From: Rhodococcus rhodochrous
GTDB taxonomy: Bacteria > Actinomycetota > Actinomycetes > Mycobacteriales > Mycobacteriaceae
DNA: 64,000 bases
Direction: 5' to 3'
Assembly (NCBI RefSeq): GCF_014854695.1
Contig: NZ_CP027557.1
Coordinates: forward strand, 4,278,001-4,342,000
In this document: one piece after another, positions 1 through 64,000 of the stretch
Numbering within the stretch: the first letter of the stretch is position 1
Layout of the letters: the number at the start of each line of letters is the position of its first letter
Notes under the pieces: generated by a model
Databases searched by the model: none
Told to the model about the DNA's origin: nothing
What the model saw: the letters and a program-made list of their open reading frames with translations, nothing else
Position numbers and translations under genes: made by a program

Positions 1-66
1 CCCTCCGGTACCCCGAATCCGCCGTCTGTGGAGAACTTTCGACGTTATCCCCAGGCGCCCCGAAAC

Positions 67-120
67 GAGACCGGTGTTGTTGTCGATTTCTCGCGAGTTA
101 TCGACAACAACACCGGTCTC
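67..120 (-). terminator. Strong hairpin terminator after the luciferase-like gene
   Basis: Two perfectly complementary 21-base arms (67-87 and 100-120) flank a 12-base loop. The hairpin begins 10 bases beyond the stop codon of the minus-strand oxidoreductase gene. No clear T-tract follows, which is usual for actinobacterial terminators. Bases 1-66 hold no gene that I can support. Confidence 0.7.
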
Positions 121-129
121 GACGAACGA

Positions 130-1269
130 TCACGCGGCGCGGACCCGCGCCAATCCCCATTCGCGGGCCAGGAATTCATAGGAACGCAGGCGGTCCTCGT
201 GGCCGTGGGTGACCGAGGTGACGACGAGTTCGTCGGCGTCCGTCACTCGGCGGAGGGTGTCGAGTCGCTCCGCCACCGTACTCGGCGACCCCACGAACTG
301 GGTGACGATGCGGTCGTCGACGAGGGCCCGTTCCTCGTCGGCCAGAGGCGGGGTGGTGTCCGGGTTCGGGTACGGGATCGCGCCCTGGCCCGAGCGGATG
401 CTGTGCGTCCAGTGCCCGTAGGTCGACGCCAGTTCGCGTGCGGTGGCGTCGTCGTCGGCGACCACCGCGTCGGCCGAGACCACCACGTAGGGCTTCCTCA
501 GGATCGACGACGGACGGAACGCCGCCCGGTACGCCTCGACCGCTTCGACGGTCGTGCCCGGGCTGACGTGGTAGTTCGCGCCGAACGGCAACCCCAGGCG
601 ACCCGCGAGTTCCGCCGAGGGTCCGGCACTCGAACCGAACACCCACAGTTCGAGATCGGCGCCTTCTCCCGGACTGGCATGCAGCTCCGTTCCGTCCGGT
701 GCTGTGTAGGTGCCGTCCAGGAAGGCGAGGATGTCCTCGACCTGCTGCGCGAAGTCCGGCGACTGCGCACCGGGTTGCTGCAGGATGCCGAAGCTCGCGG
801 CCAACCGGGACGACGACAGCAGCTTCGCCGGCGAGAACGGCGGCGGGATGATCAGTCCGTCGCGGATCTCCGTCGCCCGCGGAGCGGGTTCGGGAGCCGC
901 CCCCGCCAATGCTTCCGCTCGTCGCTGCCCCGACCTGCCGAGACCGAGATCGATGCGCCCTGGGTACAGGGCGTCGAGGGTGCCGAAGGATTCGACGACG
1001 CCGATCGCTGTGTTGTGTCCGAGCTGAACCGCGGCGGCACCGACACGGATGGTGCGGGTCGCGGCGGCGATCGCGCCGATGAGCACGTCGGGTGCCGACG
1101 ACGCGACGGCGACGAAGTGGTGCTCGGCGACCCAGTACCTTTTGTATCCCCACGCTTCGACGTGGCGCGCCAGGTCGAGGGTGTTGCGCAGTGCCTCCGG
1201 CACCGAGGATCCCTCGCTGACCGGCGAGAGGTCCAGCACGGACAGCGGGACCGGATTCACCGCGTTCAC
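130..1269 (-). CDS. LLM-class flavin-dependent oxidoreductase (MsnO8-like)
   Basis: The 379-residue product resembles the bacterial-luciferase-like (LLM) flavin monooxygenases, specifically the group 1 or MsnO8-like branch. The N-terminal PLSVLDLSPVSEG strand, the RYWVAEHH segment and the RIDLGLGRSG segment are typical of the TIM-barrel fold that binds reduced FMN. The substrate cannot be told from sequence. The GTG start overlaps the stop of the upstream DUF1684 gene by four bases (GTGA), so the two are probably co-transcribed and translationally coupled. A strong hairpin follows the stop codon. I am confident of the superfamily but not of the reaction. Confidence 0.88.
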   Translation of the reverse strand: MNAVNPVPLSVLDLSPVSEGSSVPEALRNTLDLARHVEAWGYKRYWVAEHHFVAVASSAPDVLIGAIAAATRTIRVGAAAVQLGHNTAIGVVESFGTLDALYPGRIDLGLGRSGQRRAEALAGAAPEPAPRATEIRDGLIIPPPFSPAKLLSSSRLAASFGILQQPGAQSPDFAQQVEDILAFLDGTYTAPDGTELHASPGEGADLELWVFGSSAGPSAELAGRLGLPFGANYHVSPGTTVEAVEAYRAAFRPSSILRKPYVVVSADAVVADDDATARELASTYGHWTHSIRSGQGAIPYPNPDTTPPLADEERALVDDRIVTQFVGSPSTVAERLDTLRRVTDADELVVTSVTHGHEDRLRSYEFLAREWGLARVRAA

Positions 1270-1862
1270 GACGACTCCCCGACACGCGGAGTGCGTTCAC
1301 CGGCTTCGACGGCGAACGGAAGGCGGTTCTGCGGCGGAGCGATCGGGCATGTCGCCGCGTCGGTGAACGCGCACGGCAGGTTCGCGGCGCGGGTGAAGTC
1401 GAGCGTGACGGTCCCGTCCTCGGCCGTCGCCTCGACCTGCAGGATCCGTGCGGCCGGATAGGTCGTCACCCCGCTCGTCGCGTCGGTGAACAGGATCCGC
1501 AGCGGACCACCGGCTTCCCCGAAGGTGACGAGTTCGTGTTCGGCACCGTCGTATTCGAACCGGATCGCACCCGCCGCCGGGTGGTGGTGTTCGAGCCCGT
1601 CGACGACTGCGCCCGTCGTCACGACCTGCTGTTCGTCGAATGCTTCGAAACGGCCGGTCAGTACCCAGGACGGGTCGGGTTCGTAGGCCGGGACGCCGGT
1701 GAACGACGCGAGCGCCGGTGCCGTGCGATCGTGGATACGGATCCCGAATCGTCCGGTGCGCTTGATGATCTCGACGAAGCCGCGATCGAACTCCGCTTCG
1801 AGACCGGGCGCCCCCTCGACCGGCTCGTAGGTGGTTGTCTCCCCGTCGAATTCGTGGAACAC
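1266..1862 (-). CDS. DUF1684 family protein, true start unresolved
   Basis: The protein matches the DUF1684 family, whose biochemical role is unknown to me. Late motifs such as FTDAATCPIAPPQNRLP near the C-terminus are characteristic. The first usable start in frame is the GTG at 1862, giving 198 residues. However, recognisable family sequence continues upstream in the same frame: WHAERNDGL and GWLSLTALHWLDE are encoded at about 1920-1994. The frame stays open to a stop at 2055-2057 with no ATG, GTG or TTG. Either a rare start such as CTG is used, or a sequence error or mutation has removed the start. The downstream oxidoreductase overlaps by four bases. Confidence 0.7.
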   Translation of the reverse strand: MFHEFDGETTTYEPVEGAPGLEAEFDRGFVEIIKRTGRFGIRIHDRTAPALASFTGVPAYEPDPSWVLTGRFEAFDEQQVVTTGAVVDGLEHHHPAAGAIRFEYDGAEHELVTFGEAGGPLRILFTDATSGVTTYPAARILQVEATAEDGTVTLDFTRAANLPCAFTDAATCPIAPPQNRLPFAVEAGERTPRVGESS

Positions 1863-2160
1863 CGATTCGCCGTCGACGTGCCACGGGCCCGGCGCTTCGT
1901 CGAAGGAGGTGGGAGTCTCGTCGAGCCAGTGCAGCGCGGTCAGGCTCAGCCAGCCGAGCGGCTGCCGCAGGCCGTCGTTGCGCTCGGCATGCCACCGCTC
2001 TGGATGGTCGCGGCTCGAGCTACGGAGTGCGGCGCGTCGCGGACAGGCTTTCTCTCACCGTGGCGGAAATACCGGCCCTCGTCGAGACCGACGTAGTTGT
2101 CGACGTGGTGCCCCGACATCGACAACAAGGTCGGTTTCGGCACGCCGTAGACTCGCCTCG

Positions 2161-2934
2161 GTGACCCCGCTCGAACTCTTCCTCGTCGCATTGGCCGGGC
2201 TCGGCGCCGGAGCGATCAACTCCCTCGTCGGATCCGGCACCCTCATCACCTTCCCGACGCTCGTCGCGTTCGGTGTACCCCCGGTGACCGCGACGATGTC
2301 CAACGCGATCGGCCTCGTCGCGGGAGGCGTGTCGGGCACCTGGGGGTATCGGCGCGAACTGCGCGGGCAATGGGAACGGTTGCGATGGCAGATCCCCGCG
2401 TCGTTCTGCGGGGCACTGGTCGGAGCGTGGCTTCTGCTCCACCTACCGGAGACCGTCTTCGAGACGGTCGTGCCGATCCTGCTCCTCCTCGCCCTCACCC
2501 TCGTCGTGTTCCAGCCGAAGATCCAAGCCTGGGTGGCGCGCAGGACGGGAGGCGACGCGGACGGCCGGCTCGGACCGGTGCGGATGACACTGCTCGTCGT
2601 CGGCACCTTCGCCGTCGGCATCTACGGCGGCTACTTCACGGCGGCACAGGGCATTCTGCTCATGGGCCTGTTCGGAGCGTTGCTGCACGACCACATCCAG
2701 CGACAGAACGCGGCGAAGAACCTCCTGTCGCTGGTCGTGAACGTCGTGGCCGCATGCGCGTACATCCTGGTGGCGTTCGACCGGATCGACTGGACCGTGG
2801 CCGCACTGATCGCCGTGGGCTCTTTGATCGGTGGCTATCTCGGCTCCCACTACGGCCGACGCCTGTCGCCGGTGGCGCTGCGTGCGGTGATCGTCGTGGT
2901 CGGGTTGATCGGCCTGTACCGACTGCTCGCCTGA
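2161..2934 (+). CDS. TauE/SafE-type membrane permease
   Basis: The 257-residue protein is almost wholly hydrophobic, with about eight predicted membrane segments arranged as two similar halves. The glycine-rich openings GAGAINSLVGSGTLITFP and GIYGGYFTAAQGILLM mark the two halves of the TauE/SafE (DUF81) family. Family members export or import small anions such as sulfite or sulfonates, but the substrate here is unknown. It is divergent from the DUF1684 gene across a short gap, so both promoters must lie within about 2055-2160. The GTG at 2161 is chosen because the first hydrophobic segment starts right after it. Confidence 0.85.
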   Translation: MTPLELFLVALAGLGAGAINSLVGSGTLITFPTLVAFGVPPVTATMSNAIGLVAGGVSGTWGYRRELRGQWERLRWQIPASFCGALVGAWLLLHLPETVFETVVPILLLLALTLVVFQPKIQAWVARRTGGDADGRLGPVRMTLLVVGTFAVGIYGGYFTAAQGILLMGLFGALLHDHIQRQNAAKNLLSLVVNVVAACAYILVAFDRIDWTVAALIAVGSLIGGYLGSHYGRRLSPVALRAVIVVVGLIGLYRLLA

Positions 2935-2938
2935 CGGG

Positions 2939-4945
2939 CTATTCGCCGGAGGCCGATTCGGCCTGGGTCGTCTCCGGCATTGTGACCACCACTTCTTCCT
3001 CGGTTGCGTCCGGCTCCGTGACAGCCGTGCTCGGCGCCACGGGGGCCACCGAAGTCGCAGCGGACTGCATCGCAGGAAGGTCGAAGATCCACCCCGCGGT
3101 TCCACTCGGGCGCAGCATCACGGACGTACCACCGTTGGCGACGCCGAATTCGACCCATCCCGAATACGTCTCACCCGGTTCGAAGGTCGACGGCAACGAC
3201 GCACCGGTGTCGCACTCACTACCTGCGGAGGTGACGGGTGCGGTTCCCCCGTCGGCGAGGACCTCCCGGAAGTCGCGAGAGCGCAGGCCGGACAGAGGGT
3301 TCTCGAGGTCGCCCGAGACCGTGACCTGCAGACGCACTGCGACTCCGCATCCAGCGGTGTGAGTGACGTCCTTGATGGTGACGGTGGCGAGATGCGCGCC
3401 CCCCGGAGTGACGATCGGGAACTCCGAATACTGCCGGACCATCATAGGCGAGGTCGGTCCGGACGATACAGGGGTCGGGATCGCCGTTTCCTCGACCGGA
3501 GGATTCACAATGGGGACAGATGGCTTCGAGACAGGTGCGCCGGACGACTCGGTGTCATCTGGTTGGTCGCTGTCATTCCGTACTCCGGTGGCATCGGATG
3601 CGATGGGCGACTTGTCGCCATCCAAGGACACGACTTCCTCGGCGGGAGGTGCTGCATCCCCGACTTCCGGCCCCTCGGTCGGTTCGGACGCGGAACCCTC
3701 AACCTCGGAGGCCGATGAATCCGTCGATTTCGCGGCATCGGGAGTCACGGACTGCGAGTCGTCGGCGTCGGTGGCGCGGTCGTCGCCGTCCGTATGGATC
3801 CTGTCGGTCGCCTCCGTTTCGGGCAGAAGATCCGCCTCGCCGACGATGCCCTCATCGATCAAGGATTCGATCGGTGTCAGGGTGCACACCGGTTCATTCT
3901 CTCGATCACCGAGTTCGGCCTGGAACTCGCCGGCCGGTTCCTCGACTTCGGGATCGAGTTCGTGGTCTCGGGGCGCAGCTTCCTCCACCGGTTCCGTCGC
4001 GCAGCCGTCCGTGGAGGGAGGAGCCTCGATCGGCATCAGCAACGTGCGAAGGGCAGAGAGTGTGGACCACGGTGAGACGGTCGGTGTATTCGTTCCGACA
4101 CCGCATTCGGAGTGTGCCAGATTCAGCGACACCGTCCAGACAGGAGTGCTGCTCAAGGATGACAAATATTCCGAGAGGGTGAGACGAATCGAGGACACAG
4201 CCCGGGTCGCGTTCGTGGATGCGGTGACTTCCCACGTACCGCGCAAACGGATGTCACTCAGTAAAAGACGAACGTCGAAATCCTTCCTACCCGAAGCCGG
4301 TGGATAGGCATCGTGCCCGGGACCGATGCTCCGGTTCGCAATACTCAGACCGGACACCGAGGGTGCCGCCGCGTTGAGTCCGTACGGGTTGCCGGCGCGA
4401 CATGTGACACTCGTGTCGACGGATGAAATGAACAAGCGGTTATCCGCATTACCCTGCCAACTCCCTAGACGGACATCTGTAGCACCGGCTCGAGCCTCGC
4501 CGAGAAGAGTTCCGTCAGACACGCCTGCACAAGAACGATCCGGATAGGCACCATAGGAAGCGCATCCACGAACCGGAGGCCCGGAAAGACCGTTGCCGAT
4601 CCACAACTCCGGCAGGACCGTACCCGAACGGTTGAAAGGAAGATTCGACAGGGACAGCTGTTCTGTCCCTCTATTGCTCAGATCCTTTGTAACGGTTCGG
4701 GTAGCGAGTTCCCCTGCCGCATAGTCCCTCGGATACAGACCGGACACGGAAGCCGTCTGGGCACGCGCATAGCCCTGGGGAACGAGAGCACCGTCCCCGA
4801 GACCGAAACGTATGCTGCTGAGCACACGATCGTTCCACGAAGCCAGGGTCGGACCGACGAACCCGTTGTTGAACAGCGTGACGGACACGACGGACAGCAT
4901 GCCCACCACAACCATAAGAAGTCGAAGCCTCTGGGAGTTCGTCAT
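2939..4945 (-). CDS. Large acidic exported protein with a SipW-type signal peptide
   Basis: This 668-residue protein is the last gene of the signal-peptidase operon. Its ATG at 4945 overlaps the peptidase stop by four bases, and a GAGGAG ribosome site lies upstream. Residues 7-32 are hydrophobic and are followed by TLASWND at 33-39, the same motif at the same position as in the TasA-like protein of this operon. An N-terminal region to about residue 330 is rich in S, T, N and G with paired cysteines. A long linker of about 200 residues rich in E, D, S, T and P follows, then a C-terminal beta-like region with a few cysteines. I see no sortase motif or C-terminal anchor. Function is unknown. By context it is exported with, and may bind, the TasA-like protein. 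Confidence 0.75.
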   Translation of the reverse strand: MTNSQRLRLLMVVVGMLSVVSVTLFNNGFVGPTLASWNDRVLSSIRFGLGDGALVPQGYARAQTASVSGLYPRDYAAGELATRTVTKDLSNRGTEQLSLSNLPFNRSGTVLPELWIGNGLSGPPVRGCASYGAYPDRSCAGVSDGTLLGEARAGATDVRLGSWQGNADNRLFISSVDTSVTCRAGNPYGLNAAAPSVSGLSIANRSIGPGHDAYPPASGRKDFDVRLLLSDIRLRGTWEVTASTNATRAVSSIRLTLSEYLSSLSSTPVWTVSLNLAHSECGVGTNTPTVSPWSTLSALRTLLMPIEAPPSTDGCATEPVEEAAPRDHELDPEVEEPAGEFQAELGDRENEPVCTLTPIESLIDEGIVGEADLLPETEATDRIHTDGDDRATDADDSQSVTPDAAKSTDSSASEVEGSASEPTEGPEVGDAAPPAEEVVSLDGDKSPIASDATGVRNDSDQPDDTESSGAPVSKPSVPIVNPPVEETAIPTPVSSGPTSPMMVRQYSEFPIVTPGGAHLATVTIKDVTHTAGCGVAVRLQVTVSGDLENPLSGLRSRDFREVLADGGTAPVTSAGSECDTGASLPSTFEPGETYSGWVEFGVANGGTSVMLRPSGTAGWIFDLPAMQSAATSVAPVAPSTAVTEPDATEEEVVVTMPETTQAESASGE

Positions 4946-5490
4946 TCTCGGTCTTTCTCCTCGTCGAACTCGTCCCGTCGCGGCCAGAAAGCCCACAGAA
5001 CCAGGGCCGCCGCACCCAGGGTCAGCCCGCCGAGAATCAGGGGATCCGAGAACCAGACGATCACCGACGCCGCGCCGGGCAGCGACCACAGCACCTTCCG
5101 TACCTCGGTCACACGGTAGGGGCCCGGATCAGGATTGGGGTTGGCGTCACCCTGCATCTCGATGAGCGCTTCACCGGGGCGTTGAGGGTATACAGCGATC
5201 ACCCGGTGAGTGACGGGGAGCTCGCCCTCTTCGCGATCGACTGTGACGACATCACCCACTCGGATCTCGTCGGCCGAGATGCGCTGCACTACCGACATCG
5301 AGCCCTGCGGAATGGTCGGTGACATCGAACCGGTCTTGAACAGGATCAACGAGATGTTGAAGAAGAACGCGGCGATCACCAGGCCGATGCACAACACTCC
5401 TCCTGCGGCGAGCAGATTGAGAAGCGAATTCTCGATCCGCGAACCGAGGGATCGGCGAGATCCATTCTTTTTCGGCAATGTGTGCACCAC
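4942..5490 (-). CDS. sipW: SipW-type (ER-type) signal peptidase I
   Basis: The 182-residue protein is a membrane signal peptidase of the SipW/archaeal type, which cleaves alternate signal peptides outside the membrane. A first membrane segment spans about residues 27-50. The catalytic serine is Ser55 in the motif TGSMSPT. Instead of the lysine of ordinary bacterial enzymes there is His95 in THRV, and Asp115 lies in QGDANPNPD, giving the Ser-His-Asp arrangement of SipW. A second membrane segment lies near residues 142-170, ahead of a charged tail. It sits between two genes whose products carry the matching N-termini, which strongly suggests they are its substrates. Confidence 0.9.
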   Translation of the reverse strand: MVHTLPKKNGSRRSLGSRIENSLLNLLAAGGVLCIGLVIAAFFFNISLILFKTGSMSPTIPQGSMSVVQRISADEIRVGDVVTVDREEGELPVTHRVIAVYPQRPGEALIEMQGDANPNPDPGPYRVTEVRKVLWSLPGAASVIVWFSDPLILGGLTLGAAALVLWAFWPRRDEFDEEKDRE

Positions 5491-5571
5491 GAGTTGACCA
5501 CTCTTCCTCGAAGCTTCCAGGGGTATGTGTCGCCCGACAGGCCGCCGGGCGACGCGGGGCGCAGATAGGGA

Positions 5572-6222
5572 CTACGGGGTGGCCACAGGCTCAGCGCTGA
5601 CAGCCTGGAATTCCCATGCCGCCGAGACGCTCTTGCTCAGAGTGCTGGGATTGAGGTTGTTCGGAAGGGTCACGGCGAAGCAGAGCCACCGCTCCGTGCC
5701 CTTCGGTACGGTCAGATTTGCGAAGGTTCCGTTCGAGACGGTCGCGCCGGCGGAGGTGAGCACGGCACCGGTCTGCTGCGTGTCCGTGCATGCCCCCTTG
5801 GTCGCCCCCATATCGGTGACCTTCAACAGGAGCGTCTCGTCGAGGTTGCTCTTGGAGACGCCGTCGGCTGCACCGGCCGGATCGGTCGCCCTCTGCAGAG
5901 ACACGATTGCGTCGAGGTTGCTTCCGGTCTCCCTCAGCCCCACCACGGATGCGACGGTCTGCCCCGGAGCCAGGTTGTCGAATCCGGGCGTGAAGATCAT
6001 CGACCCACCGGGATTCTCGATGTACTCGTTGAAGCCACCGCCGAAGTCACCCTGCACGTTCCACGTATTGGCACCCGTGCCGAACTCTGCGTTACCCCAC
6101 ACCGAGTCGTTCCACGTAGCGAGGGTCACTGCCGCACCCACGCCGAGAACGAGGCCGGAGGCCAGGATCGCACGAACCTTGCGACGCTTCTGTGCCTTGT
6201 TGTCGGCGTTGTCGATCGTCAT
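5572..6222 (-). CDS. TasA-like alternate-signal exported protein (RER_14450-like family)
   Basis: The 216-residue product begins with a basic stretch (QKRRKVR), a hydrophobic segment at about 18-34, and the motif TLATWND at 33-39 typical of SipW-dependent secreted proteins. The mature part is rich in G, N, T and S with predicted beta strands, and contains two cysteines (in KGACTD and RWLCFAV) that could form a disulfide. Related proteins in firmicutes (TasA, camelysin) form fibres or surface layers. In rhodococci similar proteins are, as I recall, grouped as RER_14450-like exported proteins. An AGAGGAG ribosome site lies seven bases before the ATG. It is first in the operon and probably the major secreted product. 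Fibre formation is inference. Confidence 0.82.
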   Translation of the reverse strand: MTIDNADNKAQKRRKVRAILASGLVLGVGAAVTLATWNDSVWGNAEFGTGANTWNVQGDFGGGFNEYIENPGGSMIFTPGFDNLAPGQTVASVVGLRETGSNLDAIVSLQRATDPAGAADGVSKSNLDETLLLKVTDMGATKGACTDTQQTGAVLTSAGATVSNGTFANLTVPKGTERWLCFAVTLPNNLNPSTLSKSVSAAWEFQAVSAEPVATP

Positions 6223-6515
6223 GACTCACTCCTCTGGGCAATCTGCGTGCCCACTCGTGTCGCTTGTCGCCCCGGCCCCTCGACCCTTCCCGAATCAGGC
6301 ATGGGGCTACCGCACGACCGAATATCGAATTTCGATCGAGTGGGGTTCTGCGGGTTATTGCTGGTTTGTTTTCCGCCCGTTGCATCGGACTTACCCGGAA
6401 GTATGTTACTGACAAGTAGGGGATTTCAAGCTGTGTGATTCGGATCATCCTGGACGGTCGTCTTTACTGTTTACGCAGTTCACGTGTAGTAATTGAAACT
6501 TCACCCGTGATTTCA
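6223..6515. other. AT-richer non-coding leader upstream of the secretion operon
   Basis: This stretch has clearly lower G/C than its neighbours and no open frame with coding character. It must hold the promoter and 5' leader of the minus-strand secretion operon that starts at 6222. I cannot assign convincing -35 and -10 boxes by eye. Confidence 0.5.
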
Positions 6516-6550
6516 CCCCTATGAAGCTGGACAACCGTCCACTTCAGGGG
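6516..6550 (-). terminator. Likely terminator after the CobU fusion gene
   Basis: The arms pair as CCCCT/AGGGG, GAAG/CTTC and GGAC/GTCC around an AACC loop, with two small bulges. It lies about 95 bases past the end of the minus-strand MBL-CobU gene and ahead of the secretion operon, so it probably separates the two transcripts. Confidence 0.5.
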
Positions 6551-6642
6551 ATCGCTACACGGTGGCAGCAAAAAGTCCTCAAGCGGACATTGAAGACAAT
6601 AATTCCATCACTGAAATTATGTGTAACGAGAAAGAACAGAAA

Positions 6643-7989
6643 TCAATTCGACTTCAGAGAAATGGGAATTCCCGCCACTACAAGAATCGCCGACTCACCG
6701 GCCTCGGCGACCCGCGCATTGAGCCGACCCAGCAGGTCCCGAAACAACCGCCCCGACGCGCTCGCCGGCACCACACCGCTGCCCACCTCATTGCTGACGG
6801 CGACCACGGGAACCCGGGCCTGTCGCCACGCATCGAGGAGATCCTCGATGTCGGCATGGACCGCAGCGGGATCTCCCGTATTCCACACGTCGTGAAGGTC
6901 GAGTCGTGCAGTGAGCCAGGTTCCGAGACAGTCGACGAGCAGAGGTTCGTCCGCATCCCTCAGTACCTTCGCCACATCCGATGTCTCGATCGTCGACCAC
7001 GAGTCCGGTCGTCTCTCCCGGTGCAGCGCAACACGTTCCGCCCATTCGGCGTCACCTTCACGCGTCCCGCCGGTGGCGACGTAGGTGACGGACGGATACG
7101 ACGCGAGCAGTTCCTCGGCGTGCCGCGACTTGCCCGACCGCACTCCCCCGAGCACCAATGTCCGATGCGGCACGACCGGCGGCTCTTCACCCACGTGGAT
7201 CACCTCACCGTCACGACCCGGACGAGCATTCAACTGCTGCAGACGATTCCGCAGATCGTCGATGGGCGGATTGTGGTGCCCCAGATGCACCGCGACCACG
7301 TCGGTGTTCTCGGTGACGGCACCGGCCCCGCGCAGACCATCCACCATCGCGCCGAACTCGGGCAGACCGAGGTGGCCTTCGGACAGTTCGGAACGGTCGC
7401 CGAAGGTCTCTTCCAGGAAGACCGCGTCGAACCGGGCGTCACGCAGGGTCTCGAACCACTCGGTGGGCCACATCCCGGTGTCGCACGCCCACAACAACCG
7501 CGACCCGCCGGGACCCGTCACGTCGTACAGCACCGCATCTCCGTCACGGAACACCTTGTGCCGTGCGGGAAGAACACGCACCGAGTACTCGCCGACGGTG
7601 AGCGAGTCCCCCGCCTCGACCGGCACGAAGCGCACCGGGTCGTCCGGACCCACCCACGGCCGGCAGGTGTCGAGCGCATCGGCGGAACCGATCACGTCGA
7701 GTTCCACGCCGGCGGCGACCCACGCTCGGAACAGCAGTGCCTGCGGACCGAGATGATCGGCATGGGCGTGGGTCAGGAGAATGTGGCGCACCTTCGCCAG
7801 CGACCTGCCGTGTCGCACGGCCGCCCGGGGCGCCTCGGGTCCACAGTCGAGCATGAGCACGTCGTCGACGAGTGCCGCGGTCTGCCCGCGGATCTCACCG
7901 CGACGCGCGGCGTCCGCGCAGGATGCACACGTGCAGAACGGATTCGGCCACCCGTCCGCCGCGCCGGCCCCCAGGAGTACGACCTCCAT
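6643..7989 (-). CDS. cobU: PhnP-like metallo-hydrolase fused to CobU (adenosylcobinamide kinase/guanylyltransferase)
   Basis: This 448-residue protein has two domains. Residues 1 to about 268 form a metallo-beta-lactamase fold with the metal motif HAHADH at 74-79 and an extra cysteine cluster (C19, C21, C24) as in PhnP-like phosphodiesterases. Residues from about 276 form CobU, with the nucleotide loop GGVRSGKS at 281-288 and the late motif VSNEVGSGVVP. CobU phosphorylates adenosylcobinamide and then transfers GMP to it, an assembly and salvage step for B12. The ATG overlaps the stop of the ABC ATPase by one base (TGATG), so it is the last gene of the riboswitch-controlled importer operon. 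The hydrolase may act on a corrinoid phosphoester, but this is a guess. Confidence 0.9.
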   Translation of the reverse strand: MEVVLLGAGAADGWPNPFCTCASCADAARRGEIRGQTAALVDDVLMLDCGPEAPRAAVRHGRSLAKVRHILLTHAHADHLGPQALLFRAWVAAGVELDVIGSADALDTCRPWVGPDDPVRFVPVEAGDSLTVGEYSVRVLPARHKVFRDGDAVLYDVTGPGGSRLLWACDTGMWPTEWFETLRDARFDAVFLEETFGDRSELSEGHLGLPEFGAMVDGLRGAGAVTENTDVVAVHLGHHNPPIDDLRNRLQQLNARPGRDGEVIHVGEEPPVVPHRTLVLGGVRSGKSRHAEELLASYPSVTYVATGGTREGDAEWAERVALHRERRPDSWSTIETSDVAKVLRDADEPLLVDCLGTWLTARLDLHDVWNTGDPAAVHADIEDLLDAWRQARVPVVAVSNEVGSGVVPASASGRLFRDLLGRLNARVAEAGESAILVVAGIPISLKSN

Positions 7990-8801
7990 CAGCAGTCCTT
8001 CGTACTGTCGCGGAGCGGGAGTACGGCGCGACCCGCCGGACGGTCGAGGATCTCGACGCGGGCACCGTAGACCTGTGCGATGCGGTCGGCGGTGAGCACG
8101 TCATCGGGGGCTCCGTCGGCGACGACGTGTCCGCGATCGAGGAGCACGAGTCGTTCCCCGTACTGCGCGGCGGAGGTCAGATCGTGCATCGCGGCGATGA
8201 CGGTGAGGTCGCCTTCGGTGCGCATCGAGTCGACGAGTTCGAGTACCTGCTGCTGGTGCCCGATGTCGAGTGCGCTCGTGGGTTCGTCGAGAAGCAGCAC
8301 CCGCGGTTGCTGGGCGAGAGCGCGCGCGAGCACGACGCGCTGCAGCTCACCGCCGGACAGTTCGGTCGCGAGGCGCGGGGCGAACGCTTCGAGCTCGAGT
8401 CGTTCGACGACGCGGTCCACCACCTCGCGGTCGTGTGCGGTCTCGGAACCGAAGCGCGGGATGTGCGGGGTGCGGCCGAGGTGGATCAGTTCCCGGACGG
8501 TGACGCCTTCCGGCACCACCGGGCGTTGCGGCATCAGCGCGACCGCGCGTGCCATGTCCCGGCGTCCGGCGCGCCCCGGCGCGATGTCGGCGACCTGCAG
8601 GTGACCGGTGGCCGGCACGAGACCGGCGAGGACGTGGAGAAGAGTGGTCTTGCCCGATCCGTTGGGTCCGACCAGCGACACCCAGGATCCCGCGGTGACG
8701 TTCAGGTCGACCCCGTGCAGCACCTCGACGCCGCCGCGTTCGGCGCTGAGCTGACGGCACGAGACCGTCGTGGTCGGGGTGGTGAGAACATCGCTTTTCA
8801 T
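7989..8801 (-). CDS. btuD: Corrinoid-type ABC importer ATPase (BtuD-like)
   Basis: The 270-residue protein is an ABC ATPase of the FecE/BtuD class. It shows the Walker A loop GPNGSGKT at 45-52, the signature LSGGELQRV, the Walker B region VLLLDEPTSALD, and an H-loop in AAMHDLTS. The ATG at 8801 overlaps the permease stop by four bases. It should drive the membrane permease just upstream. Its linkage to a B12 riboswitch and to cobU makes corrinoid uptake the best inference; a metal chelate is the alternative. Confidence 0.88.
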   Translation of the reverse strand: MKSDVLTTPTTTVSCRQLSAERGGVEVLHGVDLNVTAGSWVSLVGPNGSGKTTLLHVLAGLVPATGHLQVADIAPGRAGRRDMARAVALMPQRPVVPEGVTVRELIHLGRTPHIPRFGSETAHDREVVDRVVERLELEAFAPRLATELSGGELQRVVLARALAQQPRVLLLDEPTSALDIGHQQQVLELVDSMRTEGDLTVIAAMHDLTSAAQYGERLVLLDRGHVVADGAPDDVLTADRIAQVYGARVEILDRPAGRAVLPLRDSTKDC

Positions 8802-9871
8802 CGGACACCTCGGCTCCGCCTGAGCACGACGAGGAAGAAGGGCGCCCCGATCGCCGCGGTGACGACACCGATCGGCAGTTCGGCGGGCGACATGACGGTG
8901 CGGGCCAGGACGTCCGCGAGGACGAGGAAGGACGCACCCACCAGCAGTGACAGCGGCAGCAGGAGACGGTGACCCGGTCCGACGAGCAGCCGGACCGCAT
9001 GGGGAACGACGATGCCGACGAACCCGATGAGTCCGCTGGCCGAGACCACTGCGGCGGTTCCGAGCGTCGCGACGCACACGAGCAGCAGCCGCACGCGCGC
9101 CGGATTGATCCCGAGGCTCGCGGCTTCGACGTCGCCGACCGCCATGACATCGAGTGTGCGCCGATGCAGCGCGATGATCGCGACGGTGACCACGACGTAG
9201 GGCAGGACCACGACGACGTCGGACCAGCCGTCGGTGGACAGGCGGCCGAGCATCCACGAGTACACCTGCCGAAGCGTGTCGTCGTGCAGCTGCATGAAGA
9301 ACGTCTGGATCGCGTTGGCGAAGGCCGCGACGGCGACACCGGCGAGAATGATGACGACTTCCGAGCGGCTGCCACCGACGGTGCGGCCGAGCGAGTACGT
9401 CGCGCCGACGGCGAGTAGTCCCCCGGCGAAAGCCGCGATCGGAACGCCTGCGAAGCCGGCGGCGCCGCCCACGACGATGGCGAGGGTGGCACCGAGACCG
9501 GCGCCGCTGGAGACCCCGAGGAGATAGGGGTCGGCGAGCGGATTGCGGAAAACTCCCTGGTAGGCCGCACCGGCGATGGCCAGCATCGCCCCGACCAGCA
9601 CCCCGAGCACGACGCGCGGCATCCGGATGTTCCACAGGATCGCCTGCTGACGCGTGCTCAAGCCGGAGTCGACGTCGACGAGCGGCAGGCGGTCGGCGAT
9701 GTCGAGCAGCACCCCGCCCGGGGTGAGACCGGCGGGTCCGACGAGGATCCCGACCAGCATCGCGGCGAACAGGGCGAGCACCGCGCCGGTCAGCACGAGC
9801 ACGTTGCGCGGCAGTACCCGCGCACCACCGGGTGGCAGTGCGCGGGTATGGCCTCGCGACAGGGAGATCAA
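8798..9871 (-). CDS. btuC: FecCD-type ABC importer permease (BtuC-like)
   Basis: The 357-residue integral membrane protein belongs to the FecCD/BtuC family and should have about ten membrane segments. Family hallmarks include RMPRVVLGVLVGAMLAIAGA, the FRNPLADPYLLGVSSGAG loop and the GFVGIVVPHAVRLLVGP cytoplasmic loop that couples to the ATPase. It overlaps both neighbours by four bases, forming a strict binding protein-permease-ATPase-cobU order. The cargo is inferred to be a corrinoid from that context. Confidence 0.88.
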   Translation of the reverse strand: MISLSRGHTRALPPGGARVLPRNVLVLTGAVLALFAAMLVGILVGPAGLTPGGVLLDIADRLPLVDVDSGLSTRQQAILWNIRMPRVVLGVLVGAMLAIAGAAYQGVFRNPLADPYLLGVSSGAGLGATLAIVVGGAAGFAGVPIAAFAGGLLAVGATYSLGRTVGGSRSEVVIILAGVAVAAFANAIQTFFMQLHDDTLRQVYSWMLGRLSTDGWSDVVVVLPYVVVTVAIIALHRRTLDVMAVGDVEAASLGINPARVRLLLVCVATLGTAAVVSASGLIGFVGIVVPHAVRLLVGPGHRLLLPLSLLVGASFLVLADVLARTVMSPAELPIGVVTAAIGAPFFLVVLRRSRGVR

Positions 9872-10767
9872 GGCGTGGGCTGGGCCGCGGGGATGGTGCC
9901 GACGATCCGGGCGACCTCACGCATCAGGTCCACGACGCGCGGCCCCCAGCGACTGGCGATGTCCTCGTCGAGGACGTAGACGCGGCCGTCCCGGACAGCG
10001 GTGAGTTCGCCCCATCCGGCACGCTCCGCGACGACCTCGGGTGTGACGCCGCAGCACTGGCCGTCGGCCAGGAAGATCACGTCGGGGTTCTGTTCGAGGA
10101 CGTACTCGGCGGACAGCTGCGGGTAGCCGTCGCCGCCGGTCGCGATCGAGGTCAGCCCCAGCATCGAGTAGATCTCGCCGATGTAGGTGTCGTCGGTGAC
10201 GGTGTAGAAGGTGTTGTCGAGCTCGTGGTAGTAGCTCAGCGGGGTCTCCCGTTCGGGGAGGCCGGCAAGGATCTCGTCGATGTCCGTCTTCATCTGCGCG
10301 ACGAGCTCGGCGGCGTCGCCGACGTGTCCGGTCACGGCTCCCAGTTGCTCGATCTGGGCGTAGGTGTCGTCCAGGTTCTCGGCCGCGGGAAGGATCAGCG
10401 TCTCGACGCCGGCCTGCTCGAGCCCGGCGACGAGATCGGCGGTGTCGGCATTGGCGACGACGAGGTCGGGTTCGTATCCGAGGATCGCCTCGACGTTGGG
10501 GGTGTACCCCGACAGGTCGGTGACCGGCGCGTCGGTCGGGTAATCGGACCGGTCGTCGACCGCGACGACCTGATCACCGGCACCGACGGCGTAGAGCATC
10601 TCCGTGCTGGTGGGGCTCAACGACACGATGGCCTGGGGGACGTCCGCGGAGGTGGTGTCGGTGTCACCGGACGGTGACGAATCGTCGCTGCTCGAGCATC
10701 CTGCGGCGAGGAGCGCGAAGGCGGTCAGTCCGGCGGCGAGCAGCCGTCGGTGATTGTCGAGGGGCAC
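9868..10767 (-). CDS. btuF: Corrinoid-type ABC importer binding lipoprotein (BtuF-like)
   Basis: The protein (299 residues from the GTG at 10767) is a periplasmic-binding-fold lipoprotein. A signal peptide ends in the lipobox LLAAGCSSS, and the body has the BtuF/FecB layout with IVSLSPTSTEMLYAVGAGD near the start. The start is set by a GGAGG site six bases upstream of this GTG. An ATG at 10773 also exists but abuts the site with no spacing. The gene lies about 100 bases downstream of a cobalamin riboswitch, so it is expected to be switched off when B12 is abundant. A Cys-Cys pair in the DGQCCGVTP segment is unusual and might bind the ligand. Confidence 0.85.
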   Translation of the reverse strand: MPLDNHRRLLAAGLTAFALLAAGCSSSDDSSPSGDTDTTSADVPQAIVSLSPTSTEMLYAVGAGDQVVAVDDRSDYPTDAPVTDLSGYTPNVEAILGYEPDLVVANADTADLVAGLEQAGVETLILPAAENLDDTYAQIEQLGAVTGHVGDAAELVAQMKTDIDEILAGLPERETPLSYYHELDNTFYTVTDDTYIGEIYSMLGLTSIATGGDGYPQLSAEYVLEQNPDVIFLADGQCCGVTPEVVAERAGWGELTAVRDGRVYVLDEDIASRWGPRVVDLMREVARIVGTIPAAQPTP

Positions 10768-10869
10768 AGCCATCCTCCGTTGTTCGGAGGACGAAAACAG
10801 TACGGCTGCAACGGTGCGGTTGCGGCACGTCACCGTCCTTCGTCCGAGGACCAGTACGTACGGACCCTC

Positions 10870-10985
10870 CGCGCCGGCTGACCTGGCTCACCCGGAAGTC
10901 GGGCTCACAGTTGCGGGACAGCGCCGGATTCTCACCGGCTTCACCGAAAACGCAGCGGGTGCCCTACCGGATCGGCAGGACACCC
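10870..10985 (-). promoter_or_regulatory. Cobalamin riboswitch 1 (controls the btuFCD-cobU operon)
   Basis: Read on the minus strand, the element shows the conserved core GAAGCCGGTGAGAATCCGG, then GTCCCGCAACTG, and a distal box of the AGCCAGGTCAGCC type. These are the hallmark blocks of the adenosylcobalamin aptamer. The binding-lipoprotein start lies about 100 bases downstream. Confidence 0.93.
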
Positions 10986-11010
10986 GCAGCGTAGCTCACG
11001 GCGTCCCAGG

Positions 11011-12234
11011 TCAGGACAGCGCCTGCTGGAGATCCTCGAGCAGGTCCTCGGGATCCTCGAGGCCCACGGACAGTCGCACCACACCGTCGGACAGACCGAT
11101 CGCGGCCCGGCCCTCCGGTCCCATCGCCCGGTGGGTGGTGGTCGCCGGGTGGGTGATGAGCGACTTGGAGTCGCCGAGATTGTTGGAGATGTCGACGATG
11201 CGCAGCTTGTTCAGCAGCTCGAAGGCACGCTTCTTGCCCTCGCCCTCGGGGGCGTCGAGCTCGAACGTGATGATCGTGCCGCCGCCGCTCATCTGCGACT
11301 TCGCGAGTTCGTACTGCGGGTGCGATTCGAGATACGGGTACTTGACCCAGCGCACGGCATCCTGCGTTTCGAGGAACTGCGCGATGCGCAGCGCCGAATC
11401 GACGGAGGCGCGCAACCGCACCGGCATGGTCTCGAGGCCCTTGAGCAGCGTCCACGCGTTGAACGGGCTCAACGACGGCCCGGTGTGGCGGATGAGCTGC
11501 TGCACGGGCCCGTCGATGTAGTCCTCGGGACCGAGGATCGCTCCGCCGAGCACGCGGCCTTGGCCGTCGATGTGCTTGGTGCCCGAGTAGACGACGATGT
11601 CGGCACCGAGATCGATGCTGCGCTGCAGCAGCGGGGTGGCGAAGACGTTGTCCAGCACCACCTTCGCGCCCGCCGCGTGCGCCATCTCGGAGACGCGTCG
11701 CACGTCGACGAGGGTCTGCATCGGGTTCGACGGGGTCTCGAAGAAGACCGCCGTGGTGGGCACCGACAGCGCCTTCTCCCACTGGTCGAGATCCTCGCCG
11801 TCGACGAACACCGTCTCGACACCCCAGCGGGGCAGGATCTCGTTGCACACGACGAAGCACGAACCGAAGAGGCTGCGTGCCGCGACGAGGCGGTCGCCCT
11901 TGCCGAGCAGCGCGGCGAGCGCGGTGAACACCGCGGACATGCCGGACGCGGTGGCGTAGGCACCCCCGGCACCGTCGAGCAGGCGCAAGCGCTCCTCGAA
12001 CATCTTCACCGTGGGATTGCCGTAGCGGGAGTAGACGAAGTGGTCGACGTCGCCGGTGAAGGCGGCTTCGGCGGCCTCGGCCGACTCGTAGACGAACCCG
12101 GAGTTGAGGTAGAGCGCCTCGGAGGTCTCCTCGAAACCGGATCGGAGCAGGCCGCCGCGCACGCCGAGCGTGGCGGGGCGAACGGTGTCGGGCAGTGCCT
12201 TGTCGAACGCGCCGCCCTGGGGGATGGAACTCAC
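11011..12234 (-). CDS. metZ: O-succinylhomoserine sulfhydrylase
   Basis: The 407-residue enzyme belongs to the PLP-dependent Cys/Met metabolism family and should make homocysteine from O-succinylhomoserine and sulfide. The PLP-binding lysine lies in VYSGTKHIDGQGR, and VYSRYGNPTVKMFE and LSVGLEDPEDLLEDL are typical family segments. The GTG at 12234 overlaps the rhodanese stop by four bases. The same rhodanese-metZ pairing occurs, as I recall, in mycobacteria, suggesting that the rhodanese supports sulfur supply. Cystathionine gamma-synthase or an O-acetyl-specific enzyme are less likely alternatives. Confidence 0.93.
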   Translation of the reverse strand: MSSIPQGGAFDKALPDTVRPATLGVRGGLLRSGFEETSEALYLNSGFVYESAEAAEAAFTGDVDHFVYSRYGNPTVKMFEERLRLLDGAGGAYATASGMSAVFTALAALLGKGDRLVAARSLFGSCFVVCNEILPRWGVETVFVDGEDLDQWEKALSVPTTAVFFETPSNPMQTLVDVRRVSEMAHAAGAKVVLDNVFATPLLQRSIDLGADIVVYSGTKHIDGQGRVLGGAILGPEDYIDGPVQQLIRHTGPSLSPFNAWTLLKGLETMPVRLRASVDSALRIAQFLETQDAVRWVKYPYLESHPQYELAKSQMSGGGTIITFELDAPEGEGKKRAFELLNKLRIVDISNNLGDSKSLITHPATTTHRAMGPEGRAAIGLSDGVVRLSVGLEDPEDLLEDLQQALS

Positions 12235-12641
12235 GACTGCCTCCACGGCAGGCCCGCGGCCCGCCAGCCCTCGGCACCGCGATGGCCTTCGCCGTCGAGA
12301 GCGCCTTCGAATCCTTCGAGAACGTTGTAGGCGGGGGTCAGGCCCGCAGCGGTGGCGGCCGTGGCCGCTCCGATGGAGCGCTGCCCCGAGCGACACAGGA
12401 AGATCACCGGTCCGCCGCCGATACCCGCTGCCCTCAGGTCCTCGACGAAGCTCGGGTTGGGGGCGCCGTCGGGGTAACGAACCCACTCGACGAACACGGT
12501 CCGGCGACCGAGCGACGAGGTCTCGGGGACCCCGACGTATTTCCACTCGGCTTCGGTACGCACATCGACGAGCACGGCATCCGGATCACCTTGCAGCAGG
12601 TCCCATGCCTGCTGCGGCGTTATATCACCTGCGTAGCTCAC
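12231..12641 (-). CDS. Rhodanese-like sulfurtransferase
   Basis: This 136-residue single-domain rhodanese has the active-site loop FLCRSGQRS with the catalytic cysteine near residue 83, preceded by VLVDVRTEAEW. Such proteins carry a persulfide on the cysteine. It is translationally coupled to metZ by a GTGA overlap, so it may deliver or recycle reduced sulfur for homocysteine synthesis. That link is inference from context. Confidence 0.92.
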   Translation of the reverse strand: MSYAGDITPQQAWDLLQGDPDAVLVDVRTEAEWKYVGVPETSSLGRRTVFVEWVRYPDGAPNPSFVEDLRAAGIGGGPVIFLCRSGQRSIGAATAATAAGLTPAYNVLEGFEGALDGEGHRGAEGWRAAGLPWRQS

Positions 12642-12711
12642 CCGGACATGTTTTCACAGGTCGGGCTGTGACGTACACGCGGGCACCGCGTCGTATACGC
12701 ACGGCGACGCG

Positions 12712-13158
12712 TCAGAACCGGCAGATCCGCCACACGTCGTCGATGCGGACGACCTGCCACGTCTCGGTTTGCGTCTCCCCGTCGAGGCCGGTCCGGACGT
12801 CGACGGTGGCCCGATCGCCGTCCACGGCAATGTTCTGCGTGGCCTGCAGCTCCACCCGTCCCTCGACGTCCGCGAGCGGCGCTTCTTCGGCGGGCAGATC
12901 GCTGCAGCGCAGCCGGTCGAGGATCGGTCCGTCGTTCTCGTTGTGCGCGGAGACGTAGTCGGTGACGGCACGACGGACCATCTCGTCCTCGGTGAGGTCG
13001 TCGCCCGCCGGGGAGAAGAGCTGTGCACCGAAGACGACGAGGACGAGAACCACCAGGACGGCGAGGGCTCCGAGGAAAGGCCCTATGCTGCTACTGGTGG
13101 GACCGTCGGGATCCGGGCCGGGATCGGGTTCGGGTTCGGGGGCTCCGCGCTTGGCCAT
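12712..13158 (-). CDS. Membrane-anchored hypothetical protein, NTF2-like outer domain
   Basis: The 148-residue protein has a Pro/Asp/Glu-rich cytoplasmic head (about 1-25), one membrane segment (about 26-48) and an outer domain that could have an NTF2-like or Mce-associated fold, ending in TWQVVRIDDVWRICRF. Two cysteines (in RLRCSDLP and in RICRF) could pair. The ATG at 13158 is preferred over longer frames because it starts just ahead of the acidic head. Function is unknown. Confidence 0.72.
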   Translation of the reverse strand: MAKRGAPEPEPDPGPDPDGPTSSSIGPFLGALAVLVVLVLVVFGAQLFSPAGDDLTEDEMVRRAVTDYVSAHNENDGPILDRLRCSDLPAEEAPLADVEGRVELQATQNIAVDGDRATVDVRTGLDGETQTETWQVVRIDDVWRICRF

Positions 13159-13450
13159 GCGCCCGATCCTAATGGGCGCGAGGTCGCGGCCCGTCACGGC
13201 CGCATTTGCCCTAAAAACCCTCTCGAGGTAGGAATTGTGGCATGGCCACCACGCAGCTCGTTCGACGCCTCGCCGTCGACCTGTGTCGTATGGGTGCCCA
13301 CATGTGTTGTCGCTGAAGCGATTCGCTCGACGGCTCGATTCATCCTCCTTCGCCGTCATCCCCGCGCGACCTGCGCCGAGCCCACTGAGGGCAGCCTTAA
13401 TTTAAGCTGGATATGTCCGTCCGCACACCGAAGAGGTAGTTGATCCCCTG
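13159..13450. other. Divergent intergenic region upstream of fprA
   Basis: No gene is supported here. Near the fprA side, an AT-rich imperfect palindrome (AGCCTTAATTTAAGCT, about 13393-13408) stands out in otherwise G/C-rich DNA. It could be a promoter or operator for fprA. I cannot match it to a known regulator. Confidence 0.4.
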
Positions 13451-14848
13451 ATGACCGATCAGACTCGTCCCCTTCGCGTCGCGATCGTCGGTGCCGGCCC
13501 TGCCGGTATCTACGCCGCCGACGCACTCATGAAGTCCGACACTGCGCAGGATCCCGGGGTCAGCATCGACCTGTTCGAGCGCATGCCGGCGCCGTTCGGT
13601 CTGATCCGCTACGGTGTCGCGCCCGACCATCCGCGCATCAAGGGCATCATCACCGCCCTGCACAAGGTGCTCGACAAGCCGCAGATCCGCTTGCTCGGCA
13701 ATCTCGACTACGGCAGCGACTTCAACCTCGACGACCTGCAGCGTTTCTACGATGCGGTGATCTTCTCGACCGGCGCGAACGCGGACCGCGCGCTGAACAT
13801 CCCCGGCATCGACCTCGACGGCAGCTACGGTGCCGCCGACTTCGTGTCCTGGTACGACGGGCACCCCGACGTGCCGCGCAGCTGGCCGCTCGAGGCAGAG
13901 AAGGTCGCCGTCCTCGGTGTCGGCAATGTCGCTCTCGACGTCGCCCGGGTGCTCGCCAAGACCGGCGACGAGCTGCTGCCGACGGAGATCCCGCCGAACG
14001 TCTACGAGGGCCTGAAGAACAACAAGGCCGTCGAGGTGCACGTCTTCGGGCGCCGCGGTCCGGCGCAGGCCAAGTTCACCCCGCTCGAGCTGCGCGAACT
14101 CGACCACTCCCCGACCATCGAGGTCATCGTCGACCCGGAGGACATCGACTACGACGAGGGCTCCGAGCAGGCGCGCCGTAACTCCAAGCAGGTCGACATG
14201 GTCGCCAACACCCTGCAGGACTGGGCGATCCGCGATGTGGGCAACCGCCCGCACAAGCTGTTCCTGCACTTCTTCGAGTCCCCGCACGAGATCCTCGGTG
14301 AGGACGGCAAGGTCGTCGGTCTGCGCACCGAGCGCACCGAGCTCGACGGCACCGGCAACGTGCGCGGCACCGGCAAGTTCAACGACTGGGAGGTCCAGGC
14401 GGTCTACCGCGCGGTCGGTTACCTGTCGCAGAACATCGCCAAGCTGCCCTTCGACGAGCAGGCCGGCACCGTGCCGAACGAGGCCGGGCGGGTGCTCGCC
14501 GACGAGACCGCCGAGGGCCCGGACCGGTTCATGCCGCACACCTACGTCACCGGCTGGATCAAGCGCGGTCCCGTGGGCCTGATCGGTCACACCAAGGGCG
14601 ATGCGAACGAGACCGTCGCGAATCTGCTCGAGGACCGGGCCGCCGGTCGTCTGAACACCCCCGAGGATCCGTCCGAGGACGCGATCGTGAAATTCCTCGA
14701 GGACAAGCAGCTGCCGTACACCACCTGGCAGGGCTGGTACCGCCTCGACGCGCACGAGCGCAGCCTCGGTGAGGCCGAGGGCCGCGAACGCGTCAAGGTC
14801 GTCGAGCGCGAGGACATGTTCCGCGCCAGCGAGCCGCACAAGGCCTGA
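13451..14848 (+). CDS. fprA: NADPH-ferredoxin/adrenodoxin-type reductase
   Basis: The 465-residue flavoprotein matches FprA, the adrenodoxin-reductase-like enzyme that passes electrons from NADPH to ferredoxins. The FAD site is VGAGPAGIYAAD near residue 13, and the NADP site is GVGNVALDVAR near residue 158. The segment APFGLIRYGVAPDH is diagnostic of this subfamily. The ATG at 13451 has only a weak ribosome site. A strong hairpin follows the gene. It probably feeds cytochromes P450 or other ferredoxin-dependent enzymes. Confidence 0.94.
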   Translation: MTDQTRPLRVAIVGAGPAGIYAADALMKSDTAQDPGVSIDLFERMPAPFGLIRYGVAPDHPRIKGIITALHKVLDKPQIRLLGNLDYGSDFNLDDLQRFYDAVIFSTGANADRALNIPGIDLDGSYGAADFVSWYDGHPDVPRSWPLEAEKVAVLGVGNVALDVARVLAKTGDELLPTEIPPNVYEGLKNNKAVEVHVFGRRGPAQAKFTPLELRELDHSPTIEVIVDPEDIDYDEGSEQARRNSKQVDMVANTLQDWAIRDVGNRPHKLFLHFFESPHEILGEDGKVVGLRTERTELDGTGNVRGTGKFNDWEVQAVYRAVGYLSQNIAKLPFDEQAGTVPNEAGRVLADETAEGPDRFMPHTYVTGWIKRGPVGLIGHTKGDANETVANLLEDRAAGRLNTPEDPSEDAIVKFLEDKQLPYTTWQGWYRLDAHERSLGEAEGRERVKVVEREDMFRASEPHKA

Positions 14849-14886
14849 TCCGCGTCCGAGGTGATCAGCGCCTGACCTGTACGAAC

Positions 14887-14922
14887 GAGGAGGGATCCAT
14901 CCGCACGGATGGGTCCCTCCTC
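14887..14922. terminator. Bidirectional hairpin terminator
   Basis: The arms GAGGAGGGA/TCCCTCCTC and CCATCCG/CGGATGG pair around a tiny loop. It lies between the convergent fprA and DUF456 genes, so it can serve both. Confidence 0.8.
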
Positions 14923-14955
14923 ACATTCCGGGTCTGCTCGGCTTTCCGGGTGCGC

Positions 14956-15438
14956 TCAGGTGAACAGGACGGCGCCCAGCCATACCGACGCCGCGACGAG
15001 CCCACCGAACAGTTCGACGAGGATCGACAACGCGACCGCCTTGGTCGCCGCGACCGTCGAGACCCACGCGTCGCGGTGGGTGCGGTGCCGCTGCACCTCC
15101 GACAGGTACATGCCGAGCAGGAAGCCCAGGAACAGCCCGACGACGGGGACGACGAAGAATCCGACGATGCCGAGCAGGCCGGCGAGGATCAACGAGCGGT
15201 TCGGCACCCCGGCCTGCTGCAGTCGCTTGCCGGGCCAGGTGTACTTCACGATGCCGGTGACCAGCAGCGCCACCGTCGCCACGCCCAGCACGATCCATGC
15301 GGTGGTGCCTCCCGTGAGGAACGCCCACACGGCGATCGCGCCGAAGATCAGCAGGACGCCGGGCAGGATCGGCAGCACGATCCCGAGCAGGCCCACGAGG
15401 ATCGCCAGCCCGACGAGCAGTTCGCCGCCGGCACTCAC
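14956..15438 (-). CDS. DUF456 family membrane protein
   Basis: The 160-residue protein has about five hydrophobic segments and the glycine- and proline-rich pattern of DUF456 proteins, including GLLGIVLPILPGVLLIFGA and GFFVVPVVGLFLGFLLGMYL. The family's function is unknown. It starts at a GTG and is divergent from the ribonucleotide reductase gene across about 107 bases. Confidence 0.85.
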   Translation of the reverse strand: MSAGGELLVGLAILVGLLGIVLPILPGVLLIFGAIAVWAFLTGGTTAWIVLGVATVALLVTGIVKYTWPGKRLQQAGVPNRSLILAGLLGIVGFFVVPVVGLFLGFLLGMYLSEVQRHRTHRDAWVSTVAATKAVALSILVELFGGLVAASVWLGAVLFT

Positions 15439-15545
15439 GGCGCCACCGGGCGGGTCGAGCGGACGGAAGACAGCGGAGTACCGGGACGCAGTGGCAGCAT
15501 GGTGGGACTATATGTGCCACCGGTCCACGCCCCCGGGAGGACGCG

Positions 15546-18323
15546 ATGAGCAGTACCAGGCCTCACAGCAGCCCGAAGAGTGCATCGGACGCCGCATCGC
15601 CCGCGGTGCGCGGCGACGTCCGGTACTTCACGACGCCCGGTGTCGATCCCGCCGAGACGGTGGAGTGGCAGCGACGCGACGCGCGAATCGTCCATCACGG
15701 CACCGGACGTGTCGTCTTCGAACAGACGGACGTGGAGTTCCCCGCCTTCTGGTCGCAGAACGCCACCGACATCGTCACGCAGAAGTACTTCCGCGGGCAG
15801 CTCGGGCATCCCGATCGTGAGCACTCGCTGCGCGACGTGATCGCGCGCATCGTCGACACGATCACGGCGTGGGGGCACACCGACGGTCATCTCGACGATC
15901 CGGAGGCGTTCGCCGCCGAGCTGACCTATCTGCTGATCCACCAGCGGGCCTCGTTCAACAGTCCCGTCTGGTTCAACATCGGGGTGCCGAACACTCCGCA
16001 GCAGGCCAGCGCGTGTTTCATCCTGTCGGTCGACGACAGCATCGACTCGATCCTCGAGTGGTACCGGCAGGAAGCGGTGATCTTCAAGGGCGGGTCGGGT
16101 GCCGGGGTGAACCTCTCCCGGATCCGCTCGTCGGCCGAACCGCTGACCGGTGGCGGAAGCGCGTCGGGTCCGGTGAGCTTCATGCGCGGCGCCGACGCGT
16201 CGGCCGGCACCATCAAGTCCGGCGGCAAGACCCGGCGGGCCGCGAAGATGGTGATCCTCGACGTCGACCATCCCGACATCGAGGAGTTCGTCGACTGCAA
16301 GGCGATCGAGGAGCGCAAGGCGCGGGTGCTCGCCGAGGCCGGTTTCGACATGGGTCTCGACGGCACCGACATCCATTCGGTGCAGTACCAGAACGCGAAC
16401 AACTCGGTGCGCGTGACCGACGAGTTCATGCACGCGGTGGTGGCCGACGCCGAGTGGCCGCTGCGTACCGTGACGACCGGCGAGACGGTCCGGACGGTCC
16501 GCGCGCGAGAGTTGTTGCAGCGCATCGCCGCCGCCACCTGGGAGTGCGCCGACCCGGGCATCCAGTACGACACGACGATCAATACCTGGCACACCGCCTC
16601 GGCGACCGGCCGGATCAACGCGTCGAACCCCTGCTCGGAGTACATGCATCTCGACGATTCGGCCTGCAACCTCGCGAGCCTGAATCTGCTCACCTTCCTG
16701 CGCGAGGACGGCACCTTCGACGTCGACGGTTTCCGTCACGCCGTGGCGGTGATGCTCACCGCGCAGGAGATCCTCGTCGGCCGCGCCGACTACCCCACCG
16801 AGCGGATCGGTGAGACGTCGCGGCGGTTCCGGCAGCTCGGGCTCGGTTACGCCAATCTCGGTGCGCTGCTCATGGCTTCGGGTCTGCCCTACGACAGCGA
16901 GGCCGGACGCGCGACGGCTGCGGCGATCACCGCCCTGATGACCGGTCACGCCTACGCCGTGTCGGCGGACATGGCACGGCGTCTCGGACCGTTCGACGGG
17001 TTCGACGAGAACCGCGCGCCGATGCTCGACGTGCTGGGCAAGCATCGCGGTGCGCTCGACGACATCGACGCCGACCTCGCGCCGGCCGACGTGCTCGATG
17101 CGGCACGACAGGCGTGGGACCGCGCGGTGGCCGACGGCACCGCCCACGGTGTGCGCAACAGCCAGGTCAGTGTGCTCGCGCCGACCGGCACGATCGGGCT
17201 CGCGATGGATTGCGACACCACCGGGATCGAACCGGATCTGGCGTTGGTGAAGACCAAGAAGCTCGTCGGCGGCGGCAGCCTCACGATCGTCAATCGCAGT
17301 GTGCCGCGCGCACTGTCGCGTCTGGGTTACGGCCCGTCGGAGGTCGCCGACATCGTGGCGCACCTCGATCTGCACCACGATCTCGCCGGTGCGCCACACG
17401 TGCGCGACGAGCACGCACCGGTGTTCGCGACCTCCATGGGCGACAACGTCATCTCGCCGCGCGGCCACGTCGCGATGATGGCCGCGGTACAGCCCTTCCT
17501 GTCGGGTGCGATCTCCAAGACGGTGAACCTGCCCGAGTCCGCGACCGTCGACGACATCGCCGACATGTACGTCGACGCGTGGCGTCTCGGTGTGAAGGCG
17601 CTCGCGATCTACCGTGACAACTGCAAACTGGGACAACCGTTGTCGACGTCGTCGCGTCCTGCCGTCGCAGAAGCGGCAGTTCCGGCCGCGGCGCCTCGTC
17701 GTGAGCGGCTCCCGCGCACCCGTAATTCGCGGACGTTCGAGTTCCGGGTGGCCGACTGCAAGGGCTTCTTCACGATCGGCGAGTACGACGACGGGCGTCC
17801 CGGCGAGATGTTCCTGCGCGTGTCGAAGCAGGGCTCGACATTGGCCGGCATCATGGATGCCTTCTCGATGTCGGTCAGTTACGGTCTGCAGTACGGGGTT
17901 CCGTTGCGCACCTTCGTCCGGGCCTTCACGAGTACACGCTTCGAACCGGCCGGGATCACCGACGATCCGGATCTGCGGATCGCCACGTCGATCCTCGACT
18001 ACATCTTCCGGCGACTCGCGGTCGACTATCTCGAGCCCGACGAGCGAGCGGAGCTGGGCATCCTCACCGTCGCCGAACGTTCGGTGCCCGACACCCCGAC
18101 GCTTACGCCGTACACGAGCACGCCGCCGGTGCGTGAGCCCGATCCACCGACGCCCGCGCCTCACAACACGAGCAGTGCGAGCACGTCCTCCCCGGGTGGT
18201 CTCGCAGCTCCGTCGCCGTCGAATCCGGACGCGCCGTACTGCATGCAGTGCGGAGTGAAGATGCAGCGGGCCGGGTCGTGCCACGCGTGTCCGTCCTGTG
18301 GGAACACCAGCGGCTGCAGCTGA
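15546..18323 (+). CDS. nrdJ: Class II, B12-dependent ribonucleotide reductase
   Basis: This 925-residue enzyme reduces ribonucleotides using adenosylcobalamin to make the active thiyl radical. Typical features are FNSPVWFNIGV near residue 138, the redox cysteine in ASACFILSVDDS, IFKGGSGAGVNLSRIRSS, and the catalytic NPCSEYM segment. The C-terminus has a zinc-ribbon-like cysteine cluster (CMQCGVKM, then CHACPSCGNTSGC) that shuttles reducing power. The length fits the large NrdJ subfamily. No cobalamin riboswitch is visible in front of it, as expected for a gene that uses the cofactor. It makes the cell partly dependent on the corrin genes elsewhere in this window. Confidence 0.95.
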   Translation: MSSTRPHSSPKSASDAASPAVRGDVRYFTTPGVDPAETVEWQRRDARIVHHGTGRVVFEQTDVEFPAFWSQNATDIVTQKYFRGQLGHPDREHSLRDVIARIVDTITAWGHTDGHLDDPEAFAAELTYLLIHQRASFNSPVWFNIGVPNTPQQASACFILSVDDSIDSILEWYRQEAVIFKGGSGAGVNLSRIRSSAEPLTGGGSASGPVSFMRGADASAGTIKSGGKTRRAAKMVILDVDHPDIEEFVDCKAIEERKARVLAEAGFDMGLDGTDIHSVQYQNANNSVRVTDEFMHAVVADAEWPLRTVTTGETVRTVRARELLQRIAAATWECADPGIQYDTTINTWHTASATGRINASNPCSEYMHLDDSACNLASLNLLTFLREDGTFDVDGFRHAVAVMLTAQEILVGRADYPTERIGETSRRFRQLGLGYANLGALLMASGLPYDSEAGRATAAAITALMTGHAYAVSADMARRLGPFDGFDENRAPMLDVLGKHRGALDDIDADLAPADVLDAARQAWDRAVADGTAHGVRNSQVSVLAPTGTIGLAMDCDTTGIEPDLALVKTKKLVGGGSLTIVNRSVPRALSRLGYGPSEVADIVAHLDLHHDLAGAPHVRDEHAPVFATSMGDNVISPRGHVAMMAAVQPFLSGAISKTVNLPESATVDDIADMYVDAWRLGVKALAIYRDNCKLGQPLSTSSRPAVAEAAVPAAAPRRERLPRTRNSRTFEFRVADCKGFFTIGEYDDGRPGEMFLRVSKQGSTLAGIMDAFSMSVSYGLQYGVPLRTFVRAFTSTRFEPAGITDDPDLRIATSILDYIFRRLAVDYLEPDERAELGILTVAERSVPDTPTLTPYTSTPPVREPDPPTPAPHNTSSASTSSPGGLAAPSPSNPDAPYCMQCGVKMQRAGSCHACPSCGNTSGCS

Positions 18324-18346
18324 GGTGATGCGTCCATACTGGCGCG

Positions 18347-18775
18347 ATGGTCCTGGGAGTCGACACCGAACTGACATTGACGGCCGCGGGTGCGGTCTTC
18401 CTCCTCGCGCTCGGTCTCGGCGTGTGGAAGTACCGGCAGATGGCGACGTCCGACGACCACCTCGCGCACCCGTACGTCGACATCGCCCACCGGTCGGCGC
18501 TGATGTACTCCTTCGCGACGCTGCTGGTCGCGGTGTTCGTCGAGTTCAGCGCGTGGCCCACCGCGGTGAACCTCGCCGCGGCCGCGGTGATCGTGGTGTT
18601 CTTCGTCGGCGCGATCGCGAGCTATGTCGTGCACGGCGCGCTGCGCGACACCACGAATCAGTTCGCGCATCCTGTGCGTGGGACGGGCCTGGCGATGGCC
18701 GCACTGATCGTCGGTGAGATGGGTGGCTTCGCGGTGTTGTTCGCAGGCTTCCTGTGGGGTGCCTTCGGGAGGTGA
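18347..18775 (+). CDS. Small four-helix membrane protein, unknown
   Basis: The 142-residue protein has about four membrane segments. A polar loop with KYRQMATSDDHLAHPYVDIAHR lies in pieces between the first two, and GALRDTTNQFAHPVRG between the last two. I do not recognise the family. It begins 23 bases after nrdJ and may be co-transcribed with it. It is convergent with the next gene. Confidence 0.65.
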   Translation: MVLGVDTELTLTAAGAVFLLALGLGVWKYRQMATSDDHLAHPYVDIAHRSALMYSFATLLVAVFVEFSAWPTAVNLAAAAVIVVFFVGAIASYVVHGALRDTTNQFAHPVRGTGLAMAALIVGEMGGFAVLFAGFLWGAFGR

Positions 18776-18782
18776 GGCCGCG

Positions 18783-19163
18783 TCAGGTGCGGTGTTCGAG
18801 CAACGACAGAACGTTGCCGTGCGGGTCGCGGAACCACGCGACCCGCATGCCGTCGGGCGCGGTCCACGCATCGTGGTCGTCCTGATCCATGCCGTTGTAG
18901 CGCACGAACTCCACCCCGTGCTCGCGCAGTCGTTCGACGATGCCGTCCAGATCGGATACCCGCCAGCCCAGCACGGTGTAGCCGGTCTCCTCGCGTGACT
19001 GCACGAGGGTCACCCGGATCGGCGCACCGTCGCCTCCGTCGAGGACGAGTGCGAAGGGGTCGCGGGAGAGCTTCCGAAAGCGCAGGGTGTCGACGTAGAA
19101 CATCTCCGAGACGTCGAGGTCGGTGCTCGGGATGAAGCTCACGAGTTGGCCGGTGATCGTCAT
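18783..19163 (-). CDS. VOC/glyoxalase-fold protein
   Basis: The 126-residue protein has the glyoxalase/bleomycin-resistance (VOC) fold, recognised from FIPSTDLDVSEMFYVDTL at the start and the closing strand RVAWFRDPHGNVLSLLEHR. Single-domain members act as dioxygenases, lyases or drug-binding proteins, and the role here is open. The ATG at 19163 fits the fold start better than an upstream GTG. Confidence 0.82.
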   Translation of the reverse strand: MTITGQLVSFIPSTDLDVSEMFYVDTLRFRKLSRDPFALVLDGGDGAPIRVTLVQSREETGYTVLGWRVSDLDGIVERLREHGVEFVRYNGMDQDDHDAWTAPDGMRVAWFRDPHGNVLSLLEHRT

Positions 19164-19255
19164 ACGTCCACTGTGCGCCGGAGCGCCCGAGCGCGACAGC
19201 GGATTCGGCGGATTCACGCCCCCACCTCCGCGTTCCGGCGACTAGGCTCTCGATC

Positions 19256-19633
19256 ATGAGCACCTCGGAGATCGCCACGGTCCTGGCCTGGCACGACGCC
19301 GTGAACAGCAACGACATCGACACCCTCGTGCAGTTGTCGAGCGACGACATCGTGCTGCCCACCCCCGACGACGATCCCGACCAAGGACTCGACGAGCTGC
19401 GCGAGTGGGCGACGACGGCGGGCGTCACGCTGCAGCCGGGCCGCATGTTCGTCCACCGGGGCGTCGTGGTGGTCGAGGAGACGGCGACCTGGGCGTCCGA
19501 TCCGGGTCCTCGTGAGGAGGCGATCGCCTTCCGGGTGGTCGACGACCAGGTGGTCACCGTCGTCCGGCACACCGATCTCGCGGAGGCCTTCGAGGCGACC
19601 GGACTGAGCGAGGCGGACCTGTACGAGGAGTGA
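19256..19633 (+). CDS. SnoaL/NTF2-like protein
   Basis: The 125-residue protein has the small NTF2-like (SnoaL) fold, with the opening helix VLAWHDAVNSNDIDTLVQL and later strands such as FRVVDDQVVTVVRHTDL. Members are small isomerases, hydrolases or scaffolds. No specific role can be assigned. It is divergent from the VOC gene. Confidence 0.78.
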   Translation: MSTSEIATVLAWHDAVNSNDIDTLVQLSSDDIVLPTPDDDPDQGLDELREWATTAGVTLQPGRMFVHRGVVVVEETATWASDPGPREEAIAFRVVDDQVVTVVRHTDLAEAFEATGLSEADLYEE

Positions 19634-19724
19634 TCCGCTCCGCGTGACCGGAACCATATTCTGAACGCTCGCTAAGGTACTCTCCGTTTCGACAGTCCCT
19701 ACGTATCGGAGTGAGGTTCGTCGA

Positions 19725-20822
19725 GTGTCCGCTGAAGCTGTTGAGAAGAAGGGTCCGCTCGCGGGTGTCCGCGTCGTCGAGTTCAAGGGTCTCGGTCCCG
19801 GCCCGCACGCCGCGACGCTGCTCGCCGATCTCGGCGCCGATGTCGTCATCGTGCAGCGCCCCGGCGAGATCCCGCAGGAGGGACAGCGCGATCCGATTCA
19901 GCGCAACCGTCGCATCGTCGAGGCCAACCTCAAGGATCCCGCCGACATCGAGAAGGTCCTGACCCTGCTCGAGCGCGCCGACGTCCTCATCGAGGGCTTC
20001 CGTCCCGGCGTCACCGAACGGCTCGGCCTCGGGCCGGATGTGGTCCTCGAGCGCAACCCGCGCATCGTCTACGGCCGCATGACCGGCTGGGGCCAGGAGG
20101 GCCCGCTCGCCAACGCGGCCGGCCACGACATCAACTACATCTCGTTGACCGGCGTCCTGCACGCCATCGGCCGCCAGGGTGAGCGTCCGGTGCCGCCGCT
20201 GAACATGGTCGGCGACTTCGGTGGCGGGTCGATGTTCCTCGTGTTCGGCATCCTGTCCGCCCTCGTCGAGCGTCAGACCTCCGGAAAGGGCCAGGTCGTG
20301 GACGCGGCGATGGTCGACGGCGCCCTCGCTCTCTCGCACATGATGTGGGCGTTCCGCGGTCGCGGCGCGTGGTCGGACGAGCGCGGCGTCAACATGCTCG
20401 ATACCGGCGCCCCGTTCTACGAGGTCTACGAGACCAAGGACGGCAAGTACATGGCCGTCGGGTCCATCGAGCCGCAGTTCTACGCGCTGCTGCTGCAGGG
20501 CCTCGAGCTCGATCCGGCCGACCTGCCGCACCAGCTCGATACCTCCCGCTGGGCGGAGATGAAGAAGATCTTCACCGACAAGTTCCTGTCGAAGACCCGC
20601 GACGAGTGGACCGAGATCTTCCTCGGTACCGATGCCTGCGTCTCCCCGGTCCTCACCTGGGCCGAGGCGGAGAAGAACGAGCATCTCGTCGCACGCGGGT
20701 CGCTGATCGAGATCGACGGCGTCGTGCAGCACGCACCGGCGCCGCGCTTCTCCCGCACCCCTGCCGGCGAGCCGGTCGGTCCGGCGGCCGAGGCCACCGA
20801 CATCGACACCCTCTGGGTCTGA
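19725..20822 (+). CDS. Alpha-methylacyl-CoA racemase (CaiB/BaiF family)
   Basis: The 365-residue enzyme belongs to CoA-transferase family III, and its features fit alpha-methylacyl-CoA racemase: [26 protein letters not shown] at the start (given in overlapping pieces), [23 protein letters not shown] and a late [10 protein letters not shown]. Racemases invert the 2-methyl centre of branched acyl-CoA so that beta-oxidation can continue, for example for sterol side chains or methyl-branched lipids. It starts at GTG. A G/C-rich hairpin follows the gene. Confidence 0.88.
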
Positions 20823-20834
20823 TCCCCCCGTTCC

Positions 20835-20879
20835 GGGCCCGGGATCGTAACGGTGTTCCACCGATACGGTTCCGGGCCC
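20835..20879 (+). terminator. Hairpin terminator after the racemase gene
   Basis: GGGCCCGG at 20835 pairs with CCGGGCCC ending at 20879, and the inner parts pair with a few mismatches around a short loop. It lies 13 bases after the racemase stop. Confidence 0.65.
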
Positions 20880-20937
20880 GTCCCATCTGCGGGAAAGCCA
20901 CCGATCGCGCCGGGATCGGTGTGCTATCAACACCGTC

Positions 20938-21885
20938 ATGAGTGACGGGGTGGGAGCCGCGATCCATCGATCGGCGGCCACGGCACGAGCACGAGCGCGT
21001 ACCGCGGTCCCGGGGCGTGTCCCGGAGGTGCTCGACGTCCGCAGCAAGGACGGCACCCGCATCCACACCGAGGCCTACGGGCCCGCCGACGCTCCGACGA
21101 TCGTCCTGACGCACGGCATTCTGTGCGAACTCGGATTCTGGCGCAACCAGATTCGTGATCTGAGCGACGACTACCGGGTGGTCGCCTTCGATCACCGCGG
21201 TCACGGACGCAGCCAGGCCGCCCCTGCCCGGGCGTACACGATGGACCATCTCGCCGACGATCTCCACGCCGTGCTGGACGCGGCCGCACCCGACGGCCGG
21301 CCCGTCGTGGTCGCCGGGCACTCCATGGGCGGCATCGCCGTGATGGCCTGGGCCGAGCGGTATCCGCGCGACGTCGACGCACGGGTGTCGGCCGCGGGCC
21401 TGGTCAACACCACACCCGGCGAAATCTTCGACAACGTGCAGTTCCTGCGCGGACCGCAGAGCCTGACGAAGGTGCGGCGCCGCGTCGCGCAGACCGTCGT
21501 CCCGCTGGCACGGATGCCGCTCCCCCAGCGGATGCCGCTGCGCAGGCACCTGCTCTCCCGCGTCGCCGTCGGGACGGGTGCGGCCGCGACGATCACCGCG
21601 GACGTCGACCGCATGCTCGGCCACACCTCGGCACGCGGTCGCGGCGGCTACGGCCGGCTGCTGGTGAACATGATCGACACCGTCGACCCCTCCGCGATCA
21701 CCGCGCCCACCCTGGTGATCGCGGGCAGCCACGACCGAATCTCACCGCCGGGCCGATCGGAGTGGATCGCCGAGCGCCTGCCGAACCTGCTCGAACTGCG
21801 CACCTTCGACAGCGGGCACTGCGGCCCCCTCGAGCGTCCCCGCGAGGTGTCGGCGGCGCTGCGCGAGCTCATCGAGATGTCCTGA
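20938..21885 (+). CDS. Alpha/beta-hydrolase
   Basis: The 315-residue protein is an alpha/beta-hydrolase. The oxyanion segment is LTHGILCELGFW, the nucleophile is Ser129 in GHSMGG, the acid is in AGSHDRISPP, and the histidine is in SGHCGPLE near the C-terminus. It could be an esterase, lipase or epoxide hydrolase. The first 30 residues are Ala/Arg-rich and lie outside the core fold. It is convergent with the MocR gene. Confidence 0.85.
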   Translation: MSDGVGAAIHRSAATARARARTAVPGRVPEVLDVRSKDGTRIHTEAYGPADAPTIVLTHGILCELGFWRNQIRDLSDDYRVVAFDHRGHGRSQAAPARAYTMDHLADDLHAVLDAAAPDGRPVVVAGHSMGGIAVMAWAERYPRDVDARVSAAGLVNTTPGEIFDNVQFLRGPQSLTKVRRRVAQTVVPLARMPLPQRMPLRRHLLSRVAVGTGAAATITADVDRMLGHTSARGRGGYGRLLVNMIDTVDPSAITAPTLVIAGSHDRISPPGRSEWIAERLPNLLELRTFDSGHCGPLERPREVSAALRELIEMS

Positions 21886-21894
21886 CGGACAGAA

Positions 21895-23376
21895 TCAGAC
21901 GACGAGCCGCGCCTCGTCGGGTGTGCGCCCGGAGGCCACCTGGTCGTAGGCGGCGGCCATGGCCTCGACGGCATCGTCGAGGACCTCGACGTCCTGCGTG
22001 TACGGCAGGCGCACGAAGTGCTCGAACGCGCCCTGCACACCGAAGCGCGGACCGGCGGAGAGCAGCACACCGTGGGACGGCGCGGCCGCAGCCAGCGAGG
22101 TCGACACCGGTTCGGGCATCCTCGCCCACAGCGACATCCCGCCCTGACCCGGCGTGTACTCCCAGTCGGGCAACCGCCGATCCAAGGCGTCGCACAGCGC
22201 ACGACGCCGTTCCCTCAACGCGGCGCGGCGACGTTCGAGCAGTTCGTCGACGTCGGAGAGCAGATGCGCGGCCGCGAGCTGTTCCATGACGGGCGTGCCC
22301 AGGTCGACTGCGGTCCGCGCTCCGGCCAGCCGGACGATCGTGTCGCGGTCGGCGCGTATCCATCCCACCCGCAGGCCACCCCACAGCGATTTCGCCGTCG
22401 AGCCGACCGTCACCACCGACGCGCCGGCAGGCATGGCTGCGACGGGAGGCGGCGGCGGGGCGTCGAGCCAGAGATCGACCATCGACTCGTCGACGACGAG
22501 CGTGGTCCGCGTGTCGCGCATGATGCGGGCCAGTTCGGCGCGGCCGTCCTCGTCGAGGCACAGGCCCGTGGGATTGTGGAAGTCGGGGACGAGGAAGGCG
22601 GTGCGCGCCGCGGTCTGTCGGACGGCGCTGGCCACACCGTCGAGATCCCAGCCGCCGTGCGGGCCGTTCTCCGGGCGCACCGGAACCGGCACCGGGCGGG
22701 CGCCGTAGCGGCGGATCGCTTCGAGCGCATTGGGATAGGTGGGGTGGTCGACGACCACCCGGTCGCCGGGGTCGTCGAGCACACCGAGCAGCAGGCGCAT
22801 CGCGTGCTGCGCCCCGGAGGTGACCATGATCTGGTCGGGCGAGGTGGGCAGTCCACGCTCGCGGTAGCGACGGGCGATGACCTCGCGCAGCACCGACACC
22901 CCGATCGGTTCCATGCCGTGCGAGTCGAGATAGGTCGACATCGACCGCAGCGCCGCCGCATACGCCGCCTCGATCTCCGCTGCCGGCGCGGGCAGCGAGG
23001 CATTGCTCAGATCGATCGCCGGACCGATCGGCATCCGGAACCCGGTGTTCTCGGAGCCCCGGCGAGCAGGCACGGCGACCGTGCTGCGGGCGCCCTGGCG
23101 GCTGCGCAGATAGCCCTCTTCCCGCAGCGCCGCGTAGGCGGAGGCGACAGTGGTGCGGCTCACCGACAGCGCGGCGGCGAGTTCCCGCTCGCTGGGCAGG
23201 GCGACCCCGAGTGGAACGCGACCGTCGTGCACGAGCAGGCGGATGCTGTCCGCGAGCGCCCGGTAGGCAGGGCGGGGATCGGGGCGAGCGGAGCGACGGG
23301 AATGCGACTGCCCGGAATCCTGCCAGTTGCCGAGGTCGCGGACGAGCGAACCGGCTCCGATCGCTCGAGTGATCAC
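21895..23376 (-). CDS. MocR/PdxR-type regulator (GntR helix-turn-helix plus aminotransferase domain)
   Basis: The 493-residue protein has an N-terminal winged helix (about 38-105; LPSERELAAALSVSRTTVAS) and a C-terminal fold-type I aminotransferase domain with its PLP lysine in TVGSTAKSLWGG. Members sense PLP or amino-acid derivatives and often control vitamin B6, GABA or taurine genes. No obvious target is adjacent, so the regulon is unknown. It starts at a GTG. Confidence 0.88.
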   Translation of the reverse strand: MITRAIGAGSLVRDLGNWQDSGQSHSRRSARPDPRPAYRALADSIRLLVHDGRVPLGVALPSERELAAALSVSRTTVASAYAALREEGYLRSRQGARSTVAVPARRGSENTGFRMPIGPAIDLSNASLPAPAAEIEAAYAAALRSMSTYLDSHGMEPIGVSVLREVIARRYRERGLPTSPDQIMVTSGAQHAMRLLLGVLDDPGDRVVVDHPTYPNALEAIRRYGARPVPVPVRPENGPHGGWDLDGVASAVRQTAARTAFLVPDFHNPTGLCLDEDGRAELARIMRDTRTTLVVDESMVDLWLDAPPPPPVAAMPAGASVVTVGSTAKSLWGGLRVGWIRADRDTIVRLAGARTAVDLGTPVMEQLAAAHLLSDVDELLERRRAALRERRRALCDALDRRLPDWEYTPGQGGMSLWARMPEPVSTSLAAAAPSHGVLLSAGPRFGVQGAFEHFVRLPYTQDVEVLDDAVEAMAAAYDQVASGRTPDEARLVV

Positions 23377-23409
23377 CGATCCAGTATGCCCCGCGCCGCG
23401 CGGGCGGGA

Positions 23410-24948
23410 TCAGGACGGTGGATCGAGCACCTGACGGAACAGGACCGTCCCGCGCGAGTCGAGCAACTCGACCCGCATCTGCCTCGTCGCGCCGTCGATG
23501 AACACCTCCCCGAAGTGCTGATATCCGTCCATCGGCGAGGTGTTCGCCGCCGGGGGCGCGTGCACGAAGACGGCCTCGGGCCCGAACGTCCCGTCCAGTT
23601 CGTTGGGTCCGAAAGCACCGGCGTTGAGCGGTCCCGAGACGAACTCCCAGAACTCGTCGAAGTCGGTGAACGAAGCGCGGTCCGGCGAATAGTGATGTGC
23701 GGCCGTGTAGTGCACATCGGCGGTCAGCCACACGGTGCCGGTGATCCTGCGCGCCTTGACGGCCGACAGGACCTGCGCGATCTCCGATTCCCTACCCGAC
23801 GGAGCGCCGTTGTCCCCATTCGCGATTCCTTCGAAGGCCGTGTCACCGTCGGGTACCACCAGACCGATCGGCAGGTCGGCGGCGATGATCTTCCAGGTGG
23901 CGGTCGAACGGGTGAGTTCGTCGACGAGCCACTGCGTCTGCGCGCTGCCGAGCACCTGCCCCGCCGCGCCGACGTTGGTACCGTTGGCGTCCTTGTAGGT
24001 CCGCATGTCGAGTACGAAGACGTCGAGCAGCGGTCCGTACCGCACGACCCGGTGGATGCGTCCGTCGACGGCCTCCGCCGGATCGAGCGGGAGCCACTCG
24101 TGGAAGGCACGGAAAGCCCGTTCCGCCAGGACGTCCACCCTCTTCTCGGTGTACTGCTCGAGATCCAGGATCTCACCCGCGTACCAGTTGTTGACGGTCT
24201 CATGGTCGTCCCACTGCACGATCTGCGCGACGGAGGAGTTGAACCGCCGGTAGTTCTCGTCCATGAGGTTGTAGGCGTACTGGCCGCGGTACTCGTCGAG
24301 GGTCTGCGCCATGGCGCTCTTGGCCTCGGTGACGACGTTGCGCCAGATCCGACCGTCCGGCAGCTCGACGGTCTCCTTCAGCGGATTGTCGGCGTACACG
24401 ACGTCGCCGGAATGCACGAACAGGTGCGGGTCGCGACGGGCCATCGTGTCGAAGATCGTCATCCCACCGATGTCGGGGTTGATGCCGAAGCCCTGGCCGG
24501 CGGTGTCGCCGGACCACTGCAGCCTGATGTCGCCGGGAGCGGTCGGGGCGGTGCGGAACAGACCCGTCACCGGCTCGGACGTGGCGCCGTCCTCGCCTTC
24601 GAGGACGACACGGTAGTGCACCTGCTCGCCGGCCGGCAGTCCCGTCAGCCGCAGCCGGCCGGTTCCGTCGGTCTCGGGTGTGAGCAGTCCACCCACGTGC
24701 CGGACGGGATCGGTGAAGGATTCGGTGGCCGCCGTCTCCACGACGAGCCGCGCCGGCCGATCCGAGCGCGCCCACACGAGCGCCCCGTCGGCCCGCACGT
24801 CGCCGGTGGCCACACCGTGGGTGAGGATCGGCCGCTCACGAACCAGGCTCGGCGTTGCAACGGAACGTCCCGACGAGCACGCCGCCACCGGAGCCGCGAG
24901 GGCTCCGAGCGCGACAGTGCGTAGCAGGGTTCGACGGGACACGTACAT
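23410..24948 (-). CDS. phoD: PhoD-type alkaline phosphatase, Tat lipoprotein
   Basis: The 512-residue protein is a PhoD-like metallophosphoesterase that releases phosphate from mono- or diesters outside the cell. The N-terminus VSRRTLLRTVALGALAAPVA has the twin-arginine export motif, and AAC at its end can act as a lipobox. Metal-ligand segments include FVHSGDVVYADNPL, QWDDHETVNNW and TADVHYTAAH. The ATG at 24948 is chosen because the Tat motif starts right after it. It follows purA on the same strand after about 130 bases and probably has its own promoter. Confidence 0.9.
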   Translation of the reverse strand: MYVSRRTLLRTVALGALAAPVAACSSGRSVATPSLVRERPILTHGVATGDVRADGALVWARSDRPARLVVETAATESFTDPVRHVGGLLTPETDGTGRLRLTGLPAGEQVHYRVVLEGEDGATSEPVTGLFRTAPTAPGDIRLQWSGDTAGQGFGINPDIGGMTIFDTMARRDPHLFVHSGDVVYADNPLKETVELPDGRIWRNVVTEAKSAMAQTLDEYRGQYAYNLMDENYRRFNSSVAQIVQWDDHETVNNWYAGEILDLEQYTEKRVDVLAERAFRAFHEWLPLDPAEAVDGRIHRVVRYGPLLDVFVLDMRTYKDANGTNVGAAGQVLGSAQTQWLVDELTRSTATWKIIAADLPIGLVVPDGDTAFEGIANGDNGAPSGRESEIAQVLSAVKARRITGTVWLTADVHYTAAHHYSPDRASFTDFDEFWEFVSGPLNAGAFGPNELDGTFGPEAVFVHAPPAANTSPMDGYQHFGEVFIDGATRQMRVELLDSRGTVLFRQVLDPPS

Positions 24949-25077
24949 GGTTCTCCCCGGGGGTCCGACGGACTGTGCGGGACGAGCGTGCACAGTCCGT
25001 GCGAACCGTCGGTGAACATGCAGTGAGGGATCGGTGCCCGTCCGACGACGAATCGGAGCGGACCGGAGGCTACCCCG

Positions 25078-26608
<1,531 letters not shown>

Positions 26609-27274
26609 TTGACCCCGGTAGTGCTCAGATGCGGTGACGTGCCATTGCCGTTGGCGCTGACCCCCGTGACCGCACTGTCTGCGCCTGCCCTCCCCGAGAA
26701 GGACGACTTCGAGGACGTCTTCGCGCATCTCGAGTCGGTGGAGGACCCTCGTCTGGTCCTCGTAGGCAACGACGCGGCCTTCGCCGCGACCGTCACCCGG
26801 CTGATGCGCACCGAACGTCTCGACCTGGAGGTCGCGTACGTCCCGGAGACACGAACGCCGGCCACGGAGGCGTACGGGCTGCGGACGGGGTCGAAGGCCG
26901 CCACCGTCGCCCTCCAGGGGGTCGCGAAGCCGTTGCCGCTCATCCGCGACGACGCCGGTATCGCCCTCGTCGGCCGTGCGCTGCTGTGCGGTGAGAACGG
27001 CGATGCGCTCGTCGGGGAGGCCTACGTCGACGACACCCGCCTGTTCTCCGGCACGGTGCCCGGCATCCGTGTCGAACCCACGCCGGCGATGCCCGGTCTG
27101 CGGGCCGCGATCGACCGGCCGCGCTGGTTCGGCGGCTACAAGTGGCTGACGGGCCGGGCCATGCAGTTGGGTTCCCCCGCCGCGGTCGTCACCCGCGACG
27201 GGGTCGCGAACCCCCGGGCTCTCAAGCGGTCGACCTTCTACCGGCACGACAAGAAGTGGAAGCTCGTCCGCTGA
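26609..27274 (+). CDS. Conserved actinobacterial protein (Rv0358-like), unknown function
   Basis: The 221-residue protein (from the TTG at 26609) resembles the conserved protein next to purA in mycobacteria. A GAGGAG site five bases upstream supports this TTG over a GTG at 26561. It has a Rossmann-like first half (RLVLVGNDAAFAATVTRLMR) and a basic C-terminus (RSTFYRHDKKWKLVR). The layout loosely recalls the catalytic half of diacylglycerol kinases, but this is weak. It is convergent with terD. Confidence 0.72.
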   Translation: MTPVVLRCGDVPLPLALTPVTALSAPALPEKDDFEDVFAHLESVEDPRLVLVGNDAAFAATVTRLMRTERLDLEVAYVPETRTPATEAYGLRTGSKAATVALQGVAKPLPLIRDDAGIALVGRALLCGENGDALVGEAYVDDTRLFSGTVPGIRVEPTPAMPGLRAAIDRPRWFGGYKWLTGRAMQLGSPAAVVTRDGVANPRALKRSTFYRHDKKWKLVR

Positions 27275-27283
27275 GATCCATTT

Positions 27284-27862
27284 TCAGCCGACGTTGACCC
27301 CGTAGTCCCGCGCGATGCCCGCCAGGCCCGAGGCGTAGCCCTGGCCGATGGCGCGGAACTTCCACTCGCCACCGTGGCGGTACAGCTCACCGAAGACCAT
27401 CGCGGTCTCGGTGGACGCATCCTCGGTGAGGTCGTACCGGGCGAGTTCCCGGCCGTCGGCGCGGTCGACGACGCGGATGAACGCGTTGCGTACCTGACCG
27501 AACGACTGGCCGCGCGCGTCGGCGTCGTGGATCGACACCGGGAAGACGATCGACTTGACCTCCGCGGGAACGGCGACGAGGTCGACGTTCACGCTCTCGT
27601 CGTCGCCCTCTCCCTCACCGGTGAGGTTGTCGCCGGTGTGCTCGACGGAGCCGTCCGGCGAACGCAGGTTGTTGTAGAAGACGAAATGCTGGTCGGACAG
27701 GACCTTGCCGTTCTCGCTCGTCAGCAGAGCGCTGGCGTCGAGATCGAAGTCCGCGCCGGTCGTCGCGCGCACGTCCCAGCCGAGACCCACCGTCACCGCC
27801 GTCAGGTTCGGAGCCTCCTTCGACAGCGAAACGTTGCCGCCCTTGGCCAAGCTCACACCCAT
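27284..27862 (-). CDS. terD: TerD-family protein
   Basis: The 192-residue protein is a TerD/CABP1-type calcium-binding stress protein. It shows [18 protein letters not shown] at the start and the paired acidic motifs [10 protein letters not shown] and [10 protein letters not shown] that bind calcium. It stands alone without other ter genes, so tellurite resistance cannot be assumed. Actinobacterial relatives act in general stress or in development. Confidence 0.93.
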
Positions 27863-28048
27863 ACCGAATCCTCTCGCTCGATGATCGTTGCCTACCGCCA
27901 CCCTAGTGAAGACCGGACGAGTCGGGCAGGGACGTGTGAAGGCCGTCCCGCAGGGGTAGTCGCAGTGCACCGGACGATGGCCGGGGACGGCGTTCCCGGC
28001 CTTTCGGTGTGTACGCCGGATGTCGCGTGAGTGAGAAGAGGGTCGGCT

Positions 28049-29122
28049 GTGGTGATTCGAGTCGCGTCGGTTCCTGCGTCGCACGTCTACGTGAGGCACC
28101 TCGCGTGCCCGGAGGGCGACGACGTGATCCGGTTGACGGATCCGGTTCCCGCCGACGGCCGCAAGGTGCCCGGCGGCTGGTGGCCACCGTTGATGCTCGA
28201 ACCGGGCTGGGTGAGCGACCACCACGAGGAATTCGACGTCTTCCACATCCATTTCGGTTTCGACGCGATCGGCGCGGAGCAACTGCAGGACGTCGTCGCC
28301 GACCTCGCCGAGCACGACAAGCCTCTCGTGTACACGGTGCACGACCTGCGGAACCCGCACCATCCCACGCCCGGTGAACACCACAAGCAACTCGACGTGC
28401 TGATCCCGGCGGCGGACGAACTGATCACCCTCACGCCGGGCGCTGCCGAGCGGATCCGTCTGCGCTGGGGACGGGAGGCGACGGTCCTGCCGCATCCGCA
28501 CGTCGTCGAACAGCACTGGCTCGAGCGACCGCGTCGCGACGAGAGTCCGTTCGTCGTGGGAGTCCACGCGAAGAGCCTGCGCGCGAACATGGATCTGTTC
28601 CCGGTGCTCGACACGCTGGCCGAGACCGTGCGCTCGCTTCCCGATGCGGTGTTGCAGATCAACGTGCACGACGAGATCTTCGATCCCGACAATGCGTACT
28701 GGTACAACCCGGAAGCCGGTTCCCGCATCCTGCAGTACGGCGAGCAACCCCGGGTGGACGTGCGGGTGCATCCGTACTTCTCCGACGACGAACTGTGGCA
28801 GTACCTCTCGGATCTGTCGGTGTCGGTGCTGCCCTACCGTTTCGGAACCCATTCGGGTTGGCTCGAGGCGTGTTTCGACCTCGGCACCGCGGTGGTCGCG
28901 CCGAGTTGCGGCTTCTACGGTGAGCAACGCCGGTGCGGTGTGTACACCTACGACGAGGACACCTTCGACGCCGACTCGCTCGACCGGTGTGTGCGAGAAC
29001 TGTACGAGAGCAGGGATCTTCCGCGAGCCGACTGGTCGCAACGTATGGACGAGCGTCGCGCGCTGGCCCGCGCCCATCGTGACATCTACCTGCGTGCGAT
29101 GAGCGGCCGGAGCGGATCATGA
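28049..29122 (+). CDS. Glycosyltransferase 1 of a four-gene operon (GT-B type)
   Basis: The 357-residue protein resembles GT-B-fold glycosyltransferases. It has an N-terminal acceptor half with [14 protein letters not shown] and [11 protein letters not shown], and a C-terminal half with [20 protein letters not shown], the usual sugar-nucleotide region. The GTG at 28049 is chosen from an AAGAGGG site six bases upstream. It overlaps the next glycosyltransferase by ATGA. Donor and acceptor are unknown. Confidence 0.8.
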
Positions 29123-30198
29123 CGCCGTTGCGCATCGCGCTCATCGCGTCGAACCGGTATCCGATCCGCCAGCCCTTCGCCGGCGGACTCGAAGCACACG
29201 TGTGGCATCTCGCCCACGCGCTCGGCAAGGACGGCCACGAGGTGACGCTCTTCGCCGCACCGGGATCCGATCCGGACCTTCCGGCCTCGTTCTTCGAGGT
29301 GCCGTCCTTCGAGGCCGGCGAACTCGCACGCAGCGATGTGTCGATGCCCCCGGCGAACGGCTTCCTCGGCGACCACCACGCCTACCTGTCGCTGATGCTC
29401 GATCTCGCCGGACCGTCCGCCGCTGCCTTCGACGTCGTGCACAACCACAGCCTGCACTACCTGCCGATCGCGATGGCCCGCATGTTGCGCACTCCGTTGC
29501 TCTGCACGCTGCACACGCCGCCGACACCGTGGCTCGAGTCGGCGATGGCGACGCCGGGTGAGTGCCCGGGCACATTCGTCGCGGTCAGCCGGCACACCGC
29601 GACGGCCTGGGAACATGCCACGCCCGGTCCGGTGGCGGTCGTGCCCAACGGTGTCGATCTCGGAGCGTGGCCGGTCGGTTCGGGTGGCGAGGACCTGATC
29701 TGGTTCGGCCGCCTCGTACCGGAGAAGGGCGCGCATCTCGCGATCGAGGCCGCGCGCCGAGCCGGTTACCGGCTGCGGATCGCGGGCCCGATCAGCAACC
29801 GCAGGTACTTCGCGGAACACGTCGAACCGTTCCTCGGTCCCGACGTGATCTATCTCGGTCACCTCTCCCAGCCGGATCTCGCTGCCGCGGTGGGACGTTC
29901 GGCAGCAGCACTCATCACCCCGCAATGGGACGAACCGTACGGGCTCGTCGTCGCCGAGTCCCTCGCGTGCGGGACACCCGTGGTGGCCTTCGCGCGCGGC
30001 GGCATCCCGGAGGTCGTCGACGAGAGCAGCGGATGCCTGGTCGCGCCGGACGACATCGACGGCCTGGCCGCGGCGATACCCCGCGCGGCCGGCCTGTCCC
30101 GTTCCTCCGCCCGGGGCCGCGCGGAGGAACGCTGTTCGGAACGCACGATGGTCGACGCGTACGTCTCGCTGTATCGGGAACTCGCGGGAGCGGCATGA
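29119..30198 (+). CDS. Glycosyltransferase 2 of the operon (family 4-like)
   Basis: The 359-residue protein is a GT4-like glycosyltransferase. It begins with a glycine-rich acceptor loop (QPFAGGLEAHVWHLAHAL) and has the donor-site motif EPYGLVVAESLACGTPVVAF with the typical spaced glutamates. It is coupled to both neighbours by ATGA overlaps. A role in a glycolipid, a capsule-like polymer or a glycosylated metabolite is possible. Confidence 0.88.
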   Translation: MTPLRIALIASNRYPIRQPFAGGLEAHVWHLAHALGKDGHEVTLFAAPGSDPDLPASFFEVPSFEAGELARSDVSMPPANGFLGDHHAYLSLMLDLAGPSAAAFDVVHNHSLHYLPIAMARMLRTPLLCTLHTPPTPWLESAMATPGECPGTFVAVSRHTATAWEHATPGPVAVVPNGVDLGAWPVGSGGEDLIWFGRLVPEKGAHLAIEAARRAGYRLRIAGPISNRRYFAEHVEPFLGPDVIYLGHLSQPDLAAAVGRSAAALITPQWDEPYGLVVAESLACGTPVVAFARGGIPEVVDESSGCLVAPDDIDGLAAAIPRAAGLSRSSARGRAEERCSERTMVDAYVSLYRELAGAA

Positions 30199-31187
30199 TC
30201 GGCTACTACATCCATCACCACGGGCACGGACACCGCACCCGTGCGAGCAGCATCTGCGCGCATCTGCGGACGCCGGTGACAGCATTGTCGTCGGTGCCGC
30301 TCGGCACCGCCGCCGACGCCTTCGACGACGTGGTGCTTCTCCCCCGCGACGACCTCGCCATCGACACCGCGCAGAACCCGACGGCCCACGACGTCCTCCA
30401 TTGGGTACCCGCCCACGACGACGGTCTCCGCGAGCGCATGCACGCACTGGGATCGTGGATCGCCGCGACGCGCCCGAGCCTACTGGTGGTGGACGTGTCG
30501 GTGGAGGTGACGCTCCTCGCCCGGTTGTACGGCATCCCCGTGGTGGTGCTCGCGATGCCGGGTGACCGCACCGACACCGCGCACACGTTGGCCTACAGCG
30601 TCGCCGACCATCTCGTCGCACCGTGGTCGCAGGAGGTCTACGACCCGCGCTGGCTGCGCCGGTATCCAACCTCGTACGTCGGCGGCATCAGCCGTTTCGA
30701 CGGTCGCCCGTCCCCCACCCCTGTGGCCGGCGAGAAGCCGAGGGTCCTCGTCATGAGCGGCAGCGGCGGATCGTCGATCACCGTCGACGACCTGCACCGG
30801 TTCTCGTCGCGCCTTCCCCAATACGAATGGGAGGGTCTCGGTGTCGCGGGCGGCCCGTGGATCGACGACCCGTGGCCCGTCCTCACCGGCGCCGACGTCG
30901 TGATCGGGCACGCGGGCCAGAACACCGTCGCCGACATCGCGGCCGCCGCGCGACCGGCAGTCGTCATCGCCGAGCCCCGACCGTTCGACGAACAGCACTC
31001 CACCGCAACGGCTCTGGACAAGGCCGGACTCGCGGTGGGTCTCGACGGGTGGCCCGACCCGGACCGCTGGCCCGAACTGATCGAGCGAGCACGCGGCCTC
31101 GACCCCGTCGAATGGAAACGCTGGCAGGTGGACGGTGCCGCGGGGCGCGCGGCGGCGATTGTGGACGAACTTGCGGAGAGGTCATGA
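30195..31187 (+). CDS. Glycosyltransferase 3 of the operon (MurG/GT28-like)
   Basis: The 330-residue protein starts with GYYIHHHGHGHRTRASSI, a histidine-rich variant of the glycosyltransferase acceptor loop. The C-terminal half has the MurG-like region GADVVIGHAGQNTVADIAAA and an EPRPFDEQHSTA segment that normally contacts the nucleotide sugar. The ATG at 30195 and the end at 31187 each form ATGA overlaps. Its substrate is unknown. Confidence 0.8.
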   Translation: MIGYYIHHHGHGHRTRASSICAHLRTPVTALSSVPLGTAADAFDDVVLLPRDDLAIDTAQNPTAHDVLHWVPAHDDGLRERMHALGSWIAATRPSLLVVDVSVEVTLLARLYGIPVVVLAMPGDRTDTAHTLAYSVADHLVAPWSQEVYDPRWLRRYPTSYVGGISRFDGRPSPTPVAGEKPRVLVMSGSGGSSITVDDLHRFSSRLPQYEWEGLGVAGGPWIDDPWPVLTGADVVIGHAGQNTVADIAAAARPAVVIAEPRPFDEQHSTATALDKAGLAVGLDGWPDPDRWPELIERARGLDPVEWKRWQVDGAAGRAAAIVDELAERS

Positions 31188-32002
31188 CGGTCTCGGTCGT
31201 CACCGTCGCCGCGGGTCGCGGCACGCATCTGCGACGGCAACTCGACGGCCTCGCCCGCAGCACCCGGACACCCGACGAGCACATCGTCGTCGCAATGGGC
31301 GATCCGGAGGTCGCGGAGGTGGTCGCCGCTGCGGGATCGTCTGCGTGGGTGGTGGAGATGGACGTCGACTCCGCGAAACTGCCGGTCGGGGAGGCGCGGA
31401 ATCTGGGTGCGCGGAGGGCGTCGTCGGATCTGCTCGTCTTCCTCGACGTCGACTGCATCCCCGCTCCCGACCTCATCGAACGGTATGCCGAGGCGGCCGG
31501 CCGGCACCCGGCTGCGCTGCTCAACGGTCCGGTCACCTATCTGTCCGAACCGGACACCGGCGGCTACGATCTCGACCGGTTGGGCGACTCGATCGATCCG
31601 CATCCGGCACGTCCCTTCCCCTCCTCGGGTGAGATCGTGCTGGACGACAGGCACGAGTTGTTCTGGTCGCTGTCGTTCGCGGCCCGGTCGCTCGTGTGGG
31701 ACCGCATCGGCGGGTTCTGCACCGCCTACAGCGGATACGGCGGCGAGGACACCGATTTCGGGCAGAAGGCCGCGCGCGCCGGAGTCCCGATGGCCTGGGT
31801 CGGCGGCGCCCACGCCTTCCACCAGTACCACCCGGTATCGAGCCCACCGGTCGAGCATCTCGACGACATCCTCACCAACGCCGCGCTGTTCCACCAACGT
31901 TGGGGCTGGTGGCCGATGCGGGGGTGGCTCGACGAGTTCGAGCGTCTCGGTCTCGCCGCTTTCGACACCCGGGAGCGGCGATGGGCACGCACTCGACCGT
32001 GA
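31184..32002 (+). CDS. Glycosyltransferase 4 of the operon (GT2, GT-A fold)
   Basis: The 272-residue protein is a family 2-like GT-A glycosyltransferase. The metal-binding region is LLVFLDVDCIPAPDLI, and a galactosyltransferase-like acceptor segment GYGGEDTDFGQKA follows near residue 190. It closes the operon. A cobalamin riboswitch for an unrelated importer begins just after it, so transcription of the two units is probably separate. Confidence 0.88.
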   Translation: MTVSVVTVAAGRGTHLRRQLDGLARSTRTPDEHIVVAMGDPEVAEVVAAAGSSAWVVEMDVDSAKLPVGEARNLGARRASSDLLVFLDVDCIPAPDLIERYAEAAGRHPAALLNGPVTYLSEPDTGGYDLDRLGDSIDPHPARPFPSSGEIVLDDRHELFWSLSFAARSLVWDRIGGFCTAYSGYGGEDTDFGQKAARAGVPMAWVGGAHAFHQYHPVSSPPVEHLDDILTNAALFHQRWGWWPMRGWLDEFERLGLAAFDTRERRWARTRP

Positions 32003-32009
32003 ACTGGTA

Positions 32010-32136
32010 TCACGGCGTGTGCTAATTTCGGCACCGTCATTACGACGACGCCAGAGGAAGCCGGTGCGATTCCGGCGCGGTCCCGCCACTGTGACCGGAG
32101 AGCGATCTCCGGGAGCCAGATACTCCCGTCGCCGTA
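32010..32136 (+). promoter_or_regulatory. Cobalamin riboswitch 2 (controls importer 2)
   Basis: The plus strand shows the aptamer core GGAAGCCGGTGCGATTCCGG, then GGTCCCGCCACTGTGACC, and a distal GGGAGCCAGATACTCCC box. The binding-lipoprotein start follows about 45 bases later. Confidence 0.95.
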
Positions 32137-32181
32137 CCTCCTTGCCCGGGGCGGACTTCCCCGAGAGAGGGCGTGATCGCC

Positions 32182-33378
32182 ATGCGTGTACGCGCAGCCT
32201 TCCCGAAGCTCCTGGTCGCGCTGACCTCGGCGAGTCTTCTGCTCGCCGGGTGTTCGACGACCGCATCCGATACCGAGAACGACGCCTCGGACGGGTGTAT
32301 CACCGACTTCGACCCCTCGGTCGACTATTTCCCCGACAAGTCCGAGATCGTCGACGCCGAGAACTTCTCGATCACCTACGAGAAGAGCTACCAGGTTCTC
32401 ACCGTGAACGAACCGTTCTCCGCGGCACCACCGGAGTCGTACGTGCTGGTCAAGTGCGGTGCACCTGCTCCGGAGCTGTCGGGCGAGCTGGCCGCGGCCC
32501 AGCAGATTCAGGTGCCGATCACGAGCTTGTATTCGGGTTCGACCACCCACCTGCCACTGGTGACCGAACTCGATGCGCTCGACGTTCTCAGCGGCGTCTC
32601 GAACGGCTCCTATGTCTCCGACCCCGCCGTGATCGAACGCATCGAATCGGGCGCCGTCGCCGAGTATGCCGCGGGCGGCAACATCGACACCGAAGCCGTG
32701 GTGCTCGCTGCACCCGACGTTCTCATGACCGGCGGCACCGACGATCCCGCCTACGCCCAGCTGCGGGAGGCCGGAATCGGCGTGGTCGCCAATGCCGAGT
32801 GGCTCGAGGCATCTCCGCTGGGACGCGCAGAGTGGATCAAGGTGATGGCCGCGCTGACCGGCAAGGAGAAAGAGGCGGCACAGGTCTACGACGATATCCG
32901 GAACCGTTATCTCGATGTGGCGGCGAAAGCCTCCGACGTGGAACCGGCTCCCGTTCTGCTGGGTGGGATGGCACAGGGCACGTGGTACATGTCCTCCGGC
33001 GGCAGCTTCATGGGCCGGTTGTTCAGCGACGCCGGTGCGCAGTGGCCGTGGCAGGACGTGACCACCGCCGGCTCGCTTCCCCTCGACTTCGAGGCTGTGG
33101 TCGCCGAAGCATCCGATGCGCCGACCTGGCTCGTGGTGAACAACTGGACGTCGATCGGTGACGCACTCGCCGACGACGAACGGTACCGCTCGCTGGCCGC
33201 TGTCGGCACCGGCCGGGTATGGAACGGGAACAAGGCTCTCGGCCCCCACGGGGGCAACGACTTCTACGAGCGGGGCGTCTTGCGACCCGATCTGATCCTC
33301 TCGGACCTCGTGGCAATTCTGCATCCCGACCTGTTGCCCGACCACGAGTTCACGTTCTACCAGCAGCTACCGGCATGA
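32182..33378 (+). CDS. Importer 2 binding lipoprotein (FecB/BtuF class)
   Basis: The 398-residue protein has a signal peptide ending in a lipobox (SLLLAGCSTT) and a periplasmic-binding fold. It is longer at its start than typical BtuF, and two cysteines lie in SDGCITDF and LVKCGAPAP. A GTG at 32173 abuts the ribosome site, so the ATG at 32182 is preferred. The riboswitch in front suggests repression by B12. Cargo could be a corrinoid, a cobalt chelate, or a siderophore-like compound, given the FhuF-like gene in the operon. Confidence 0.82.
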   Translation: MRVRAAFPKLLVALTSASLLLAGCSTTASDTENDASDGCITDFDPSVDYFPDKSEIVDAENFSITYEKSYQVLTVNEPFSAAPPESYVLVKCGAPAPELSGELAAAQQIQVPITSLYSGSTTHLPLVTELDALDVLSGVSNGSYVSDPAVIERIESGAVAEYAAGGNIDTEAVVLAAPDVLMTGGTDDPAYAQLREAGIGVVANAEWLEASPLGRAEWIKVMAALTGKEKEAAQVYDDIRNRYLDVAAKASDVEPAPVLLGGMAQGTWYMSSGGSFMGRLFSDAGAQWPWQDVTTAGSLPLDFEAVVAEASDAPTWLVVNNWTSIGDALADDERYRSLAAVGTGRVWNGNKALGPHGGNDFYERGVLRPDLILSDLVAILHPDLLPDHEFTFYQQLPA

Positions 33379-34478
33379 CCGCCGTGTTCGGGGCGTCCCC
33401 TGCCGCGACCGAGTCCGCGCCCGATTCGCCGCCGGGGACCGGACGGGTCTCGCTCGTGTTCACGGCGCTGATCGTGGGACTGGCGGCGGCAACGATTCTG
33501 TCGGTGACACTGGGTTCGGTGACGGTGCCGCTCGGCGAGACCCTCCGGGTCCTGTTCGGCCAGGAAGCATCGGATCCGCGCTGGAGCATGGTGGTTCGTG
33601 ACCTGCGGCTACCGCGAACGATCACCGCGATCGCGGTCGGGGCGGCGCTGGGGATCGCGGGTCTGCAGATGCAGACGCTGTTCCGGAACGCTCTGGCGGA
33701 CCCGTTCATCCTCGGTGCCAGTTCCGGCGCGAGTCTCGGCGTGGCGATCGTCGTGGTGATCGGCGGCGGCGGAGCGAGTGGCTTCACCGCAGGCCTGGCG
33801 GGTCTCGGGCGTGCGGGTGTGGTGCTCGCCGCGGCGCTGGGGGCGGCTGCGGTTCTCCTGCTGATCGTATTGCTGTCGCGGTGGGTGCGGTCGGCCGTGA
33901 CCCTGTTGCTCATCGGAGTGATGCTCGGATCGGCGACCACAGCCGTCGTCTCGGTACTGCTGGTGTATTCGGACCCGCAGCGCAGCCAGCAGTTCCTGGT
34001 GTGGGGACTCGGGAGCTTCACGGCCACGACGTGGTCGGATCTGAAGTTGCTCGTCCCTGTCGTGCTCGGCGGGATCGCCGTCGCACTGCTCACCGTGCGC
34101 GCGCTCAATGCGCTGCTGCTCGGTGAGGGCTACGCCCGGTCCATGGGCATCGATATTCGCGTCGTCCGCCTCACCACCGTGGTGTCGGCCGCTCTCCTGG
34201 CCGGGGCCACCACCGCGTTCTGCGGCCCGATCGGATTTCTCGGATTGATCGTCCCGCATCTGGCCCGCATGGCCTTCGGCACCTCGGACCATCGCATACT
34301 GCTTCCCGGTGTCGCGTTGCTCGGAGCCGTACTCGCCCTCGTCTGCGGGATCGTGAGCCAGATGCCCAGTACCGACACGGTGTTCCCCCTCAACGCCGTC
34401 ACCGCCATCGTCGGCGCTCCCGTCGTGATCGCCGTTCTCATCCGCAGCCGACGCGGAGCACTGGGAGCAGCACTGTGA
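33375..34478 (+). CDS. Importer 2 permease (FecCD family)
   Basis: The 367-residue membrane protein is a FecCD-type permease with about ten membrane segments. Hallmarks are LRLPRTITAIAVGAALGIAG, LFRNALADPFILGASSGAS and the coupling loop GPIGFLGLIVPHLARM. It overlaps the binding-protein gene by ATGA and the ATPase gene by GTGA. Confidence 0.9.
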   Translation: MTAVFGASPAATESAPDSPPGTGRVSLVFTALIVGLAAATILSVTLGSVTVPLGETLRVLFGQEASDPRWSMVVRDLRLPRTITAIAVGAALGIAGLQMQTLFRNALADPFILGASSGASLGVAIVVVIGGGGASGFTAGLAGLGRAGVVLAAALGAAAVLLLIVLLSRWVRSAVTLLLIGVMLGSATTAVVSVLLVYSDPQRSQQFLVWGLGSFTATTWSDLKLLVPVVLGGIAVALLTVRALNALLLGEGYARSMGIDIRVVRLTTVVSAALLAGATTAFCGPIGFLGLIVPHLARMAFGTSDHRILLPGVALLGAVLALVCGIVSQMPSTDTVFPLNAVTAIVGAPVVIAVLIRSRRGALGAAL

Positions 34479-34523
34479 CCCCGAATAGCACGGGGAGCAG
34501 CACTGTGATCCCGAGTAGCACCG
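34464..34523 (+). repeat. 30-bp tandem duplication carrying a ribosome site and start codon
   Basis: Units 34464-34493 and 34494-34523 match at 27 of 30 positions by my count. Each has GGAGCAG followed by an in-frame GTG (34475 and 34505). The copy adds ten residues to the ATPase N-terminus or offers a second start. Confidence 0.85.
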
Positions 34524-35335
34524 TGACCCCGGGTGTGGAACTGCACGACCTCACGATCGGTTACACCCGGCGTCGGGCACTGCGACGCGGAACGGTCACC
34601 GAGGTGGCGTCCGGTCTCTCGGCAGTGGCCCGACGCGGCGAACTCACCGCCCTCGTCGGGCCGAACGGTGCAGGAAAGTCGACGTTGCTCCGGACGTTGT
34701 GCGGCCTGCAACCGGCGCTGCGCGGTCGGGTGCTCATCGACGGTGAGGACGTGGCGACGGTGAAGCCCGCCGACCTCGCCACCCGCATCTCGGTGGTGCT
34801 CACCGAGCGCATCGACCCCGGCCTGCTCACGGTGCGCGAACTGGTCGCGCTCGGCCGCACACCGCACCTGCCCGCCAGCGCACGGCTGTCGCCCGAAGAT
34901 CTGGCCGCGGTGGACGAGGCGCTCGAGGCGGTCGGCGCGACCCGCCTCGCATCCCGGCAGTTCTCCGAACTGTCCGACGGTCAACGGCAACGTTCTCTCA
35001 CCGCCCGTGCCCTGGCTCAGGATCCGTCGCTGCTCGTCCTGGACGAACCCACCTCCTTCCTCGACGTTCCGTCGCGGGTCGAACTGGTGGACGTCCTCGG
35101 GCGTCTCGCTCGGGAACAGAACTTGGCTGTGGTGATGTCCACGCACGAACTCGAACTCGCCTTGCGCGTAGCCGACAGGATGTGGCTGCTGGGCACCGAC
35201 CGGACCTTGACGTGCGATACGCCGGCGGCGCTGGCCGAGTCCGGACGGATCGGGGCGGCATTCGATCGGGGGCGGATGCGGTTCGATTCGCGCACGATGG
35301 TGTTCGATCTGAAACCGGAGGACAGCAGTGTCTGA
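34475..35335 (+). CDS. Importer 2 ATPase (FecE/BtuD class)
   Basis: The 286-residue ABC ATPase shows Walker A GPNGAGKST, Walker B LLVLDEPTSFLDVPS and the H-loop MSTHELELAL. The signature reads FSELSDGQRQRS, with Asp replacing the second Gly of the usual LSGGQ. The first 20 residues are Ser/Thr/Pro-rich and come from a tandem duplication of the start region, so the true start may be the GTG at 34505. It overlaps the permease by GTGA. Confidence 0.88.
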   Translation: MTPNSTGSSTVIPSSTVTPGVELHDLTIGYTRRRALRRGTVTEVASGLSAVARRGELTALVGPNGAGKSTLLRTLCGLQPALRGRVLIDGEDVATVKPADLATRISVVLTERIDPGLLTVRELVALGRTPHLPASARLSPEDLAAVDEALEAVGATRLASRQFSELSDGQRQRSLTARALAQDPSLLVLDEPTSFLDVPSRVELVDVLGRLAREQNLAVVMSTHELELALRVADRMWLLGTDRTLTCDTPAALAESGRIGAAFDRGRMRFDSRTMVFDLKPEDSSV

Positions 35336-35990
35336 CCCAGCAGTATCCGGCGCGCGCGGGGTGCTCGAGCGAATCACCGCGTGGAGCCCGTACTTCCGTG
35401 TCGGTACCGGACCGGTGGACGCGGGCTGGCGCCCGACCTCCGAACTACGAGATGCCGCGACTCGCGATGCGCTGGTCCGTGCGATGTCGGAACGCATGAA
35501 CACCGCAGAGCCGCGGGTCGCGGCGTCCACCTTGTTCTTCGGTTTCGTCGCGCGACTGTGGTCGGTCGCGGTCGGTACCGTCATCACCTCCGGTCGCTGC
35601 GTTCGGCTCGATCCCGACGAGTTGCTGTGGCGCGACGATTCCGGTCTGCAGTTGCACATCGTCACCCCCGAATTCGGAAGCGACCCTGCAACGGAAGTGC
35701 TCGACACCCAGATCGAACCGCTGATCGACGCGTGGCGTGATCTCGTGGCGCCGGGCGCTCTGTGGGGCAACACCGCCTCCGCACTGATCGGTGCCCGACG
35801 AGTCATCGGCGACGAAGCCCGGCCGCTCGTCGACGCACTGCTGCAGGATCCGCGACTCGTTCACACCATCGACCGATCCACCGGTCGCCGGCGCAGTTGC
35901 TGCTTGTACTACCGGACACCGTCCGGCGGTGTGTGCAGCGACTGCGTCTTCCCCGCGCCACCCCGACACATACCGAAGGAGATTCCGTGA
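35328..35990 (+). CDS. FhuF-like 2Fe-2S protein
   Basis: The 220-residue protein ends with CC-x10-C-x2-C (within RSCCLYYRTPSGGVCSDCVF), the 2Fe-2S signature of the ferric-siderophore reductase FhuF. The rest fits the FhuF layout only loosely. FhuF reduces iron in imported siderophores. Here it lies inside a cobalamin-riboswitch operon, overlapping the ATPase gene by eight bases and the next gene by GTGA. A reductase acting on an imported cobalt complex or on Co(III) corrinoid is a plausible but untested role. Confidence 0.8.
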   Translation: MSDPAVSGARGVLERITAWSPYFRVGTGPVDAGWRPTSELRDAATRDALVRAMSERMNTAEPRVAASTLFFGFVARLWSVAVGTVITSGRCVRLDPDELLWRDDSGLQLHIVTPEFGSDPATEVLDTQIEPLIDAWRDLVAPGALWGNTASALIGARRVIGDEARPLVDALLQDPRLVHTIDRSTGRRRSCCLYYRTPSGGVCSDCVFPAPPRHIPKEIP

Positions 35991-36547
35991 CCGTCGTGTT
36001 CGACCCCGAGATCATCACCACCGAGGACGGTGGGCGTGAACAGCGCTGGCCGTTGCCCACCGACGAGGACAGCCTGCTGCGGCTGGTGACGTTGCTGTTC
36101 GAAAACTACTGGGACGACATGTGGTTCGGCCTGCTCATCGAGGGCTCGGCACTGGAGGTCGCGGCCCCGAACGCGCCGAGGAAGATCGGGATGTACGACG
36201 GGTACGTCACCGTCGATTTCGGCCGGTGGCATTTCCATCTGTGCATCGGCGAACACACCGCGAGCGGCCCCGAAATGGGCCGGATCCGCCGCTGTGGCCG
36301 AGCAGAGCTGTATCGCAGGATCGGCAAGGACGACACCGTCACCTCCTGGGGTCTGCGCATGTTCAACGGGCGGGACGAGCAGATGCTCACGATCATGCTG
36401 CCCACCCCGTTCCTCACCAACGCCCAGCAGCTGACCGATGAACCGGTCTGGGAACACCTCGAGGCGTGGGACCGCATCCGCGCGGAGTTTCTGGGGCTGG
36501 AACCCGATCCGCGGGACCGCACCGGCAAGGGCTTCCGTCACTCGTGA
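35987..36547 (+). CDS. Conserved protein of unknown function at the end of the importer 2 operon
   Basis: The 186-residue soluble protein has highly patterned segments: APNAPRKIGMYDGYVTVDF, the aromatic/His-rich FGRWHFHLCIGEH, and SWGLRMFNGRDEQMLTIMLP. I recall similar uncharacterised proteins in other bacteria but cannot name a function. The His and Cys cluster (HFHLC, GEH) could bind metal. An AGGAG site lies five bases before the GTG, which overlaps the FhuF-like stop. Its place in a riboswitch operon suggests a role in handling the imported cobalt or corrinoid. Confidence 0.78.
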   Translation: MTVVFDPEIITTEDGGREQRWPLPTDEDSLLRLVTLLFENYWDDMWFGLLIEGSALEVAAPNAPRKIGMYDGYVTVDFGRWHFHLCIGEHTASGPEMGRIRRCGRAELYRRIGKDDTVTSWGLRMFNGRDEQMLTIMLPTPFLTNAQQLTDEPVWEHLEAWDRIRAEFLGLEPDPRDRTGKGFRHS

Positions 36548-36568
36548 CCATGTCGCACGGCAATCCTG

Positions 36569-37342
36569 CTACGTGTAGGACGAGGCGCGAATCCGGTGGT
36601 AACGGATGACGGGTGTCCCCCCTTCGTAGGAGACCGCGGCACGCACTCCGTATACCTGTCGGATCATCTGTTCCGTCAGCGCCTCGGCCGGAGCGCCGTG
36701 AGCAACGACCCGCCCCTTCTCGAGCACCACCACTCGATCACAGAACATCGCCGCGAGATTGAGATCGTGCAGCGCGACGTAGGTCGTCACCGGCAACGCT
36801 ACGACCCGTTCGAGGATGTCGAGCTGGTGTTGGATGTCGAGGTGGTTGGTCGGTTCGTCGAGCAACAGTTCTTCGGGTTCCTGCGCCAGAGCTCGGGCGA
36901 TCTGTGCGCGCTGACGTTCACCACCCGACATCGCTCGCCACAACCGGTCGGCGTGTTCGGTCATCCCGGTCACCTCGAGCGCATGTGCGATGGCGGCGTC
37001 TCCCCCGTCGTCGCGCCCGAGGACATCGGCGTGCGGAATTCTTCCCAGCCGCACGACATCCCGTACCCGGATGTCGACCTCGGTGTGTGCGTGCTGCGCG
37101 ACCATTGCGACCCGGCGCGCCAGGACGCGACGTCCGAGGCTGTGGATATCGGTGCCATCGAGCGTCACCGCACCCGAGTCCGGACGATCGACTCCGGCCA
37201 GCAGGCGGAGCAACGACGACTTGCCCGAGCCGTTCGGTCCGAGAAGCCCGATCGTCTCTCCGGGTACAGGATCGATCGTCACGTCGTCGACGACGAGATG
37301 TCCGCCGCGGCTCCACCGCAGCGACTTTGCGGACAGTGTCAC
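36569..37342 (-). CDS. Importer 3 ATPase (FecE/BtuD class)
   Basis: The 257-residue ABC ATPase has Walker A GPNGSGKSS, signature MSGGERQRAQIARALAQ, Walker B LLLDEPTNHLDIQHQ and the H-loop VALHDLNLA. The GTG at 37342 is set by a GAGGAG site six bases upstream, and it overlaps the permease stop by four bases. It is the last gene of importer 3 and ends convergently with the importer 2 operon. Confidence 0.88.
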   Translation of the reverse strand: MTLSAKSLRWSRGGHLVVDDVTIDPVPGETIGLLGPNGSGKSSLLRLLAGVDRPDSGAVTLDGTDIHSLGRRVLARRVAMVAQHAHTEVDIRVRDVVRLGRIPHADVLGRDDGGDAAIAHALEVTGMTEHADRLWRAMSGGERQRAQIARALAQEPEELLLDEPTNHLDIQHQLDILERVVALPVTTYVALHDLNLAAMFCDRVVVLEKGRVVAHGAPAEALTEQMIRQVYGVRAAVSYEGGTPVIRYHRIRASSYT

Positions 37343-38391
37343 GGAGTACTCCTCGTACGGAAGAGGATCAGTGCGAAGGCCGGCACGCCGATCAGTGCGG
37401 TCACCACACCGACGGGAACCTCTTGCGGTGCGAAGACGGTGCGGGCGACCGCATCGACCCACACCATGAAGACCGCCCCGACGACGGCGGTGACCGGGAC
37501 CAGACGGCTGTGGCGTGGACCGACCAGGAAACGGGCCGCATGGGGCAGCACCAGCCCGACGAACCCGATCGCCCCTGCTGCACTGACCAGGACGGCGGTG
37601 ATCAACGCCGTCACCATGAGGAACAGCAGACGGGTACGTCCGACCGCGATCCCGAGGGTCGCGGCGGTCGACGACCCGAATGTGAAGGCGTCCAGCGACG
37701 ACGCCTTCACCAGGCACACCACGATTCCGGCGGCGCAGACCGCTCCGCAGAGCACGACGTCGGTCCAGGTTGCTCCGCTCAGGGAACCGAGTAGCCAGAA
37801 CAACACTCCCCGAGTGCGTTCCGCGTCGGCGGAGGAGATGACGATGAACGATGTCAGCGCCGAGAACAGTTGTGTTCCTGCCACTCCGGCCAGCACCACA
37901 CGGGAGGTCCCGCCCCCTGCCCCGGTCGCCAGCAGCAGCACGAGTGCGAAGGAGACGAGTGCCCCGAGAAAGGCTCCGCCCGACAACGACACGGCACCTC
38001 CGCCGATGCCCAGCACTGCGATCATCACCGCGCCGGTCGAGGCGCCCGAGGAGATGCCGAGCACGAAGGGATCCGCCAACGGATTACGTAACAACGACTG
38101 CATGATCACGCCACACACCGCGAGTCCGGCACCGCACACCGCGGCGAGCAAGGTGCGCGGGAGACGCAGTTCCCACACGATCCCTTCCCGAATCGCGGTG
38201 ACGGAACTGTCGGCCAGGCCGAGACGGTCGAAGATCACCGCGTACACGTCGACGACGGACAACTCCGCCGGGCCGATCGTGACGGTCACGGCGATCGACA
38301 GTGCGAGAACGATCAGCCCCGCGACCACCACGACACCGGCCACCGGAGCCCGGCGCCCCTTCGAGGGTCGCCGGGCAGTGGACGTCACCAT
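37339..38391 (-). CDS. Importer 3 permease (FecCD family)
   Basis: The 350-residue permease has about ten membrane segments and family hallmarks LRLPRTLLAAVCGAGLAVCG, LLRNPLADPFVLGISSGAS and GFVGLVLPHAARFLVGP. Its ATG overlaps the stop of the binding-protein gene by one base (TGATG), so the unit is tightly coupled. Confidence 0.9.
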   Translation of the reverse strand: MVTSTARRPSKGRRAPVAGVVVVAGLIVLALSIAVTVTIGPAELSVVDVYAVIFDRLGLADSSVTAIREGIVWELRLPRTLLAAVCGAGLAVCGVIMQSLLRNPLADPFVLGISSGASTGAVMIAVLGIGGGAVSLSGGAFLGALVSFALVLLLATGAGGGTSRVVLAGVAGTQLFSALTSFIVISSADAERTRGVLFWLLGSLSGATWTDVVLCGAVCAAGIVVCLVKASSLDAFTFGSSTAATLGIAVGRTRLLFLMVTALITAVLVSAAGAIGFVGLVLPHAARFLVGPRHSRLVPVTAVVGAVFMVWVDAVARTVFAPQEVPVGVVTALIGVPAFALILFRTRSTP

Positions 38392-39464
38392 CAGCTGTCG
38401 AGATTCCACTCGCGCAGGGCGTCGGCGACCTTCTCGATGCCGTCGACCGTGCGGATGGACGGATTCAGGTCGGCGCCGTTGACCACGATGTACCGCCGGT
38501 TCTGCACCGCGCTCAGGCGCTGGGTGACCGGATTCGATTCCAGGAACTCGATTTTGCTGTCCAGAGCGTCCCCGGTGACGCTCCGGCGACTCAGGTCGGC
38601 CAGCACGAGTGCGGTCGGGTTGCGGTCGAGAATCGATTCCCAGCTCACCTGGGGCCACTCGTTGGTGGTGTCGTCGAAGACGTTCTTCGCTCCGACCGAA
38701 TCGGTGATGATTCCCGACGACCCGCAGCAACCCGCCACATAGGGTGTCTCGATGTCGGCGAACCAGTAGGCGAGCGACACGCCGGCCGCGTTCACCTGCC
38801 CCGACACGCTTCCGTATCGCTGTTCGAGTTCGGCGACGAACTCCTCACCGCGCTCACGTACGTCGAAGATCGCGGCGAGGTCGCGGATCTCCTTGTACAC
38901 CGCGCCCATGGTCAGCGGTTCGGTGCGGTTGCCGTCGGCGTTGACGCTGTTGTCGTCCTTGCCGTCGCAATCGGTGGGCGAGAGGTAGGCAGGCACCCCG
39001 AGTTGTTCGAACTGTGAAGGTTCGGCAACCCCACCGGCGCCGAGTGTGCCGCCGAAGGACGCCGAGACGAAATCCGGTTCCGTGTCGAGCACGATCTCGA
39101 AGGACGGCTTGTTGTCGGCCAGACGCGGAACCTTCGCGTTCTCGTCGGCGAGGTTCTCCCGAACGGGATCGGTCCAGGTCGCGGTGCCGACCATGCGGTC
39201 GGCGAGACCGAGCGACAGCAGGATCTCGGTGGACCCCTGATTCAGGGACACCGCCCGCTGTGGTGGCGCGTCGACGGTGAGCGTCCTGCCGCAGTTCTCG
39301 ATGGTGAGCGGGTACGCCGACGCGGCTGTGTCCGGCTCGGGCGGAGTCGATTGTTCGTCGTTCGACGAGCATCCCGACACGGTCAGCGCCGCCGCCATCA
39401 ATGCGACGCCGACGCGCACCACCGAATACCGCCTCGTACGGGCGGTGAATATCGAATTGTTCAT
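38391..39464 (-). CDS. Importer 3 binding lipoprotein (FecB class)
   Basis: The 357-residue lipoprotein has a signal peptide ending in LTVSGCSSN and a FecB-like fold beginning IENCGRTLTVDAPPQRAVSL. A Cys-Cys pair lies in VAGCCGSSG. The ATG at 39464 is preferred over one at 39470 because the GAGG site is well spaced only for the former. It lies just downstream of cobalamin riboswitch 3. Cargo is unknown; B12, cobinamide or a cobalt chelate are candidates. Confidence 0.85.
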   Translation of the reverse strand: MNNSIFTARTRRYSVVRVGVALMAAALTVSGCSSNDEQSTPPEPDTAASAYPLTIENCGRTLTVDAPPQRAVSLNQGSTEILLSLGLADRMVGTATWTDPVRENLADENAKVPRLADNKPSFEIVLDTEPDFVSASFGGTLGAGGVAEPSQFEQLGVPAYLSPTDCDGKDDNSVNADGNRTEPLTMGAVYKEIRDLAAIFDVRERGEEFVAELEQRYGSVSGQVNAAGVSLAYWFADIETPYVAGCCGSSGIITDSVGAKNVFDDTTNEWPQVSWESILDRNPTALVLADLSRRSVTGDALDSKIEFLESNPVTQRLSAVQNRRYIVVNGADLNPSIRTVDGIEKVADALREWNLDS

Positions 39465-39489
39465 GTCCATCCTCGTGGGTCCTGCTTCG

Positions 39490-39640
39490 GCGACGCAGGT
39501 GTCCTGGCTCCCGGATCGACGCTCGCCCCCGGCCTTCCAACCCGTATGGGCCGTGACCATGCTGTTGGGGGATCACTCCTCGGTGACAGTTGCGGGACAG
39601 CCACGGATTCGCACCGTTGTTCCCTACGTCGCTACGAACA
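39490..39640 (-). promoter_or_regulatory. Cobalamin riboswitch 3 (controls importer 3)
   Basis: On the minus strand the core reads CGGTGCGAATCCGTGGCTG, then GTCCCGCAACTGTCACCG, with a distal GGGAGCCAGGACACCTGC box. The order and spacing match the cobalamin aptamer, with an extended arm before the distal box. Confidence 0.93.
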
Positions 39641-39753
39641 GTACAAGACCCGACGTCGGTCCCGGAACCGCGCAACCGGGCGTCCGCCACCCATCGACAC
39701 CGGATGAGGCACCATATCCGAATGGCATCCGGCCGAAGAACCCTCGTCGTCGC

Positions 39754-39816
39754 ATGCGCGCCGAAGACTACCGTTTCGTGACGGTGTCGGAACTGCTCGA
39801 CATGCAGTCCTCGTGA
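39754..39816 (+). pseudogene. Possible 3' remnant of a polysaccharide deacetylase gene
   Basis: The short frame encodes MRAEDYRFVTVSELLDMQSS and then stops. The run YRFVTVSELL strongly recalls the end of NodB-type polysaccharide deacetylases. No other part of such a gene is present upstream, where the riboswitch begins. It is probably a decayed end of a lost gene, though chance similarity is possible. Confidence 0.4.
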
Positions 39817-39822
39817 ACTCCG

Positions 39823-39880
39823 GAGCGCGAAATGGTCATCGGTACGCGTTGTTACGCGCTCCGATGACCATTTCGCGCTC
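39823..39880. terminator. Perfect 20-bp inverted repeat, likely bidirectional terminator
   Basis: Arms 39823-39842 and 39861-39880 are perfectly complementary across 20 bases with an 18-base loop. The element lies between the end of a plus-strand remnant and the end of the minus-strand dehydrogenase gene. Confidence 0.7.
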
Positions 39881-39886
39881 TGATCC

Positions 39887-40789
39887 TCAGGTGAACGGGA
39901 CCCCGCCGGTGACGGCGATGGTCTCCCCGGTGATGTAGCTCGACTCCTGGGAGGCGAGGAAGACGTAGGCCGGGGCGAGTTCGGCGGGTTGGCCGGGGCG
40001 ACCGAGCGGGGTGTCCTTGCCGAACTGCTCGTACGCGTCCTTCGGCATGGTCGCGGGAATGAGGGGTGTCCAGATCGGGCCGGGTGCAACCGCATTGACG
40101 CGGATGCCCTTGCCCGCCACGTCGGAGGCGAGGCCCTTGGTGAAGTCGACGATGCCGGCCTTCGTGGTTGCGTAGTCGAGCAGACCCGGCGACGGGCTCA
40201 CCGCCTGGATCGAGGTGGTGTTGACGATCGTCGAACCCGGCGCCATCGCGGCGACCGCGTACTTCGACAGCCAGAACAGGGCGTAGAGGTTCGTCTTCAT
40301 CACGCGGTCGAACTGCTCGGTGGAGATGTCGCCGATGCCGCCGGGTTCGAGATGCTGATAGGCGGCGTTGTTGACGAGGATGTCGATGCCGCCGAGTTCG
40401 GACACCGTCGTGTCGATCAATCGCCGGCAGAACTCCTCCACTCGGATGTCGCCGGGCATGCGCACCGCGCGGCGTCCCGCCTGCTCGACGAGTTCGGCGG
40501 TCCGCTTGCCGTCCTCGTCCTCCTCGTCGAGATAGGCCAGGACGACGTCGGCACCCTCCCGCGCGAAGGCGACCGCGACCGCCCGTCCGATACCGGAATC
40601 ACCGCCGGTGATCAGGGCGCGACGACCTTCGAGTCGTCCGCTCCCCCGGTACGTCGCCTCCCCGTGGTCCGGGGCGGAGAGCAGATCGGCGGTCGCGCCG
40701 GGGTAGGCGATCTCCGGTTGCTCCTCGAGCGGTGGAACCGGGTGCTGCTCCCCCGGGTGCTGCATGCGGTACTGGTCCTGGTCCGGCAT
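39887..40789 (-). CDS. Short-chain dehydrogenase/reductase, stress-type
   Basis: The 300-residue SDR has the NAD(P) loop TGGDSGIGRAVA, the NNAAYQHLE motif and a catalytic YATTK pair. An N-terminal extension of about 50 residues rich in Q, P and H matches the YhdG/YghA-like SDR group seen in general stress regulons. The substrate is unknown. It is divergent from the membrane protein gene at 40967. Confidence 0.88.
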   Translation of the reverse strand: MPDQDQYRMQHPGEQHPVPPLEEQPEIAYPGATADLLSAPDHGEATYRGSGRLEGRRALITGGDSGIGRAVAVAFAREGADVVLAYLDEEDEDGKRTAELVEQAGRRAVRMPGDIRVEEFCRRLIDTTVSELGGIDILVNNAAYQHLEPGGIGDISTEQFDRVMKTNLYALFWLSKYAVAAMAPGSTIVNTTSIQAVSPSPGLLDYATTKAGIVDFTKGLASDVAGKGIRVNAVAPGPIWTPLIPATMPKDAYEQFGKDTPLGRPGQPAELAPAYVFLASQESSYITGETIAVTGGVPFT

Positions 40790-40966
40790 TCTCGCCCTCC
40801 CTCGATCGGGTTCGTAAGGGGCGGTACCCGGTGCACCGCGGCGCCACACCGGCACCCGCCCCGACGGGGGTGCCGGAGCATCATTGCAGGTGGACGACAT
40901 GAGCGAGGTCACATCGGCCTCCGGCGCATAATGGCCACCCATGTGTCGGAACGGAGAGGTCGAGGC

Positions 40967-41500
40967 ATGAGCGCGGACGGTACGAGCGCAGACCTGTCGG
41001 CCTATCGGAACGACTTCGCCCGGATCGAGAAGAAGGTCGCCGGGGAGTTCGACGCCGGTCGCCGCGGACGGGTCCTGGCGATCTGCGTCGTCGTCCTGAC
41101 GGTGTGCATGTTGCTTCCACAGACGTCGTCGGCATGGTCGTGGACGGTCTTCGGCAGTTGGTTCGGCGACACCGCGCCCGTAGCGGTGCCGCTGCGGATC
41201 TTCGCGGTCCTGGCCCTGGTGTTCGGGGTGGTGATCTCGACGCTGGCGTTGTGGCTGCGACGGTGGAAGCTGGCGTCGCTCGCGATGCTCGGCTCGGGGC
41301 TGTCGTCGTTCTTCGGGCTGTTGGCGTACTGGTCGCAGGCGGGGATGATCACGAACGCACCGCATCATCCGACCGTGGCGTTGATCGCCGAATGGCTGGT
41401 GATGATCGTGATGACGTCGCAGTGGTTGCCGATCGTGCTGAGCCGGTCGCCCACGGACGTCCCGCCCCGGCCGCATCCGCTGCGGACCGGTCGACGGTAG
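40967..41500 (+). CDS. Conserved membrane protein, about four helices
   Basis: The 177-residue protein has a polar head (about 1-27), then four membrane segments including VLAICVVVLTVCMLLPQTSS and LVFGVVISTLALWL, and a basic Pro-rich tail. I recall similar mycobacterial membrane proteins without known function. The ATG at 40967 has a GGAGAGG site seven bases upstream. It is convergent with the next dehydrogenase. Confidence 0.75.
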   Translation: MSADGTSADLSAYRNDFARIEKKVAGEFDAGRRGRVLAICVVVLTVCMLLPQTSSAWSWTVFGSWFGDTAPVAVPLRIFAVLALVFGVVISTLALWLRRWKLASLAMLGSGLSSFFGLLAYWSQAGMITNAPHHPTVALIAEWLVMIVMTSQWLPIVLSRSPTDVPPRPHPLRTGRR

Positions 41501-41501
41501 G

Positions 41502-42302
41502 TCAGCGCTCGACGAGCGAGCCCATCTTCTTCGCCAGGAACTCGATGCTGCGACGCGGCACGAGCCGGGCGAGCAGGTCGAGCATCATCGCGTCCTTGCC
41601 GATGCACACCCGGAAGGTGCCCTTCTCGATCGCGTCGGCGATCCTGTGTGCGGCCTCGGCGGACGAGGTGATCCTGACGGAGGCATCGGTGTTGCGTCCC
41701 GGGATCGCGGCACCGGAGTTCTCGGCGATGCCGGTGCGGACGGCGCCGGGGAACACCAGCGTCACCGCGACCTTCGTCGTGCGCAGTTCGGCGTACAGGC
41801 CCTCGGTGAGCAGCTTGACCGCCGCCTTGCTCGCGCCGTAGACCGACTGGCCCGGCACCGGCACGAAGGCACCCATGCTCGACACGTTGAGCAGGCTCGC
41901 CTCGGGACGGCTCAGCAGCTCGGGGAGGAACGCCTTGCACATATGGACGACGCCCCAGTAGTTGACGTCGAGCACCTTGTTCATCTCGTCGTACGGCAGG
42001 TCTGCGAACGGGACGAACTTCTGGATGATGCCGGCGACGTTGGCGACCCCGTCGACCCGCCCGTGTGCTGCGGTCACCTCGCCCACCAGGGCTTCGACGG
42101 CGGCGCGATCGGAAACGTCGACCGTGTGGGTGGTCAGACGGTCGTCGTACGCGACCGCCAGGGCACGGGTGCCGTCGAGAGCCTCGGCGCGGAGGTCGAC
42201 CGCCGCGACCCGCGCCCCACGCACGAGGAGTTCGAGGACGACGTCGCGTCCGATTCCGTTGCCTCCACCGGTGACGACGAAAACCCTGTCACGGATCTGC
42301 AT
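41502..42302 (-). CDS. Short-chain dehydrogenase/reductase
   Basis: The 266-residue SDR has TGGGNGIGRDVVLELL at the nucleotide site, VANVAGI in place of the usual NNAG, and the catalytic YGASKAAVK. A GGAGG site precedes the ATG. The sequence fits classical SDRs acting on lipids or alcohols; the substrate is unknown. Confidence 0.88.
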   Translation of the reverse strand: MQIRDRVFVVTGGGNGIGRDVVLELLVRGARVAAVDLRAEALDGTRALAVAYDDRLTTHTVDVSDRAAVEALVGEVTAAHGRVDGVANVAGIIQKFVPFADLPYDEMNKVLDVNYWGVVHMCKAFLPELLSRPEASLLNVSSMGAFVPVPGQSVYGASKAAVKLLTEGLYAELRTTKVAVTLVFPGAVRTGIAENSGAAIPGRNTDASVRITSSAEAAHRIADAIEKGTFRVCIGKDAMMLDLLARLVPRRSIEFLAKKMGSLVER

Positions 42303-42427
42303 GCTGCCTCCTCGTGTCGTTGGGTCCAGTCAATCCGGTCCGGCGACCCGACGCCACCCGAAGTGTGCGCGTGCACGTCTGCGGGTATCCGCCCGGACAC
42401 GAGTCGGCCCAGCGTACGGAGGTAGAA

Positions 42428-42565
42428 GTGACGACGTCGAAGAAGAAGGACGACGAGGTGCGCAAGGACCCGCCGGGTCCGGTCGATCACGGTCGCAACG
42501 GCGGTATGGCGACCCGGGAGAACGCCCCCGAGGTGGTCGAGCGTTCGGACGACGACGAGAAGTGA
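42428..42565 (+). CDS. Tiny highly charged protein, unknown
   Basis: The 45-residue product is nearly all charged or small residues (TTSKKKDDEVRKDPPGP, then RENAPEVVERSDDDEK). It is supported by a GGAGG site five bases before a GTG. It is probably disordered. I recognise no family. A methyltransferase gene follows 59 bases later. Confidence 0.5.
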   Translation: MTTSKKKDDEVRKDPPGPVDHGRNGGMATRENAPEVVERSDDDEK

Positions 42566-42624
42566 CCCGATCCGGACGATGTGAACGGCCACGAGGCCAC
42601 CGATCGGGCCGATAGGTTGAGTAC

Positions 42625-43416
42625 ATGCAGTTCGCCGGACCGGCCGAACAGTACAACCGCTTCATGGGCCGCTACGCAGCGACGCTCGCGCCCGCCCTGG
42701 CGGACGCGGGTGGGGTGAGGGGCGGGCATCGGGTCTGCGACGTGGGATGCGGACCGGGTGGGCTCACCCGTGAACTGGTCGCCCGGGTCGGTGCAGCGAA
42801 CGTCGCAGCGATCGATCCCGCTACCCAGTTCGCGGCGGCGTGCCGGCAGATCGCACCGGAGATCGACGTCCGCGTCGGGGTGGCCGAGAACCTGCCGTGG
42901 CCGGACGGAACGTTCGACGTCACCCTGGCATCGTTGGTTCTCGGATTCATGAACGATCCCGAACTGGGTGTGCGGGAGATGGTGCGGGTGACCCGTCCGG
43001 GCGGCACCGTCGCCGCGTGCATGTGGGACACCACCGCCGGCGGGATGACGATGCTCCGCGTCTTCTGGACCGCAGTGGGAACGGTCGAGCCCGGCACTCC
43101 GGGTGAGAGGACACTGCCCGGTACCAGCGAAGGCGACATCGCCGAGCGGTTTCGGCGGGCGGGTCTGCACGAGGTGGTCGGCGGCGCCCTGTCCGCGCGC
43201 GCCGATTACGCCGATTTCTCCGACTTCTGGGAACCCTTCACGTTCGGTGTGGGACCGGCCGGTCGGCACCTGGTCTCGATGGCCGAAAGGCACCGCGTCG
43301 CAGTGCGTGATGCCTGCCGGGCTGCTCTTCCGTCCGGACCGTTCTCGCTCGACGCCCGCGCCTGGTATGCGCGGGGAACGGTTCCGGACGAACGGAACTC
43401 ACCCTCGCCGCAGTAA
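42625..43416 (+). CDS. Class I SAM-dependent methyltransferase
   Basis: The 263-residue protein is a class I methyltransferase. The SAM loop is VCDVGCGPGGLTRELV near residue 37, an acidic residue (AAIDPATQF) follows strand 2, and the motif LPWPDGTFDVTLASLVLGFM resembles UbiE/small-molecule enzymes. Its target is unknown. It converges with cobF, and the ends overlap by 18 bases. Confidence 0.87.
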   Translation: MQFAGPAEQYNRFMGRYAATLAPALADAGGVRGGHRVCDVGCGPGGLTRELVARVGAANVAAIDPATQFAAACRQIAPEIDVRVGVAENLPWPDGTFDVTLASLVLGFMNDPELGVREMVRVTRPGGTVAACMWDTTAGGMTMLRVFWTAVGTVEPGTPGERTLPGTSEGDIAERFRRAGLHEVVGGALSARADYADFSDFWEPFTFGVGPAGRHLVSMAERHRVAVRDACRAALPSGPFSLDARAWYARGTVPDERNSPSPQ

Positions 43417-44145
43417 ATAGGTGTCCATCACCCAGCCGCGGGCCTGCTTGGCCCGGACACGGGCCTCACGGATCGCGGGAAGCACCTCGGCCAGCTTGCC
43501 CGCGACGAGTTCTTCGTCGTCGGTTCCCAGATTCGCGCCCCACCACATGCTCCATGTCCCGTCGAGGTCGGCGCAGGCAAGGCCGCTGTCGAGCATCACC
43601 ACGATGTTCGACGCACCCGCTGCGACGTCCCGAAGCAACCGACGACCGGTCGTCACGGTGATCGGCCCACCGATGGTGTTGAGCACGAGACGATGTCGGG
43701 CCGCGAGCAGTTGCACGCTGCTGATACCGGGAACGACGTCGTAGTCGAACCACACCCTCCCGCGTTCGAGGATGCGTTCGACGACGCGGATCGTGCTGTC
43801 GTACAGGCTCGGATCCCCCCAGACCAGGAAGCCGACCGTCTCGTCCTCCCGAACCTGTTCGAGCAGAACGGTCTCGTATGCCTCGGCGCGGGCGGCGTGC
43901 CAGTCGCGCACCTCGTCTCCGTAGCGCTCCGGGTTCCGGTCGCGGGGCGGGTCGGGCACCACGACCATCCGATAGGAGCCGGAAGTGTGACGGCGCAGGA
44001 TCTCTTCGCGGACCGCCACGAGATCGTCCACGCCCCGCTTCTTGTCGGGCACGAGGAAGACGTCGACGCTCTCGAGGGCGCGCACCGCCGCCACCGTGAG
44101 ATCGTCCGGTCCCCCGGGGCCGATCCCGATGAGCCGAACCCTCAC
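43399..44145 (-). CDS. cobF: Precorrin-6A synthase (deacetylating)
   Basis: The 248-residue enzyme is CobF, which methylates C1 of the corrin ring and removes the acetyl group in the aerobic B12 pathway. It opens with the tetrapyrrole methylase loop RLIGIGPGGPDDLT and has FLVWGDPSLYDSTIR and DYDVVPGISSVQLLAAR. The GTG overlaps the cobN stop by four bases, so it follows cobN in one transcript. Its presence marks the oxygen-dependent route. Confidence 0.92.
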   Translation of the reverse strand: MRVRLIGIGPGGPDDLTVAAVRALESVDVFLVPDKKRGVDDLVAVREEILRRHTSGSYRMVVVPDPPRDRNPERYGDEVRDWHAARAEAYETVLLEQVREDETVGFLVWGDPSLYDSTIRVVERILERGRVWFDYDVVPGISSVQLLAARHRLVLNTIGGPITVTTGRRLLRDVAAGASNIVVMLDSGLACADLDGTWSMWWGANLGTDDEELVAGKLAEVLPAIREARVRAKQARGWVMDTYLLRRG

Positions 44146-47100
44146 CCCCGGTCCTCGAGATCGCCCTCGACGTCGAGATAGGCCTGCTGCAGTCTGTTCA
44201 TCGTCTCGGGATCCGGTTCGGACCACAGCCCGCGATCGGCCGCCTCGGTGAGCCGTTCGACGATCCCGCGCAGCGCCCACGGATTCGCTTCGCGGAGGAA
44301 CTGCTGGTTCTCCGGGTCGAGCGCATAGTTCTGTGCGAGCGACTCGTACATCCAGTCCTCGACCACACCGGCGGTGGCGTCGTAGCCGAACAGGTAGTCG
44401 ACGGTCGCGGCGAGTTCGAATGCGCCCTTGTAGCCGTGCCGGCGCATCGCACCGATCCACCGCGGGTTGACGACCCGAGCGCGGAAGACCCGTGCGGTCT
44501 CCTCCGCCAGTGAGCGGGTGCGCACCGCATCGGGGGTGGTGGAATCGCCGATGTATGCCTTCGGGTCGGTGCCCGTCAGCGCCCGCACCGTTGCGACCAT
44601 GCCGCCGTGGTACTGGAAGTAGTCGTCGGAGTCGGCGATGTCGTGTTCGCGGGTGTCGGTGTTCTTCGCCGCCACCGCGATCCGTCGATAGTTCGCACGC
44701 ATGTCGTCGGCGGCCGGAACACCGTGCAGCCCACGCCCGTAGGCGAATCCGCCCCAGGCCGTGTAGACCTCGGCAAGATCGGCGTCGGTACGCCAGTTGC
44801 CTGAGTCGATGAGTTGCAGGATGCCGGCACCGTACGAGCCGGGCTTCGATCCGAAGATGCGCCGTACCGCACGGTCGGCGTCGCCGTGTTCGGCTTCGTC
44901 CCGCCGAGCGTGGGCTCGCACGTAGTTCTGCTCGTCGGGTTCGTCGAGGGCGGCGACCATGCGGATCGCGTCGTCGAGCATCCCGATGACGTGTGGGAAC
45001 GCGTCCCGGAAGAAGCCGGAGATCCGGACCGTGACGTCGATGCGGGGCCGGCCGAGTTCCTCGAGCGGGATCACGGTCAGTTCGCGCACCCGACGCGACT
45101 CGGCGTCCCATTCCGGCCGCACACCGATGAGTGCGAGCACTTCGGCGATGTCGTCGCCGGCGGTGCGCATCGCCGAGGTCCCCCACACCGACAGGCCGAC
45201 CGACTGCGGGTACTCCCCCGTGTCGGCGAGATACCGCCCGATCAGATTGTCCGCCAACGCGACACCGGTGTCGTAGGCGAGCCGGCTCGGGACGGCTTTC
45301 GGGTCGACGGTGTAGAAGTTGCGCCCGGTCGGCAGCACGTTGACCAGGCCGCGCAAGGGCGAGCCGGACGGACCGGCCGGGACGTATCCACCATCGAGTG
45401 CGTGCAGCACCGCGTCGAGTTCGGCTCTCGTGCCCGCGAGGCGGGGAACCACTTCGTCGGCAGCGAAGGTGAGCACCCTCGCGACCTCGGAATCAGGATG
45501 GCCGAGCACGGTTTCGACGATGCGTGCAGATGACCCGGCGTTCCAGCCGTCGTCCTCCATGGCCTGCACGAGCGACCGCGCGACGCTCTCGACGGCGTCG
45601 ACCTCCTTCGACGGAGCATCGGACTTCAGCCCGAGTGCGGTGCGCAGACCCGGGACGGCGTTGCTCCTGCCGCCCCACACCTGCGCGGCCCGCAGTATCG
45701 ACAACACGAGATTCACTCGCGCCTCGCCGGTCGGCGCGTCGCCGAGGACGTGCAGGCCGTCGCGGATCTGCGCGTCCTTGACCTCGCACAACCATCCGTC
45801 GACGTGCAACAGGAAGTCGTCGAATTCGGCGTCGTGCGGGCGGTCGTCGAGTCCGAGATCGTGGTCCAGCTTCGCCGCCTGGATGAGCGTCCAGATCTGC
45901 GCCCGGATCGCGGGCAGTTTCGCCGGATCCATCGCGGCGATGTTCGAGTACTCGTCGAGCAGCTGTTCGAGACGAGCGATGTCGCCGTAGGATTCGGCGC
46001 GCGCCATGGGCGGGATGAGGTGGTCGACGATCGTCGCGTGCGCTCGGCGTTTGGCCTGCGCCCCTTCGCCCGGATCGTTGACGAGGAACGGGTAGATCAG
46101 CGGCAGGTTACCGATCGCGGCGTCGGTCGCGCAGGCGGCGGACAGACCCGCGTTCTTGCCCGGCAGCCACTCCATCGACCCGTGTTTGCCGAGATGCACC
46201 ACGGCGTCGGCACCGAAGCCGTGCTCGACCCACTTGTAGGCGGCGAGGTAGTGGTGCGAGGGTGCCATGTCGGGATCGTGGTAGATCGCCACCGGATTCT
46301 CGCCGAATCCGCGGGGCGGCTGGATCATAAGCACCACGTTGCCGGCTTGCAGGGTCGCCAGCACGATGGCGTCACCGTCGACGAACAACCGTCCCGGTGC
46401 CGGTCCCCACGCTTCGATCATGGCGTCGGTGAGCTCGGCCGGTAGACCGTCGGTCCACCGAAGGTAGTCGGAGGTGCTCACCCGCACCGGATTTCCGGCG
46501 AGTTGCTCGGCGGTGAGCCATTCCTCGTCCTGCCCGCCGGCATCGATCAGGGCGTGGATGAGGGCGTTTCCGGCCTCGGTGTCGTCCTCGACGTCCATGC
46601 CGGGGAAGCCGTCTCCCAGGTCGTATCCGGCATCGCGCAGCGCGCGCAGCATCCGGATCGCCGACACCGGCGTGTCGAGGCCGACGGCATTGCCGACACG
46701 GGAATGCTTGGTCGGATAGGCGGACAACATGACTGCGATCCGGCGCTGTGCCGGAGGTACATGCCGTAATCGTGCGTGCGACACCGCGATACCGGCGACA
46801 CGTCGACACCGTTCCGGGTCGGTGACGTAGCGGGGCAGGCCGTCGGCGTCGAGTTCCTTGAACGAGAACGGCACCGTGATGATGCGCCCGTCGAATTCGG
46901 GGACGGCGATCTGCGTGGCCGAATCGAGCGGTGACACACCGTCGTCCGATTCCGCCCAGTCGCCGCGACTCCACGTCAGGCACAGGGCCTGCAGGATCGG
47001 GATGTCGAGCGCGGCGAGCGCTCCGACGTCCCACGCCTCGTCCTCACCTCCCGCGCTCACGGTGGCGGGTCGGGTGCCACCGGCCGCCAGCACCGTCACG

Positions 47101-47741
47101 ACCAGCGCGTCGAGGGTGCCGAGTTCGGCGAGCAGGTCGTCGAGCGCACCGCGCAGCGACGCGCAGTGGATCACGACGCCACGAGCCGTGCCGGTCGCGT
47201 CGATCGCGTCGGCGAGGTCGTGTGCGAACTGGACGTTTCCGCTGGTGTGGTGGGCTCGGTAGAACAACACGCCGACGCGCGGCAACCGCGCGCCGCCGGA
47301 CGATTCGGGACGGTCGAGCACACCCCATTCGGGCAGCTCGGCGGGCGGTTCGAAACCGTCACCACCGAGCAACACGGTGTCGTTCAGAAAGGCGTGGAGC
47401 TGCCCGAGATTGGCCGGGCCGCCGTGTGCGAGATAGCGATGCGCTTCGGCAGCGATGCCGATCGGCACCGTCGAATGCTCCATGAGCTCGGCGTCCGGGG
47501 TCTGTTCGCCGCCGAGGACGATCACCGGGACACCCGCGGCGAGCACGGTGTCGAGCCCCGATCGCCAGCTGCGGGCGGAACCCAGGATCCGCACCACGAC
47601 CAGGTCGGATCCGTCGAGCAGAGCGGGCAGTTCGGTGGACACGTCGAGGCGCGACGGGTTGCCGAGCACCCAGTCGGCACCGCTCGACCGCGCCGACAGC
47701 AGGTCGGTGTCGGACGTCGACAACAAAGTCAGGCGCGTCAC
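44142..47741 (-). CDS. cobN: Cobaltochelatase large subunit
   Basis: The 1199-residue protein is CobN, the magnesium-chelatase-H-like subunit that inserts cobalt into hydrogenobyrinic acid a,c-diamide. Typical parts are AVMLSAYPTKHSRVGNAVGLDTP, given here as part of a conserved block near residue 400, then VHLGKHGSMEWLPGKNAGLS and GGMVATVRALTGTDP. The GTG at 47741 gives a normal family length but lacks a strong ribosome site, and a GTG 21 bases upstream is possible. It lies downstream of riboswitch 4. The ATPase partner is likely the fused AAA/VWA protein at 55652. Confidence 0.94.
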   Translation of the reverse strand: MTRLTLLSTSDTDLLSARSSGADWVLGNPSRLDVSTELPALLDGSDLVVVRILGSARSWRSGLDTVLAAGVPVIVLGGEQTPDAELMEHSTVPIGIAAEAHRYLAHGGPANLGQLHAFLNDTVLLGGDGFEPPAELPEWGVLDRPESSGGARLPRVGVLFYRAHHTSGNVQFAHDLADAIDATGTARGVVIHCASLRGALDDLLAELGTLDALVVTVLAAGGTRPATVSAGGEDEAWDVGALAALDIPILQALCLTWSRGDWAESDDGVSPLDSATQIAVPEFDGRIITVPFSFKELDADGLPRYVTDPERCRRVAGIAVSHARLRHVPPAQRRIAVMLSAYPTKHSRVGNAVGLDTPVSAIRMLRALRDAGYDLGDGFPGMDVEDDTEAGNALIHALIDAGGQDEEWLTAEQLAGNPVRVSTSDYLRWTDGLPAELTDAMIEAWGPAPGRLFVDGDAIVLATLQAGNVVLMIQPPRGFGENPVAIYHDPDMAPSHHYLAAYKWVEHGFGADAVVHLGKHGSMEWLPGKNAGLSAACATDAAIGNLPLIYPFLVNDPGEGAQAKRRAHATIVDHLIPPMARAESYGDIARLEQLLDEYSNIAAMDPAKLPAIRAQIWTLIQAAKLDHDLGLDDRPHDAEFDDFLLHVDGWLCEVKDAQIRDGLHVLGDAPTGEARVNLVLSILRAAQVWGGRSNAVPGLRTALGLKSDAPSKEVDAVESVARSLVQAMEDDGWNAGSSARIVETVLGHPDSEVARVLTFAADEVVPRLAGTRAELDAVLHALDGGYVPAGPSGSPLRGLVNVLPTGRNFYTVDPKAVPSRLAYDTGVALADNLIGRYLADTGEYPQSVGLSVWGTSAMRTAGDDIAEVLALIGVRPEWDAESRRVRELTVIPLEELGRPRIDVTVRISGFFRDAFPHVIGMLDDAIRMVAALDEPDEQNYVRAHARRDEAEHGDADRAVRRIFGSKPGSYGAGILQLIDSGNWRTDADLAEVYTAWGGFAYGRGLHGVPAADDMRANYRRIAVAAKNTDTREHDIADSDDYFQYHGGMVATVRALTGTDPKAYIGDSTTPDAVRTRSLAEETARVFRARVVNPRWIGAMRRHGYKGAFELAATVDYLFGYDATAGVVEDWMYESLAQNYALDPENQQFLREANPWALRGIVERLTEAADRGLWSEPDPETMNRLQQAYLDVEGDLEDRG

Positions 47742-47807
47742 GACGCAACCCGAAAACACAGGCGTACAGCCATGTTCAGTCTCCAAAACCCTCGTGGACC
47801 TCACGTG

Positions 47808-47985
47808 CCGTGGCCGGTCTCCTGGCTGACGGGTCGTCGCTGCTCCGCCGACCTTCCCGGATTCCTCCAGTGGCCTCCGAACCGGCGGACCGGTACGGAC
47901 GAGGGCGAGCAACTATCCGCTCACAGTGGCGAGGGCCGCGCCGGTTTCCCACCGGCTTCCCGAGCACCACGGCAAACCGAGAGTA
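47808..47985 (-). promoter_or_regulatory. Cobalamin riboswitch 4 (controls cobN-cobF)
   Basis: On the minus strand GGGAAGCCGGTGGGAAACCGG is followed by GGCCCTCGCCACTGTGAGCG and, after a longer arm than in the other copies, by GTCAGCCAGGAGACCGGCC. The order of blocks fits the cobalamin aptamer with an expanded peripheral stem. Confidence 0.92.
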
Positions 47986-48005
47986 GCGCACCTGTCCGGA
48001 AAGGT

Positions 48006-49094
48006 GTGCAACCATGTGCGTCCGTGGATGCTCTGCCACCCTCTCGCCCTCCCGATCGGTGCCCCGGAATCCTTCGCCCGCATGTCGCGGCGGACGGCGC
48101 GCTGGTGCGGCTTCGCGTGCCCGGAGGGCAGGTACCCGACGGGGCGCTCCGAGCACTGTCGGACGCGGCCATCGCCTACGCCGATGGCGACGTGCACCTC
48201 ACGTCGCGGGGAAACCTGCAGCTCAGAGGCATCGGACTCGACGAGTGCGGTGCCGTCCCCGCCGGACTGGCCGAAGTCGTCACGGCGGCCGGACTGCTGC
48301 CGTCGGCGAGCCACGAACGGGTGCGGAACATCGTCGCCTCGCCGCTGACGGGACTCGCCGGTGGACTCACCGACGTCCGGCCTCTCGTCCGCGAACTCGA
48401 CGCCGGACTGTGCGCCGATCCGGTCCTCGCCGACCTGCCCGGCCGGTTCCTGTTCGGCCTCGACGACGGCCGTGGCGACATCGCGGCGCTGCGGTGCGAT
48501 CTCACCGCCGTCGCGCTCGACGACGGGACCGCGCGGATCGTCGTGGGTGGACTCGCCGGCCCTACGGTACGGCTCACGCAGGTCCCGGAGACGCTCCTGC
48601 GCCGGGCCCGCCGCTTCGTCGAGATTCGCGAGTCGGTGTGGCACGTGCGTCAACTTCCGCGTGCGGGAGCGGAACTCGGCGGTACCGTTTCCGCTCCGCG
48701 GCCACCGGTCTTCACCATGCCGTACGGCACGATCGGCGACGCGGTGTCGGTGATGGTGCCGCTGGGGATTCTCACCCCCACCATGGTCGCTGCATTGCCC
48801 GATAGCGGTGTGGTCGTCACGCCCTGGCGCGGCCTGATACTTCCGTCCGGATCGAATCTCGTCGCGCTGCGCGAGACCGGTTTCGAGACGATCCCCGATT
48901 CACCGTGGCAGCGGGTGACCGCGTGCACGGGAGCGCCCGGGTGTAGCCTCGCCGGAGGTGACACCCGAGCGCTGGCTCGCCGGATCGTCGCCGGAGATAC
49001 CACCGATTCCCGAATTCACGTCGCCGGATGCGAACGCGCCTGCGGCGCACCGCACTCGCCTCACCGCCTCGTTTTCGCCAGGAGCACCCCGTGA
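48006..49094 (+). CDS. cobG: Precorrin-3B synthase
   Basis: The 362-residue protein is a sulfite-reductase-like oxygenase that makes precorrin-3B. A first half has DVHLTSRGNLQLRGI and a later cluster CTGAPGC with HVAGCERACGAPHSP supplies the four cysteines for the Fe-S centre. It is divergent from cobN, and its leader overlaps the edge of riboswitch 4's region on the other strand. The start is uncertain: the GTG at 48006 has a tight GGAAAGG site, and a GTG at 48024 is an alternative. Its stop overlaps cobH by four bases. Confidence 0.88.
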   Translation: MQPCASVDALPPSRPPDRCPGILRPHVAADGALVRLRVPGGQVPDGALRALSDAAIAYADGDVHLTSRGNLQLRGIGLDECGAVPAGLAEVVTAAGLLPSASHERVRNIVASPLTGLAGGLTDVRPLVRELDAGLCADPVLADLPGRFLFGLDDGRGDIAALRCDLTAVALDDGTARIVVGGLAGPTVRLTQVPETLLRRARRFVEIRESVWHVRQLPRAGAELGGTVSAPRPPVFTMPYGTIGDAVSVMVPLGILTPTMVAALPDSGVVVTPWRGLILPSGSNLVALRETGFETIPDSPWQRVTACTGAPGCSLAGGDTRALARRIVAGDTTDSRIHVAGCERACGAPHSPHRLVFARSTP

Positions 49095-49741
49095 CCCTTC
49101 GACCTCCCCCGCGTCGGTACGACTACGTCACCGACGGCGCCGAGATCTACGTCCGGTCGTTCGCGACGATCCGCGCCGAGTCGGAGCTGTCCGCGATTCC
49201 TGCGAGTGCGGAGAAGGTCGCGGTCCGGATGATCCATGCAAGCGGGCAGACCGATCTGGCACGAGATCTCGTGATCCACTCCGATCTTGTTCCGTCCGCC
49301 CGCACTGCTCTGAACGCAGGTGCTCCGATCCTCACCGACGCGAACATGGTGGCCTCCGGGGTCACCCGTACGCGCCTGCCCGCGGGCAACGACGTGGTGT
49401 GCCTGCTCGCCGACCCACGTGTCCCCGAACTCGCCGAGCGGTGGGGCACGACCCGTTCCGCAGCGGCGGTGTCGTTGTGGGCCGACCGCCTCGAAGGCTC
49501 CGTCGTCGCGATAGGCAATGCCCCGACGGCCCTGTTCCATCTGCTCGAGATGCTCGACGACGGCGCCCCGCGACCGGCCGCGATCGTCGGTGTTCCCGTC
49601 GGGTTCATCGGCGCCGCGGAGTCGAAGGAGGCGCTGCTCGACCATCCGCTGCAGATCCCCCATCTGGTGGTGCGGGGGCGCCGCGGCGGGTCGGCGATGG
49701 CGTCGTCCGCGATCAATGCACTTGCCCAGGAGAAGGAATGA
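49091..49741 (+). CDS. cobH: Precorrin-8X methylmutase
   Basis: The 216-residue enzyme moves the C11 methyl to C12 to form hydrogenobyrinate. The catalytic histidine lies in RMIHASGQTDLA, and DANMVASGV, IGNAPTALFHLLEML and GVPVGFIGAAESKE are typical. The GTG is preceded by AGGAG and overlaps the cobG stop, and the gene overlaps cobIJ by ATGA. Confidence 0.95.
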   Translation: MTLRPPPRRYDYVTDGAEIYVRSFATIRAESELSAIPASAEKVAVRMIHASGQTDLARDLVIHSDLVPSARTALNAGAPILTDANMVASGVTRTRLPAGNDVVCLLADPRVPELAERWGTTRSAAAVSLWADRLEGSVVAIGNAPTALFHLLEMLDDGAPRPAAIVGVPVGFIGAAESKEALLDHPLQIPHLVVRGRRGGSAMASSAINALAQEKE

Positions 49742-51309
49742 GCGACACGATGCCAGGCAGGTTCTACGGCGTGGGCCTCGGTCCCGGTGATCCCGAACTC
49801 ATCACACGCAAGGCCGCGCGGCTGATCGCCGAGGCCGACGTGCTCGCCTACTATTCCGGCACGCACGGCCGCTCCATCGCCCGGTCGATCGCCGCCGACC
49901 TGATCCCGGACGGGGTGATCGAGGAACTGCTCGTGTACCCGGTGACGACGGGCACCACCGATCACCCGGGCGGCTACGACGGTGCGATCGCCGATTTCTA
50001 CGACGAGTCCGCCGCCCGGCTCGCCGTCCACCTCGACGCGGGACGCACCGTCGTCGTGCTCTGCGAAGGCGACCCCCTGTTCTACGGCTCGTACATGTAC
50101 CTGCACGACCGCCTCGCTCCGCGATACCCGACGGAAGTGGTGCCGGGGGTGACGTCGGTGTCCGCCGCATCTGCTGCGGCCGCCGAACCGATGGTGCGCC
50201 GCACCGATGTCCTCACCATCCTGCCCGGCACGTTGCCCGCCCCGGAACTCGCACGGCGGCTCGCCGACACCGACGGCGCGGCGATCATGAAGCTGGGCAG
50301 GACGTTTCCCGCCGTCCGGGAAGCTCTCGCCCAGTCCGGTCGCCTCGACGACGCCGTCTATGTCGAACGCGCGTCGATGGATCGGCAACGCATCCTGCCG
50401 GTCACCGAGGTCGACGCCGACGCGGTGCCGTACTTCTCGGTGATCCTCACGGCCGGTGACCGCTCGCCGAGGAATCGCGCCGTCGCCGACCGATCACGGC
50501 CCTCCGTAGCGGCCGAGGTGACACATCCGGAGGCGAACGAACTGTTCGTCGTCGGGTTGGGTCCCGCGGACGAGAAGTGGCTGACCGCCGAGGCCGCCGA
50601 CGCACTCGCGAAGGTCGATCACGTCGTCGGATACGGACCGTATGTCGATCGCGTCCCGGTACGTCCCGGCCTGCACCGTCATTCGAGTGGCAACACCGTC
50701 GAGGTCGACCGCGCGCGATTCGCTCTCGACCTCGCGCTGTCGGGCGAGAAGGTCGCGGTGGTCTCCGGTGGCGACGCCGGGGTGTTCGGGATGGCGTCCG
50801 CGGTGTTCGAGGCCGCCCAGGACGACACCTACGCGTCGGTGCCGATCCGCGTCCTGCCGGGCGTCTCCGCGGTGCAGGCCGTCGCGGCGCGTGCCGGCGC
50901 CCCGATCGGCGGCGACTTCGCGGTGATGAGCCTGTCCGATCGCCTCAAGCCGTGGGACGTGATCGAGAAGCGGTTGGCCGCGGTGTCCGAGGCCGATCTC
51001 GTCCTGGGCATCTACAACCCGGCGTCGCGGTCTCGGACGACGCAGGTCGCGGATGCGAAAACTGTTCTGCTGAGGCATCGTCCGGCCGACACCGTCGTCG
51101 TGATCGGGCGCGATGTGGGACGGTCCGGTGAGTCGCTCGAGGTCACGACGCTCGAGAAGCTGGATCCGGCGGGTATCGACATGAAGTGCCTGCTCATCGT
51201 CGGTGCTGCGGGTACCTCCGTGACACCGACCGGTGCGGTGTGGACGAAACGATCGGTGGACGGTCAGAGTTCGGGATCGTCGACGACCGACTGGACGAGC
51301 CGGCCGTAG
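49738..51309 (+). CDS. cobIJ: Fused precorrin-2 C20- and precorrin-3B C17-methyltransferase
   Basis: The 523-residue protein joins two tetrapyrrole methylases. Residues to about 250 are CobI (FYGVGLGPGDPELITRKA; CEGDPLFYGSYMYLHDR). Residues from about 260 are CobJ (ELFVVGLGPADEKWLT; VVSGGDAGVFGMASAV; GIYNPASRSRTTQ). They add methyl groups at C20 and C17. The same CobI-CobJ fusion is known in mycobacteria. The 3' end overlaps the convergent TetR gene by 46 bases. Confidence 0.95.
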   Translation: MSDTMPGRFYGVGLGPGDPELITRKAARLIAEADVLAYYSGTHGRSIARSIAADLIPDGVIEELLVYPVTTGTTDHPGGYDGAIADFYDESAARLAVHLDAGRTVVVLCEGDPLFYGSYMYLHDRLAPRYPTEVVPGVTSVSAASAAAAEPMVRRTDVLTILPGTLPAPELARRLADTDGAAIMKLGRTFPAVREALAQSGRLDDAVYVERASMDRQRILPVTEVDADAVPYFSVILTAGDRSPRNRAVADRSRPSVAAEVTHPEANELFVVGLGPADEKWLTAEAADALAKVDHVVGYGPYVDRVPVRPGLHRHSSGNTVEVDRARFALDLALSGEKVAVVSGGDAGVFGMASAVFEAAQDDTYASVPIRVLPGVSAVQAVAARAGAPIGGDFAVMSLSDRLKPWDVIEKRLAAVSEADLVLGIYNPASRSRTTQVADAKTVLLRHRPADTVVVIGRDVGRSGESLEVTTLEKLDPAGIDMKCLLIVGAAGTSVTPTGAVWTKRSVDGQSSGSSTTDWTSRP

Positions 51310-51812
51310 GTCTCGATCAGGGTCTCGCCGGGCATCTCGTCGGGCGACAGCAACTCGAACGTCCTCAGGCTGCCCGCCAGTCCCAGCAGGAGGGTGACGA
51401 CCATCTGCGAGCGCACCAGCCCCGCGGATTCGTCCCCGATCAGTGCCGCGATCCGGGCGACGACCCGCTCGTTCGTCCGCGCGCGGACCACAGCAGGATC
51501 CGCTGCCTCACGGATCAGGAAGGGTGCCATCGCCCAGAAGTCGTAATCGTCCGAATCCCGTCGTTCGACGACCGCACGCACCATCCGGTACCCGACCGGC
51601 TCGTCGTGACGGGTGGCCTCGGCGAGTCCGGGCGAGTCCGGGGCGGCCGCCTGGAAGAGTTCGGCCTTGCTGCCGGTCAGTTTCATCACGAGAGCCGGTG
51701 AGACACCGGCCGCTTCGGCGACGTCCCTGATCGTGGTGCCGTTGAAGCCGCGCTCGGCGAACAGCGGCCGTGCGGCGTCGAGGATGACGTCGCGGGTGGT
51801 TCGCTCGGTCAC
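51264..51812 (-). CDS. TetR-family repressor of the adjacent efflux gene
   Basis: The 182-residue protein has an N-terminal TetR helix-turn-helix (TTRDVILDAARPLFAERGF, then TIRDVAEAAGVSPALVMKLTGSKAEL) and a ligand domain. It begins immediately after the MFS stop with no gap, so both are in one operon. Two palindromic sites in front of the MFS gene are probable targets, giving autoregulation. Its end overlaps cobIJ. Confidence 0.9.
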   Translation of the reverse strand: MTERTTRDVILDAARPLFAERGFNGTTIRDVAEAAGVSPALVMKLTGSKAELFQAAAPDSPGLAEATRHDEPVGYRMVRAVVERRDSDDYDFWAMAPFLIREAADPAVVRARTNERVVARIAALIGDESAGLVRSQMVVTLLLGLAGSLRTFELLSPDEMPGETLIETYGRLVQSVVDDPEL

Positions 51813-53243
51813 CTAGGCCTTCGCCTCCACGGATGCGCCCGCGACGCGCGTCGTCGACGGTCGGTGCCTCGGAAGGAACATGGCTGCCAGGCTAGCGGAG
51901 AACGTCGCGGCGCCGGCGATCCCGAACATCGCCACGAAGGCACTGTGGGCCGGGAAGACCGTCCCGGCCGCCTCCATGGTGAGCCCGGCGACCAGTGCCG
52001 CGACCACCGCGCTCATGCCCGACGATCCGATCGTACGGAGCAGGCTGTTGACGCCGTTGGCCGCTGCGGTCTCCGTGAGCGGGACGACCGCCATGATCAG
52101 CGCCGGCATGGTCGCGAAGGCCATCGCGTTGCCGATGCTGACGAGGACGCTACCGATGACGATGAGTGCGACGGTGTCGTCGAAGATCATGCGGAATCCG
52201 TAGGCCACGGTCATGAGCAGTCCCGCGGCCAGGAGAGTGGTGCGGCCGCCGAATCGTGCGGTCATGCGGGCCGACAGCGGGGAGACGACGAGCATCGTGA
52301 GTCCACCCGGAACCATGCACAGACCCGCGGTCGCCGCACTGAGACCGAATCCGAAGCCGGTGATCTCCGGAAGTTGCAGTTGCTGCGTCGTGGAGAGGGT
52401 GTTCGCGTACGCCGCGAAGCCGACGAAGAGTCCGGCGATGTTGGTGAGCAGAACAGGCCGACGCGACGAGACGCGCAGATCCACCATGGGGACGGGAACG
52501 CGCAGTTCGTACGGGACCCAGATCGCGAGGACGACGGCGGCCGCCCCGAGGCTCACGAGGGTCTGCGGACTCGACCATCCCCAGACCGGTCCCTTCGAGA
52601 TCCCGAGCAGCAGCGCCACGAGTGCGAGCGACAACAGCACCGCGCCGACGAGGTCGAAGCGGCCCCGGGTGCCCGAGGCGCCCGCCGGAACCGTGACGAG
52701 GATGCCGACCAGCAGGAGCACACCGGCAGCCGCCGAGACGTAGAAGACCGAGGCCCACCCCAGGGTGTCGTAGAGAATGCCCGCTGCCGGTAGACCCAGG
52801 GCGCCTCCGATGCCCATCGTGGCGCTGGTCAGTGCCACTGCGCCCGCGACCTTCTCCCGTGGCAGCAGGTCGCGCAGCACGGCCATGGCCACCGGGATGA
52901 GCGCCGAGGAGAAGCCCTGCAGCGCACGGCCGACGAGGACGGCGATGTAGCTCCCGCCGAGCGCGGCGATCAGCGACCCCACGACCATCATCGCCAGCGA
53001 CAGCACCATCATTCGGCGCTTGCCGAACATGTCGGCCGACCGCGAGACGATAGGGGTCGCCACCGCTCCGGTCAGCAGCGTGATGGTCACCAGCCACGTC
53101 GCGGCGCCGGCGGAGACGTCGAGGATCTCGGGGAAGTCCGGAAGCAGCGGAATGACCAGCGTGGTCTGCAGAGCCGCGACGAGACCCGCCAGGCTCAGCA
53201 GCGTCGTGATCGTCGTGCCCGACGCCGGTGTCGTTCGTCCCAT
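51813..53243 (-). CDS. MFS drug-efflux transporter (DHA2/EmrB-like)
   Basis: The 476-residue protein has about 14 membrane segments and the family motifs RSADMFGKRRMMVLSL (loop 2-3) and GRALQGFSSALIPVAMAVLRDL. It should export drugs or other small molecules using protons. The ATG at 53243 is chosen from a GGAG-rich site just upstream. The promoter region holds two TetR-type operators. The pair sits within the corrin gene block where cobK is found in mycobacteria. Confidence 0.9.
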   Translation of the reverse strand: MGRTTPASGTTITTLLSLAGLVAALQTTLVIPLLPDFPEILDVSAGAATWLVTITLLTGAVATPIVSRSADMFGKRRMMVLSLAMMVVGSLIAALGGSYIAVLVGRALQGFSSALIPVAMAVLRDLLPREKVAGAVALTSATMGIGGALGLPAAGILYDTLGWASVFYVSAAAGVLLLVGILVTVPAGASGTRGRFDLVGAVLLSLALVALLLGISKGPVWGWSSPQTLVSLGAAAVVLAIWVPYELRVPVPMVDLRVSSRRPVLLTNIAGLFVGFAAYANTLSTTQQLQLPEITGFGFGLSAATAGLCMVPGGLTMLVVSPLSARMTARFGGRTTLLAAGLLMTVAYGFRMIFDDTVALIVIGSVLVSIGNAMAFATMPALIMAVVPLTETAAANGVNSLLRTIGSSGMSAVVAALVAGLTMEAAGTVFPAHSAFVAMFGIAGAATFSASLAAMFLPRHRPSTTRVAGASVEAKA

Positions 53244-53268
53244 GTCCCCATCTCCGTTGCCACCCTGC

Positions 53269-53311
53269 GGGGTGAACACCGTTCACCCCGCATCGAGTGA
53301 ACGGCGTTCAC
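53269..53311. promoter_or_regulatory. Two tandem TetR-type operators
   Basis: GTGAACACCGTTCAC (53272-53286, inside a longer 21-base palindrome 53269-53289) and GTGAACGGCGTTCAC (53297-53311) share the half-site GTGAAC-n3-GTTCAC. Their centres are 25 bases apart, and the first begins 28 bases before the MFS start codon. Confidence 0.8.
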
Positions 53312-53335
53312 CCCCGGGTTGTCAACAGGTTCGCG

Positions 53336-53387
53336 CGCCGTACCGGGGTTCGCCCCTGCTGCAACCGGGGCGAATCCCGGTACGGCG
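53336..53387 (-). terminator. Terminator after cobM
   Basis: Two 21-base arms (53336-53356 and 53367-53387) pair with one mismatch around a 10-base loop. It starts 13 bases after the cobM stop and separates the cobL-cobM unit from the efflux promoter. Confidence 0.75.
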
Positions 53388-53400
53388 GGCGAAGATGGAG

Positions 53401-54162
53401 TTATCCGAGACCGGGGCGCTCGCGGGCGGGGTCGTAGAGATGCGAGCAGGCCACATCCGGCCGCTCACGCACGCCGAGAGCGTGTCCGACGACGATGACC
53501 GCGGTGTGCTTCAGCTCCGCGGCTTCCACACCGTCGGCGATGTCGGCGAGGGTGCCGCGCAGCACGACCTGGTTCGGCCGCGATGCGAACGCGACCACCG
53601 CGACGGGACAATCGGCGCCGTATTCGGCAGTGAGTTCTTCGGCCAGGACACGGATGCGGGTGATCGCCAGGTGCAGGACGAGACTCGCCCGGATCCCCGC
53701 GACCCGCGTCAGAGCCTCGGTGTCGGGCATCGCCGTCGACCGGGCCTGCGTGCGGGTCAGCACGACCGTCTGCACGAGTTCGGGAACGGTCAGTTCGGTG
53801 CCGAGTGCCGCGGCCGCCGCGGCGTAGGCGGGCACACCGGGCGTGACGTCCCAGGGCACGCCTGCGGCGTCGAGTCGTCGCGTCTGTTCGGTGAGCGCCG
53901 AGTACAGCGACGGGTCGCCGGAGCACAGTCGCACGGCGTCGAGGCCGCGCCGGTGCGCGTCGACGAGATGGGCGGTGATCTCGTCGAGGTCCAGGTGTTG
54001 TGTGTCGACCAGTTCGGCGTCGTCACGGCAGTGCGAGAGGGTCTCGGCATCGAGATAGGTACCGGCGTACAGCACGACCGGGACCTCGCGCAGCAGGTTC
54101 ACCGCTCGCAGCGTGAGCAGGTCGGCCGCTCCGGGTCCGGATCCGACGAAATGGACGGTCAT
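53401..54162 (-). CDS. cobM: Precorrin-4 C11-methyltransferase
   Basis: The 253-residue enzyme methylates C11 of precorrin-4. It opens with VHFVGSGPGAADLLTLRAV and has LCSGDPSLYSALTEQ, the usual SAM-binding pieces, and a late VIVVGHALG. The ATG at 54162 overlaps the cobL stop by four bases. It closes a two-gene unit with cobL, followed by a strong terminator. In mycobacteria cobK follows at this point, but not here. Confidence 0.94.
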   Translation of the reverse strand: MTVHFVGSGPGAADLLTLRAVNLLREVPVVLYAGTYLDAETLSHCRDDAELVDTQHLDLDEITAHLVDAHRRGLDAVRLCSGDPSLYSALTEQTRRLDAAGVPWDVTPGVPAYAAAAAALGTELTVPELVQTVVLTRTQARSTAMPDTEALTRVAGIRASLVLHLAITRIRVLAEELTAEYGADCPVAVVAFASRPNQVVLRGTLADIADGVEAAELKHTAVIVVGHALGVRERPDVACSHLYDPARERPGLG

Positions 54163-55379
54163 CGTTCGCCTTTCACTGCGCTCCACTGCACGACCGGTCG
54201 CTGCGCACGCCAGCCGGTGAATGTTCCTATGGGATCTGCGTGTTCGACGGACAGACGGGTGAGTTCACCGCCGTGCGTCTTCCACCACAGCACGAGGCCG
54301 GCCTCGGTCTCCAGCGTCACTGCATGCGCGACGAGCCGACCGCCGGGAGGCAATGCGTCCCAGCACGTGTCGAGCACACCCTCACGACTTCCTCCCCCGC
54401 CGACGAAGATCGCGTCGGGCACCGGGAGTCCGTCGAGCGCGGCGGGGGCGGCACCACGGACGACCCGCACCGCCGACGGCACACCCAACGCGGCAGCATT
54501 GCGCTCGATTGCGCCGGCGCGCCTCTCGTCCTTCTCGATCGCGAGAGTACGACAGCGCGGATCGGTTCGCGCCCATTCGATTCCGACGGACCCGGCTCCC
54601 GCACCGACGTCCCACAGCAACTCCCCCGGTCGTGGCGCGAGTGCGCACACCGCCGCGACACGCACGGTCCGCTTGCTGAGCTGTCCGTCGTGTTCGAACA
54701 GGGAGTCGTCGAGACCGGGCAGCACCGACAACCCGGCGGGTCCGTCGACCTCGACGCACATCAGACTCAGAGACCGGACGCCCGTATCGGTCAGATGGGC
54801 CGCCTTCGCATCGATCCGGGACTCGTCCGCAGCACCGAGATGCGACAACACCGCGACCCGTGAGTTCCCGAAACCGGCGGCCACCAGGAGCGTCGCAACA
54901 TCCGCGACACGTGCACCGTCGACGAGGACGACGAGTTTGCGTCCGCGCGTCAGAACTCTGCGCAGAGCATCGATCTCGCGACCCACGACGGTGACCGTCT
55001 CGCACTCCTCCGCGGACCAGCCCATGCGCGCACGGGCGAGTGCCGCCGACGAGACCGCCGGGATCACCTCCACGGCGTCGCCTCCGAGACGCCGGATCAG
55101 GGTGGTACCGATCCCGGAGACCAGCGGATCACCGGATGCCAGCGCGACGACGTCCTTGCCGGCGTGCCGGTCGAGGAGGTCGTCGAGCCCGGACAGGAGC
55201 GGCGACGGCCACTCTTCGCGCACCGCTGCGCAGGCGGGCACCAGATCGAGGTGGCGCCGGCCGCCCAGCAGGACCTCGGCTGCGAATATCCGTTCCCGGA
55301 CGGCCGACGGCACGCCCGCCCATCCGTCCGCCCCGATTCCGACAACGGTGATGCCTGTCGTCTGTCGCATCGGTCCCAT
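54159..55379 (-). CDS. cobL: Precorrin-6Y C5,15-methyltransferase (decarboxylating)
   Basis: The protein (406 residues from the ATG at 55379; an ATG at 55370 is also possible) joins CbiE and CbiT. Residues to about 200 are a tetrapyrrole methylase (TVVGIGADGWAGVP; LASGDPLVSGIG). The rest is a class I methylase with LLWDVGAGAGSVGIEWAR. Together they methylate C5 and C15 and decarboxylate the ring. It is divergent from riboswitch 5 across about 50 bases, so its promoter is very close to that of the next unit. Confidence 0.93.
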   Translation of the reverse strand: MGPMRQTTGITVVGIGADGWAGVPSAVRERIFAAEVLLGGRRHLDLVPACAAVREEWPSPLLSGLDDLLDRHAGKDVVALASGDPLVSGIGTTLIRRLGGDAVEVIPAVSSAALARARMGWSAEECETVTVVGREIDALRRVLTRGRKLVVLVDGARVADVATLLVAAGFGNSRVAVLSHLGAADESRIDAKAAHLTDTGVRSLSLMCVEVDGPAGLSVLPGLDDSLFEHDGQLSKRTVRVAAVCALAPRPGELLWDVGAGAGSVGIEWARTDPRCRTLAIEKDERRAGAIERNAAALGVPSAVRVVRGAAPAALDGLPVPDAIFVGGGGSREGVLDTCWDALPPGGRLVAHAVTLETEAGLVLWWKTHGGELTRLSVEHADPIGTFTGWRAQRPVVQWSAVKGER

Positions 55380-55431
55380 GGCGGTGAACCATAGCCCACG
55401 CGCCATGGCCTAGACTCGGCCGCGGCAAGGC

Positions 55432-55602
55432 AATCGAAGGTGCCCCTCACGGGGATAATCGGGAAGCCGGTGAGAATCCGGCACAGGCCCGCTGCGGTGA
55501 CCCGGGAGTCGTCGATCATGCGCACCCGCGCAGCCACTGGACCGTCCGGTCCGGGAAGGCGATCGCACGGCGTCCGACCGGGAAGTCCGAATACCGGCCT
55601 TC
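55432..55602 (+). promoter_or_regulatory. Cobalamin riboswitch 5 (controls chelatase-cobO-cobBC-cobD)
   Basis: On the plus strand GGGAAGCCGGTGAGAATCCGG is followed by GGCCCGCTGCGGTGACCCGG, a separate GCCACTGGACCG block, and the distal GGGAAGTCCGAATACCGGCC. The peripheral arm is longer than in riboswitches 1 and 2. The chelatase start lies about 50 bases downstream. Confidence 0.9.
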
Positions 55603-55651
55603 GAACAGCTTGCCGCGAAGAACATCCCAGCGGGAGCCTGTGGAGGTCGAA

Positions 55652-57532
55652 GTGCATGTGTATCCGTTCGGTGCGGTGGTCGGTTCGGACGACCTCGCGC
55701 TGGCCCTGACCCTGTGTGCGGTGTCGCCGTCGATCGGCGGTGTGCTCGTGCGCGGCGAGAAGGGCACCGCGAAATCGACGACCGTGCGTGCCCACGCCGC
55801 GCTGTTGCCGCAGATCACCGTCGTGGACGAGTGCCGGTTCTCGTGTGATCCGGCCGCACCCGACACGTCCTGTCCGGACGGCCCTCACCCTGCCGATGCG
55901 GGCGCGCATGTCCGTCCGGTGCGGCTGGTGGAACTGCCTGTCGGCGCGGCCGAGGATCGCGTCACCGGCTCGCTGCATCTCGGCAAGGCACTGGCCGACC
56001 GCACGGCGGAATACGAACCCGGCCTCCTGGCATTGGCCCACCGCGGCGTGCTGTACGTCGACGAGGTCAACCTCCTGCACGACCACCTGGTCGACCTACT
56101 GCTCGACGCCGCGGCGATGGGTCGCTCGACCGTCGAACGCGACGGGGTCTCCGTCGAGCACGCCTCCCGATTCGTGCTGGTCGGGACGATGAATCCCGAG
56201 GAGGGCGAGCTTCGCCCGCAGCTGCTCGACCGCTTCGGTCTCGCGGTGGACGTGGCCGCGCCCCGCGACCCGCACGTGCGCGCCGAGATCGTGCGGCGGC
56301 GGATGGCCTTCGACGCCGATCCGGCCGGTTTCACCGCGCGGTGGGCGGATCGGGATGCCGAGTGGTCGCGCCGCGTCGTCTCCGCACGCGAACTCGTCCC
56401 GCAGGTCGTGCTGAGCGACGATGCGCTGGTCTCGATCGCCGAGGTGTGCGCGGCGTTCGACGTGGACGGCATGCGCGCCGACCTGGTCACCGCCCGCACA
56501 GCGATCGCACACGCCGCCTGGCACGGCCGCCTCGAGGTGACACGCGAGGACATCGCGGCAGCAGCCCGGCTCGCGCTTCCGCACCGTCGGCGCCGCAACC
56601 CGTTCGACGCCCCCACCAGCAGCGACGACCTGCTCGACGACCTGCTCGGCGGAGACGACCCCGATCCCGGCCCCGACGACGATCCCGGTGGCGGCGAAAG
56701 CGCACCCGACGACTCGGCAGCGGAGACGTCCTCCGGCTCGGGCGACAGGTTGTCCACCACCCTGGCGTCGGCATCGGATCCGTTTCGCGCCAGGGTGTTC
56801 TCCGTCGATCGGGTCGGGCGCGGGGCGGCCGGCCGTCGGTCGCGGGCGGTCACCACGATCGGCCGCACAGTGGGCAGTCGCCGCGGCGACACCGGTCCGG
56901 TTCACCTTCCCGCCACGATCCGCGCGACCATCCTCACCGATCAGGGTCTGCAGCTGCGCCGCAAGATCATCGAAGGCCGCGAGACCAATCTCGTCCTGCT
57001 CTGTGTCGACGCCTCCGGGTCGATGGCCGCACGCAACCGGATGGTGCAGGTCAAGACCGCCGTCCTGTCGCTGCTGCTCGACGCCTACCGCCGTCGCGAC
57101 ATCGTCGGCCTCGTGACCTTCCGCGGCACGGGCGCGACCCTCGCACTCCCGCCGACGAATTCGGTGGACGTGGCCGCCGCACGACTACGAGAACTCCCCG
57201 CCGGTGGGCGGACCCCGCTGGCCGAAGGTCTGATCGAAGCGGCCGAAACCGTTCGACGCCATTCGCTCCGGGATCCACGTCGGCGTGCCCTGCTCGTCGT
57301 GGTCACCGACGGTCGTGCCACCGCCGGGCGGGACGCTGTGCAGCGTTCGCTCGACGCCGCAGACGTCATTGCTGCACAGGGAATCTCCTCGGTGGTGGTG
57401 GATTCCGAGACGGGACGGTTCCGGATGGGTCTCGCGGCCCGTCTCGCCGAACGCCTCGGCGCCGAATACGTGCCCGTCGGTGAGGTCGATGCCGACGCCC
57501 TCGCGGGAATCGTTCGGGAGAGGGCCGCCTGA
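55652..57532 (+). CDS. Fused AAA/VWA metallochelatase subunit, likely cobaltochelatase partner
   Basis: The 626-residue protein combines a ChlI-like AAA ATPase (Walker A GEKGTAKST at 35-43; Walker B VLYVDEVNLL) with a C-terminal VWA domain whose metal site is VDASGSMAARNR. A disordered Asp/Gly/Pro-rich linker lies between. It resembles mycobacterial Rv2850c next to cobO and cobB. It probably replaces separate CobS and CobT and powers CobN. The GTG at 55652 is chosen from a GGAGG site five bases upstream. Its stop overlaps the cobO start by one base. Confidence 0.88.
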   Translation: MHVYPFGAVVGSDDLALALTLCAVSPSIGGVLVRGEKGTAKSTTVRAHAALLPQITVVDECRFSCDPAAPDTSCPDGPHPADAGAHVRPVRLVELPVGAAEDRVTGSLHLGKALADRTAEYEPGLLALAHRGVLYVDEVNLLHDHLVDLLLDAAAMGRSTVERDGVSVEHASRFVLVGTMNPEEGELRPQLLDRFGLAVDVAAPRDPHVRAEIVRRRMAFDADPAGFTARWADRDAEWSRRVVSARELVPQVVLSDDALVSIAEVCAAFDVDGMRADLVTARTAIAHAAWHGRLEVTREDIAAAARLALPHRRRRNPFDAPTSSDDLLDDLLGGDDPDPGPDDDPGGGESAPDDSAAETSSGSGDRLSTTLASASDPFRARVFSVDRVGRGAAGRRSRAVTTIGRTVGSRRGDTGPVHLPATIRATILTDQGLQLRRKIIEGRETNLVLLCVDASGSMAARNRMVQVKTAVLSLLLDAYRRRDIVGLVTFRGTGATLALPPTNSVDVAAARLRELPAGGRTPLAEGLIEAAETVRRHSLRDPRRRALLVVVTDGRATAGRDAVQRSLDAADVIAAQGISSVVVDSETGRFRMGLAARLAERLGAEYVPVGEVDADALAGIVRERAA

Positions 57533-58146
57533 TGCCGAAGGGACAGCCCACCGTCGTACCCGACGACGGTCTCACGACCCGCCAGCGCCGCAACCGGCCG
57601 CTGCTGATGGTCAACACCGGTGACGGAAAAGGGAAGTCCACGGCCGCATTCGGTCTCGCGCTGCGGGGCTGGAACCAGGGCTGGTCGGTCGCCGTCTTCC
57701 AGTTCGTCAAGTCCGCCAAGTGGCGCCTCGGCGAGCAGACCGCCTTCGAGACCCTCGCCGACCTGCACGACGAGCGCGGCACCGGCGGGCCGATCGAGTG
57801 GCACAAGATGGGATCCGGCTGGTCGTGGTCGCGCAAGGAGGGCACCGAGGAGGACCACGCCGCCGACGCCCGCGCCGGATGGCGCGAGATCCAGCGACGC
57901 CTCGCCGCGGAGCAGCACGGCCTGTACGTGCTGGACGAGTTCACCTATCCGATCGCCTGGGGGTGGGTCGACATCGACGAGGTCGTCGATACGCTGACCT
58001 CTCGGCCGGGACGCCAGCACGTCATGATCACGGGGCGGCGGGCGCACCCGAAGCTCGTCGAGGTCGCCGACCTGGTGACGGAGATGACGAAGGTCAAGCA
58101 TCCGATGGATGCGGGTCAGAAGGGCCAGCGAGGGATCGAGTGGTGA
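57532..58146 (+). CDS. cobO: Cob(I)yrinic acid a,c-diamide adenosyltransferase
   Basis: The 204-residue enzyme attaches the 5'-deoxyadenosyl group to the reduced cobalt. The ATP loop is VNTGDGKGKSTAAFGLALRG and the late motif is VLDEFTYPIAWGWVD. It is of the CobA/CobO type rather than PduO. It overlaps both neighbours (TGATG and GTGA). Confidence 0.96.
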   Translation: MPKGQPTVVPDDGLTTRQRRNRPLLMVNTGDGKGKSTAAFGLALRGWNQGWSVAVFQFVKSAKWRLGEQTAFETLADLHDERGTGGPIEWHKMGSGWSWSRKEGTEEDHAADARAGWREIQRRLAAEQHGLYVLDEFTYPIAWGWVDIDEVVDTLTSRPGRQHVMITGRRAHPKLVEVADLVTEMTKVKHPMDAGQKGQRGIEW

Positions 58147-60518
58147 GAGTTCCACGTGTAGTCGTCGCCGCACCGGCATCCGGGCACGGGAAGACCACCG
58201 TCGCCACGGGTCTCATGGCGGCGCTGCGCCGCGCCGGCCATGTCGTGTCGGGCCACAAGATCGGTCCCGACTACATCGATCCCGGCTACCACTCCCTCGC
58301 CACCGGCCGACCCGGCCGCAACCTCGACCCGCATCTCGTCGGCGAGGACCTCGTCGCTCCCCTCTTCCTGCACGGCGCCGCCGGCGCGGACATCGCCGTG
58401 ATCGAAGGTGTCATGGGGTTGTACGACGGGATGATCGGCACCGACGGATACGCGTCCACCGCCCACACCGCGGCCCTGCTGTCCGCACCGGTGATCCTCG
58501 TCGTCGACGTCTCGCACGCCTCCCGGTCGATCGCGGCGATCGTGCACGGCATGGCGTCCTACGACCGCGGCACGCGGATCGCCGGCGTGATCCTGAACAA
58601 GGCCGGATCGCAGCGACATTCGGACGAGGTGATCCGCGCACTCGAACCGACCGGCATCCCGGTGATCGGCGTGCTCGGTCGCGACGACGGCATCACCGTT
58701 CCGTCGCGCCATCTCGGCCTGGTGCCCGCCGAGGAACGCGACGAGGCGACCGCACAGGTGGATCGGCTCGCCGCGCGGATCGCCGAGCGCATCGACCTCA
58801 CCGAGATCCTCGGTATCGCCTCGGCAGCACCCGACCTGTCGGCAACGCCGTGGTCACCGGGCACATCCACCGCGGACGGACCGGTGATCGCTGTCGCCGG
58901 AGGTCGTGCCTTCACCTTCCGCTACACCGAGACCGAGGAACTCCTGCGCGCACACGGATGCCGACCGGTGTCGTTCGATCCCCTGCGCGACGAACGGCTG
59001 CCTGCCGGCACCGCGGGGATCTATCTCGGCGGCGGGTTCCCCGAGGTGCACGCCACCGACCTCGCCGCGAACCTCCCCCTGCGCACGCACCTGCGCGCCG
59101 CGATCGCGGCGGGGGTTCCGACCGTCGCCGAGTGCGCCGGTCTGCTCTATCTGGGGCGGGAGGTCGACGGGCACGAGATGGTCGGCGCCCTCGACACCTC
59201 GGCACGGATGACGCCGCGCCTGACCCTCGGCTACCGCACCGCGATCGCACCGCAGGACACCCTGCTCGCCCCCGCCGGCACCCGCGTCACCGGCCACGAA
59301 TTCCACCGCACCGCGATCGATCCCGGCTCGTCTCCCGCGTGGCTGCTCGACGGCCGGCCGGACGGCGTCGCGACCGCCACGGTGCACGCGTCGTACCTGC
59401 ACACGCACTGGGCCGGACATCCCGATCTCGCACGACGTTTCACGGACGCCGCACGGGCGGCGGAGCCCGCACCCGAACCCACCTCGGCACCGGCACGTCG
59501 TCGAACACACGAACCCGACCTGCACCATCACGGCGACCGCGACGCGACCGAGGGGCTGGTCGACCTCGCCGTCAACGTCTCGCGCCGACCGCGACCGGTA
59601 TGGCTCGACGACGCCCTGCGTGCCTCGCTGGACGCTCTCGCCCGGTATCCCGACCCGAGCGATGCACGCGCCGCCCTCGCCGATCGTCACGGCCGCAGCA
59701 ACGACGAGGTCCTTCCGACGGCGGGGGGTGCCGAGGCGTTCACGTTGATCGCCCGGGCGCGGGCATGGCGGAAGCCGGTGGTGGTGCACCCGCAGTTCAC
59801 CGAACCGGAGGCGGCACTGCTGGCCGCCGGGCATCGCGTCACGCGAGTCGTGTTGCGCCGCGACGACGGGTTCGTCCTCGATCCGGGTGCGGTCCCGGAG
59901 GATGCCGACCTGGTGATCGTCGGCAATCCGACCAATCCCACCTCGGTCCTGCACTCGGCGGACACGCTTCTGGCACTGACCCGACCGGGGCGGGTGGTCG
60001 TGGTCGACGAGGCGTTCATGGACGCCGTTCCCGGCGAAACCGAATCGTTGACGGGAGAGTTCGTTCCGGGACTCGTGGTGCTGCGGTCGCTCACCAAGAC
60101 GTGGGCGATCCCGGGCCTGCGCGCGGGATACGTGGTCGGCGACGCCGCGGTGCTCGTGGATCTCGCCGCGCAGCAGCCGCCCTGGTCGGTGTCCACTCCC
60201 GCAGCGGCCGCGATGATCGCGTGCGCATCCGACGATGCAGTACGCGAGACCGACGTGATCGCGCGGGAGATCGCCGCTGACAGGGAGGTTCTCGTCGACG
60301 CCCTCACCGACCTCGGGATCCGCCTGGTCTCCCCCTCGACGGCCCCGTTCGTGCTGGCGTCCGTTCCCGAAGGAACTCGGGATCGATTGCGGGAGAAGGG
60401 TTTCGCACTGCGTCGCGGCGACACCTTTCCCGGTCTCGGTGACGACTGGGTGCGGATCGCGGTGCGCGACGCGGCGACCACGGCGGCGCTCGTCGAGACG
60501 TGGAGAACGATCCTGTGA
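58143..60518 (+). CDS. cobB: Fused cobyrinate a,c-diamide synthase and threonine-phosphate decarboxylase-like protein
   Basis: The 791-residue protein has two enzymes in one chain. Residues to about 440 are CobB/CbiA: ATP loop APASGHGKTTVATGLMAAL, KIGPDYIDPGYH, and a glutamine-amidase cysteine in TVAECAGLLYLG. A Pro/His-rich linker (about 440-468) joins a class I aminotransferase-fold domain of the CobC/CobD type, with the PLP lysine in LRSLTKTWAIPGLRAGY. CobB amidates side chains a and c; CobC makes the aminopropanol arm. It overlaps cobO and cobD by GTGA. The C-terminal half could instead be a histidinol-phosphate aminotransferase, but the context favours CobC. Confidence 0.9.
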   Translation: MRVPRVVVAAPASGHGKTTVATGLMAALRRAGHVVSGHKIGPDYIDPGYHSLATGRPGRNLDPHLVGEDLVAPLFLHGAAGADIAVIEGVMGLYDGMIGTDGYASTAHTAALLSAPVILVVDVSHASRSIAAIVHGMASYDRGTRIAGVILNKAGSQRHSDEVIRALEPTGIPVIGVLGRDDGITVPSRHLGLVPAEERDEATAQVDRLAARIAERIDLTEILGIASAAPDLSATPWSPGTSTADGPVIAVAGGRAFTFRYTETEELLRAHGCRPVSFDPLRDERLPAGTAGIYLGGGFPEVHATDLAANLPLRTHLRAAIAAGVPTVAECAGLLYLGREVDGHEMVGALDTSARMTPRLTLGYRTAIAPQDTLLAPAGTRVTGHEFHRTAIDPGSSPAWLLDGRPDGVATATVHASYLHTHWAGHPDLARRFTDAARAAEPAPEPTSAPARRRTHEPDLHHHGDRDATEGLVDLAVNVSRRPRPVWLDDALRASLDALARYPDPSDARAALADRHGRSNDEVLPTAGGAEAFTLIARARAWRKPVVVHPQFTEPEAALLAAGHRVTRVVLRRDDGFVLDPGAVPEDADLVIVGNPTNPTSVLHSADTLLALTRPGRVVVVDEAFMDAVPGETESLTGEFVPGLVVLRSLTKTWAIPGLRAGYVVGDAAVLVDLAAQQPPWSVSTPAAAAMIACASDDAVRETDVIAREIAADREVLVDALTDLGIRLVSPSTAPFVLASVPEGTRDRLREKGFALRRGDTFPGLGDDWVRIAVRDAATTAALVETWRTIL

Positions 60519-61435
60519 AGCAGAGGGCACTCGGACTGGTGCTCGGCTACGCCGCCGACCAATTCTTCGGCGACCCACAGCGGTGGCATCCCGTGAGCGG
60601 CTTCGGGAAGTTGGCGCGCGCCGCCGAGGGCCGGCTGTACGCCGACCACCGCGTCGCCGGGGTGGTGTTCACCTCACTACTGGTCGGCTCCGCCGGCGCG
60701 TTGGGATACGTCGCCGACCGCGCGACCCGCGATCGTCCGGTGCTGTCGGTGACCGTCACGGCGCTGGCCACCTGGACCGTGCTCGGTGGTCGTTCCCTCG
60801 GATTCGAGGCCCGGACGATCGACGCCCAGCTCCGCGACGGCGATCTCGCCGCGGCGCGGCAACAGGTGACCCACCTGGTGGGCCGCGACCCGTCGCAGCT
60901 CGACGAGAACGGGATCGCGCGCGCCACCATCGAATCGGTCGCCGAGAACACCTCCGACGCCGTCGTCGCCCCGCTGTGGTGGGGTGCGGTCCTCGGTCCG
61001 GCCGGTCTGCTCGGCTACCGGGCCGCGAACACCCTCGACGCGCGCGTAGGTCACCGCACGCCGCGACTCGAACGGTTCGGCTGGGCCTCGGCCCGGTTCG
61101 ACGACCTGCTCAATCTCGTCCCCGCTCGCCTCACCGCCCTGTTGGCTGTCGCACTCGGTGACGACGGCCGGGGCGCGGTCCGGGCGTGGCACCGGGACGC
61201 GCGTAAGCATCCGAGCCCGAATGCCGGTCCGGTCGAGGCGGCGTTCGCCGGTGCTCTCGGGATCCGGCTCGGCGGCACGAACGTCTATCACGGGGTGGTC
61301 GAGGATCGCGGCACGCTCGGCGACGGACCCACGCCGGTCCCGGAAGATATCGGCCGGACCGCGCGACTCGCCTCGAAGGTCGGACTCGGAGCCGTGGCGA
61401 CGGCTGTCGCCGTCGCGGTCGCACGTCGTCGATAA
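60515..61435 (+). CDS. cobD: Adenosylcobinamide-phosphate synthase
   Basis: The 306-residue membrane protein (CbiB in the other naming system) attaches the aminopropanol phosphate to adenosylcobyric acid. Typical parts are DQFFGDPQRWHPVSGFGKL, ENTSDAVVAPLWWGAVLGP and HPSPNAGPVEAAFAGALG. It overlaps the fused cobB gene by GTGA and ends the operon. The aminotransferase domain upstream would supply its substrate. Confidence 0.93.
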   Translation: MKQRALGLVLGYAADQFFGDPQRWHPVSGFGKLARAAEGRLYADHRVAGVVFTSLLVGSAGALGYVADRATRDRPVLSVTVTALATWTVLGGRSLGFEARTIDAQLRDGDLAAARQQVTHLVGRDPSQLDENGIARATIESVAENTSDAVVAPLWWGAVLGPAGLLGYRAANTLDARVGHRTPRLERFGWASARFDDLLNLVPARLTALLAVALGDDGRGAVRAWHRDARKHPSPNAGPVEAAFAGALGIRLGGTNVYHGVVEDRGTLGDGPTPVPEDIGRTARLASKVGLGAVATAVAVAVARRR

Positions 61436-61648
61436 TCTGCTCGGCATTTCGCCACCTCGACGGACAATTCCGTTCCGAAGGTGAAATTTCGGGGTGAATC
61501 CGTGTTCATTCTGTCCGAATACGTAACTCCGGTTACTGTTCGTGCGATTCGTACATCGGAAAAAGAAGTACGGAACCGTTGAGCAGGGGGAAGCCGACGT
61601 GGAGGTGTCGAGATTTTTCCTTACTGTCGCGGTCGCCTGTTCTCGGAA
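61436..61648. other. AT-richer leader upstream of the LuxR-type gene
   Basis: No gene is supported. A small inverted repeat GTAACTCCGGTTAC (61523-61536) lies in the likely promoter region of the LuxR-type regulator. The stretch has lower G/C than the coding DNA around it. Confidence 0.45.
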
Positions 61649-63802
61649 TTGTCCGATGCCCCACGTCTGGTGATCCTCCGCGGCCACCGATTCTCGGGGA
61701 AGACGACACTTCTGCGGACATGGCTCATGACCGATCCCGAACCTCGTCGCGTCATTGCGTACGTCGGTCCGTCCACGGCGGATTCTGCCGCCGACCGTTA
61801 TTGGGCGCGGATATTCGATTCCGTACGCCGTTGCATCGACACCGAAGCCTCGCGCACGAGCCGGGGATTCGACGCCCTCCGCACCGCCCTGTCGACCGCG
61901 GACACACCCGTCACCCTCGTCCTCGACGGCACGCGACTCGACGAGGACGTCGCCGAGGGCATCGGCACCCTGCTCGCCGACGAACCGACCCTGCGCATCG
62001 TCGTCGCGACGCGCACCACGAGTTCCGCCGGTGCGGACATGCCCTCCGACACGAGGATCCTCACCTCCGCCGACCTCGCCTTCACCGTCGATGAAACAGC
62101 CGCGTACCTGCGTGATGCCGGTGTTCCGCAGGAGCGGTGGGTCGTGGAGCGGATCGTTCACCGCACCGGAGGGCTACCGGCCGTGATCGGCCGTCTCCCC
62201 GCAGCCCTGTGCTCCGCACCGCTCCCCGGAGCGACCGAGCTCGAGCGCCTCGTGGACGCGGTGACCGACTCGGTGACAGCGCGGACGATCAAGAACGAAC
62301 CACTCCTCGCACACCTGCTCCGACCGGTTCTGATGTCGGCGATGACCGACTCGCTGACCTGCGCGTCCCTCGCAGAGTCGGGCGTGGACGCCCCGACCTT
62401 TCTCACCACCCTCGAATCCCTCGGCCTGGTCGAACCCGTGCCCGGGAACTCGGCCCGGGTGTACCCGGACGCCGTCCGTCGGTCGTTGTTGCGACGGGCC
62501 GTGAACGACCTGCCGGCAGAACCGACGAGGACCTACCTCGTGGTACCAGGGAGCCCCGATCGCGGATCGGACGGCGCTGCGAAGCTCGGGCAGGTCGTCG
62601 CCCTACGGAGGGAGGGACGGTTCGCCGAGGCGGCGTCGATCTGCGACGAGCTCGCGTCGAGAGCGGCGTCCTCGTCGACGGCACCCGAAACGACGGTCGT
62701 CTCCGACGCCACCTTCTGTTTCCAGGCCGGGCTGACCTATTTCTTCGCGGTGCGTCCGCACGAAGCGATGGGCATGCTGCGCCGCGCCCGTTCCGCCGGG
62801 GCCGGGACACCCGTCGGCGAAGACGCCGCCGCCGTACTCGGGCTCATGCACGCCCTACGCGGAGAAGGGCCGGAGGCACGCGCGGCGCTCTCCACCGATC
62901 GGACGCCTCGCCGGCACCACCGCGACAGCGCACGACTCGCGCACACAGCCGAGCAGATCGCGGCGGCACTGCTCGCGATCGACCGACTCGAAACCGACGT
63001 GGCGCTCGACATCCTCGTCGACATCGAGGCGTCCACGGCCCCGAACGAGTTCTGGGCCCTCGCCCTCTACGCACAGGGCTCCCTCGCGCTGCTCACCCAC
63101 ACTCCGATGGACGGGCTGCGGCGCATCAAGGCAGAGATCCGGAAGCACCCGGAGCTCCACGCGGGGTACAACGCGGTGCTCGTCAACGCGATACGCGCCG
63201 ATCTCGAACTCGCGCTGGGCGATTTCGACCGGGCGCGGAATCTCGTCGCCGATTCCACCCACCTGTTCACCGCGCCCGTCCATGCCCGCATGCGTCTGCT
63301 GACGGGCGATCCGGCCGGCAGCGAAGCGCTCGTGCACCACTACGGGACCGATCCGATCTGCACGCCCCGCCAGGCGATGGAACTGGCCGTGCTCGGTGCC
63401 GCTGCCGCGTGCGCGCTCGGACGTGACAGCGAGGCCCGTCCTCACCTCGACCGGGCGATCGCGCTGTCGCAGCAGACCGGACTGTTGCGACCGTTCACCA
63501 TGGTCTCGCCGTTGATGGCGCGTCATCTCGGCTCGCTGGGAGTCGCCCTGCCGACCGCCTCGGAGCCGACGGCGCTCGACACGGCCACCTATCCGAAGTC
63601 GAAACCGGTGGTGCGACTGACGCCGCGCGAACGTGCGGTCCTCGACGGGTTGATCGCGGGTCGCTCGGCACGCACCATCGCGAAGGCCGAATTCGTCAGC
63701 GTGAACACGGTGAAGACGCAATTGCGGTCGCTGTACCGGAAGCTCGGTGTGAACTCCGGGAAGGACGCGGTGATCGCCGCCCGGCACCTCATGCTCGACT
63801 GA
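61649..63802 (+). CDS. Large LuxR-type (LAL-like) transcription regulator
   Basis: The 717-residue protein has an N-terminal ATP-binding domain (GHRFSGKTT from residue 12), a middle helical TPR-like region, and a C-terminal LuxR helix-turn-helix over the last 64 residues (LTPRERAVLDGLIAGRSARTI; VNTVKTQLRSLYRKLGV). Such regulators are often pathway activators. The only start I can find is a TTG at 61649 with a weak ribosome site. The frame stays open upstream to a stop at 61580 without ATG or GTG. Its targets are unknown; it follows the cobD operon on the same strand. Confidence 0.82.
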   Translation: MSDAPRLVILRGHRFSGKTTLLRTWLMTDPEPRRVIAYVGPSTADSAADRYWARIFDSVRRCIDTEASRTSRGFDALRTALSTADTPVTLVLDGTRLDEDVAEGIGTLLADEPTLRIVVATRTTSSAGADMPSDTRILTSADLAFTVDETAAYLRDAGVPQERWVVERIVHRTGGLPAVIGRLPAALCSAPLPGATELERLVDAVTDSVTARTIKNEPLLAHLLRPVLMSAMTDSLTCASLAESGVDAPTFLTTLESLGLVEPVPGNSARVYPDAVRRSLLRRAVNDLPAEPTRTYLVVPGSPDRGSDGAAKLGQVVALRREGRFAEAASICDELASRAASSSTAPETTVVSDATFCFQAGLTYFFAVRPHEAMGMLRRARSAGAGTPVGEDAAAVLGLMHALRGEGPEARAALSTDRTPRRHHRDSARLAHTAEQIAAALLAIDRLETDVALDILVDIEASTAPNEFWALALYAQGSLALLTHTPMDGLRRIKAEIRKHPELHAGYNAVLVNAIRADLELALGDFDRARNLVADSTHLFTAPVHARMRLLTGDPAGSEALVHHYGTDPICTPRQAMELAVLGAAAACALGRDSEARPHLDRAIALSQQTGLLRPFTMVSPLMARHLGSLGVALPTASEPTALDTATYPKSKPVVRLTPRERAVLDGLIAGRSARTIAKAEFVSVNTVKTQLRSLYRKLGVNSGKDAVIAARHLMLD

Positions 63803-63908
63803 CGCTCGGGTCCGGCCGTCTCAGAGTGTGTGTTCGACCGTGGTCATGTGGTGGTAGCCGATACGTACCAGCTCCGACAGCACGTCGGTGTCCACGGTCG
63901 ACAACCTG

Positions 63909-64000
63909 TCACGGAATGTCCCGCAGGTCCTCGATGCGATGGTCGAACTCCCCCTCGGTGTCGTCGACCGCGTCCTCGACCCGGCCGTTCTCGAGCGGCC
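63909..64000 (-). CDS. 3' end of a truncated minus-strand gene
   Basis: The window edge cuts this gene. The visible end encodes ENGRVEDAVDDTEGEFDHR and then IEDLRDIP before a stop at 63909-63911. Another minus-strand frame continues to a stop at 63820 with DRLSTVDTDVLSELVRIGYH and then HMTTVEHTL, which also looks coding. The two could be joined by a frameshift. I do not recognise the family. The span 63803-63908 holds only this second frame. Confidence 0.4.
   Translation of the reverse strand, partial: PLENGRVEDAVDDTEGEFDHRIEDLRDIP

Follow-up and report, generated by a model that had tools for sequence, protein, structure and literature searches.

Organization of the Operon

The window, that is, the whole 64 kb stretch of Rhodococcus rhodochrous DNA that was analysed, contains an operon at 32021-36547 of the plus strand. 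A cobalamin riboswitch is followed by the genes for a binding lipoprotein, a permease, an ATPase, a FhuF-like protein and a protein of the DUF7676 family:

32021..32141, plus strand: cobalamin riboswitch aptamer, short variant (RF00174; cmscan 42.7 bits, gathering threshold 31.5)
32173..33378 (alternative ATG start 32182), plus strand: FecB/BtuF-type substrate-binding lipoprotein (PF01497, E 1.4e-22; lipobox LLAGC)
33375..34478, plus strand: FecCD/BtuC-type permease (PF01032, E 2.9e-76)
34475..35335, plus strand: importer ABC ATPase (PF00005, E 1.7e-28)
35328..35990, plus strand: FhuF-like protein with a putative 2Fe-2S cluster (PF11575 FhuF_C, 33.4 bits, cut-off 20.5; CC-x10-C-x2-C at residues 191-206)
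35987..36547, plus strand: DUF7676 protein with a HemS/ChuX/HutX-like fold (PF24724, E 3.1e-68; invariant His82-x-His84-x-Cys86)

The first-pass annotation had described a riboswitch heading a FecBCD-type importer whose genes overlap start to stop, and this description was confirmed. The genes overlap at all four junctions, which makes a single transcript likely. The riboswitch exceeds the gathering threshold of its covariance model, with an E-value of 2e-7 over the whole window. Its alignment is that of a short variant with the conserved core kept, and close relatives carry it at the same position at the operon head. The three importer proteins were recognized by PF01497, PF01032 and PF00005. 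The two reported motifs, CC-x10-C-x2-C (CCLYYRTPSGGVCSDC) in the FhuF-like protein and FGRWHFHLCIGEH in the last protein, are also present. The last protein had been called unknown; no function is on record for it, but it already belongs to a named Pfam family (PF24724, DUF7676). Its homologue in R. gordoniae is 93% identical.

The importer combines Pfam components of the BtuFCD type with a B12 riboswitch. The best NCBIfam model for the permease is BtuC (187.4 bits, below the cut-off of 334), the binding lipoprotein has no PDB sequence match at E <= 0.01, and the cut-offs of the NCBIfam B12-transport equivalogs were reached by none of the transport proteins tested. The likeness to the BtuFCD/BtuB system lies in a class II ABC importer controlled by a cobalamin riboswitch and in a BtuB-like receptor in two Gram-negative loci. 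The difference is that the window operon adds the FhuF-like protein and DUF7676.

Riboswitch Association and Distribution of DUF7676

DUF7676 was followed in 25 loci from 24 genomes, of which 17 are actinobacterial (the window, L015-L024 and L040-L045) and eight proteobacterial (L025-L028 and L036-L039). In 22 of the 25 (15/17 actinobacterial, 7/8 proteobacterial) the DUF7676 gene is preceded on its own strand by a cobalamin riboswitch, so that the association spans two phyla. None was detected upstream, even at E <= 1, in L020 (a degraded operon), L024 and L039. The 16 DUF7676 genomes considered for riboswitch density have one to eight matches each, from which about 0.2% of loci would be expected to have one within 5 kb on the right strand by chance; this expectation takes no account of the tendency of riboswitches to cluster near cob genes or of the kinship of the loci. 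The loci do not count as independent samples, since Rhodococcus supplies at least half of the actinobacterial set. With 22 of 25 loci and other genera represented, the arrangement exceeds chance. The first-pass annotation had named homologues lying mostly in riboswitch-less siderophore loci as the finding that would speak against its cobalt or corrinoid reading, and DUF7676 does not show this pattern. Riboswitch control places the operon in the B12/cobalt economy of the cell, and vitamin B12 appears to turn the operon off.

A regular-expression detector for the riboswitch missed 17 of 43 known cases, and a DNA profile was used instead. The profile recovered every Rfam cobalamin match in the window, L015-L028 and L036-L045, having been trained on 18 cores that come mostly from these same loci; this recovery is therefore no independent check. 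Its weak matches (the minus strand of L025, and L026, L027 and L028) score 13.7-17.9 bits, compared with 10.2 for the best match in shuffled DNA.

The family is rare. It was found in 2/396 genomes of the window's phylum, in 3/299 of the Parazoarcus phylum and in 2/250 of the Parazoarcus order, the query genome being included in each count. The idea of a Rhodococcus oddity was rejected, since the family recurs, though rarely, in two phyla. Among 61 related genomes, a relative of FecB occurs in 11, all of which have DUF7676; the one genome with DUF7676 and no FecB relative carries the degraded operon L020. Of the 17 actinobacterial DUF7676 loci, 15 contain the FhuF-like gene; L020 has only its first part and in L024 it was not found. 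Three loci are degraded. In L020 (R. phenolicus) FhuF is reduced to its first part and the search gave no binding protein or permease, in L043 (G002) fragments of the importer genes are kept and the DUF7676 match is in two pieces, and in L044 (G001) DUF7676 is split over two reading frames. A second and more remote FecBCD set of this type, 44-56% identical, lies in G026:C2 (L162:5150-8135) with no riboswitch, FhuF or DUF7676.

The FhuF-Like Protein and Its Relatives

FhuF is known to reduce ferric siderophores, and the E. coli protein (PDB 7qp5) is the nearest known system to the FhuF-like protein of the window. The identity proposed in the first-pass annotation is supported by the PF11575 match, the cysteine motif and the FhuF fold. 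The predicted cluster ligands are C191, C192, C203 and C206, and CC-x(10-13)-C-x2-C is intact in all 43 FhuF-like sequences examined. The FhuF equivalog TIGR03951 was not reached (19.9 bits, cut-off 63.85), and PF06276 also stays below its cut-off (13.5 bits against 25.2).

FhuF-like genes were also examined in 31 loci lacking DUF7676, namely the best 15 of 33 matches and 16 of 25 from another search. In six of these the gene set is headed by a riboswitch. CbtB-CbtA-FhuF is found under a riboswitch in L087, L088 and L090; here the riboswitches were called by Rfam (L087 barely over threshold), CbtA by Pfam, and CbtB by Pfam in L090 and by tblastn in L087 and L088. L158 and L159 have binding protein-permease-ATPase-FhuF and L156 has the riboswitch directly before FhuF, these three riboswitches being detected by the DNA profile and not by Rfam. 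The importers of L158 and L159 are EitABC/'F420-0'-like, so the FhuF-like gene occurs with more than one neighbouring importer type. In three more loci (L078, L160 and L161) the riboswitch lies near the FhuF-like gene in another arrangement; in L160 the gene is closely followed by a riboswitch-like site and a cobN-like gene. The other 22 loci have no riboswitch near the FhuF-like gene, counting L083, whose site by regular expression was unsupported by the DNA profile. Most of the FhuF-like loci examined thus lack the riboswitch, and tblastn with importer, CbtBA and cob queries of our own gave a match near only 2 of the 22, an importer gene in L077 (at the stretch edge) and in L086. At least three kinds of import operon under B12 control contain the FhuF-like protein, but more of the examined copies are outside them.

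DUF7676 and the Heme-Carrier Fold

DUF7676 was found to have the fold of the HemS/ChuX/HutX superfamily. At the level of sequence searches it stands apart. DUF7676 is the only Pfam family matched at E <= 1, the heme-carrier model of the PF06228 type included among those giving no HMMER match, and there is no match to PDB sequences at E <= 10 or to NCBIfam at E <= 1. Profile-profile comparison with the heme carriers is weak, yet above 200 shuffles. Against the full heme-carrier set the HHalign probability is only 20%; P is 0.0077 against nine ChuX-like domains (one of another type) and 0.34 against three HemS C-terminal domains.

His-x-His-x-Cys is invariant in the family (23 sequences counted, the broken copies of L043 and L044 excluded; each of these has HFHLC in one piece). 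ChuX uses His65 and His98, and the aligned ChuX motif lacks the invariant Cys. DUF7676 thus differs from ChuX, HutX, HemS and PhuS, which are cytoplasmic heme carriers and degraders, in having no HMMER-level match to them and in the Cys two residues after HxH; the cobalamin riboswitch and, in some loci, the corrinoid-gene neighbours are also peculiar to it. The fold common to DUF7676 and the heme carriers does not show a common ligand. Separate ChuX_HutX domains occur elsewhere in the genome in only 1 of 11 DUF7676 genomes (G492; 18 genomes searched) and in none of the other ten.

Another comparison is offered by BtuM, which, in the passages on its mechanism, is described as decyanating B12 through a cysteine (PMC6072759). 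The likeness would lie in corrinoid uptake coupled to removal of the upper ligand, with a Cys as possible cobalt ligand. BtuM is a membrane protein of another fold, whereas the model of DUF7676 predicts no membrane segment.

DUF7676 Loci in Proteobacteria

The FhuF-like gene was found by tblastn in none of the eight proteobacterial loci. DUF7676 may therefore use other electron donors in these Gram-negative bacteria or act purely as a carrier. L025 and L027 begin with the riboswitch and a TonB receptor, after which come DUF7676, the binding protein, the permease and the ATPase. L028 has a receptor of the same kind, with permease and ATPase, and L026 has a receptor-sized ORF in the receptor's place, a permease and an ATPase truncated by the stretch end. 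On the opposite strand of L025 a riboswitch leads to a cobO-like ORF (by eye), CobW and CobN. L036 has riboswitch, TonB receptor, DUF7676 and binding protein, and on its other side a divergent riboswitch lies ahead of the CbiM cobalt transporter and a tetrapyrrole methylase. In L037 and L038, which belong to one genome, the order is riboswitch, siderophore-type receptor, DUF7676, membrane protein and CbiZ. No receptor or importer was found beside DUF7676 in L039, and its genome has no CobN match; CobN is matched in 15 of 16 DUF7676 genomes.

The best receptor model is B12 (BtuB-like) for L025 and L036, neither of which reaches its cut-off, heme for L027 and L028, and siderophore (FhuA-type) for L037 and L038. 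The nearest PDB match of the L025 binding protein is HmuT, with BtuF weaker. CbiZ acts in corrinoid salvage, and its presence speaks for a corrinoid rather than for cobalt alone. Between DUF7676 and CbiZ lies a membrane protein of 184-204 residues (L037:7117-7671, L038:6779-7393) that matches no family and is a candidate corrinoid permease. The 184-residue L037 protein was suspected to be BtuM; this was unsupported by the searches, in which neither Pfam (E 0.01) nor NCBIfam (E 0.001) gave a match and the PDB gave no meaningful one.

Possible Roles of the Operon

The link to B12 or cobalt proposed in the first-pass annotation is supported by the riboswitch association in two phyla, by CbiZ, cob and BtuB-like neighbours in some proteobacteria, and by the FhuF-like gene with CbtBA under riboswitches in three loci. 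The importer, the FhuF-like protein and the heme-carrier-like last protein of an operon that B12 appears to repress suggest a dedicated, still putative route for the uptake and reduction of cobalt-containing relatives of B12. We consider it somewhat more probable than the opposite that the operon serves to import and process cobalt corrinoids (B12, cobinamide and related incomplete corrinoids), their reduction and hand-over included. The operon would be made when intracellular cobalamin is low, and the importer would bring a Co(III) corrinoid into the cytoplasm. By analogy with FhuF on ferric siderophores, the FhuF-like protein may reduce Co(III) to Co(II), which would loosen the upper ligand (cyanide, water or alkyl). 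DUF7676 would bind the corrinoid, probably via His-x-His-x-Cys, and may hand it to adenosyltransferase or assembly enzymes, much as ChuX, HutX and PhuS handle heme. Rather more tentatively, and at somewhat less than even probability, DUF7676 is proposed as a new corrinoid-carrying branch of the heme-carrier superfamily that forms, with the FhuF-like protein, a dedicated cytoplasmic pathway for the reduction and delivery of Co(III) corrinoids.

Several findings count against a corrinoid unit. They include the heme-type (L027, L028) and siderophore-type (L037, L038) receptors, the HmuT-nearest binding protein of L025, the B12-transport equivalogs that were not reached, the three DUF7676 loci with no upstream riboswitch and the lack of an importer in L039. 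The FhuF-like gene is missing from the proteobacterial loci and L024, 22 of 31 FhuF-like loci have no riboswitch, G026 has a bare FecBCD set, and the profile comparison of DUF7676 with ChuX/HemS is weak. A 2021 study of M. smegmatis also argues that decyanation and reduction may take place with no specific enzymes (PMC8088520).

The cargo may be cobalt itself. A Co(III) chelate, either a cobaltophore or a scavenged siderophore, would be imported, the FhuF-like protein would convert it to labile Co(II), and DUF7676 would bind the Co(II) through its HxHxC and pass it to the cobaltochelatase CobN. CbtBA and cobN point to cobalt: in three loci the FhuF-like gene neighbours CbtA, which is predicted to be a cobalt transporter subunit, in L160 it lies near a cobN-like gene, and CobN is found in 15 of the 16 DUF7676 genomes considered. 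The FhuA/siderophore-type receptors of L037 and L038 would also fit. The heme-carrier fold, CbiZ beside DUF7676 in both L037 and L038 and the BtuB-like receptors of L025 and L036 instead point to a corrinoid, and we regard the cobalt chelate as rather unlikely. Heme or another metalloporphyrin, with the B12 riboswitch coordinating tetrapyrrole acquisition, would account for the fold, the heme-type receptors of L027 and L028 and the HmuT-like protein of L025. It is less readily reconciled with a cobalamin riboswitch in 22 of 25 loci, with the cob, cbi and CbiZ neighbours in L025 and L036-L038, with the separate ChuX_HutX domains of G492, or with the Cys that ChuX lacks, and is judged improbable. 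The family names FecBCD and FhuF and the many riboswitch-less FhuF-like relatives would suit a siderophore-iron system with an incidental riboswitch, in which FhuF acts on iron. This was rejected as very improbable, given the FhuF equivalog score far under its cut-off and the riboswitch kept at the operon head in relatives.

How the upper ligand of imported corrinoids is stripped and the cobalt reduced in bacteria is unsettled; a 2025 review, where it treats decyanation in M. tuberculosis, calls the step unconfirmed (PMC12713380). The B12-repressed FhuF-like and heme-carrier-like proteins of these importer operons are two concrete, testable candidates for it. If the corrinoid pathway holds, it would be a cobalt counterpart of siderophore-iron release and heme trafficking, and the heme-carrier fold would serve another tetrapyrrole. 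No paper on DUF7676 was found in the open-licence literature, whose coverage was partial and which is weak evidence on this point. In an open-licence paper that contains both "cobalamin riboswitch" and FhuF, the FhuF passage concerns cobalt and Fe-S proteins.

Other Cobalamin-Related Loci in the Window

Five of the genome's seven cobalamin riboswitches lie within the window. Convergent with the operon, at 36569-39673 of the minus strand, is a second importer (EitABC/'F420-0'-like binding protein, permease and ATPase) with its own cobalamin riboswitch (39477-39673). Cobalamin biosynthesis genes occupy 44142-61435 and include CobN (riboswitch 47795-47986), a cobaltochelatase subunit, CobO and CobD/CbiB (riboswitch 55421-55616). 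At 6643-10970 a riboswitch (10855-10970, minus strand) precedes a binding protein and a BtuC-like permease. Further down this region lies an ORF of 448 residues. Its C-terminal part is CobU and its N-terminal part looks metallo-hydrolase-like by eye, perhaps indicating a fusion.
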